Counted from the stretch's first letter, positions 1 to 34,353 are shown. The stretch is DNA of 34,353 nt from Thermodesulfovibrio thiophilus DSM 17215 (GCF_000423865.1 NZ_AUIU01000003.1:1-34353); one strand, 5' to 3'. Translations and numbers: made by a program. Notes: generated by a model from the letters alone, not told the origin.

Positions 1-123
1 TATTGATTTTCTTTTTTCGTTTCCCTGTGTTATTATCTTTTTTAGGTTTTTCCATTCCCCTATATTATCACTAATATAACCATTAATCAGACACAATTTT
101 ATTTTAACCTCCTTGTAAAGCAT
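1..123 (-). CDS. Possible partial ORF open at left window edge
   Basis: An ATG at 123 opens a minus-strand frame of 41 codons that runs without a stop to the window edge. The fragment is basic and lysine-rich with no recognisable domain. A weak AGGT lies upstream of the ATG. A better AGGAGG lies inside the frame, ahead of a possible TTG start near 102. It would be divergent from the gene starting at 138 with only 14 nt between the starts, which is tight for two promoters. It may be a real gene start or chance. Confidence 0.25.
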   Translation of the reverse strand, partial: MLYKEVKIKLCLINGYISDNIGEWKNLKKIITQGNEKRKSI

Positions 124-137
124 TTTTACCTGAGGGA

Positions 138-767
138 GTGGTTATTGAATATGACCTAAAAAACGATTTTGATTTCAAGATGCCTTATACAATAGAGATA
201 AAAAATCCTATTATTCCGATGAATAAAAATGAGCCATTTTTTATAATTTCTTCTATCAGAAATGAAATTCCTATAGAAATTAAAGAACATTCTTCTGAAT
301 CAGAGCACAATGAAATGACACTATTAAAAAAAGAGCTTATTGATACAACAGTCAAGGCAATAGAACTTGAAATAGAGAGATATCGAGTATCCAATCATAA
401 AGATAAAGAAAAGAAAATTGCTTATCTTCAAAAAGAGCTTGTTAAATTTAAAAAAATAAAAGCCGAAACCTATATCATAGGAAATTTTGAAGAAAATAAT
501 ATTTTGGGAGATTCTCAAAAGTTTGGGCCACTTATACCACCAGAATTAAGGGAAATTGAGATTACAGTTACAAAAGGTTATAACTATGGCTCGATTCTGG
601 AAATTAAAGGAATGACAAGATCAGGTCCTTTTTATCATATAGCAGGAATAAAAGGTGGTAATTTTAAATATCTTACTCCAGGCAAATATAAGGTGTATCT
701 AGTTTATAAGAGAGAATATTTCGGTCTCATACCTGACTATTATGTTTATATTGGTGAGAAGAAATAA
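138..767 (+). CDS. Hypothetical coiled-coil protein, possibly 5' truncated
   Basis: Family not recognised. The 209-aa product starts at a GTG with no well-spaced ribosome binding site; the frame is open back only to 108 and contains no better start. A central segment (about residues 58-112) is rich in Glu, Lys and Leu and should form a coiled coil. The C-terminal 70 residues look like a beta-rich domain with several Gly and Tyr. No signal peptide is visible, unlike every following gene in the cluster, so the 5' end may have been lost or the true start lies elsewhere (ATG at 180 is an alternative). Its TAA shares one base with the ATG of the CHAT protease gene, so the two are translationally coupled and likely work together. 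Confidence 0.6.
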   Translation: MVIEYDLKNDFDFKMPYTIEIKNPIIPMNKNEPFFIISSIRNEIPIEIKEHSSESEHNEMTLLKKELIDTTVKAIELEIERYRVSNHKDKEKKIAYLQKELVKFKKIKAETYIIGNFEENNILGDSQKFGPLIPPELREIEITVTKGYNYGSILEIKGMTRSGPFYHIAGIKGGNFKYLTPGKYKVYLVYKREYFGLIPDYYVYIGEKK

Positions 768-3700
768 TGAAGGAGAAGATACAAAAAATTTTAACCATTT
801 TTACTATACTTTTTCTTCCTTCTTTAATTTTTGCTCAACCCAAGACTGACGCAGAAAGATTATGGGAGCTTGGAGATAAAGCGTATCAAGAGAAAAGATA
901 TAAAGAAGCAATTTACTACTATGAACAGTCCCTTGCCAGATGTGGTGGCAACGATTATGAATGCTCTGCATCAAACTATAACGGTCTAGGATCTTCCTAT
1001 GAGGATATGGGTAATGATGAAAAAGCATTATTCTATTATGAAAAAGCAATTGCTGCAGCGCGTAAACTCGACAATAAAGAATGGCTTGCTGATGATCTTT
1101 TTCTTGCTGGCTCAATTTATAATCGCAAGGCTATCGATTATGAAAAGGCTTATAGATATCTTTTGGAATCAAAAAAACTCTTCTCTGAACTTGCGATTAA
1201 AGACAGCCTTGCTATTGTATTTCATGAGCTTGGTAAGTCAGCAAGAGCACTTGGAAAGTATGAAGAAGCTATTCAGAGCTTTAATGAATCAGCAAGGCTT
1301 TATAGAGAAAAAGGAGATCACTTTTCCATAGGCGCCAATATGAGTCAGATTGGTTTAGTCTATTCAAAAATGGGTCAATATGAAAAAGCACTTTCATATT
1401 ATGAAGAGTCATTAAAGATTGCAAAGCAATATAAAAATTATGAAGCAATGTCTATTGCAATGAGGGAGATAGCTGATGCATACTTCGATCTTCATTATCA
1501 AGATAAAGCCATCTCTTACTACCTGGAAGCAATAGAGATTCAGAAAAAACACAGTCTTAAAGGTGAACTTGGAATAACCTTGAATAATCTCGGGACTCTT
1601 TATATGGATCTTGGCAGGTATGAAAAAGCATTATCTCAGTATATAGAATCTCATAAAATATCAGAGGAACTTAATGATAAAGCAACGAAGGCTACAAATC
1701 TTAACAATATTGGTCAAGTATATGCAAAACTTGGTATGTCTGATAAAGCATTGGCTTACTATCAACAATCTCTCGAAATTGAAAAACAGCTGAAACGACC
1801 TGATTATTTAGCATATGTTTTAAATAATATAGGGATGGAATATTTCAGGGTGGGCAAATATAATGAGGCATTACAGTATCTAAAAGAAGCTCTTGAAATC
1901 GATAAAAAATTGAACAACCCGTATCTTTTAGAAACCAGGCTTAATAACATTGGCGCTGTTTATCTTAGGCAGGGTAAATACAGAGAAGCGGAACAGGTTT
2001 TTCTTGAAAGAAAAAAACTTGAAGATATGATTAAACCAAATAGAATGTTTCATCCAGGACTTGTAGAGGTCTACCTCTTAACTGGCAGATATGATGATGC
2101 ATTAAAGCTGGCACAAGAGCTCCCTCCTTCCTGGCGGGATAACACAAACAGATATATTGAATATTACACACAGGTAGGTCTTGCTACAAAAGGAAAAGGT
2201 CTTTATAAGGATTCTGCAGAATATTTTGTAAAGGCAATTAACATTATTGAAGAAACAAGGAAGGCTGTATCTAATAGGACTCATTTTTATATTGGTGGAG
2301 GATATTACAGCAGATTGACTCCATACAGAAGCATTGTTTCTGTTTTGTCAAATATGAATAAAAAAGGGGATTCACTTATTTCTAATCTCAAACAATACGG
2401 TAACTCACTACCTTCCGTTGCATTTTATTTTTCAGAGCTTACAAAGGCAAAAACCCTTCTTGAAGCAATGACAGGTGCGTTAAAAAAGGTAAAAAAAGAT
2501 GAAATACCAGCATATTTAAAAGTTCGTGAGAATGAACTTCTTCGTAATCTCTCATTCATTGACAGCAAATGGGAAGATGCTCTTAAAAAAGGTGAAAAAG
2601 CAATAACAGATTTACAAAAAAGACGTGAAGGTATTAAAAAAGAGCTTGATTCTTTGATTAATGAACTAAGGCAAAAATATCCAAGATATGCAGCACTTAA
2701 TTATCCCATGCCTATTAAAGCAGAAGAATTACCTTTAAAAGAAAATGAAGTTTTATTTGAGTATGCTATCACAGATGATGCTACTTATCTATTCATTGTA
2801 AAAAAAGGAGGAATTAAAAAACTTGTAAAAATCCCGGTTACAAAAGAGAATCTTGAAGAAAGCATTAAGGCATTCATAGAGCCGATTAATATAAAAAAAA
2901 TTGATAGATTTTCGGTAGCTCGGGCAAAAAAGCTTTATGAAATCTTACTTTTAGAAGCATTGAAGGATATAGGGGAAAATGAAAAAATAATTATTGTTCC
3001 TGATGGAATTCTTGGTATTCTTCCTTTTGAGTCACTTATTATTAAAGAAGGTTCAGAATTTAATAGCAGTATTTATGTGGCAGATAGATACTCAATTACA
3101 TATTATCAATCTGCTACAATCCTTGCATTAAATAGATTTTTCAAGGGGACTCAACCCAGGAAAACCTTATTTGCAATTGGCAATCCAGTTTACAGCCCTG
3201 ATGACCCACGATATATTGCGTGGAAACATGGAAAAACATCACCTATTTTTGCATCCTCAGGAAATTATTCATTCAGAGGGCTTGCTATAAAATCAAAGTG
3301 GGGAGCCGTAACAGAAGAAGACCAGGATAATAAAATAATATTTCCTCCTCTTCCTGAGACAGAAATTGAAGTAAAAGAGATTGCCAGAATAATGGGGATA
3401 AAGCCAGAGCCGCCTGATATTTTATTAGGAGTATTGGCAAATGAGACAAATCTTAGGCTATCAGGACTTGAAAACTACAGATATATCCATTTTGCAACCC
3501 ATGCTTCACTACCTGGCATGATTCAGGGAATAAATGAACCATTTATCCTGCTTGGTCAGGTTGAAAATAGAGAGAATGATGGATTTCTAACATTGAGTGA
3601 AGTGGCTGGTATGAAACTTAATGCAGATATAGTGGTACTTTCAGCCTGTGTCACAGGAATAGGTAAAGAGGTCGAAGGTGAAGGAGTATTAAACTTTGCC

Positions 3701-3916
3701 AGAGCATTTCAACAGGCAGGTGCGATGACTGTAATAGTAAGTCTTTGGGAAGTGGCATCAGAGCCTGCTGTAGAATATATGAAAATATTGTACAGTCATC
3801 TAAAATCAGGTAAAACCAAAGAAGAGGCCTTGAAGCTTACAAGGACGTTAATTAAGGAAAAATATCCAAATCCTTTTTACTGGGCTGTGTTTATATTGCA
3901 TGGAGAGGGAGAGTGA
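767..3916 (+). CDS. Secreted TPR-repeat protein with C-terminal CHAT protease domain
   Basis: The 1049-aa protein starts with a signal peptide (residues 1-23, ending IFAQ). About residues 30-450 are tandem TPR units of the Rapsyn/kinesin-light-chain type (repeated NNLG.xY and YEKALxYY patterns). A charged helical linker (about 590-650) follows, then a CHAT domain (about 690-1047). CHAT domains are caspase-like clan CD peptidases. The His of HFATHA (residue 912) and the Cys of LSACVTG (residue 961) form the expected dyad, and the family's LWEVASEPAVEYM helix follows. The TPR array probably binds a partner or substrate in the periplasm. The start overlaps the upstream stop by one base. A WD40-caspase gene lies 1 kb downstream, so two clan CD peptidases share this locus. 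Substrate unknown. Confidence 0.9.
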   Translation: MKEKIQKILTIFTILFLPSLIFAQPKTDAERLWELGDKAYQEKRYKEAIYYYEQSLARCGGNDYECSASNYNGLGSSYEDMGNDEKALFYYEKAIAAARKLDNKEWLADDLFLAGSIYNRKAIDYEKAYRYLLESKKLFSELAIKDSLAIVFHELGKSARALGKYEEAIQSFNESARLYREKGDHFSIGANMSQIGLVYSKMGQYEKALSYYEESLKIAKQYKNYEAMSIAMREIADAYFDLHYQDKAISYYLEAIEIQKKHSLKGELGITLNNLGTLYMDLGRYEKALSQYIESHKISEELNDKATKATNLNNIGQVYAKLGMSDKALAYYQQSLEIEKQLKRPDYLAYVLNNIGMEYFRVGKYNEALQYLKEALEIDKKLNNPYLLETRLNNIGAVYLRQGKYREAEQVFLERKKLEDMIKPNRMFHPGLVEVYLLTGRYDDALKLAQELPPSWRDNTNRYIEYYTQVGLATKGKGLYKDSAEYFVKAINIIEETRKAVSNRTHFYIGGGYYSRLTPYRSIVSVLSNMNKKGDSLISNLKQYGNSLPSVAFYFSELTKAKTLLEAMTGALKKVKKDEIPAYLKVRENELLRNLSFIDSKWEDALKKGEKAITDLQKRREGIKKELDSLINELRQKYPRYAALNYPMPIKAEELPLKENEVLFEYAITDDATYLFIVKKGGIKKLVKIPVTKENLEESIKAFIEPINIKKIDRFSVARAKKLYEILLLEALKDIGENEKIIIVPDGILGILPFESLIIKEGSEFNSSIYVADRYSITYYQSATILALNRFFKGTQPRKTLFAIGNPVYSPDDPRYIAWKHGKTSPIFASSGNYSFRGLAIKSKWGAVTEEDQDNKIIFPPLPETEIEVKEIARIMGIKPEPPDILLGVLANETNLRLSGLENYRYIHFATHASLPGMIQGINEPFILLGQVENRENDGFLTLSEVAGMKLNADIVVLSACVTGIGKEVEGEGVLNFARAFQQAGAMTVIVSLWEVASEPAVEYMKILYSHLKSGKTKEEALKLTRTLIKEKYPNPFYWAVFILHGEGE

Positions 3917-4183
3917 ATGCATGATCAAAATATAGTTGTTAATATTTTGTTTTCTAATTATTGGATTAAGCTTTAATCTTTCTATGAACCGTCTTTCTTA
4001 AAAAATGCTTTGACTGAATAATAAGAATCATAAAATAATTGAAGGTTTAAATAGTAAGGATTAATAGTATAAAAACATATTCTTTTTAGTAGAAGTTCGG
4101 ATTTTAAATTATTGTAGGATATTAAATTTAAATCAGATGAAGATTGCAAAATTTTTTATCTTGAAATGGAAGGGAAATATACC
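3917..4183. other. Intergenic, no gene seen
   Basis: AT-rich spacer between the CHAT gene and the promoter of the Cys-rich gene. It has stops in all frames, and no RNA gene or strong terminator hairpin was recognised. Confidence 0.5.
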
Positions 4184-4212
4184 TTGACAGAGTGTACTAA
4201 TTTAATTAGAAT
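4184..4212 (+). promoter_or_regulatory. Sigma70-type promoter of the Cys-rich secreted protein
   Basis: TTGACA (4184-4189), a 17-nt spacer, then TAGAAT (4207-4212). The first base of the mRNA would fall near 4219, giving a leader of about 40 nt. The match is near consensus, so this small gene is probably transcribed strongly and independently of the CHAT gene. Confidence 0.7.
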
Positions 4213-4259
4213 TCAGTTAAGAGATTATAAAAATAAAAGAATGAATGCAGGAGGACAAG

Positions 4260-4700
4260 ATGAAACGTTTATTAATTTTTTGTTTGATTGCTGCTTTATT
4301 TCTGGTATCTCAGGTTGGAGCACGCTCACCCTTTAATGAAACAATAGATACCGCTGTTGATAATAAAAAGATGGAAAAAGAATGCCAATGGAGTAAGTTA
4401 TCAACTGATCCACAGCCTCAACAAGAAAGGAACAAATTTAAAGAGGAGATTAATAAAAAAATTCCAACATCCATAACTAAAAGTGAAACGAAAGGCTCAG
4501 ATCTCTATAATCCGGTTAATGCAGTTTGCAAAAGCGAAAAACAAATGCTTGCAAGTAGTGTAAACTGCACTCCGTGGAATATGCAACCTAATGGATGTTA
4601 TGAAAGAGTATGCTGTTGCGATAAAAATGGAGCTTCCTATTGCGAAAGATGTTGTCCAGACAGTTCAGGGAAATGTACTGCTCATAGAGTAAAGTGCTAA
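4260..4700 (+). CDS. Small secreted 12-cysteine protein
   Basis: Start chosen at 4260 because AGGAGG (4249-4254) sits 5 nt upstream; an in-frame ATG at 4245 precedes the RBS and would add only five residues. The 146-aa product has a clear signal peptide (about 1-21, ending QVGA). A polar, Lys/Gln/Glu-rich middle (22-88) carries one Cys at 42. The C-terminal domain holds the rest: Cys 90, 103, 113, 118-120, 128, 131, 132, 139 and 146. Twelve Cys in the mature part is even and fits six disulfides, with an unusual CCC run. The layout signal, pro-region, compact Cys-rich tail parallels the knottin precursor at 15924. No family recognised. It sits between two clan CD protease genes and has its own promoter. 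Confidence 0.8.
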   Translation: MKRLLIFCLIAALFLVSQVGARSPFNETIDTAVDNKKMEKECQWSKLSTDPQPQQERNKFKEEINKKIPTSITKSETKGSDLYNPVNAVCKSEKQMLASSVNCTPWNMQPNGCYERVCCCDKNGASYCERCCPDSSGKCTAHRVKC

Positions 4701-4976
4701 AACAACTTCATATTTCATATAAAAGAATATTAAAAAAGCAAAGATAAAAAATGTTTCTTTTTTAAGACAAAATAAAGTGATATTGAAGAAATTACCTATG
4801 AAGAGTGGGAAGTCTTATTTATTATATTTACAGCTATATAGTTATAAATTTAGGTTTAATTTTTAAAGTTTATAAGCAATAGTTAGGTTAAGATCAACTA
4901 TAAGAGGTTGCTCTTTCTATAAAAAGAGAGTTATTGGTGAGCCCGATGCTGTGAAATTTATGAGATCAACTAAAAG

Positions 4977-7331
4977 ATGCTTTTCATAAAAATAATCAAA
5001 TATGTAGTTTTATTATTAATTTCTGTACTTATCTGGTCATGTACGCTACAGCCTTATGTTAAGTTAGAATCTCCTAGTATGCAGGCTGAATTTAAAGAAA
5101 AAGTTTCGCCAGTATTAGGAAATTTTAAAATTTCTCATGATGGCAGATATGTTCTAGCTATTAATTACAATGGGCAATTCAGTTTATACAATATAGCAGA
5201 TGGCATACTGATACTGAACGGAAGTTTTATACCGAACACAGCTGTAGGAATGAAAATTGGCGGGGCTTGCGCAGTGTCACCTGATAGCAAATATTTTGCT
5301 GTAGGAGGAAGAAAAACAATCTTTTTATGGGACATTGAGAATAAGGAAGAAATTGGCAGCCTTGATATAGAAGAGGTAATGGATATGGCATTCTCTCCTG
5401 ATGGAAGATACCTTCTGGCAGTCGCGCCAGCTGATTTAGGTTTTCTTACATATATACATCGACCAATTATGAGACTGTTTGATGTTAAAACATTAAGAAA
5501 AGCAAAAGATTTTGATATAACTGACGTAAGAGAGCAAGATTTCAATAGAAGAGTATTTTTCGCAAAGGATGGGAAATATGTATATACTTCTTCAGCTCTT
5601 TATTTAAAATTATGGAATGTATCAACTGGAAAATCAATTAAGGAAGTCAGAATAAGGCCATGGTTTTCTTTAGATGCAATTACAGAAATTTCTCCTGACG
5701 GCAGATATATTGTTTCAGCAAATACCGCAGGTGAAATTATTGTATGGAATGCTGAAAATCTTAATGCAATAAAAAAAATCAAAACTGATCAGACAATCCT
5801 GTCAGTGGATGTTTCACCTGATGGTAAATATATCATATGTGGAGGAAGTGATAAAATTGTTGTTCGAGATTTCAATACACTGAAAGAGATAAAAACAATA
5901 GAACATTATACATTTGGTTCGCAGATGAATGCTGTGTATGTGAAGTGGTCAGCTGATGGTAAAAGAATAATATCATCAGCTGGAGATTCAATAAGAATAT
6001 GGGATTTTGATTCCGCTAAAGAAATAGCATCGTTCATTAGTTTTGAAAATGGTGAATGGATAGTTTTAACTCCTTCCGGATATTATAACAGTTCTGCTCA
6101 TGGTGACCAGTATTACAGTGTAAAGGTTCAAGACAAAGAGTATACTGTGGAACAATTGCGTGAAGCTTTTTACAGACCTGATATCGTAAAGCTTGCTCTA
6201 TCTGGTGGTTCTATCAAAGATCTAAAGACAATAGCAGAAGTCAAACAGCCACCGGTTGTATCAATCGTAAATACTCCATCAACTACAGATAAAGACGCAA
6301 TAAAGATTACTGTCAAATTGGAAGATCAAGGAGGAGGGATAGGGGATGTGAGATTATATCTAAATGGTGTATCAGTACTGATTGATAGCTCAAGAGGGAT
6401 TACAGTAAAACCAAAAGAAGGAGAAAAGGTAGTATTTAAGGAATATACAGTAAAGCTTACAAGAGGAGAAAATAACATCTCAGCCGTAGCATTCAATGCA
6501 GAAAACACCATGCAGAGTAACCCTGCCACACAGAGAGTAATAGCAGATATAAAATCATTTAAGAAGCCATCCCTTTATGCGGTTGTAATTGGGATAAATG
6601 AATACAAAAACCCAAAGCTCAAATTAAAATATGCAGTGGCTGATGCCAATCTATTTGCTGACACATTAAATACTGTGGCAGGCATGATGTTTGATAGGGT
6701 AGTAATAAAAAAACTAATTATCCCAGCTAACACAACCAAGGAAGCCATCAAGAAAGAAATGAATGAAATGAAGTCAATTAGTCCAGATGATGTATTTGTA
6801 TTCTATGTAGCAGCTCATGGCACTGTGGATGAAGGTGAGTATTTTCTATTAACTGCCAATGTTGGTTCTGTCAGTACACATAGATTAAAAGAGGATGCTC
6901 TTACCCAGACAGACATAAAAGAACTTATAGCAAATATTCCATCTACCAAGAAGATGGTCATAATAGATACCTGTAATGCCGGTAAACTTGGTGAGGCATT
7001 ACTGCAGACTGCGCTGCTTACCAGAGGTATGAGTGAGGATGTGGCGATGAAGATACTCTCTAGGGCTGTGGGTTCTACAATTATATCAGCATCCACATCT
7101 CTTCAGGAGGCGATAGAGGGATACAATAATCATGGACTTTTTACCTACATTTTATCAGAAGGCTTAAAGGGTAAAGCAGACACAGACAGGGATGGATTTA
7201 TAAAGACAATAGAGCTAGCAAATTATGTAGATAGTGAGGTGCCAAGTATTGCAGAGAAGATATTTAAGCATCCCCAATACCCAACAATAATACCGATTGG
7301 CACATCTTTTCCTATAGGAAGGGTGAAATGA
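4977..7331 (+). CDS. WD40-repeat lipoprotein with C-terminal caspase (peptidase C14) domain
   Basis: A 784-aa lipoprotein with lipobox LIWSC, predicted lipidated Cys22. About residues 40-370 form a WD40 beta-propeller (repeated FSPDGRYLLA, LWD and IWDFD motifs). Next come an Ig-like segment (about 425-530) and a caspase-type domain (about 550-765). The catalytic pair is His614 (AAHGTVDEGEY) and Cys666 (DTCNAG). The helix after it, LTRGMSEDVAMKIL, and the HGLFTYILSEGL motif are typical of bacterial C14 proteins with WD40 repeats. It should sit membrane-anchored in the periplasm or at the cell surface, with the propeller as sensor or docking surface. The ATG has only a weak AAAAG ahead of it. 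Natural target unknown; metacaspase-like Arg/Lys specificity is possible but not shown. Confidence 0.9.
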   Translation: MLFIKIIKYVVLLLISVLIWSCTLQPYVKLESPSMQAEFKEKVSPVLGNFKISHDGRYVLAINYNGQFSLYNIADGILILNGSFIPNTAVGMKIGGACAVSPDSKYFAVGGRKTIFLWDIENKEEIGSLDIEEVMDMAFSPDGRYLLAVAPADLGFLTYIHRPIMRLFDVKTLRKAKDFDITDVREQDFNRRVFFAKDGKYVYTSSALYLKLWNVSTGKSIKEVRIRPWFSLDAITEISPDGRYIVSANTAGEIIVWNAENLNAIKKIKTDQTILSVDVSPDGKYIICGGSDKIVVRDFNTLKEIKTIEHYTFGSQMNAVYVKWSADGKRIISSAGDSIRIWDFDSAKEIASFISFENGEWIVLTPSGYYNSSAHGDQYYSVKVQDKEYTVEQLREAFYRPDIVKLALSGGSIKDLKTIAEVKQPPVVSIVNTPSTTDKDAIKITVKLEDQGGGIGDVRLYLNGVSVLIDSSRGITVKPKEGEKVVFKEYTVKLTRGENNISAVAFNAENTMQSNPATQRVIADIKSFKKPSLYAVVIGINEYKNPKLKLKYAVADANLFADTLNTVAGMMFDRVVIKKLIIPANTTKEAIKKEMNEMKSISPDDVFVFYVAAHGTVDEGEYFLLTANVGSVSTHRLKEDALTQTDIKELIANIPSTKKMVIIDTCNAGKLGEALLQTALLTRGMSEDVAMKILSRAVGSTIISASTSLQEAIEGYNNHGLFTYILSEGLKGKADTDRDGFIKTIELANYVDSEVPSIAEKIFKHPQYPTIIPIGTSFPIGRVK

Positions 7332-7444
7332 ATTGAAATATCAAAATGTGCTATAGAAAGTGAAAATTACCTTGCATTGCTAATTGGAAAAATATATAAT
7401 TTTAAAAAGTGTACAAGATTTTTCAATAACTATGTGAGGATGAT

Positions 7445-9721
7445 ATGAGAAAATTTTTGATTATATTAGGGGTTCTTGCTTTTGTTTTCGCATGTTCTCC
7501 TTTATCAGAAACTAAAAAAGATATCCAAGAACTGACTATACCATCTGATGAGCTACCCAAAATAGTTGCTGTTCTACCATTTGAAAACAATACAGAAGAA
7601 AAGGGTATTGGCAACCAGGTAAGAAAAGCCTTTTACAATCACTTCAGCTCAAAGCCATACATAGATATAGAGCTTAATGTTGTTGATGAAAAGATTATTC
7701 AGTTAGAAAAATCAAGAGATAAAAGCATTCTTGAAATACCATCCAATGAGATATGTCAATTTATTGGTTGTGATGGTTTAATTTATGGGAAAGTCACAGA
7801 TTATAAAAAGATTTATGCTGTAGCTTACTCTCAGCTTGGAGTAGAAGCAGAGGTCTGGCTGATAAACGCTAAAACAGGAAAAGAAGTTTTCAGAATTAAA
7901 GATTCTGTAAGATACCACGAAGGCGGTATCCCTCTATCTCCTTTAAGTGCTGTAATGACAGCAGTTTCTAATGCAATGAATATAAGAGATATTCAGCAAG
8001 TGAGAATGATTAACGAACTCTGTTACAAATTCAATGAGAAGATTCCTGCACCTGCAGGAATTACTATTGAGGAAAGACCTGTTATTAAAGAAGTACTCAC
8101 AAATGCAAAAAACTCTCCTTTTGGAAAGGGTAAAATTATTCAAGTTGGTGCAGAAGGAGACAAAGGAATGGTTGCAACATTTGATATCGGTAATTTCAAA
8201 AAGGGTATTTCAATGAAAGAAACGCAACCAGGAATCTATATTGGAGAATATGTTGTGCTTCCAGGAGATAATGTTAAGGAGGCTCCTATAGTTGTTTCAC
8301 TCAGGAAAATTGCAGGTTATGAAACTCAGTGGATTGATGTATCAGGTTTTGTAACAATTGATACCACTCCTCCGCCTCAGGTAAAAGGTCTAAGAGCAAA
8401 AGGGTTTAATGATAGAATTGAAATTTTGTGGGAGCAGGTAAAAAATGTTCATGACCTTAAAGGATATAAGATTTTACGAAGTGAACAGGCTCTTACAGGG
8501 TTTAAAGAGATTGGTAGAGTTGAGATCAATTTTTTTGAAGATAAAGATGTTCAATATGGAAAGCATTACTACTACCGTGTTATCGCTTTTGATGATGCAG
8601 AAAATGAATCAGAAATTCAGGATGCTGTAAAAGCTTCGCTAACTAATAAAGAGCCTCAGATTCTTTCAGGAACAATTGAGAAAGATCTGGTTCTTTCAGG
8701 AGTGTATATTGTTAAAGATTTTTTGAAGATTCCTTCAGGATTAACTCTTAAAGTTGAACCTGAGAGCAGGATAATGTTTAATGAGAGCGCAATAATTATT
8801 GTAGAAGGCAGAATTGAGATAGATGCTGGTGAACTATCTGTGGAGTTTATTCCTTTGGAGCAAAAGAAATGGAAAGGCATCGAGATTAAGAATGGATATG
8901 TAATGATGAAAGGATTCAGGATTAAGCATGCTGAAAATGGTATAAACATCAGCGCATCTGGAGGAGTCTTACAAAACGGTATAATAACAGATTGTTATAA
9001 AGGGATCTCCATATTCGGTATCCCGTCTCCTCTTTTACAAAATCTAACAGTCTCAGGTAGTGATACAGGTATTGAACTTATCAAGACTAATACAAAATTG
9101 CTTGCAAATAACATTTTCCAGAATAAAACAGGTATAAAAGTTAATGGATTTTCAGGTGAAATAAAAGATAACAATATATTTGATAATACTATAAATATTT
9201 TCTCTGAGAAACCTGTAAAGATTGATGCGAATTACTTTGGATCAATAAATCTGGAAGAAATGAGGCTTGAAAAGGTTCAATTATCTAGGGTTTATGATGA
9301 TAAAACTCCTGAAGGTAAAGTGGTTTCAGTGATTATTAATCCTTATGCAGTTTTATCCATTGCAGAACGTCAAAAAAAGGCAACAGAGTTTATAGCTGAG
9401 GCTGGCAATTACTTTAGGAAGAGAAATTATGGAAAGGCGGTAATATTATTTGAAGAAGCATTAAAAGCAGAGCCATCTGCCGAGGGTTATTACTATACTG
9501 CCCTGTGCTATCATGAAATGAAAGAAGATGAAAAAGCATTAAACTATCTCAAGGAAGGAGTAAATAAGTTTCCAATGGATTCAGGATTGAAGAAGTCATT
9601 AGGTCTTATTTATTATCAGATAGGTAAAACAGAAGAGGCCAGAAAGATTTTTGAGGAAGTGTTACGTCTCAATCCAGAAGACAGTCAAATAAAATTTCTA
9701 ATTGAAAGAATTGATAAATGA
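7445..9721 (+). CDS. Multidomain lipoprotein: DUF799/CsgG-like, Ig-like, FN3, beta-helix, TPR
   Basis: A 758-aa lipoprotein with lipobox FVFAC (Cys17). About residues 38-195 (IVAVLPFENNT to DIQQVRMINEL) resemble the DUF799/CsgG-like nucleotide-binding-type fold of outer-membrane lipoproteins. Residues about 225-305 look like an Ig-like module. Residues 309-400 form a fibronectin type III domain that begins TPPPQVKGLRA. About 405-615 are short hydrophobic repeats of a right-handed beta-helix (pectate-lyase/NosD-like). About 645-755 are TPRs. It is probably an outer-membrane surface or assembly factor. The stop overlaps a possible ATG of the next gene (9718), suggesting coupling. It follows the caspase lipoprotein by 113 nt and is probably co-transcribed with it. 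Confidence 0.8.
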   Translation: MRKFLIILGVLAFVFACSPLSETKKDIQELTIPSDELPKIVAVLPFENNTEEKGIGNQVRKAFYNHFSSKPYIDIELNVVDEKIIQLEKSRDKSILEIPSNEICQFIGCDGLIYGKVTDYKKIYAVAYSQLGVEAEVWLINAKTGKEVFRIKDSVRYHEGGIPLSPLSAVMTAVSNAMNIRDIQQVRMINELCYKFNEKIPAPAGITIEERPVIKEVLTNAKNSPFGKGKIIQVGAEGDKGMVATFDIGNFKKGISMKETQPGIYIGEYVVLPGDNVKEAPIVVSLRKIAGYETQWIDVSGFVTIDTTPPPQVKGLRAKGFNDRIEILWEQVKNVHDLKGYKILRSEQALTGFKEIGRVEINFFEDKDVQYGKHYYYRVIAFDDAENESEIQDAVKASLTNKEPQILSGTIEKDLVLSGVYIVKDFLKIPSGLTLKVEPESRIMFNESAIIIVEGRIEIDAGELSVEFIPLEQKKWKGIEIKNGYVMMKGFRIKHAENGINISASGGVLQNGIITDCYKGISIFGIPSPLLQNLTVSGSDTGIELIKTNTKLLANNIFQNKTGIKVNGFSGEIKDNNIFDNTINIFSEKPVKIDANYFGSINLEEMRLEKVQLSRVYDDKTPEGKVVSVIINPYAVLSIAERQKKATEFIAEAGNYFRKRNYGKAVILFEEALKAEPSAEGYYYTALCYHEMKEDEKALNYLKEGVNKFPMDSGLKKSLGLIYYQIGKTEEARKIFEEVLRLNPEDSQIKFLIERIDK

Positions 9722-9738
9722 TTAAAAAGGAGACTTGT

Positions 9739-10587
9739 ATGAAAAAGCTAGTTTGTGTAAGTTTAATGCTTATAATAATGATTTCAACTGGTTATGCAGG
9801 GCAATCAACTATTGCAGAGTCCGAAGGCTATGCTTGTATGGGTGAGGATAGGACAAAGAGACAGACAGAGGAAATAGCACTTCAGGATGCAAAGAGAAAG
9901 GCACTAGAACATGTGAGCACATACATCCAATCCGAGACACAGGTCAAGGATTTTGAACTCCAAAAGGACATTATTAATGCATATGCCAATGCAAAGGTGA
10001 GAATCATTGAACAAACTGCTAAATGGGATAATGACCCTCCAAAAGTAGGTGATTGCTATAAATTGACCATAAAGGCAGAGGTTATACCTGATGAGGAGTC
10101 AATGAAAAGAATTTTTCAATCAAAGGAATTTAGTGATCCTTCAACACCTCTTAAAGTGCAGGCCTGGACAGAAAAAAAGGAGTATAAAGCTAATGATAAG
10201 GTTAAGATATTTCTCCGAGGCAATAAACCCTTTTATGCAAGAATATTATACAGACAGGCGGATGGTACATTACTTCAAATACTTCCAAATCCTTATAGAA
10301 AAGATAACTACTTTCAGGGAGGAGTTGTATATGAGATACCATCTGGTCCTGACAGGTTTGAACTTGAGGTATCTCCACCTTTTGGAGAGGAAGAGTTTAT
10401 TGTCTATGCAAGCACGGGAGAGCTTGGAAATCTGGAGGTAGAGCCATCAAGTGGAGTGTACAAGATAAAAACAAGGTTTGAAGATGTTGGAGACAAAACA
10501 AGAGGAGTTACAATTGTACAGAAAGGAAAATCTTCTAGTTCAGAATTTTTTGAGGAAAGATTGAGAATAAACACAAATGATAATTAA
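9739..10587 (+). CDS. Secreted DUF4384 protein with LPP20/FlgT-like N-terminus
   Basis: Start set at 9739 because AAGGAG (9727-9732) lies 6 nt upstream and the product then begins with a clean signal peptide (MKKLVCVSLMLIIMISTGYA). An in-frame ATG at 9718 overlaps the previous stop but puts residues ahead of the signal. Mature residues about 25-115 resemble the LPP20/FlgT N-terminal fold (ALQDAKRKALEHV, then a Lys-rich beta hairpin). About 125-215 are a DUF4384 domain (KVKIFLRGNKPFYARILYRQ, ILPNPY, FELEVSPPFGEEEFIVYAS). DUF4384 is known to co-occur with, or be fused to, bacterial caspase-like peptidases, which supports a common pathway with the two clan CD proteases upstream. The C-terminal 50 residues are polar. 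Precise role unknown. Confidence 0.8.
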   Translation: MKKLVCVSLMLIIMISTGYAGQSTIAESEGYACMGEDRTKRQTEEIALQDAKRKALEHVSTYIQSETQVKDFELQKDIINAYANAKVRIIEQTAKWDNDPPKVGDCYKLTIKAEVIPDEESMKRIFQSKEFSDPSTPLKVQAWTEKKEYKANDKVKIFLRGNKPFYARILYRQADGTLLQILPNPYRKDNYFQGGVVYEIPSGPDRFELEVSPPFGEEEFIVYASTGELGNLEVEPSSGVYKIKTRFEDVGDKTRGVTIVQKGKSSSSEFFEERLRINTNDN

Positions 10588-10771
10588 ATCTGGGAAGTGT
10601 TTTATACTTAGATATATCGAGAATTTACAATATCCATAACAAGTCTTATAAGTCAAAAAATCTTTATGTAACTATCCGCCTTTTAAAATAAAAGCAGACC
10701 GTGAAATCTGTGCTTGATGGATAGATTTAAAAATTGAAACGTAATTTAAAGAAGCAGATTTATTTGTAAGA

Positions 10772-12874
10772 TTATTTTTGTTTTGCAGTAAAAACTCCAT
10801 CCCATTCTGAAGAAGGTGGATCTAAAATATAACTTCCGCATCTTTCTTTAAAAAGTATTGAGGCTTTATCGTTAAACTGAGATGCAATATTACTGAATAA
10901 AGTTTCTGCTTCTTTAAATTGTCCTTTTCTGTAAAGATGTAGAGCTTTTTCAAAATCTTCTATGGCTGAAGTGATTGACGAACTTTCTTCAATAATTTCA
11001 AAGATTTTTACAGGTTTGTTTTTACCTTTAACCCTTATTAAGTCAAGTTCTCTTATTAAAAAATTTTGTTCCATTTTTTCAGAATAACATGATGATTCCA
11101 TCGCATTGAAACTGCTTTCACTTATAATTATTTTTGTTCCATAAAGCTTGTTTAATTCTTCAAGCCTTGATGCAAGGTTAACTGTATCTCCAATTGCAGT
11201 ATAGTCAAAACGTGTACTTGTTCCTATATTTCCTGTAATTGCTTCCCCTGTATTTATCCCAATGCCTATATTTATCTCAGGGAATCTTAATTCATTAAAT
11301 TTTTTATTTAATTTTTTAAGCTCTTTTAACATTTCTAAAGCTGTAAAAACAGCTTCTTTAGCATGTTCTGGTAAATTCACAGGTGCATTATAAACTGCCA
11401 TTATTGCATCTCCGATGTATTTATCAAGCATTCCACCGTGTTTAATAACTATGTTAGTCATAGGATCAAAATAGTTATTAAGTAGCGTTACGAGTCTTTC
11501 AGGTTGAAGGGATTCAGCGATTACTGCAAAATTTCTAATATCAGAAAATAAAACAGTTATTGTCCTCTTCTCACCACCGAGTTTTAAAGCATCAGGCTTC
11601 TTAATCAGAATGTTTACAACGTCAGGAGACACATAGCTTGAAAATGCTTTTTTAAGAAATTTGCTTTTCTTTTCAACCATCAGATTTCTGTACGCTTCTG
11701 ATGTAACATAGCACATTGAAAGAGAAAAGAATGGATAGATTAACGAAAGATCCAGAAAATATTTTTTAAATATGAAAAAATTAACAATATATGTAAAAAA
11801 GACAACAATAATGAAAAGACACAAGGATATAACTGTTCTCGGAATTTTTGTAAAAATAAGAATGAGCAAAATAACAGGAATAATGATAAATAAAATATCA
11901 AGTCCTGCAACCCATGCATTGTAAATTAAGTATCGCCCTTGTAGGATATTTGATACTGTTGTGGCTGATATTTCAACCCCTGGCATAACAGGATCAAAGG
12001 GTGTATTACGGATGTCAGCTATTCCAATTTCTGTTGCACCCACCAGAACAATAACATCTGGAGGGATTTTTATTTTCCCATCTATGATGTCAATGGCAGA
12101 TACAGTTTTAAATGAGCCAGTCCTTCCATAATAATTAATTGTGAGGCTACCTGATTCACTGACAGGAATTGTTTCATTTTTAATTTTTATGCTTTTTATA
12201 CCATATTCAGCAATCTCTACAATCAATGGACTATTTTTGAGTTTACTGATTGTTTGGAGTGCAAGATGAGGATACAGCTCTCCTTTATAAAGAATAACTA
12301 AATTAATCTTTCTATAAACTCCGTCTTCATCAGGAAAAATATTGAAAAATCCCATGCTTGCTTTGATTGTTGGAATATTGAGCTCAGCATAGGGAAACTC
12401 TATCACATGTAGAGGTTTTATCCCTTTTGATGTTTTTAATATTTTAATTCTTGATTCTTTAAGGTTTATGTAAGACTGCCTATTAACAGATGTTTCATCT
12501 TCCCGAAAGTAGTAACCGGCAACTGTGTTTGTCATGTTTATCATATTTGAAAGAATTCTGTCAGATTCAGGATTTGAAGTTTCTGAAAATACAATATCAA
12601 GAGCAATCACTTTTGCTTTATTTATATTTTTTATGAGTTTCGAAATTACTTTTCTGTCCCATGGCCATCTTCCAACTCTGTCTAGACTTTTTGAGTCTAT
12701 AGCTACAATTATGACTCTGCTGTCAGGCTCAATCGATCCACGAAGTCTGAATCTGGCATCCTTAAGTTTAAGGTCAATAGAGGCCAAAAAGTCTATTTTA
12801 ATGAAATAAAGAAAAACGACAATAAATGATGAAAGCAGACCGATACAAAGAAAAATTAATAGCTTATTTTTCAT
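10772..12874 (-). CDS. CHASE2-domain class III adenylate cyclase
   Basis: A 700-aa membrane protein that should make cAMP from ATP in the cytoplasm in response to an extracytoplasmic signal. One N-terminal TM helix (about 5-27) is followed by a CHASE2 sensor (about 30-310; DARFRLRG, RWPWDRKVI, ALDIVFSE), three TM helices (about 322-390), and a class III cyclase domain (435-620). Metal-binding Asp445 (FSDIR) and Asp489 (YIGDA), ATP-selecting Lys485 and Asp557, and transition-state Asn566/Arg570 (NLASR) are all present, so an active adenylate rather than guanylate cyclase is expected. A short TPR-like tail (about 640-690) follows. Its start overlaps the FecR gene by 11 nt. FecR-CHASE2 cyclase pairs are a recurrent arrangement. 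Confidence 0.92.
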   Translation of the reverse strand: MKNKLLIFLCIGLLSSFIVVFLYFIKIDFLASIDLKLKDARFRLRGSIEPDSRVIIVAIDSKSLDRVGRWPWDRKVISKLIKNINKAKVIALDIVFSETSNPESDRILSNMINMTNTVAGYYFREDETSVNRQSYINLKESRIKILKTSKGIKPLHVIEFPYAELNIPTIKASMGFFNIFPDEDGVYRKINLVILYKGELYPHLALQTISKLKNSPLIVEIAEYGIKSIKIKNETIPVSESGSLTINYYGRTGSFKTVSAIDIIDGKIKIPPDVIVLVGATEIGIADIRNTPFDPVMPGVEISATTVSNILQGRYLIYNAWVAGLDILFIIIPVILLILIFTKIPRTVISLCLFIIVVFFTYIVNFFIFKKYFLDLSLIYPFFSLSMCYVTSEAYRNLMVEKKSKFLKKAFSSYVSPDVVNILIKKPDALKLGGEKRTITVLFSDIRNFAVIAESLQPERLVTLLNNYFDPMTNIVIKHGGMLDKYIGDAIMAVYNAPVNLPEHAKEAVFTALEMLKELKKLNKKFNELRFPEINIGIGINTGEAITGNIGTSTRFDYTAIGDTVNLASRLEELNKLYGTKIIISESSFNAMESSCYSEKMEQNFLIRELDLIRVKGKNKPVKIFEIIEESSSITSAIEDFEKALHLYRKGQFKEAETLFSNIASQFNDKASILFKERCGSYILDPPSSEWDGVFTAKQK

Positions 12875-13916
12875 TCTCTAAAAGTTTTAAGAATGTTTCA
12901 ACATTTATTATATATCTCCCATTTGGATACTCTTTTTTATACTGAGTGAGTCTTTCTATCGCCTGTTTTTTAAATCCAAGTTCGTAAAGTGTCATCCCCG
13001 TGAGATACAGCGCTGTTTCTTTCTGCGGGATCTCAGAGTCTTCTTCAACAACAGTGAGATACTCAGAAAGTGCAGCTTCAGGTTTTTTTAAAAATCTTGA
13101 ATATATAGCTCCTCTTTCAAGTCTTGCATCTGCCCTTATTTCAGGATTATCACTAAGATCAATGGCTATCTGAAAAATGTACAAGGCTTCTTCATATCTT
13201 CCAGAATCCGCAAGATAATGTCCATAGTTAATATCCCATCTTGCAATTATATGAGGAAGAGATTCTGAAATCTTCCAATCTACAGGAGGAGTTACATCTG
13301 TAATATGGGAAAGTCCATTTTTAGCTTCAGAAAGAAGTGTTGCTGTTTCTACTTTAACAGGCTCTGTTGGAGTAAATCCCCTTGTATTTTGAATAATTGT
13401 ATCAGGTCTAAGAGGTTTTTCAACTGTATCATATCCTGCTATGTAGGCTGTATCTTCATTCCCCAAAAATACATTTGCATTCTCTTGATTCAGTATCATA
13501 AACTCCGTTCCCTTTATTCCCGCCACTGCTGTTGGTGTTTTTATCCTGTAATTAGTTGTTTGTCCTGTGAGTTTTACAACAGTTACTCTTAATTTTCCCT
13601 TTGTAATATAGAAAACTCCATATTTTCTATCTTTATCAATTAAATACTCTGAAATCTCAAACTCTGTATTTTCTGAAAGAGTAAATCTACTTCCATCACA
13701 GAGTTTAATAACTGACCAGCTTCTTGATTCTGTTTTTATCCAGTATCCTTTTTCAACTAATAATTCAGTTTTGGCTTTTTTATAAGAGAGTCCTGTTTTT
13801 TCTCTGTAAAGAACTGTTCCATAAATCTCCTCAATCTCTCCAATTGATGCACAAATCGCACCCGGAAGACAAAAGAAAATAAAGATGCTAAAAAGTATGA
13901 CTCTGCTTGCTCTCAT
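12864..13916 (-). CDS. Secreted FecR-domain protein with C-terminal TPRs
   Basis: A 350-aa protein with a signal peptide (1-23, ending GAICA). The FecR domain (about 45-150) includes GYWIKTESRSWSVIKLCDGS, FEISEY and RIKTPTAVAGIKGTEF; the last motif is the family signature. A proline-containing linker is followed by TPR-like helices (about 215-345; YEEALYIFQIAI, AALSEYLTVVEE). In FecR proteins the domain acts in the periplasm to sense or transmit a ligand-bound state. Here there is no TM anti-sigma segment, so it probably partners the CHASE2 cyclase whose gene it overlaps by 11 nt. Third gene of the minus-strand operon that begins with the knottin precursor. Ligand unknown. Confidence 0.85.
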   Translation of the reverse strand: MRASRVILFSIFIFFCLPGAICASIGEIEEIYGTVLYREKTGLSYKKAKTELLVEKGYWIKTESRSWSVIKLCDGSRFTLSENTEFEISEYLIDKDRKYGVFYITKGKLRVTVVKLTGQTTNYRIKTPTAVAGIKGTEFMILNQENANVFLGNEDTAYIAGYDTVEKPLRPDTIIQNTRGFTPTEPVKVETATLLSEAKNGLSHITDVTPPVDWKISESLPHIIARWDINYGHYLADSGRYEEALYIFQIAIDLSDNPEIRADARLERGAIYSRFLKKPEAALSEYLTVVEEDSEIPQKETALYLTGMTLYELGFKKQAIERLTQYKKEYPNGRYIINVETFLKLLENEK

Positions 13917-13997
13917 AATTAGCTCATTTCAAACAACTATACCTCAACCCTCCGTGCATTAGCATGAATTACTGTAAACTATATTTACCTCAGATTT

Positions 13998-15665
13998 TTA
14001 CAGCCTTTTCGCTTTTACTTTAAATACAAAGTCATAGTTTAAAATATCTTCCCACTTGAAACCTTTAATAGTTGAGCGAGTATCATCAGCATCGCCATAT
14101 GGATTTCCTGGTATATAAAACCAATTCATGATTACATCTCCTGAATGCCTCAGCACTATCCAGTATCTACCTTTGGTTATTTTTGGTTTTTCAGGAAATA
14201 TGAAATCAAGCCAGTAATAACCAGGACGGTTCTGAATATTATCAAGGAATACAGGATTTGACCTAAATCCCTTTAACGATGGTTTTCCATGTTCATCTGA
14301 TATAAGGTCAATATAAATTGTTCCATCACCACCGAATTTTCTCATTGCAAGTGATAGTCTTTCGATCTCTAAAGGTTCATTAACTGTGAATGCCTGAGCA
14401 TATATGTATTGCGATGTGACATATTCAGCTGTTTCTTTATCAAGAATCTTTACTGCCCTGTCTCCTATGATTTGATATAGATCAACAAGATTTGGGAAAT
14501 CCATATTGCCAAATTCAAATACTTTTTCCGATGGAAGAGGTTTAAATTCTTCTTGAGGAGGTGGTTTTTGAATCATTTCCTTTTTTACAACCATTTTATT
14601 GCTTAAAATATAAGCCTTAGGTGATGATTCAGAAGCTTTTGGTGAAATATGAATTCTATCAGATAAAAATTTTGCATCAACATTTTCGCTATATGCTGGT
14701 AGATATGGGTATGCTCTCCATGTATCATTAACTTCATCTGATTCAAGTGCGTGGGTTTGTTTTATATGTCTTGATGATGTGAATTGCTTTGACTGCTGAG
14801 GATCATAAGAAAGCCATCCAAGATCAGGAAAATAAACTTCTATCCAGGCATGTCCACCCTGTCCTATACTCTGAACAAGATAGTTCTTACCAAGTGGAAT
14901 TTTCCATGGGTATTTGAGGGATAATCCTCCGACAACTCTTGCAGGAATTCCAGAAGCTCTTAAAAGTGCAACTGTAAGATGCGCCAAGTTCTGACAGTTT
15001 CCCTTGCCTGTTTTTAATGTATACAGTGCATCAAATTGTTGAGGATTATAGGTGTATCTTACATGGTCAATAACCCAGTTAAGTATCCTGGTTATAGCTT
15101 CATACTCTGTTTTTGCATCGTTTGTGAGTTCATGAGAAAGTTTCAAGATATCGGCATTTTCAGATTGAACCAGTGCAGTTGATTTTAAAAATAACTTTTC
15201 AGTATCAGGAACATTTTTTAAAGGAAACTCCGCTGTTGAACTTTCTGCTCTTAATTCTGAATTCACAGAAGCTTCGAATGTTATTGTTATTCTTACGGAG
15301 TTCTTAAGATTTCTCCATTTTACAAAGCCCCATTGATTACCATATTGGTCAATTTCTTTTTCAAATTTTTCTGGTTCAGGCTCAATTTTTATATCCAGAT
15401 TATTTATGTGCTGACTAACAAACTTATTTGAAAAATTCATTGGAAGCGCAAATTTAAATTTCAGTGTTTCTAAAGGTTCTGAGACATTAAAACGCATTTG
15501 CTGAGAGACTTTAACTGTACTTTTAAGATTGCCTTCAAGAATAACTGTTTTTGCTGAACCAAAAAAAGGATAAAAAATAAAAAACAATATTATGATAAGT
15601 TTGATAGTTATTGCCAGTTTTTGACAGGGTAGGCATTGCCTACCCTGTGCCTTAGTTGCACACAT
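13998..15665 (-). CDS. Secreted transglutaminase-like (papain-fold) protein
   Basis: The transglutaminase-like core spans about residues 185-290 (numbered from the ATG at 15665), with the Cys224 (GNCQN), His272 (GGHAW) and Asp288 (YDPQQ) triad. It could be a protease, amidase or cross-linker. An N-terminal beta-sandwich (about 40-180) and a C-terminal beta-rich domain (about 410-550) flank it. The start is uncertain: the frame is open to 15755, but translation from there would run through the whole C-terminal half of the knottin gene in another frame. ATG 15665 gives a long n-region followed by a hydrophobic stretch (LIIILFFIFYPFFG) that works as a signal peptide, and overlaps the knottin stop by 14 nt. 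It has no Shine-Dalgarno, so translational coupling is likely. Second gene of the knottin operon, so the knottin could be its substrate. Confidence 0.85.
   Translation of the reverse strand: MCATKAQGRQCLPCQKLAITIKLIIILFFIFYPFFGSAKTVILEGNLKSTVKVSQQMRFNVSEPLETLKFKFALPMNFSNKFVSQHINNLDIKIEPEPEKFEKEIDQYGNQWGFVKWRNLKNSVRITITFEASVNSELRAESSTAEFPLKNVPDTEKLFLKSTALVQSENADILKLSHELTNDAKTEYEAITRILNWVIDHVRYTYNPQQFDALYTLKTGKGNCQNLAHLTVALLRASGIPARVVGGLSLKYPWKIPLGKNYLVQSIGQGGHAWIEVYFPDLGWLSYDPQQSKQFTSSRHIKQTHALESDEVNDTWRAYPYLPAYSENVDAKFLSDRIHISPKASESSPKAYILSNKMVVKKEMIQKPPPQEEFKPLPSEKVFEFGNMDFPNLVDLYQIIGDRAVKILDKETAEYVTSQYIYAQAFTVNEPLEIERLSLAMRKFGGDGTIYIDLISDEHGKPSLKGFRSNPVFLDNIQNRPGYYWLDFIFPEKPKITKGRYWIVLRHSGDVIMNWFYIPGNPYGDADDTRSTIKGFKWEDILNYDFVFKVKAKRL
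15624..15648. repeat. Perfect 11-bp inverted repeat (hairpin) after knottin stop
   Basis: ACAGGGTAGGC (15624-15634), a 3-nt loop, and its exact complement (15638-15648). It begins 3 nt after the knottin stop codon and lies inside the N-terminal coding region of the transglutaminase gene. It is not followed by a T-run in either direction, so it is not a classical terminator. It may be an mRNA-stability or attenuation hairpin setting a high knottin to low enzyme ratio, or a small inserted palindromic element. Confidence 0.75.
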
Positions 15666-15924
15666 TATTTTTACAACTACCGCTACAACACTGACTGTTG
15701 CTTGTGCACCACCATCCAGAAGGAGTACATGGCTTTGCAGCAAACAATTGCTCATTGCTTGATTGCTTTAGTGCTTGAGCTATCTCCAAGTGGCTCTTTT
15801 CCTGCACACCCTTAGCGTCATTGTTATTTTGAAAACCTGAGTTATTATTTTGAGCAACAGTAGAACCAATAAAAAGAACAGTTATAAAGCATACAGCTAT
15901 AATCAGAGAAGATTTTGTAAACAT
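15652..15924 (-). CDS. Secreted knottin (inhibitor cystine knot) prepropeptide
   Basis: A 90-aa product with a signal peptide (1-24, ending STVAQ region), an Asn/Gln-rich pro-region (about 25-64), and a 25-residue C-terminal cysteine domain. Cys 66, 73, 79, 80, 84 and 89 give the pattern C-x6-C-x5-CC-x3-C-x4-C. That is the inhibitor-cystine-knot framework; omega-conotoxin MVIIA has C-x6-C-x6-CC-x3-C-x4-C. GGGGAGGT (15931-15938, complement) stands 6 nt before the ATG, an excellent RBS, and a TTGAAG/TACAAT promoter lies upstream. It is the first gene of an operon with a transglutaminase-like protein, a FecR protein and an adenylate cyclase. Function unknown: secreted effector, protease inhibitor, antimicrobial or signal. 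A small disulfide-rich surface protein is the cautious alternative. Confidence 0.85.
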   Translation of the reverse strand: MFTKSSLIIAVCFITVLFIGSTVAQNNNSGFQNNNDAKGVQEKSHLEIAQALKQSSNEQLFAAKPCTPSGWWCTSNSQCCSGSCKNNVCN

Positions 15925-15969
15925 CTTTAGACCTCCCCTTTTAGTTTTAGCTCCAAAGGAGCCTACTCA

Positions 15970-15998
15970 ATTGTATCTAACTATTAAAAATACTTCAA
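15970..15998 (-). promoter_or_regulatory. Promoter of the knottin operon
   Basis: On the minus strand TTGAAG (15998-15993), a 17-nt spacer and TACAAT (15975-15970). The -35 box overlaps a palindrome (15997-16012: AAGGTAA, 2 nt, TTACCTT) that could be a repressor or activator operator. A small hairpin with stem GCTCC/GGAGC lies in the predicted leader between the promoter and the RBS, and its CTCC could also pair with the GGAGG of the RBS. Confidence 0.6.
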
Positions 15999-16012
15999 GG
16001 TAATTTTACCTT
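15997..16012. promoter_or_regulatory. Palindromic candidate operator at the knottin promoter
   Basis: Seven-base perfect arms AAGGTAA/TTACCTT with a 2-nt centre, overlapping the -35 box of the knottin promoter. Size and position fit a dimeric regulator site. No regulator is identified. Confidence 0.45.
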
Positions 16013-16154
16013 AAATTTTTATTAATTGCTTTGTATTTTATCCTGTATGTTATTTATCACTCTGTCGGTAGTATAAAAATATATTGTGTAAATTTGAGAT
16101 GATTTAAACAATGCTTACTTTTTCTATAAGATCATTTTTAGGAAACTTATGAAA

Positions 16155-16184
16155 TTGACTTAGTCTAAAATAAAATTTTAACAT
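16155..16184 (+). promoter_or_regulatory. Possible dnaE promoter giving a near-leaderless mRNA
   Basis: TTGACT (16155-16160), 18-nt spacer, TAACAT (16179-16184). The transcript would begin at about 16191, next to the dnaE ATG, which itself lacks an RBS. The -10 box matches consensus at only four of six positions. Confidence 0.4.
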
Positions 16185-16191
16185 TCATAAT

Positions 16192-19100
16192 ATGAGCATG
16201 CCAGAGTTTGTCCATCTTCATGTACATACCGAATACAGTCTCCTTGATGGAGCAATAAAAATTGATGAATTAATTGCACAGGCTAAAAATTATAAGATGC
16301 CTGCTGTTGCGATAACCGATCATGGAAATATGTTTGGCGTTGTAGAGTTTTTTAAAAAAGCCAATAAAGCAGGAATTAAACCAATTATAGGTTGCGAAGT
16401 TTATGTTGCCCCCAAGAGTCGTTTTGAGAAAAGCAAAGTAAATAAAGATCCAGGGATGCCGGAAGAAGCGTCCTTTCATCTTACTCTTCTGGTAGAAAAT
16501 GAAGAGGGATACAAAAATCTCACTCGTCTTGTTACTCGTTCTTATCTGGAAGGGTTTTATTATAAACCAAGAATTGACATTGAACTTCTCTCTGAATACA
16601 ATGAGGGACTAATAGCTCTGTCTGGATGTTTAAAGGGAGAAATACCATCCAATATTGTTTATGAAAATATTGAACGTGCTCATGATACAGCAAAGAAGTT
16701 TAAAGATATATTCGGTAACAGATTCTTTTTGGAAATTCAACCAAACAGCCTTCCTGAACAGGCAGTAGCAAACAGAGGATTGATAGAAATCTCCAGAAAA
16801 TTTGATATACCTGTGGTTGCAACAAATGACTGCCACTATCTCTATAAATCTGATGCAAGAGCACATGAGATTTTACTCTGCATTCAGACAGGCAAGACAA
16901 TAAATGATGAAAAGAGGCTCAAGTTTCAGACAGATGAGTTTTATTTTAAATCTCCGCAGGAAATGTATTCAGCATTTATGGAAATTCCTGAGGCTTTAAC
17001 AAATACGCTCAACATTGCGGATATGTGTAGTTTTAATTTGAGACTTGGTGAATATAAACTTCCTCAATATAATGTTCCAGAGGGTTATACACCGGATAAC
17101 TATTTGAAAGAGCTCGCTATAAAAGGATTAAATGAAAGGTTTAAAGGAATTCCACCGGATGATTATATGAATCGGCTTGAGAACGAACTCAAAGTTATAA
17201 CACAGATGGGATTTTCTTCTTATTTTCTTATTGTATGGGATTTTATAAACCATGCAAGGCAGAAGAGTATTCCTGTGGGACCTGGTAGAGGTTCAGCAGC
17301 AGGAAGTCTTGTTGCTTACGCACTTAAAATTACAGACATAGACCCTATAAAATACGGACTTATTTTTGAAAGATTTTTGAATCCTGAACGAATAAGCATG
17401 CCTGATATTGATGTTGATTTCTGTAAAGATCGAAGAGAAGAGATTATTCAATATGTTGCCGAAAATTATGGTAAAGACAGAGTTGCTCACATTATAACAT
17501 TTGGAACAATGGCCGCAAGAGCTGTAGTAAGGGATGTTGGAAGAGCTCTAAATGTTCCATATGCTGAAGTTGATAAAATTGCTAAAATGATACCATTTGC
17601 ATGCCCTTCTCTTGAACAGGCTTTAAATTTAGAACCCAGATTGAAAGAGCTTTACAATAAAAATCAAACTGTTAAGGAACTGATTGATATAGCTTTGAGA
17701 CTTGAAGGACTTTCAAGACACGCCTCTCAACATGCTGCAGGAGTTGTCATTTCTCCAGAGTCTCTTGAAAATTTAATGCCTCTCTATAAAAATGCAGGCG
17801 AAGATACTGTTATAACTCAATTTGATATGAAAGCGCTTGAAGATGTTGGTTTGCTCAAGTTTGATTTTCTTGGTCTGAAAACTCTAACTGTAATAGATGA
17901 CACTGTAAAATATGTTAAAGCACAAGGTAAAGAGATAGACCTGGATAATATTCCTCTGGATGATACAGAAACATATCGTCTTCTTTGTTCAGGTCATACA
18001 ATAGGTGTATTTCAGCTTGAAAGTAGAGGAATGAGAGAAATACTCAAGAGACTGGAGCCTCAGCGATTTGAGGACCTTATTGCTCTAGTTGCTCTATACA
18101 GACCAGGACCTCTTGGCAGTGGAATGGTTGATGATTTCATCAAAAGAAAAAAAAGGTTAATTCCTGTTCATTATGAACTTCCAGAACTCAAAGAAATACT
18201 TGATGAAACCTATGGAGTAATTCTTTATCAAGAACAGGTCATGAAGATTGCCAATAAAATAGCAGGTTTTACAATGGGACAGGCAGATGTTTTAAGAAAA
18301 GCTATGGGAAAGAAGATTCCGGAGCTTATGGCAAGTCTTAAAGAAGAATTTATTCAGGGTGCCACAAAAAATGGAGTTTCATTTGAGAAAGCAGAATCCC
18401 TGTTTAACCTGATGGCAGCTTTCGGTGAATATGGTTTCAATAAATCTCACTCAGCTGCTTATGCCTATTTATCATACGTTACAGCCTATTTAAAGACTCA
18501 TTATCCAGTGGAGTTTTTTGCGGCAAACCTTTCAAATGAAATGGGAGATACAAACAAATTAGTGAAATTCATTAATGAATGTAAAGCCTGGGACATAGAA
18601 ATTAAAGGACCTGATATAAATGAAAGTGACAGAGCTTTTACTGCCAGTGGAAACTCAATAAGATTCGGACTTGAAGCTGTTAAGGGAGTTGGAGGTTCTG
18701 CCCTACAATGTATTGTCAATGAGAGAAAAAATGGTAAATTTAAATCAATGATAGATTTTTTGAAAAGGGTTGATACAAAAAAAGTTAACAAAAAAGTAAT
18801 TGAATCCCTTATTAAAACAGGAGCTTTTGATTCCCTTTATTCCCAATATCCTCCTAATCAGGCAAGAGCTATCGCCATGCAGGAACTTATATCCCTTAAG
18901 GGAACCAGATCATCAGGAGGATTATTTTCTACTGTTGAAACAGTAGATGGATGGGACAATAACACACTGTTAAATGAAGAAAAATCTGCTCTTGGTTTTT
19001 ATCTTACAGGACATCCAATGAAACCTATAAGGGCAATTTTAAATAAAATGAATATTTCTACAATTGCTGATATTTTTGATACAGAGGAGGATGATAATAA

Positions 19101-19605
19101 TTTTGATGATGACAATCAAGAAACGCAGGAAATAAAAATAGCTGGAATTGTGGAGGAAGTCAAAAGTAAAGCAAAAGAAAAAGGAGTAACTGCATATCTA
19201 ACAATAGGTGATGAAACAGGAAGGGTTGAAGTGGTTATTTATCCTGAACTTTTTAAAAAATATAACAATATTTTAACTGAGAAAAATTTGATTATCATTA
19301 AAGGAATAATATCTAAAAATTCTGATTCAACAAAATTTCTTGCAAGAGAGATAGAAGATTTGAAAAACATAGATTTAAAAATAAAATATGAAATAAATAT
19401 TGACTGCTTAGATACTGATAAAGCTTATATGATTATGAAAGAAGTGAGACAGTATCTAGGAGATACACATAATGGAGAAGGAAGCATATACATCTGTTTA
19501 AATTTTCCTGACTATAATGTTATAATTCTTAGCCCATTTGAACCATGCATTGATTTTGAAACAAAGATACAAAAAATCAAAGGCTGTCAGGTAAAAATTA
19601 CATGA
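16192..19605 (+). CDS. dnaE: DNA polymerase III subunit alpha
   Basis: 1137-aa replicative polymerase of the DnaE1 type. The PHP domain (1-about 280) keeps a full set of metal ligands (His10, His12, Asp19, His44, Glu69, His96, Cys146, Asp213, His215), so it may retain intrinsic proofreading or pyrophosphatase activity. The palm/finger region includes [16 protein letters not shown] and the catalytic PDIDVDF (Asp405, Asp407). An HhH region follows (about 830-900), then an OB-fold (about 985-1070; [21 protein letters not shown]) and a short C-terminal tail. No Shine-Dalgarno precedes the ATG (alternative ATG at 16198). A TTGACT/TAACAT promoter at 16155-16184 would start the mRNA at about the start codon. 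The stop overlaps accA by 4 nt; dnaE next to accA is a common bacterial order. Confidence 0.97.
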
Positions 19606-20588
19606 ACTACTATCTTGATTTTGAAAAACCAATACAGGAACTGGAAGTAAAAATTGAAGAGTTAAAAAAACTCTCTGATGGCAGTGACATTGATCTTACT
19701 CAGGAAATTAAAAGACTCAATAAGAAATTAAAAGAGTTGAAAACTGAGATATTTTCAAATCTTACTCCATGGCAAAAAACCCAGATAGCAAGACATCCGG
19801 AAAGACCATACACACTTGATTATATTTCAATGATTTTTGAAGATTTTATAGAGCTTCATGGAGACCGTCGTTTTGGTGATGATCCTGCAGTAGTTGCTGG
19901 AATTGGTAAAATTGATGGAAATTCATATGCTGTCATAGGACATCAAAAAGGCAGAACAATAAAAGAAAGAATTTATCGCAATTTCGGGCAAGCTCATCCA
20001 GAAGGATACAGAAAGGCTTTAAGGATTATGAAGCTTGCTGAACGATTTTCAATACCTGTTATTACAATGATTGATACTCCTGGCGCATTTCCAGGCATAG
20101 GTGCTGAAGAAAGAGGTCAGGCTGAAGCAATAGCAAATAATCTCATGGAAATGTCCTTGCTTAAAACATCATTAATTGGCGTTGTTATAGGAGAAGGTGG
20201 AAGTGGAGGAGCGTTAGCACTTAGTGTGTGTGATAAAATTTTAATGCTTGAACACTCAGTTTATTCAGTAATATCACCTGAAGGGTGTGCAGCAATACTG
20301 TGGAAAAAGAATTCTGATATGGGAGTTGAAGAATACATGAAAGCAGCTGAAGAACTAAAGCTTACAGCTCAGGATTTAAAGAAATTTGAAATTATCGATG
20401 ATATTATTCCTGAACCACTTGGTGGAGCGCATAGAGAACCTCATGAAATGGGCAAAAGAATTAAAAATAAAATAATCAGCATTACAATGGAACTTGAAAA
20501 GATATCAGTAGAGGAACTTGTGAAAAAACGATATGAAAAATTTAGAAAAATTGGTAATTTCTGGAATTCATCCGTACGCAGAAAGTAA
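19602..20588 (+). CDS. accA: Acetyl-CoA carboxylase carboxyltransferase subunit alpha
   Basis: A 328-aa protein of normal length for AccA. It forms, with AccD, the carboxyltransferase that moves CO2 from biotin on AccB to acetyl-CoA, making malonyl-CoA for fatty acid synthesis in the cytoplasm. The N-terminal coiled coil (about 8-55) is followed by [64 protein letters not shown] and [15 protein letters not shown], the crotonase-fold oxyanion and CoA-binding motifs. The ATG overlaps the dnaE stop (ATGA), so translation is coupled to dnaE. No accD in the window. Its last 21 nt overlap the convergent PIN gene. Confidence 0.97.
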
Positions 20589-21158
20589 AAAATCCTTGAA
20601 CTTTTCAGGAACAATCCATTCAATTCCAAGCTTATCAGCCCATTTAATCAATCCCTGATCTCCTGTTACAAGCGTTGCTTTAAGTTCCAAAGATAGAAAT
20701 ATTAAATCAACATCCTCTTTGCTATCTATAATACCTTCACGAAGTGCTTCTCTATATTTCTTCCTTAAATCTTTAATTGTCTCATCCATTCCCTTCTGTG
20801 TTACACTCCTTACAGCATCCTCTGCCACTCTGAGTCCCTTATTGATTCTAATTCTCATTTCTTCAACAAGTTCATAAAAAAATATTGCAGGACATGTGGT
20901 TCTATGTTTATCTGGAGATTTAATCCTGATGAAAAAATAAAACTCCTTTGAAATTTTTTTTTCATCTACAAAATACATCAATTCTTTAAAAACACTAGAA
21001 GGCAGATAAAACTCAAAAATTTCAATTTTTTTGATGATTTTTATAAATTCTTCAATTGCTTCTTCAGGATTGTTCCCAAAAGCACCTCTGACATCTGGAT
21101 TTATAAAAACACTTGTATCAAGAACAATTTTTCGCTTTTTACGAAAAAATTCGATCAT
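20568..21158 (-). CDS. PIN-domain protein, RNA ligase partner family (MJ_0950-like)
   Basis: A 196-aa protein with a PIN nuclease fold: [10 protein letters not shown] (first Asp), acidic [15 protein letters not shown] and [11 protein letters not shown] give the metal-binding site. The additional central helices ([27 protein letters not shown]) match the family known as RNA ligase partner proteins, usually encoded with an ATP-dependent RNA ligase in archaea and some thermophilic bacteria. No RNA ligase is visible in this window. It is probably a metal-dependent ribonuclease acting in RNA repair or tRNA metabolism. The ATG overlaps the stop of the LapA-LapB gene (4 nt), so it is co-translated with it. 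The 3' end overlaps accA convergently by 21 nt. Confidence 0.85.
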
Positions 21159-22468
21159 TTTAAAACTTCACAACCTCTTAAATTCACCTCAAAACTATTC
21201 CATGTGCTACAAACAGAACATCTTCCAGTCCATTCATCAAAAGTTGACTTACATTCCTTGCATATATATGATAGATTTGATACCTTTGTTTCTGGACATA
21301 ACTCTTTGAACTCAGAAACAGCTCTGGTAATCTGATTTCTTCTTAAGTAAAGAAATCCTTTTATACAGTGGAGTTTTGGAGTTGAACATATTGCAGGATC
21401 AATTGAAGATAAAGTCTCTATAGCATCATCAATCATTTCCAATCGATAATAAAGTCTACCAAGAAGGAATTTGAGTTCAATATCATCTGGTTGTTCATTG
21501 ATGGCTTTTAGATAAAATTGAATTAGTCTCTTTGGATCGCCTATACTGATCATTAAATCCTCAAGTCTTATAAGCAATAGTTTTGATTTTAAATCCTTAT
21601 ATGATTTCTGAAGCAATTCAATCGCCTCTTCAACTTCTCCTTCAGAAATCATCACTTCTGTCAAACCAAGATAAGCAGGAATAAAATCTGGTGAAGTCTT
21701 GACAAGCGTTGAAAAAACTCTTTCTGCCTGTTCAAGTTCTCCTAACTCAATACTTACTCTACCATATTCATAGGTATATCCTACAAGCCTTTTTTCTTCA
21801 TCTGATTTTTTATATTCTGGTATAAGTTTCAGAATTTTTTTCTGAAGAGCAATTAAATCTTCCCATTTTTCAAGTTTTTCTAAAATAATTCTCATTTTAT
21901 AGTATGCTAATAAATTGTCTGGCTCGAGGTTTATAATCTGTTCAATATACCTGAGAGCGAGTTCATTTTCATTCATTTTTTCCATTATACCTTCAATAGA
22001 AAAAAGAGAAATTATATTTTTTGGATCAAGTTCATAAGCTTTTTTATAATATTTAAGAGCTGTTTTATAGTCCTCTTCTTTCATGGATATATCGCCTAGC
22101 CTTATAAGAGCATCAATATGCTCAGGTTCCTCTTTTAATATTTCCTGTAGAGCCTCCTTGGCTTCTGTAATTTTGTCTCTTACAATTGCATTCAAAGCTT
22201 TAGCGTAATATTCTTTTATCTTTTCTTCTTGTTTCTGCCTTTTTTGCAATTGAAATTTACCGATAAGATTGGTGGTGTCTCTAATAAAAAAAACTATAAA
22301 AATAAAAAATGCACCAAAACTCAGAGAAAGAAGCATTAATCCTATTTTAGGCATTTCATAAGCTGCTCCAAATGGTACCTTTAAAATCACTGTATCTTTA
22401 TTTTCCATAGCGAAAAGTCCGATAATCGTCAGGAAAATAAGAAGCAGGAAAATTAAAAACTTTGACAT
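21155..22468 (-). CDS. LapA-LapB fusion: membrane-anchored TPR protein with zinc ribbon
   Basis: A 437-aa inner-membrane protein. About residues 1-75 form a LapA (DUF1049)-type module with two TM helices (4-20 and about 43-63) around the loop NKDTVILKVPFG. The rest is LapB/YciM-like: TPR repeats (about 85-390) and a C-terminal rubredoxin-like zinc ribbon with Cys403, 406, 417 and 420 (CKEC, CSVC). In Escherichia coli LapA and LapB are separate adjacent genes. LapB controls LpxC turnover through FtsH and couples LPS synthesis to transport. Here they are one polypeptide. The RBS GGAGAGG precedes the ATG, and TATAAT at 22505-22500 is a possible -10 box, divergent from the tRNA promoter. The PIN gene follows with 4-nt overlap. 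Confidence 0.85.
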   Translation of the reverse strand: MSKFLIFLLLIFLTIIGLFAMENKDTVILKVPFGAAYEMPKIGLMLLSLSFGAFFIFIVFFIRDTTNLIGKFQLQKRQKQEEKIKEYYAKALNAIVRDKITEAKEALQEILKEEPEHIDALIRLGDISMKEEDYKTALKYYKKAYELDPKNIISLFSIEGIMEKMNENELALRYIEQIINLEPDNLLAYYKMRIILEKLEKWEDLIALQKKILKLIPEYKKSDEEKRLVGYTYEYGRVSIELGELEQAERVFSTLVKTSPDFIPAYLGLTEVMISEGEVEEAIELLQKSYKDLKSKLLLIRLEDLMISIGDPKRLIQFYLKAINEQPDDIELKFLLGRLYYRLEMIDDAIETLSSIDPAICSTPKLHCIKGFLYLRRNQITRAVSEFKELCPETKVSNLSYICKECKSTFDEWTGRCSVCSTWNSFEVNLRGCEVLK

Positions 22469-22574
22469 ATAAAATACCTCTCCATCTTACAATTTTTTAA
22501 TTATACCTTAAAAAAGCATGAAAAATTAATAGTAATTGACAAATAAATATCCATATATGTTAAGTTTAAAGATC

Positions 22575-22647
<73 letters not shown>

Positions 22648-22718
22648 TCCTTATTTATCAATGGTTTATAAAAATCACAAAAAGTAAAAATTTCAGCACT
22701 GTAAGAAAATTGTAAGAA

Positions 22719-23801
22719 TCAGGTACTTTTTTGAGCGATTTTTGGAGTATTTTGTCCTAAAAAATCATCCAGTTTTTTAACTGCATCCTGTTTATGTTCC
22801 GGTGCCAGGTGAGAGTATCTAAGGGTCATTTTAATGTCCTTGTGTCCAAGCAGTTCTTTAACTGTTGTTAAATCAACTCCGTTCATAACAAGCTGGCTTG
22901 CAAAAGTATGCCTTAAGTCGTGGAAGTGAAAGTCTTTTATGCCTGCTTTTTTACAAGCAGTAGACCAGCTTCTTTTAATGTCAACAAACCTTTTACCTGT
23001 TTCAGGATTAACAAACACGTATTCAGTATCAAGTCTTCTTTTAGTAAACAAATGGATAAACAGTTCTTTAAGAGTATTATTTAATGGTATTTCTCTTCTT
23101 TCGCCGTTTTTGGTTTCATTGCCAAGCAGGATAAAACCGTGTTTTAAATCAACCTGATCCCATTTTAAGTTCAGGATTTCTCCTCTACGCATTCCTGTGT
23201 TAAGTGCAACTTTTACTATTGGATAAATGTGTTTATCACAGGCATTAAGAAGGCTTTGAATCTCCTCGATTGACAAAAATCTTAACCGCTTATTGTTTTC
23301 CTTAAGCCGTTTAACCTTTCTTATGCGGTTTAAGATGCTGTCATCAACCATACCCCATTCATTGGCTTTTGTAAACATATGTGCAAGCACCGCTGTCACT
23401 CGATTGGCAGTTGCTGGTTTCTTTCCTTTTTGAAGGAATTCAGTTTGAAGCTGTTCAATGGTATAGGTGTTAAAGTCAGTAAGTTCAAAACTACCAAAAC
23501 GATTAACCAGGTTTTTTATGATATAGAATTTCCAGGCTTTAAAAGATTTCTGCCTTCCTTTACAATACTCTGAGTACCGTTCTGCAAGTTCTTTAAATGT
23601 ACAGGTTTGTTTCTGATCATTCTGCTCAGGTATCCAGTGGTTTAGTATTATCCTTGCTTTAAGTGCTTCAAGGACTTTTACTGCGGTTTTATAATCTGTA
23701 GTACCCGTTGATTTCTGATAATGCCTGCCGTTTACTGTAAAATTCATCCACCATACATTGCCTCTTAGATAAAGGCCGTCTTTACTGTTTTTGCTTTTCA
23801 T
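22719..23801 (-). CDS. Tyrosine recombinase (phage/island integrase)
   Basis: A 360-aa integrase. The N-terminal Arm-type beta domain (about 8-50, LYLRGNVWWMNFTVNGRHYQKSTGTTD) is followed by a SAM-like core-binding domain (about 65-165) and a catalytic domain (about 180-350). The catalytic set is present: Arg in TGMRRGEIL, Lys in the beta-hairpin (GNETKNGERREIP), HxxR in HDLRHTFAS, His in ELLGHKD and the nucleophile Tyr in RYSHLAP. It appears intact. Its 3' end faces the 3' end of tRNA-Ala, the standard geometry for integration into a tRNA 3' end. An excisionase-like gene lies just upstream. It marks the left end of the accessory island. No matching second attachment site was seen in the window. 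Confidence 0.93.
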   Translation of the reverse strand: MKSKNSKDGLYLRGNVWWMNFTVNGRHYQKSTGTTDYKTAVKVLEALKARIILNHWIPEQNDQKQTCTFKELAERYSEYCKGRQKSFKAWKFYIIKNLVNRFGSFELTDFNTYTIEQLQTEFLQKGKKPATANRVTAVLAHMFTKANEWGMVDDSILNRIRKVKRLKENNKRLRFLSIEEIQSLLNACDKHIYPIVKVALNTGMRRGEILNLKWDQVDLKHGFILLGNETKNGERREIPLNNTLKELFIHLFTKRRLDTEYVFVNPETGKRFVDIKRSWSTACKKAGIKDFHFHDLRHTFASQLVMNGVDLTTVKELLGHKDIKMTLRYSHLAPEHKQDAVKKLDDFLGQNTPKIAQKST

Positions 23802-23877
23802 TACTTACCCCCTGCTATATCGCAGGATACCCTTATCAAAGATCAATGAATGATAGAGTATATCAAAAGATGGTAGC

Positions 23878-24150
23878 TTAATCAATTCCAACCTCTTTTT
23901 TAACCTCACGGATAAGTTTATCAATTGATGTTTCAGGTATTGATGGTTTTCTTGTTTTCTTTTTCTTTTCTTTTTTTTGAGTGGATTGAGTAGCAAGCCA
24001 GGCATCAATATCAGGCTTTCTAAATCTAACAAGATGCCCGGCTTTTAAAAAGGGTATTTTCCCTAGATGACACCACAGCCTTATGGTTTGCTTTGACACT
24101 GCCAGGTATTCAGCAAGTTCATCCGGTGTCATTAGTTTTTCAGAAGCCAT
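23878..24150 (-). CDS. Excisionase-family helix-turn-helix protein
   Basis: A 90-aa protein with an HTH_17/MerR-type winged helix (about 5-55): LMTPDELAEYLAVSKQTIRLWCHLGKIPFLKAGHLVRF is the signature seen in Xis-like and plasmid helix-turn-helix proteins. A basic Lys-rich tail follows (56-90). AAGGAG lies about 11 nt before the ATG. It is directly upstream of the integrase on the same strand, so it probably acts as a recombination directionality factor or regulator for the island. Confidence 0.85.
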   Translation of the reverse strand: MASEKLMTPDELAEYLAVSKQTIRLWCHLGKIPFLKAGHLVRFRKPDIDAWLATQSTQKKEKKKKTRKPSIPETSIDKLIREVKKEVGID

Positions 24151-24342
24151 TTCTGTTTCATCTCCTTTTGCTTTTCTTTGAAAAGTTCGTTTTTAACCTC
24201 TCTATGTATTACCTGTACTTCTGGTAACCATATTTTTCAAGAATTGTCAGTCTCAGTGTCTGACGTGGATAATTTTAGCAGCATCTACGTAGCCTTTATG
24301 ATTAATGAAAACAAACGGAGAGAAAAAAATAAATAAACCTAA

Positions 24343-24370
24343 AATTGTTTCAATTCTTATTGAAACAATT
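24343..24370 (-). terminator. 12-bp hairpin, probable terminator for the nuclease gene
   Basis: AATTGTTTCAAT, a TCTT loop, and the exact complement, about 75 nt beyond the stop of the minus-strand nuclease gene. In that direction the hairpin is followed by a T-rich stretch, though not an uninterrupted run. The AT-rich stem makes efficiency uncertain. The rest of 24151-24445 shows no gene. Confidence 0.5.
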
Positions 24371-24445
24371 ACTTTTCAGAGAGATTATTTTTGAGAAATG
24401 TCGGGGTGATTTTTAAAAGTTTTCCCGCATTTTCCCCACATTTTT

Positions 24446-24976
24446 TTATCTATATTTCTTTCTCCACTCCCATGGTGGAGTGGGGTTTAACTGCTTCCAT
24501 AAGCCCAATTTCTGTTTTCTTGCCTCTTTCTCCGCAGCATAAAACTCACTTGCATATGGTCTGTCAAGGTACTCAGTGTATGCCCATGCATAGCCGCGTT
24601 TAACCTGTAGAAGATTAACGTTTATTCCATCTACAAAAACATAACCTGCAATTCTACCATATCTGTCTATGTCTTTTATTTCAACCTTAACAATTCTACC
24701 ACCAATAAGAGATTTTAAACTTTCCTTTGCCTCTTGTCCATAAGGCTGTCTTTTTTCAGGAGCATCTATTCCACGGAGTCTTACTGATACTGTGCCATCC
24801 TTGTGAACCTTTACGTTCTGAGGAATACCGCTTTCAGGCAGAAGATGAAATGTATCACCATCAATAACACGGGTTACACTGCCCGTAATGGTATATGCAA
24901 GAGATAAAGATGTGAAACATAATATAAATAAAAAAGCTGGTATTATTTTAAAAAGCTTTAAACGCATATTTTTCAT
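24446..24976 (-). CDS. Secreted thermonuclease (staphylococcal nuclease family)
   Basis: A 176-aa protein with a signal peptide (1-27, ending SLSLA) and an SNase OB-fold (about 28-165). Conserved residues are visible: Asp39/Asp41 (VIDGDT), Arg68 (RLRGID), Glu74 (DAPE) and Arg108 (DRYGR), the Ca-binding and catalytic set. It should cleave extracellular or periplasmic DNA and RNA. Start ATG 24976 or the ATG three codons later. It stands alone between the integrase module and the CRISPR array, so it is probably island cargo; nucleases of this family are common on mobile elements. Confidence 0.92.
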   Translation of the reverse strand: MKNMRLKLFKIIPAFLFILCFTSLSLAYTITGSVTRVIDGDTFHLLPESGIPQNVKVHKDGTVSVRLRGIDAPEKRQPYGQEAKESLKSLIGGRIVKVEIKDIDRYGRIAGYVFVDGINVNLLQVKRGYAWAYTEYLDRPYASEFYAAEKEARKQKLGLWKQLNPTPPWEWRKKYR

Positions 24977-25477
24977 CTAAGGATATCCACCTCTTTTAAT
25001 TTATTAATGCAAACCTATTATAAATAAACTTTTATTGAATAACAAAACCAGATTTCAAACTTACCTGTTTAAAAACTGTTAAATACAAGAAAATTTTTTT
25101 GAATTATTAAACTGTTATACATAATGCTCAATTTTTAAGCACTGAACGTTTATGTTCGCCATCATCCGTTAATGTTTTACATCACATTCAGTCTTTGAAG
25201 AATAAGATTATTTAAAATTGTCATACCAGAAAATTAAATAAATTTTTATTTGACTTTTTATGTTTCTATGTGATTTAATCCTTCAAAGCGGTTCTTTGAC
25301 AAGACTGGATTTTAAAAATCATCTAAGCTAAAATATTGATTTTGCTTGTTTTAAGCAGAATAAGAAATCAAGCATCTTCAATACTTTGAGCCATGATCGG
25401 TGATAAAAAATTTTAAAAAAATCTGCATAACCCTCCTTGTAACATATTGAAAAATAAAGAAAAAAATGAGGGGGTTA
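24977..25477. other. Intergenic region including the probable CRISPR leader
   Basis: A 501-nt AT-rich stretch without a credible ORF. The last 100 nt or so before the first repeat, with A-rich tracts, is the likely leader. Direction is supported by the degenerate repeat at the far right end and by the 8-nt repeat tail ATTGCGAC, a typical crRNA 5' handle. No cas gene is present on either side. Confidence 0.55.
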
Positions 25478-26226
25478 GTAAGAAACAAGACCTCATCTAA
25501 AAGGGATTGCGACGGACAAAGCCCCTACTGCTCTTTTCTAATAAATTATGTAAGAAACAAGACCTCATCTAAAAGGGATTGCGACTAATTCGCTTTCAAA
25601 CCCATCACTAACCATGTAAGAAACAAGACCTCATCTAAAAGGGATTGCGACGGTTCTGTTTTGCCTGATACCTGCACTCCATATAGTAAGAAACAAGACC
25701 TCATCTAAAAGGGATTGCGACATACTTATATAAAGACTTTCCCAGTGGGGCAAGGTAAGAAACAAGACCTCATCTAAAAGGGATTGCGACCATACTCACT
25801 AGGACACCCACTAATACAAGTGTCAAAGTAAGAAACAAGACCTCATCTAAAAGGGATTGCGACATTACTGCTCATTCAGAAATCTTTTGAAATCGTCAGG
25901 TAGGAAATAAGACCTCATCTAAAAGGGATTGCGACATGGAATTGTATAAAAAAGCCTTTTTACATGATTAGGTAAGAAACAAGACCTCATCTAAAAGGGA
26001 TTGCGACTTTTTCGTATATTCGCCCCATTTGATCAAAGGCTTTTTGGTAAGAAACAAGACCTCATCTAAAAGGGATTGCGACCAATGGGTTCTTTCAGAA
26101 ATCTTTTGAATTCGTCAGGTAGGAAATAAGACCTCATCTAAAAGGGATTGCGACATGGAATTGTATAAAAAAGCCTTTTTACATGATTAGGTAAGAAACA
26201 AGACCTCATCTAAAAGGGATTGCTAC
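25478..26226 (+). CRISPR. CRISPR array, 11 repeats of 36 nt, 10 spacers, no cas genes
   Basis: Repeats start at 25478, 25550, 25616, 25686, 25755, 25828, 25900, 25972, 26047, 26119 and 26191. Each begins GTAAGAAACAAG and ends AAAGGGATTGCGAC. Spacer lengths are 36, 30, 34, 33, 37, 36, 36, 39, 36 and 36 nt. Repeats 7 and 10 share the same two variants (GTAGGAAATAAG). Repeat 11 has GCTAC for GCGAC and marks the distal end, so the array reads left to right from a leader near 25380-25477. Spacers 7 and 10 are identical, and spacers 6 and 9 share 24 of their last 25 bases. The repeat tail resembles type I-B/III systems. Effector genes must lie elsewhere if it is active. Confidence 0.97.
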
Positions 26227-26354
26227 TGAAATGGTTTTCCATTCCATGTATGCTAGTCATTGACCCAGATGTGGATATAAGAGAGGTGCCGATATTATGA
26301 ATATTACCGCCAAGCCGAACTCTGCGTTTGCTTCGCAACCTTGCCCTTCGGGTC

Positions 26355-26434
26355 ATATAACAGCGGATAAAAGGGAAATAAAAGATTTCCGCAAATTGCC
26401 TTTGGCAACTTCTTTTATCCGTAAAACGTTAGGC
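26355..26434 (+). repeat. Integron attC-like recombination site
   Basis: ATATAAC (26355-26361) and GTTAGGC (26428-26434, matching the R' core GTTRRRY) bracket perfect 10-bp arms CGGATAAAAG (26364-26373) and CTTTTATCCG (26412-26421). Inside are two small hairpins (GGAAAT/ATTTCC, TTGCC/GGCAA). Size (about 80 nt), polarity and position, immediately before a small ORF with a strong RBS, fit an attC site between gene cassettes. Two TTCG-type hairpins precede it (26320-26353). The left core is imperfect and the interior folds as two hairpins rather than one, so another structured element is possible. Confidence 0.5.
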
Positions 26435-26459
26435 AACATTGTTAGGAGGTCATGATATT

Positions 26460-26936
26460 ATGCCAAACCAAAGACAAAATCTTGAACAGCAGGTCCTTGA
26501 ACCCTTTGAAAAGTGTGCCCATAAGCATGGTTACCCTATATTCAAGGGGCAAGGACGCGACAACCGAATATGTGTTGATGGTAACACCTACTTTCAGTTC
26601 GGTGATTTGCGGGTAGATACGCCATATTATCACGTGATAATAGAGGTGGAGACTGCTGGAGGTGTCACAAACTTAGTCAAATATTGGTATTGCCTCGAAA
26701 GTCAAAAGCAAATCATATCCAAACCGATTGTACTTTTGCACATATTCAAAATGAGTTCAGAGAGCGATTACGGTTCTCATCTATCACTATGGGATTATCT
26801 ATGGGATCGGATGGCTAAAGATTTGAAAAATCGTATGCAAGCAAAGCGATTTAAAATTGGTGGGGAAGATGATAAATGTGAACTCGACAAGGCTCTCAAA
26901 TACTTCAAGGAAAAAATTCTCGAAAATAAGAGGTGA
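26460..26936 (+). CDS. Small cassette-like protein with possible PD-(D/E)xK nuclease core
   Basis: Start set at 26460 because AGGAGGT (26444-26450) lies 9 nt upstream; the longer TTG frame from 26439 would place the RBS inside the gene. The 158-aa product has no signal or membrane segment. FGDLRVDTPYYHVIIEVETAGG contains Asp49, then Glu62 and Glu64 on a hydrophobic strand, followed by Lys74; that spacing resembles the D-(x)n-ExE/ExK core of restriction-like nucleases. It begins 25 nt after the attC-like site, the normal position for an integron cassette ORF, but no second attC follows. The region looks more G+C-rich than its neighbours, which fits transfer. Exact function unknown. Confidence 0.7.
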   Translation: MPNQRQNLEQQVLEPFEKCAHKHGYPIFKGQGRDNRICVDGNTYFQFGDLRVDTPYYHVIIEVETAGGVTNLVKYWYCLESQKQIISKPIVLLHIFKMSSESDYGSHLSLWDYLWDRMAKDLKNRMQAKRFKIGGEDDKCELDKALKYFKEKILENKR

Positions 26937-27083
26937 TCAGCATGACCCGATGCATCCTCTCTCTTCACTCTGAAGAATAGGAGCTGCAAGCCATCTCTTC
27001 TTCATGTCGCCTTTGCTCCACTTCTTTACCCTGTGTGAAAATCTTTCAAGGGAGCTGTTCAGACTTTCAATGGGGTTAGTTGA
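26937..27083 (-). pseudogene. IS256/Mutator-type transposase, C-terminal remnant
   Basis: A minus-strand frame of 48 codons to a TGA reads STNPIESLNSSLERFS, then HRVKKWSKGDMKKRWLAA, then LQSEERG. That is the conserved C-terminal region of IS256/Mutator-family transposases (N-P-I-E-S-L-N, R-V-K-x-W, G-D-M-x-x-R-W). Everything upstream of it is gone, and the last residues diverge from the family. It adjoins a 24-bp palindrome and an IS605-type remnant. Confidence 0.75.
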
Positions 27084-27104
27084 ACATTTTCATGAAAATG
27101 TTCA
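27081..27104. repeat. 24-bp perfect palindrome
   Basis: The sequence starting TGAACATTTTCA is self-complementary over its whole 24 bp with no loop, exactly at the broken end of the IS256-type remnant. It may be a junction scar or part of an insertion element's end. Confidence 0.7.
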
Positions 27105-27245
27105 TATGGCAAAAGATGTTGAAAAGTTAATCGTCCGCATTCTCGTGACTTCAGTCATGAGTAAGGAGGATATAACATATGTTAATCATAGTATAGTTTT
27201 ATACTTAGATAAATACTTGATTTTTATTTATACATATGTTACTGA

Positions 27246-27377
27246 TATAATCAGGTAAAAAATTATGGCACAAGTACGGTAGGAACTATCGGAATTAAGA
27301 CGCCTGTGGAGTTAGTAGGTTACGAGGACGATGAAGCAGGAAACTCTAACCGTGAGGTTAGAATCCTGCGCCTTTAG
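27246..27377 (+). pseudogene. TnpB (IS605 OrfB) C-terminal fragment
   Basis: Forty-three codons ending at TAG 27375-27377. The tail TVGTIGIKTPVELVGYEDD, then EAGNSNREVRILRL, is the variable C-terminal end seen in TnpB genes, where the coding sequence overlaps the omega-RNA scaffold. The RuvC and zinc-finger regions are missing. Confidence 0.65.
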
Positions 27378-27392
27378 TCGTGGGAGGTTCAC
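27281..27392 (+). ncRNA. Omega-RNA-like scaffold of the IS605 remnant
   Basis: The 3' end of tnpB folds strongly. Outer stem GCAGGA (27336-27341)/TCCTGC (27364-27369) encloses a perfect 7-bp hairpin TCTAACC/GGTTAGA (27345-27362) with a GTGA tetraloop, followed by the right-end sequence CGCCTTTAGTCGTGGGAGG. This matches the layout of TnpB omega-RNAs, whose guide is the flank just past the right end (here from 27393). Expression and activity are not shown. Confidence 0.5.
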
Positions 27393-27488
27393 CAATCTTT
27401 TAAAATCGTTTTCAAATTCAGGTAAAAAATTAACTTCTCTAAATACAGTTGTTAACCTGAGACGATCTAAAAGATCAATTTTGCTCAA
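27393..27488 (-). pseudogene. RelE-like toxin gene, truncated by the IS605 remnant
   Basis: Directly after the antitoxin gene a minus-strand frame starts at TTG 27488, overlapping the antitoxin stop by 3 nt. It reads SKIDLLDRLRL, then TTVFREVNFLPEFENDFKRL, where it meets the right end of the IS605-type element. The F-R-E-V-x-F-x-P-E-F-x-x-D-F-K-R-L pattern is typical of the N-terminus of RelE/ParE-type mRNA interferases. The catalytic C-terminal half is absent; the sequence left of the element is transposase debris, not toxin. Identification rests on about 30 residues. Confidence 0.6.
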
Positions 27489-28273
27489 TCATCATCCTCT
27501 GAATATTCTCTTACTGAGTATTCAGGAGTTCTGTAAAACACAGTTTCATACTCTATTTTTTCTCCATCGTCAGTTACAATCCACGGCACGTCTTTATGTG
27601 AATAATTGCTGATCTGAGCTGCATTCATATCTGCAAGTCGATTTATTACATCCTCTATAACTTCAAGTTCATGAGCTTTTAATTTTGTCAGATCAGGTTT
27701 TCTAAGTGGCAGATACTTTGTCTGGGGATAGTTGAAGTATTTATTTTCTATTTTTACGATTTCATTGTTATGTATCATTGACTCAACAACTTTTGTAAAC
27801 TCAACAGGTGTAGGTCCATAGTGATTTTTTATATAGGTGGCGCCAATGAGCTGTTCTTCATATTTCTCGTAAAAATCAAAATCAATAAAATAAAAAATTT
27901 TATAAAGGACACCCTCCCCTATGTTAGGCTTTGAACCAACCTTATTAAGAATGTAAAGCAGGACTTCTTTTATTTTCTCAATATTTTTTTGAGGAACACT
28001 TATTCTGAAATCGTGTTTTTGTGCTTCTGAATCCTTTTCTTCAACTACAATCACCTCAGGCATCTCTTTTAAACCTAAAAGCTGTTCAACCGATATATTG
28101 AATATCCTTGAAAGCGAAATCAATTCCTCCGCTGTGAACTTTTTTTCTCCGTTTTCCATCTGAGATATTGTAGGACGGGAAACTCCCATTTTTTTTGCAA
28201 GCTCAAGCTGTGTGTAGCCAACCATCGTTCTTAATTTTTTTATTTTTTCCCCTATTAATCTGTTAATAGTCAT
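27485..28273 (-). CDS. Panacea-type antitoxin (XRE helix-turn-helix plus DUF4065)
   Basis: A 262-aa protein. The N-terminal XRE HTH (about 5-62) reads KIKKLRTMVGYTQLELAKKM, then GVSRPTISQMENGEKKFTA. The DUF4065/Panacea domain (about 105-235) carries GEGVLYKIFYFIDFDFYEKY, HYGPTPVEF and YSHKDVPW. Panacea proteins neutralise varied toxins by direct binding, and HTH versions autoregulate. ATG 28273 is preferred (AAGGTG 6 nt upstream); a GTG at 28282 is also in frame. A consensus promoter precedes it. The downstream toxin gene is truncated, so the antitoxin appears orphaned but intact. Confidence 0.9.
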   Translation of the reverse strand: MTINRLIGEKIKKLRTMVGYTQLELAKKMGVSRPTISQMENGEKKFTAEELISLSRIFNISVEQLLGLKEMPEVIVVEEKDSEAQKHDFRISVPQKNIEKIKEVLLYILNKVGSKPNIGEGVLYKIFYFIDFDFYEKYEEQLIGATYIKNHYGPTPVEFTKVVESMIHNNEIVKIENKYFNYPQTKYLPLRKPDLTKLKAHELEVIEDVINRLADMNAAQISNYSHKDVPWIVTDDGEKIEYETVFYRTPEYSVREYSEDDD

Positions 28274-28294
28274 TTTTTTCACCTTTTTTATTTA

Positions 28295-28323
28295 ATTATA
28301 AATTTTGTTATTATATCTGTCAA
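28295..28323 (-). promoter_or_regulatory. Consensus sigma70 promoter of the antitoxin gene
   Basis: Minus strand TTGACA (28323-28318), exactly 17 nt, TATAAT (28300-28295), both perfect consensus boxes. The mRNA would start about 15 nt before the ATG. Any autoregulatory operator for the HTH domain should lie here. Confidence 0.85.
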
Positions 28324-28590
28324 GGTTGTGTTACTTTTTCTAACAAATCATGCGGAGAAATAACCATCAAATATGTTGGATGTGGATTGCTTTTTACAAG
28401 CTCTCCACCAGTAGGATTTGATAAAATTTCATCTTTCAAAAATTCAATTAGATCGAATTATATCGTATATATATCTCTGAACTGAATCATAATCCAGGTT
28501 GTAATAAATCTTTGTTAAATATTTAATGCAAAGCTCAGCATAGATAGTAATTCCCTGATCTTCAATAATTGAATAATCCAAATTGGATTA
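28320..28590 (-). pseudogene. Decayed gene of unknown family
   Basis: Minus-strand reading gives LDYSIIEDQGITIYAELCIK and NLDYDSVQRYIYD in one frame, then after a +1 shift near 28455 DLIEFLKDEILSNPTGGELV and HPTYLMVISPHDLLEKVTQP, ending at TGA 28320. The composition is protein-like, with one frameshift and no clear start codon. Family not recognised; it could be the partner of the decayed antitoxin-like gene upstream. Confidence 0.45.
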
Positions 28591-28599
28591 TTCCTTTGA

Positions 28600-29201
28600 T
28601 AATGAAGCTAACTTTTTTTTCTAATTTCAGGCGTGATGGTGAGATTTCTCCTTTTGTTTTAGCCTCTATCTCTTTCTGTGCCCACTCTATATCGTCTGTC
28701 TGAGTTTTTTAAAATTAGAAAGAAAAGACAGTGGATTTAATCTTTCTCCCTGTTTTTTTCTTTCAAAGTATAAAGTGTGAGTTAATCTGCTTAAAGTTTT
28801 TGCGGACACATTCAGAAATCTTGGCGTAATAAATGCAAGTACATCTTTTTCTTCTGAAGAGAGATATTTTATTTCAGGGCAGTTAAAGGCTTTGATCAAT
28901 CATTGATAGTAACCATACTGAGAAGAATATAAATCTACTTCGGGTTTAACTTTATTTTCATAGTTTAGTTCTTTTAAAACAATATCAAGATTTTTTAATG
29001 TTGGACCAAAATTGTTTTTTACAAATTCATCGTTTATAGGTCTTTTACCAGGTTTTCCAGTAAACTATTCCTTCAAAAAACCACAGTATTTTGTGCACTT
29101 TCAGGATTTTTACCGGATAAATAGGTTATATAATGAATGATTTCTTTAAGCTTTTCTTTGTTTACCTGAATACCTTCCTCTTTGTTATTGTATGTTGTCA
29201 T
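28600..29201 (-). pseudogene. Decayed DUF4065/SocA-like gene
   Basis: An ATG at 29201 with GGGAG upstream opens VNKEKLKEIIHYITYLSGKN. After two frameshifts near 29060-29085 the reading continues GKPGKRPINDEFVKNNFGPT, hits an in-frame TGA near 28905, and continues FNCPEIKYLSSEEKDVLAF and VSAKTLSRLTHTL. A further shift near 28700 gives TDDIEWAQKEIEAKTKGEIS. The order helix, N-x-F-G-P-T-L, L-S-x-E-E, L-S-x-L-T-H is that of DUF4065 (Panacea/SocA) proteins. At least three frameshifts and one stop make it non-functional. Confidence 0.5.
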
Positions 29202-29563
29202 TTTTTTCTCCCTTTATATTTTTTCTAAAATCTTTTACATAGTTCTGAGTATCTATTTAAATTTCTAATTTTTTTCACAATAATGTATAAACAATGGATG
29301 TAACGTGTTCATCTTAAATTGAAAAATAAAGGAAAGAAACATAGTTCAATCACTTGAAAGTGTTACATCAAAATAAGACAATAATAATCCTTCAAGATAT
29401 ACTCTCTTTCTTGTAACAACATTATTACGCATACAGGACTTTCAGTGTTCTGAACAAGTAGATGGCATTACAATTTTTATATATTTTTTAAAATTATATG
29501 CGTTCTTGATATAATCGGATAAATTATAGCGATTGATTTCAAATTTATTTTATACTTAAAAAA
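29202..29563. other. Intergenic region, lytS promoter at its right end
   Basis: No gene is recognised here. The right end holds an extended -10 promoter (TTTAAA 29487-29492, 17 nt, TG-A-TATAAT 29510-29515) facing the histidine kinase gene. This is the probable right limit of the accessory island; no copy of the tRNA-Ala 3' end was found. Confidence 0.5.
29487..29515 (+). promoter_or_regulatory. Extended -10 promoter for the LytS-type kinase gene
   Basis: TTTAAA (29487-29492), a 17-nt spacer ending in the extended element TGA, and TATAAT (29510-29515). It predicts a leader of about 40 nt before the ATG at 29564. Confidence 0.5.
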
Positions 29564-31261
29564 ATGGATATTTTTGAATTAACTTTCACTCTTTCTCAGA
29601 GATTTAGCATTATTGCTACAGTTGCTTTTATTATTTCGAGGATGCATGCATTAGGAAGAGTTCTTTCGCGGAAACCTTCCAATAAAGATAAAATTATTCT
29701 GGCACTCGTTTTTGGTGGACTTGGAGTCCTTGGAACATTTGGAGCAGTGCACATTAACGGTGCTCTTGCAAATTCAAGAGTGGTTGGTGTTATGGTCGCG
29801 GGGTTATTAGGAGGACCTTTTGTTGGAGCTGGCGCAGGACTCATTGCTGGTATTCATAGATATTTTATTGGTGGATTTACAGCATTTTCATGTGGACTGG
29901 CGGCAGTGGTCGAGGGATTGCTTGGTGGAATTATCTATAAATACTGGAAAAAGGGATTTATTCCATGGCATGTAGCATGGTTAGCAGGTTTTGTGGGAGA
30001 GATTGTTCAGATGATTATTATTCTTACATTTTCTACTCCCTTTTCAGAAGCATTAGAACTTGTTAAATTTATCGCAATTCCCATGATTACTGTGAATTCT
30101 ACTGGTGTAGCAATTTTTATGCTCATTATAAAATCAGCAGTTGAACATCAGGAAAGAGTTGCAGCAATGCAGGCAAGAGCCACTCTAAATATTACAAACT
30201 TAATTCTTCCCCGTCTAAGACAGGGATTAAGTGAATATTCTGCCACAGAGATAGCAAAAAACATACTTAATAGTCTAGGGGTTGCAGCAGTGGCAATTAC
30301 TGATAACAAAAAAATTCTCGCACATGTTGGTATCGGAAGTGATCATCATCATTCCGGGCATACATTGCTTACACAGGCAACAATAAATGCTATTAATACA
30401 GGCGAAATTCAGATTGCAAATAAAAAAGAGGAAATAGGTTGCAGCAGTCCTAAATGTAAATTAAGCTCAGCTGTAATTGTACCTTTAAAAAAACGTAATG
30501 AAACAATAGGAACACTTAAACTTTATCATGAAAGAGAAAATAGCATTACATCTGTTGACCTCGAGGTCGCAAGAGGTCTTGCTCATATATTTTCAACTCA
30601 GCTTGAAATTGTCGAATTAGAGACACTTGCCAGACTTAAAACAGAGGCAGAGCTTAAATCCCTTCAGGCACAAATTCATCCACATTTTATATTTAATGCA
30701 TTGAATACGATAATATCTCTGATTAGAATTGATCCAAATAAAGCTAAAAACCTCCTTATAAATTTAGCTACATTTTTACGATATAGTTTAAAGAAAGAAA
30801 GAGAAATTTCACTTAAAGAAGAGCTTTCATATGTTGAAGCTTATCTATCTATTGAACAAGCTCGTTATAGGGATAAGTTAACAGTAAATTATTGCATAGA
30901 TACTGCGGTTGATCTCAATACTCCATTACCACCATTTACAATTCAACCACTTGTTGAGAATTCTATTAAGCACGGACTAAAATCCAAACTTGAAGGTGGT
31001 GAAATTTTAATAAGTATTTATGATGAAAATGAAAATACTGTAATTTCTGTTGAAGACAACGGCATCGGACTTAATAATGAACATAAAACAGAAAAGAAAA
31101 GTACAGGCTTAGGGTTATATCTTGTTAATGAAAGACTTAGAAGATTTTATGGCAATGAAAGTACTCTTAATATAGAAAGCTATCCTCGTTTAGGAACAAA
31201 AATAACCTTTAAAATCCCTAAAAGATTTGTTTACCATGATGTTTTCAGCTATAGTAGCTGA
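29564..31261 (+). CDS. LytS-type membrane sensor histidine kinase
   Basis: A 565-aa kinase. The N-terminal 5TM receptor domain of the LytS/YehU type (about 10-195; NSRVVGVMVAGLLGGPFVG, AGLIAGIHRYFIGG) is followed by a GAF-like domain (about 215-345). The PF06580 histidine kinase box follows, IHPHFIFNALNT with phosphoacceptor His374, then an HATPase with NSIKHG, DNGIGL and TGLGLYLVNERL. In Escherichia coli, BtsS (YehU) of this family senses pyruvate and with BtsR activates the CstA-family transporter gene btsT. The same three-gene order here suggests the same logic. It overlaps the response regulator gene by about 25 nt. Confidence 0.92.
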   Translation: MDIFELTFTLSQRFSIIATVAFIISRMHALGRVLSRKPSNKDKIILALVFGGLGVLGTFGAVHINGALANSRVVGVMVAGLLGGPFVGAGAGLIAGIHRYFIGGFTAFSCGLAAVVEGLLGGIIYKYWKKGFIPWHVAWLAGFVGEIVQMIIILTFSTPFSEALELVKFIAIPMITVNSTGVAIFMLIIKSAVEHQERVAAMQARATLNITNLILPRLRQGLSEYSATEIAKNILNSLGVAAVAITDNKKILAHVGIGSDHHHSGHTLLTQATINAINTGEIQIANKKEEIGCSSPKCKLSSAVIVPLKKRNETIGTLKLYHERENSITSVDLEVARGLAHIFSTQLEIVELETLARLKTEAELKSLQAQIHPHFIFNALNTIISLIRIDPNKAKNLLINLATFLRYSLKKEREISLKEELSYVEAYLSIEQARYRDKLTVNYCIDTAVDLNTPLPPFTIQPLVENSIKHGLKSKLEGGEILISIYDENENTVISVEDNGIGLNNEHKTEKKSTGLGLYLVNERLRRFYGNESTLNIESYPRLGTKITFKIPKRFVYHDVFSYSS

Positions 31262-32009
31262 TGATGAACCTTATGCAAGGGAAGAATTAATTTATATTCT
31301 TTCTCAATTTTCATCATGCAAGGTGCTGGCTCAGGCTGGTAGTGCCTCAGACTGTATATCAGTGTATTCAAAGATGAAATCAGATGTAGTCTTCCTTGAT
31401 ATTGAAATGCCTGATATGTCAGGAATTGAAACAGCAAAAATACTTCTCAAATTTAATGATCCTCCATTGATTATTTTTGCAACAGCTTATGATGATTATG
31501 CTGTTGAGGCTTTTGAACTTGGAGCTCTGGATTATATTCTTAAACCATTTGAAGAAAAAAGGATAACAAAAACTATCATGAGAATAGAGAGTCTTAAAAA
31601 TAATAAAACTGAATGGACACAGGCAGTCAATAAACTGTCTCAATTTCTTGAAAGAAAAAGAGTGTTTAAAAAGCTTCCTGTTCAACAGAATGAAGGTGTA
31701 ATAAGTTTTATTCCTTATAATGAAATTTTGTATTGCGAAGCATTTGAAGGAGGAGTAAAAGTATTCAGTTTAAAAAATGAATACTACTTCGATGGAACTC
31801 TATCAGAGCTGGAAGCCAGGCTTAAAGAAGAAGGTTTTATGCGAGTTCACAAAAGCTATATTGTGAATTTAAAAAGAATTGAAGCAGTGTTGCCATGGTT
31901 TAAAGGTACCTACTGGCTTATAATAGAAGGCAAACACTGTCAGATTCCAGTGAGCAAAGCTATGATTAAAGAACTTAAAGACATTTTAGGATTAAAGTTT
32001 AACTGTTAA
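31236..32009 (+). CDS. LytTR-family response regulator
   Basis: About 257 aa. The N-terminal receiver domain has acidic DDEP, phosphoacceptor Asp in VVFLDIEMPDMSG, FATAYDDYA and Lys in DYILKPFE. The C-terminal LytTR DNA-binding domain (about 145-250) includes LYCEAFEGGVKVFS, MRVHKSYIVNLKRIEAV and IPVSK. Two adjacent ATGs (31236 and 31239) are preferred over an upstream TTG; both lie inside the kinase gene, so the pair is translationally coupled. It should bind direct repeats and activate cstA downstream; a pair of 11-bp repeats begins at its own stop codon. Confidence 0.92.
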   Translation: MMFSAIVADDEPYAREELIYILSQFSSCKVLAQAGSASDCISVYSKMKSDVVFLDIEMPDMSGIETAKILLKFNDPPLIIFATAYDDYAVEAFELGALDYILKPFEEKRITKTIMRIESLKNNKTEWTQAVNKLSQFLERKRVFKKLPVQQNEGVISFIPYNEILYCEAFEGGVKVFSLKNEYYFDGTLSELEARLKEEGFMRVHKSYIVNLKRIEAVLPWFKGTYWLIIEGKHCQIPVSKAMIKELKDILGLKFNC

Positions 32010-32039
32010 TTTCCATTCAAATTCTATCATTTCCATTCA
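32009..32039 (+). promoter_or_regulatory. Direct-repeat operator candidate for the LytTR regulator
   Basis: ATTTCCATTCA at 32009-32019 and again at 32029-32039, perfect copies with a 20-bp period (two helical turns). LytTR regulators bind such pairs of direct repeats on one DNA face. It lies about 32 bp upstream of the -35 box of the cstA promoter, the usual activator position. Confidence 0.6.
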
Positions 32040-32071
32040 TATAAAAATTTTCTCTTTTTATCCTTATGTAA

Positions 32072-32100
32072 TTGTTAATATCCTTTTTAAGTTGTAAAAT
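32072..32100 (+). promoter_or_regulatory. cstA promoter
   Basis: TTGTTA (32072-32077), 17 nt, TAAAAT (32095-32100), predicting transcription from about 32107 and a 27-nt leader with a strong RBS. The non-consensus -35 box fits dependence on the activator bound to the repeats upstream. Confidence 0.55.
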
Positions 32101-32133
32101 TTTTTAGAAAAAATAAAAAGGAGGTGTATTTTT

Positions 32134-33960
32134 ATGCATGCTTTAATCCTGGTGATTATTGCAGCTCTTGTATTTGTCCTTGCTTACAGGTTTTACAGCG
32201 CTTTTATTGCTGCAAAAGTTCTTGCTCTTGATCCAAATCGTCCAACACCTGCAGTTAAATTGAATGACGGAAGAGACTATGTCCCTACAAATAAATGGCT
32301 TATTTTTGGACACCACTTTGCAGCAATAGCTGGCGCTGGACCATTGATCGGACCAGTTCTTGCAGCTCAGTTTGGATATCTTCCAGGGTTCTTATGGATT
32401 TTAATTGGAGGAGTTTTCGCAGGTGCTGTACATGATATGGTTGTTCTTTTTGCATCAGTAAGACACAATGGAAAATCTCTTGCTGAAGTAGCAAAAGCAC
32501 AAATAGGACCTTTTTCTTACTGGCTTGTTCTGGTTGCTACATTATTTTTATTAATAATTGTTCTTGCAGGTGCATCAATATCTGTTGTCAATGCTCTATT
32601 TCACAGCCCTTGGGGTACTTTTACTGTTGGGATTACTATTCCCATTGCCTTATTTATTGGTATGTATCTTAAATGGTTAAGACCTGGCAAGATTGCCGAG
32701 GCGAGTGTTATAGGAGTGATACTTATAATATTAGCAGTTGTTCTTGGTCCTGTAATTAAAGATTCTTCTTTAGCACCATTTTTTACTTTTGAGAAAAAAG
32801 ATATCTCACTATTTGTAACAATTTACGGATTTATTGCTGCTGTTTTACCAGTATGGTTACTCCTTGTTCCGAGAGATTATCTCAGTTCCTACATGAAATT
32901 TGGTACTATGTTGCTACTTGCAATTGGAGTTATTCTTGTCAATCCTTTGATTCAAATGCCTCCAACAACACAGTTTGTTTCAGGTGGAGGACCTGTAATC
33001 CCGGGTAAAGTCTGGCCATTTGTTTTTATCACAATAGCATGTGGTGCTATTTCAGGTTTTCACTCTCTTGTATCATCAGGAACAACCCCCAAAATGGTTA
33101 CAAATGAAAGAGATATCAGACCAATTGGTTATGGGGCAATGCTTACAGAGAGCTTTGTTGCATTGATGGCATTAATTGCAGCAACAGTACTTCCTACAGC
33201 AGACTACTTTGCAATCAATAGCCCTCCAGCACTGTTTCAAAAGCTCGGGATGCAAGTACAGGATCTTCCATATCTTTCAGCACTTGTGGGAGAAGAGCTT
33301 GCAGGTCGTCCAGGTGGTGCGGTTTCTCTTGCAGTTGGAATGGCAGATATATTCTCAAGAATTGGTGGATTGAGACATCTTATGAGTTACTGGTATCACT
33401 TTGCAATTATGTTTGAAGCTCTCTTTATTCTTACACTTATTGACGCTGGAACAAGAGTTGGACGATATCTTATGCAGGAAATCGGTGGAGTTGTTTACCC
33501 AAAATTGAGAGATTATACCTGGTGGCCAGGTGTTATTGTAACAAGTGGAATATTTAGTTTTTGCTGGGGATATTTACTTTATACAGGAACTATTTCAACA
33601 ATATGGCCACTTTTCGGAGTAAATAATCAGCTTCTTGGTGGTATGGCTTTAGCAATATCTACAACATTTCTTCTGAGACTTGGTAAGGCTAAATATATAT
33701 GGATAACAGTGATTCCTATGGCTTTTCTTTTGATTACTACAATTGTTGCTGGATATCAAAATATTGTAAATAACTATTTACCAAAACATAACTATTTACT
33801 CGCTGGAATTTCTGTGGTTATGATAATAATGGTTGTCTTGATTGTAGCGGACTCGATCAGAGTATGGCTAGGTATTTTAAGCGGTAAAATGCCTTTAATA
33901 AAAGATACTGAAGAGGCTTCTGTTGCACAGAATGCCCCAACAAAATATTTATCAGAATAA
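32134..33960 (+). CDS. cstA: CstA-family carbon starvation / pyruvate or peptide transporter
   Basis: A 608-aa inner-membrane protein with about 16 hydrophobic segments. Conserved CstA motifs are DGRDYVPTNKWLIFGHHFAA, IAGAGPLIGPVLAAQFGYLP, GGVFAGAVHDMVVLFASVRH and FHSLVSSGTTPKMV. Family members (CstA, BtsT) import pyruvate with protons, and CstA also imports peptides. AAGGAGGTG (32118-32126) stands 7 nt before the ATG. The LytS/LytTR pair directly upstream, the repeats and the terminator make this a self-contained nutrient-scavenging unit. The substrate cannot be fixed from sequence; pyruvate is favoured by the two-component context. Confidence 0.95.
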   Translation: MHALILVIIAALVFVLAYRFYSAFIAAKVLALDPNRPTPAVKLNDGRDYVPTNKWLIFGHHFAAIAGAGPLIGPVLAAQFGYLPGFLWILIGGVFAGAVHDMVVLFASVRHNGKSLAEVAKAQIGPFSYWLVLVATLFLLIIVLAGASISVVNALFHSPWGTFTVGITIPIALFIGMYLKWLRPGKIAEASVIGVILIILAVVLGPVIKDSSLAPFFTFEKKDISLFVTIYGFIAAVLPVWLLLVPRDYLSSYMKFGTMLLLAIGVILVNPLIQMPPTTQFVSGGGPVIPGKVWPFVFITIACGAISGFHSLVSSGTTPKMVTNERDIRPIGYGAMLTESFVALMALIAATVLPTADYFAINSPPALFQKLGMQVQDLPYLSALVGEELAGRPGGAVSLAVGMADIFSRIGGLRHLMSYWYHFAIMFEALFILTLIDAGTRVGRYLMQEIGGVVYPKLRDYTWWPGVIVTSGIFSFCWGYLLYTGTISTIWPLFGVNNQLLGGMALAISTTFLLRLGKAKYIWITVIPMAFLLITTIVAGYQNIVNNYLPKHNYLLAGISVVMIIMVVLIVADSIRVWLGILSGKMPLIKDTEEASVAQNAPTKYLSE

Positions 33961-33963
33961 TAC

Positions 33964-33997
33964 AAAAACAGGTGGTTGTAGCCAACCACCTGTTTTT
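33964..33997. terminator. Strong bidirectional intrinsic terminator
   Basis: A 15-bp perfect stem (33964-33978 with 33983-33997, core CAGGTGGTTG/CAACCACCTG, loop TAGC) flanked by A-run and T-run. It starts 4 nt after the cstA stop and can also end transcription of the convergent cupin gene. Confidence 0.93.
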
Positions 33998-34046
33998 CTC
34001 AAAAATATTTTTTAAACCAGAAAACATTTCTTATCAGCTAGAATAT

Positions 34047-34353
34047 CTACCACAAGGCAGGAGCATGGACAACATAACATTTTAGAGGTGTCTGTCCTTT
34101 TGCCTTTAATCCATGAAGTTCTTTAGCTCCTATGGCTATAATATCACCTTTTTTAACTATTTGCCAGTTGTTTTCTATATATATTTCACCTTCACCCTCA
34201 ACTATAAATATGCTGTCTACTTCCTTTTCATGAGTATGTAAAGGTATTTCAACACCAGGATCAAGTTCCATTATAATGATACTTAATTCAGGATGTTTTT
34301 CTTTTGTAATTACATAACCTACCTTTACTCCACTGAATTTTTGATGAGGCTGC
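34047..34353 (-). CDS. Cupin-domain protein, partial at right edge
   Basis: The frame is open from the window edge (34352) to the stop at 34047; about 101 residues are visible, so the start lies outside. The cupin_2 motifs are present: motif 1 PGVEIPLHTHEKEVDSIFIV with HxH and Glu, then GxGE, and motif 2 with KELHGLKAKG. A single-domain metal-binding beta-barrel, possibly an enzyme or small-molecule sensor; no specific substrate can be assigned. An internal ATG at 34271 would drop the first strands and is unlikely to be the true start. Confidence 0.85.
   Translation of the reverse strand, partial: QPHQKFSGVKVGYVITKEKHPELSIIIMELDPGVEIPLHTHEKEVDSIFIVEGEGEIYIENNWQIVKKGDIIAIGAKELHGLKAKGQTPLKCYVVHAPALW

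Follow-up and report, generated by a model that had tools for sequence, protein, structure and literature searches.

Predicted exported CHAT and caspase-like proteases in a recurrent gene cluster of Thermodesulfovibrio thiophilus

Bacterial caspases and CHAT proteases have mostly been discussed as cytoplasmic enzymes of immunity or cell death. A locus of Thermodesulfovibrio thiophilus DSM 17215 encodes one protease of each kind beside genes for envelope proteins and for an adenylate cyclase, which raises the question of whether such proteases may also act outside the cytoplasm and what would regulate them there. The window, i.e. the whole stretch of 34,353 nucleotides that was analysed, is an entire contig (C3) of a genome of 1.87 Mb that is 99.8% complete. 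The ORFs and coordinates of the genes named at positions 767-10587 were as given in the original prediction; they are listed together with the neighbouring features in Table 1.

Gene content of the window

Table 1. Features of the window, counted from its first nucleotide
Feature	Position	Strand	Basis and remarks
IS256/mutator-type insertion sequence, right end	1-120	.	8-bp target duplication TTGTAAAG at 113-120; contig breaks within the element
orf0long, 3′ part (ORF listed as 138-767)	114-767	+	tblastn with intact homologue
Exported TPR-CHAT protease	767-3916	+	Pfam; signal peptide and dyad conserved in 10 orthologues
CHAT dyad codon H912	3500-3502	+
CHAT dyad codon C961	3647-3649	+
Exported Cys-rich protein, start probably 4260	4245-4700	+	Family alignment
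Exported WD40-caspase (Peptidase_C14), probable lipoprotein	4977-7331	+	Pfam; dyad in all complete C14 paralogues
C14 dyad codon H614	6816-6818	+
C14 dyad codon C666	6972-6974	+
Lipoprotein: GNA1162-like N-terminal part, parallel beta-helix repeats, C-terminal TPR	7445-9721	+	Pfam; orthologues; model
Exported DUF4384 protein, start probably 9739	9718-10587	+	Pfam, E 8e-24; orthologues
CHASE2-class III adenylate cyclase	10772-12874	-	Pfam; sole PF00211 gene of the genome
Exported FecR-domain TPR protein, cyclase partner gene	12864-13916	-	Pfam; orthologues
Transglutaminase-core protein, probably exported from a later start	13998-15755	-	Pfam; recurrent cluster member

The first product combines TPR repeats with a CHAT domain at residues 719-1046 (Pfam, E 1e-51), for which the profile PF12770 scored 176 bits at a cut-off of 24. 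The second protease combines WD40 repeats with a Peptidase_C14 domain at residues 534-769 (Pfam, E 1e-16; PF00656, 61.6 bits at a cut-off of 21.4), and with both the profile match and the dyad it has the features of an orthocaspase, just as the first product has those of a CHAT protease. Both His/Cys dyads had been claimed to be intact, and this was borne out by alignments of orthologues and paralogues: H912 and C961 were invariant among 10 CHAT orthologues, and H614 and C666 were both present in 48 of 48 complete C14 domains of the fetched loci, the remaining four rows of that alignment being fragments. Comparison of the CHAT and C14 domains with the sequences of solved structures gave no meaningful relative.

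Export signals, namely signal peptides and lipoboxes, were judged by eye and with a simple heuristic. Those claimed for the later products were found, whereas the statement that the first product lacks one had to be corrected, since the TPR-CHAT protein carries a signal peptide (MKEKIQKILTIFTILFLPSLIFA-QP) that is conserved among its orthologues. Therefore, each product of the locus appears to be exported, which is well supported by these sequence features. The WD40-caspase has an atypical lipobox (IWSC), and type-I-like signal peptides were found in its close orthologues.

The lipoprotein contains GNA1162-like sequence, NosD-type repeats and TPR (Pfam), and orthologues with identities of 56-72% were found in 18 relatives. 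Its structural model, based on a two-sequence alignment, was poor overall and confident only in the beta-helix and TPR parts. The assignment of a beta-helix was made because of the NosD match and a confident model stretch at residues of about 405-560, where pLDDT was mostly 65-93. The Foldseek matches of this model were TPR and designed helical proteins, driven by the TPR part, and were rejected. The DUF4384 protein has orthologues in 19 relatives (Pfam assignment in Table 1); its predicted structure was set aside (8-sequence alignment, mean pLDDT 54.6).

The exported Cys-rich protein was absent from the earlier gene list. According to the family alignment a variable leader is followed by a near-invariant C-terminal domain with nine conserved Cys. 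A sample of 396 genomes from the phylum contained the protein in 9, all of them from this genus. Its gene lies beside MlaE/F-like genes in G004, in G013 and in the second copy of G008; a SIMPL-like gene is also adjacent in G013, and the G011 copy is located near an orf0long-like ORF, these neighbours being named by unscored sequence resemblance.

The ORF at the left end of the window is incomplete as a gene: it corresponds to the 3′ portion of orf0long, which encodes an exported protein of the cluster with a length of about 690 aa. Residues 1-465 of an intact homologue matched the end of another contig of the same genome (C17), and residues 463-687 matched window positions 114-758. The 8-mer of Table 1 is present at both breakpoints (the second at C17:73331), where a common 15-bp terminal stretch was also found in inverted orientation, and the C17 end carries a fragment of a mutator-family transposase (Transposase_mut). 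Therefore, an IS256-type element most likely interrupts orf0long and caused the break in the assembly. The gene order on C17 is Crp - SLH - F5 - SIMPL - orf0long, i.e. the window holds part of its cluster and the Crp-SLH-SIMPL half is located on C17. The run Crp-SLH-F5-SIMPL was also found upstream of the CHAT gene in G001, G008, G009 and G012. Two extra small ORFs are present behind Crp in G009.

Linkage of the components in related genomes

The components were searched in one set of 101 genomes, and co-occurrence statistics were calculated for 91 good genomes. The check named beforehand was whether the CHAT, C14, DUF4384, FecR and CHASE2 genes occur together, and in genomes of 2 Mb these genes and the lipoprotein gene were found both to co-occur and to cluster. 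In two genomes assembled as single contigs all six genes lie close together, within 1,808,673-1,832,096 in G001 and within 942,376-984,109 in G026, the latter with six C14 genes. Two further single-contig genomes showed partial clusters: a region of about 24 kb in G012 contains CHAT, C14, DUF4384, FecR and cyclase genes, with the lipoprotein gene 143 kb off, and there are CHAT, lipoprotein, two C14 genes and DUF4384 within about 26 kb and the FecR-cyclase pair about 104 kb off in G009. G014 (three contigs) has no CHAT gene, and its DUF4384, lipoprotein, C14, FecR and cyclase genes are located in about 13 kb. The cyclase, FecR and transglutaminase genes of the window are convergent to the genes from CHAT to DUF4384. 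The order FecR-DUF4384-C14-cyclase-CHAT is found on one strand in G026, with ORFs touching or overlapping; G037 has a similar same-strand run with a small ORF ahead of CHAT. The claimed link of the protease locus to the FecR/CHASE2-cyclase pair is well supported by gene linkage and co-occurrence, and in two relatives by one tight run.

Fisher p values for the 91 genomes, which ignore shared ancestry, were 2.5e-5 for the pair CHAT and C14 at one end of the range and 4e-14 for DUF4384 and FecR at the other. Chance aggregation of the cluster genes was rejected in view of linkage and co-occurrence. Orthologues of CHAT and DUF4384 were absent from G003, G004, G007, G011 and G013, which belong to the same genus and are all at least 95% complete, and the number of C14 paralogues varies between genomes, up to about ten per genome.

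Recurrent neighbours in the relatives comprise a Crp-family cNMP-binding regulator, an SLH-TPR lipoprotein, the unassigned exported family F5, SIMPL, DUF4139/4140, FlgT_N-TPR, weakly DUF2330-like, TPR-PDZ, CsgG, transglutaminase (linked to the cluster in G026, G039, G016, G001, G012 and G014) and serpin proteins, as well as MlaE/MlaF/MlaD-like genes and an auxiliary lipoprotein, these last being named from sequence features and family similarity instead of Pfam. With a heuristic that does not tell signal peptides from membrane anchors, most recurrent families were positive for export in nearly all members, compared to 38% of the other ORFs of the loci; Crp and the Mla ATPase were negative, as expected.

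Genome contigs were scanned with the CHAT alignment, and relatives were found in Thermodesulfovibrionales/Nitrospirota as well as in records named Deferribacteraceae, Deltaproteobacteria, Syntrophales, Geobacteraceae/Trichlorobacter and Nitrospinota. CHAT identity to the window protein was flat at 66-70% across the families f1 and f12, at a DnaE identity of either 85% or 62%, and these two families were intermixed in the CHAT tree (G012 with G026, 100/100; G008 with G064, 82/88). From the mixed tree and the flat identity it therefore appears that the CHAT gene moves between families by exchange between lineages. The families f1, f12 and f2 remain separate in the cyclase tree, and the cyclase therefore appears to be inherited vertically.

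The cyclase, the Crp-family regulator and the serpin

The genomes with FecR and those with the orthologous cyclase were identical, 24 out of 91. In relatives, the first gene of the SLH-F5-SIMPL(-CHAT) run is of the Crp family; it is located no more than about 20 kb from CHAT in G001, G008, G009, G012, G016, G026, G037 and G039, and in most cluster genomes the cluster gene is the top match to the cluster Crp query. Together with the cyclase being the only one of class III in the genome of the window, the position of the Crp-family gene at the head of the run suggests a stronger cAMP link than originally claimed.

A serpin (PF00079) was found in 5 of the 101 genomes, inside the cluster in four of them (G012, G014, G026 and G037), while the serpin of G100 adjoins homologues of the DUF2330-like and TPR-PDZ families. 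The association with the cluster is weaker than for the other components (p 0.04 to 0.005, shared ancestry ignored). The cluster serpins, known from the relatives only, are exported and have the intact hinge of inhibitory serpins (EEGTEAAAATA vs ExGTEAAAA), and 194 solved serpin-like sequences were matched by the cluster serpin. Counted by eye from the hinge, P1 is Lys in all four serpins of the cluster, and the fifth serpin, that of G100, has Arg there. Orthocaspases are described as cleaving after basic residues (PMC6426788), and the C14 enzymes would be expected to cleave after Lys/Arg, with which the basic P1 of the cluster serpins is indirectly consistent. Serpins of plants and of a green alga inhibit metacaspases (PMC10609998). 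On the basis of the basic cleavage preference and this inhibition, the C14 enzymes are therefore plausible targets of the cluster serpin; trypsin-like proteases are equally possible targets.

Proposed function and comparison with known systems

The locus is tentatively read as the central part of a large, modular cluster whose genes would serve cAMP-wired regulated proteolysis in the envelope, outside the cytoplasm (probability roughly 0.45), based on neighbourhood conservation, near-universal export signals, the dyads, the CHASE2 cyclase with FecR, the Crp-family gene and, in some relatives, the serpin. The FecR-CHASE2 cyclase would convert the envelope state into cAMP, through which the Crp-family protein would control how strongly the cluster is expressed. 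At the outer membrane or the cell wall, the exported WD40, TPR, beta-helix, DUF4384 and CsgG/FlgT-like proteins would serve as sensors and scaffolds that activate the CHAT proteases and the C14 enzymes. The C14 enzymes would cut after Lys/Arg, and in genomes having a serpin it would hold them back. Processing or remodelling of surface proteins depending on envelope conditions would be the most likely outcome. The Cys-rich protein could, as a guess, be a substrate or product of the system, and together with other exported cluster proteins it is among the candidate substrates. Several observations were counted against such a module: gene order and content are variable, with the FecR-cyclase pair or the lipoprotein gene unlinked in two relatives; some clusters, e.g. 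that of G014, have no CHAT gene, which in more distant phyla frequently occurs without the other parts; the serpin was absent from the genome of the window and from most clusters in the PF00079 search of 101 genomes; and E. coli-type CRP-like sites in the window were at chance level (19 vs 17.5 expected).

It is rather doubtful that the exported orthocaspases and TPR-CHAT act in sequence as an extracytoplasmic caspase-serpin cascade, restrained by the serpin in some species and switched by CHASE2, cAMP and Crp; if true, this would be a prokaryotic counterpart of extracellular protease-serpin cascades. Serpins are likewise opposed to proteases of the caspase/metacaspase class in the pairs AtSerpin1-AtMC9, AtSerpin1-AtMC1 and CrSERPIN-CrMCA-I (PMC10609998), but these are eukaryotic and biochemically shown, whereas the bacterial pairing is suggested by gene linkage and the basic P1.

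In an unlikely alternative, the exported caspase and CHAT protease would sense a phage or competitor at the surface and trigger suicide or destruction of attacker proteins. CHAT and C14 proteases do serve bacterial immunity, e.g. in Craspase (PMC9729208), and the apparent exchange of the CHAT gene between families, patchy occurrence within one genus and the varying C14 paralogue numbers would fit such envelope-stage defence. However, PADLOC gave no system-specific match to known anti-phage systems, the similarities being limited to generic ones of TPR, caspase and Pycsar-type cyclase; the conserved set has no nuclease, pore-forming or NTPase sensor part, and its constant companions are envelope proteins and an apparently vertically inherited cyclase. 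Csx29 of the type III-E CRISPR system Craspase also has TPR repeats followed by CHAT with a His/Cys dyad, but it is cytoplasmic and bound to Cas7-11 (PMC9729208, PMC9935389), whereas the protein described here has a signal peptide and envelope-protein partners, and none of the Cas7-11/gRAMP or CRISPR parts that define Craspase was found among the window ORFs and Pfam matches. Pycsar differs in that PycC is cytoplasmic with an adjacent cNMP-binding effector, whereas the present cyclase has an N-terminal CHASE2 receptor and a FecR partner, and the cNMP-binding partner in the cluster is a Crp-type DNA-binding regulator, which places it outside Pycsar. HetF of Anabaena is not known to be linked to genes for C14 proteases, FecR or cyclases. 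HetF also belongs to the CHAT family and is tied to the cell envelope and development, but it is a cyanobacterial divisome component (PMC8406250).

The recurrence of SLH, CsgG, FlgT_N, transglutaminase and SIMPL proteins, and a Cys-rich gene adjoining SIMPL or MlaE/F-like genes also in CHAT-less genomes, could indicate the maturation of one surface structure. In that case the transglutaminase, SLH, CsgG/FlgT-like, Mla-type and Cys-rich proteins would assemble an appendage or extracellular layer, or anchor it, and its subunits would be trimmed by the proteases constitutively, not in response to stress. This is improbable, as no obvious constant subunit or secretion channel was found among the clusters and the cyclase, the Crp-family genes and the serpin suggest regulation. 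Least probable is that exported genes, each useful by itself, have loosely accumulated in a region prone to recombination and have no joint function. In favour of this, the gene order changes from genome to genome, the cluster of the window is divided by an insertion sequence and some parts are solitary or broken; however, the same families are tightly linked and co-occur across several taxonomic families, in packed gene runs.

Prokaryotic orthocaspases and metacaspases with WD40 or DUF4384 are also among the closest known systems. In surveys of these, WD40 is the commonest partner domain, fusions with DUF4384 make up 23 of the 473 cyanobacterial orthocaspases, the presence of likely signal peptides and of operons for the cell surface was remarked upon, and Nitrospirae had 1.11 metacaspases per 1000 proteins (PMC3501461, PMC8283722). 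In contrast to these fusions, DUF4384 is here a separate exported protein, and the surveys contain no cluster with an exported CHAT, FecR, CHASE2 cyclase, Crp-family regulator and serpin (PMC3501461, PMC8283722). No paper on CHAT with CHASE2, a serpin or the periplasm was found in the literature searched. The protease families are known, whereas their exported arrangement, associated with genes for cAMP signalling and in some cases with a serpin, is not described there. If the proposed reading is true, clan CD proteases would also perform regulated proteolysis outside the cytoplasm, and a natural target would be provided for some of the prokaryotic serpins, whose functions have been termed enigmatic (PMC8233489).

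Gene content in and around the FecR-transglutaminase interval

The FecR and transglutaminase genes are direct neighbours in the window, and in the relatives' genomes G001, G008, G012 and G014 the two genes are separated by four Mla-type genes, which seem to have been lost from this site in the window's genome. The Cys-rich product encoded elsewhere in the cluster is exported, carries 9 invariant cysteines and is confined to one genus; its C-terminal domain is more strongly conserved than its leader, and it is possibly a processed peptide or a structural protein.

Features of the window and of locus L052 of the same genome
Feature	Location	Positions
Cys-rich exported protein	window	4245-4700
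FecR-transglutaminase interval	window	13917-13997
tRNA-Ala gene, adjoining the integrase gene	window	22575-22647
Phage-type integrase gene	window	22719-23801
Putative integrated element	window	22575-28282
5TMR-LYT kinase, LytTR regulator and CstA genes	window	29564-33960
Second exported WD40-caspase	L052 (G000, contig C14)	10986-13892

Flanking regions of the window

The region comprising the tRNA-Ala and integrase genes looks like an integrated element; beyond the integrase gene lie a nuclease-like gene and one whose HTH product contains a SocA/Panacea domain. Consecutive genes for a 5TMR-LYT histidine kinase, a LytTR response regulator and a CstA transporter form a row similar to known LytS/LytTR-CstA systems (pyruvate or carbon-starvation).

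Expansion and decay of the protease genes

The second exported WD40-caspase of the window's genome is isolated among housekeeping genes. Exported Peptidase_C14 genes are locally expanded in the comparison loci L101, L102, L103 and L090, and among them lie small ORFs resembling toxin-antitoxin genes of the HEPN/nucleotidyltransferase or PIN type. In L043 (contig C82 of the relative's genome G066), tandem CHAT genes are broken by stops and frame breaks and adjoined by a truncated DUF4384 gene; the system is thus decaying in some lineages.
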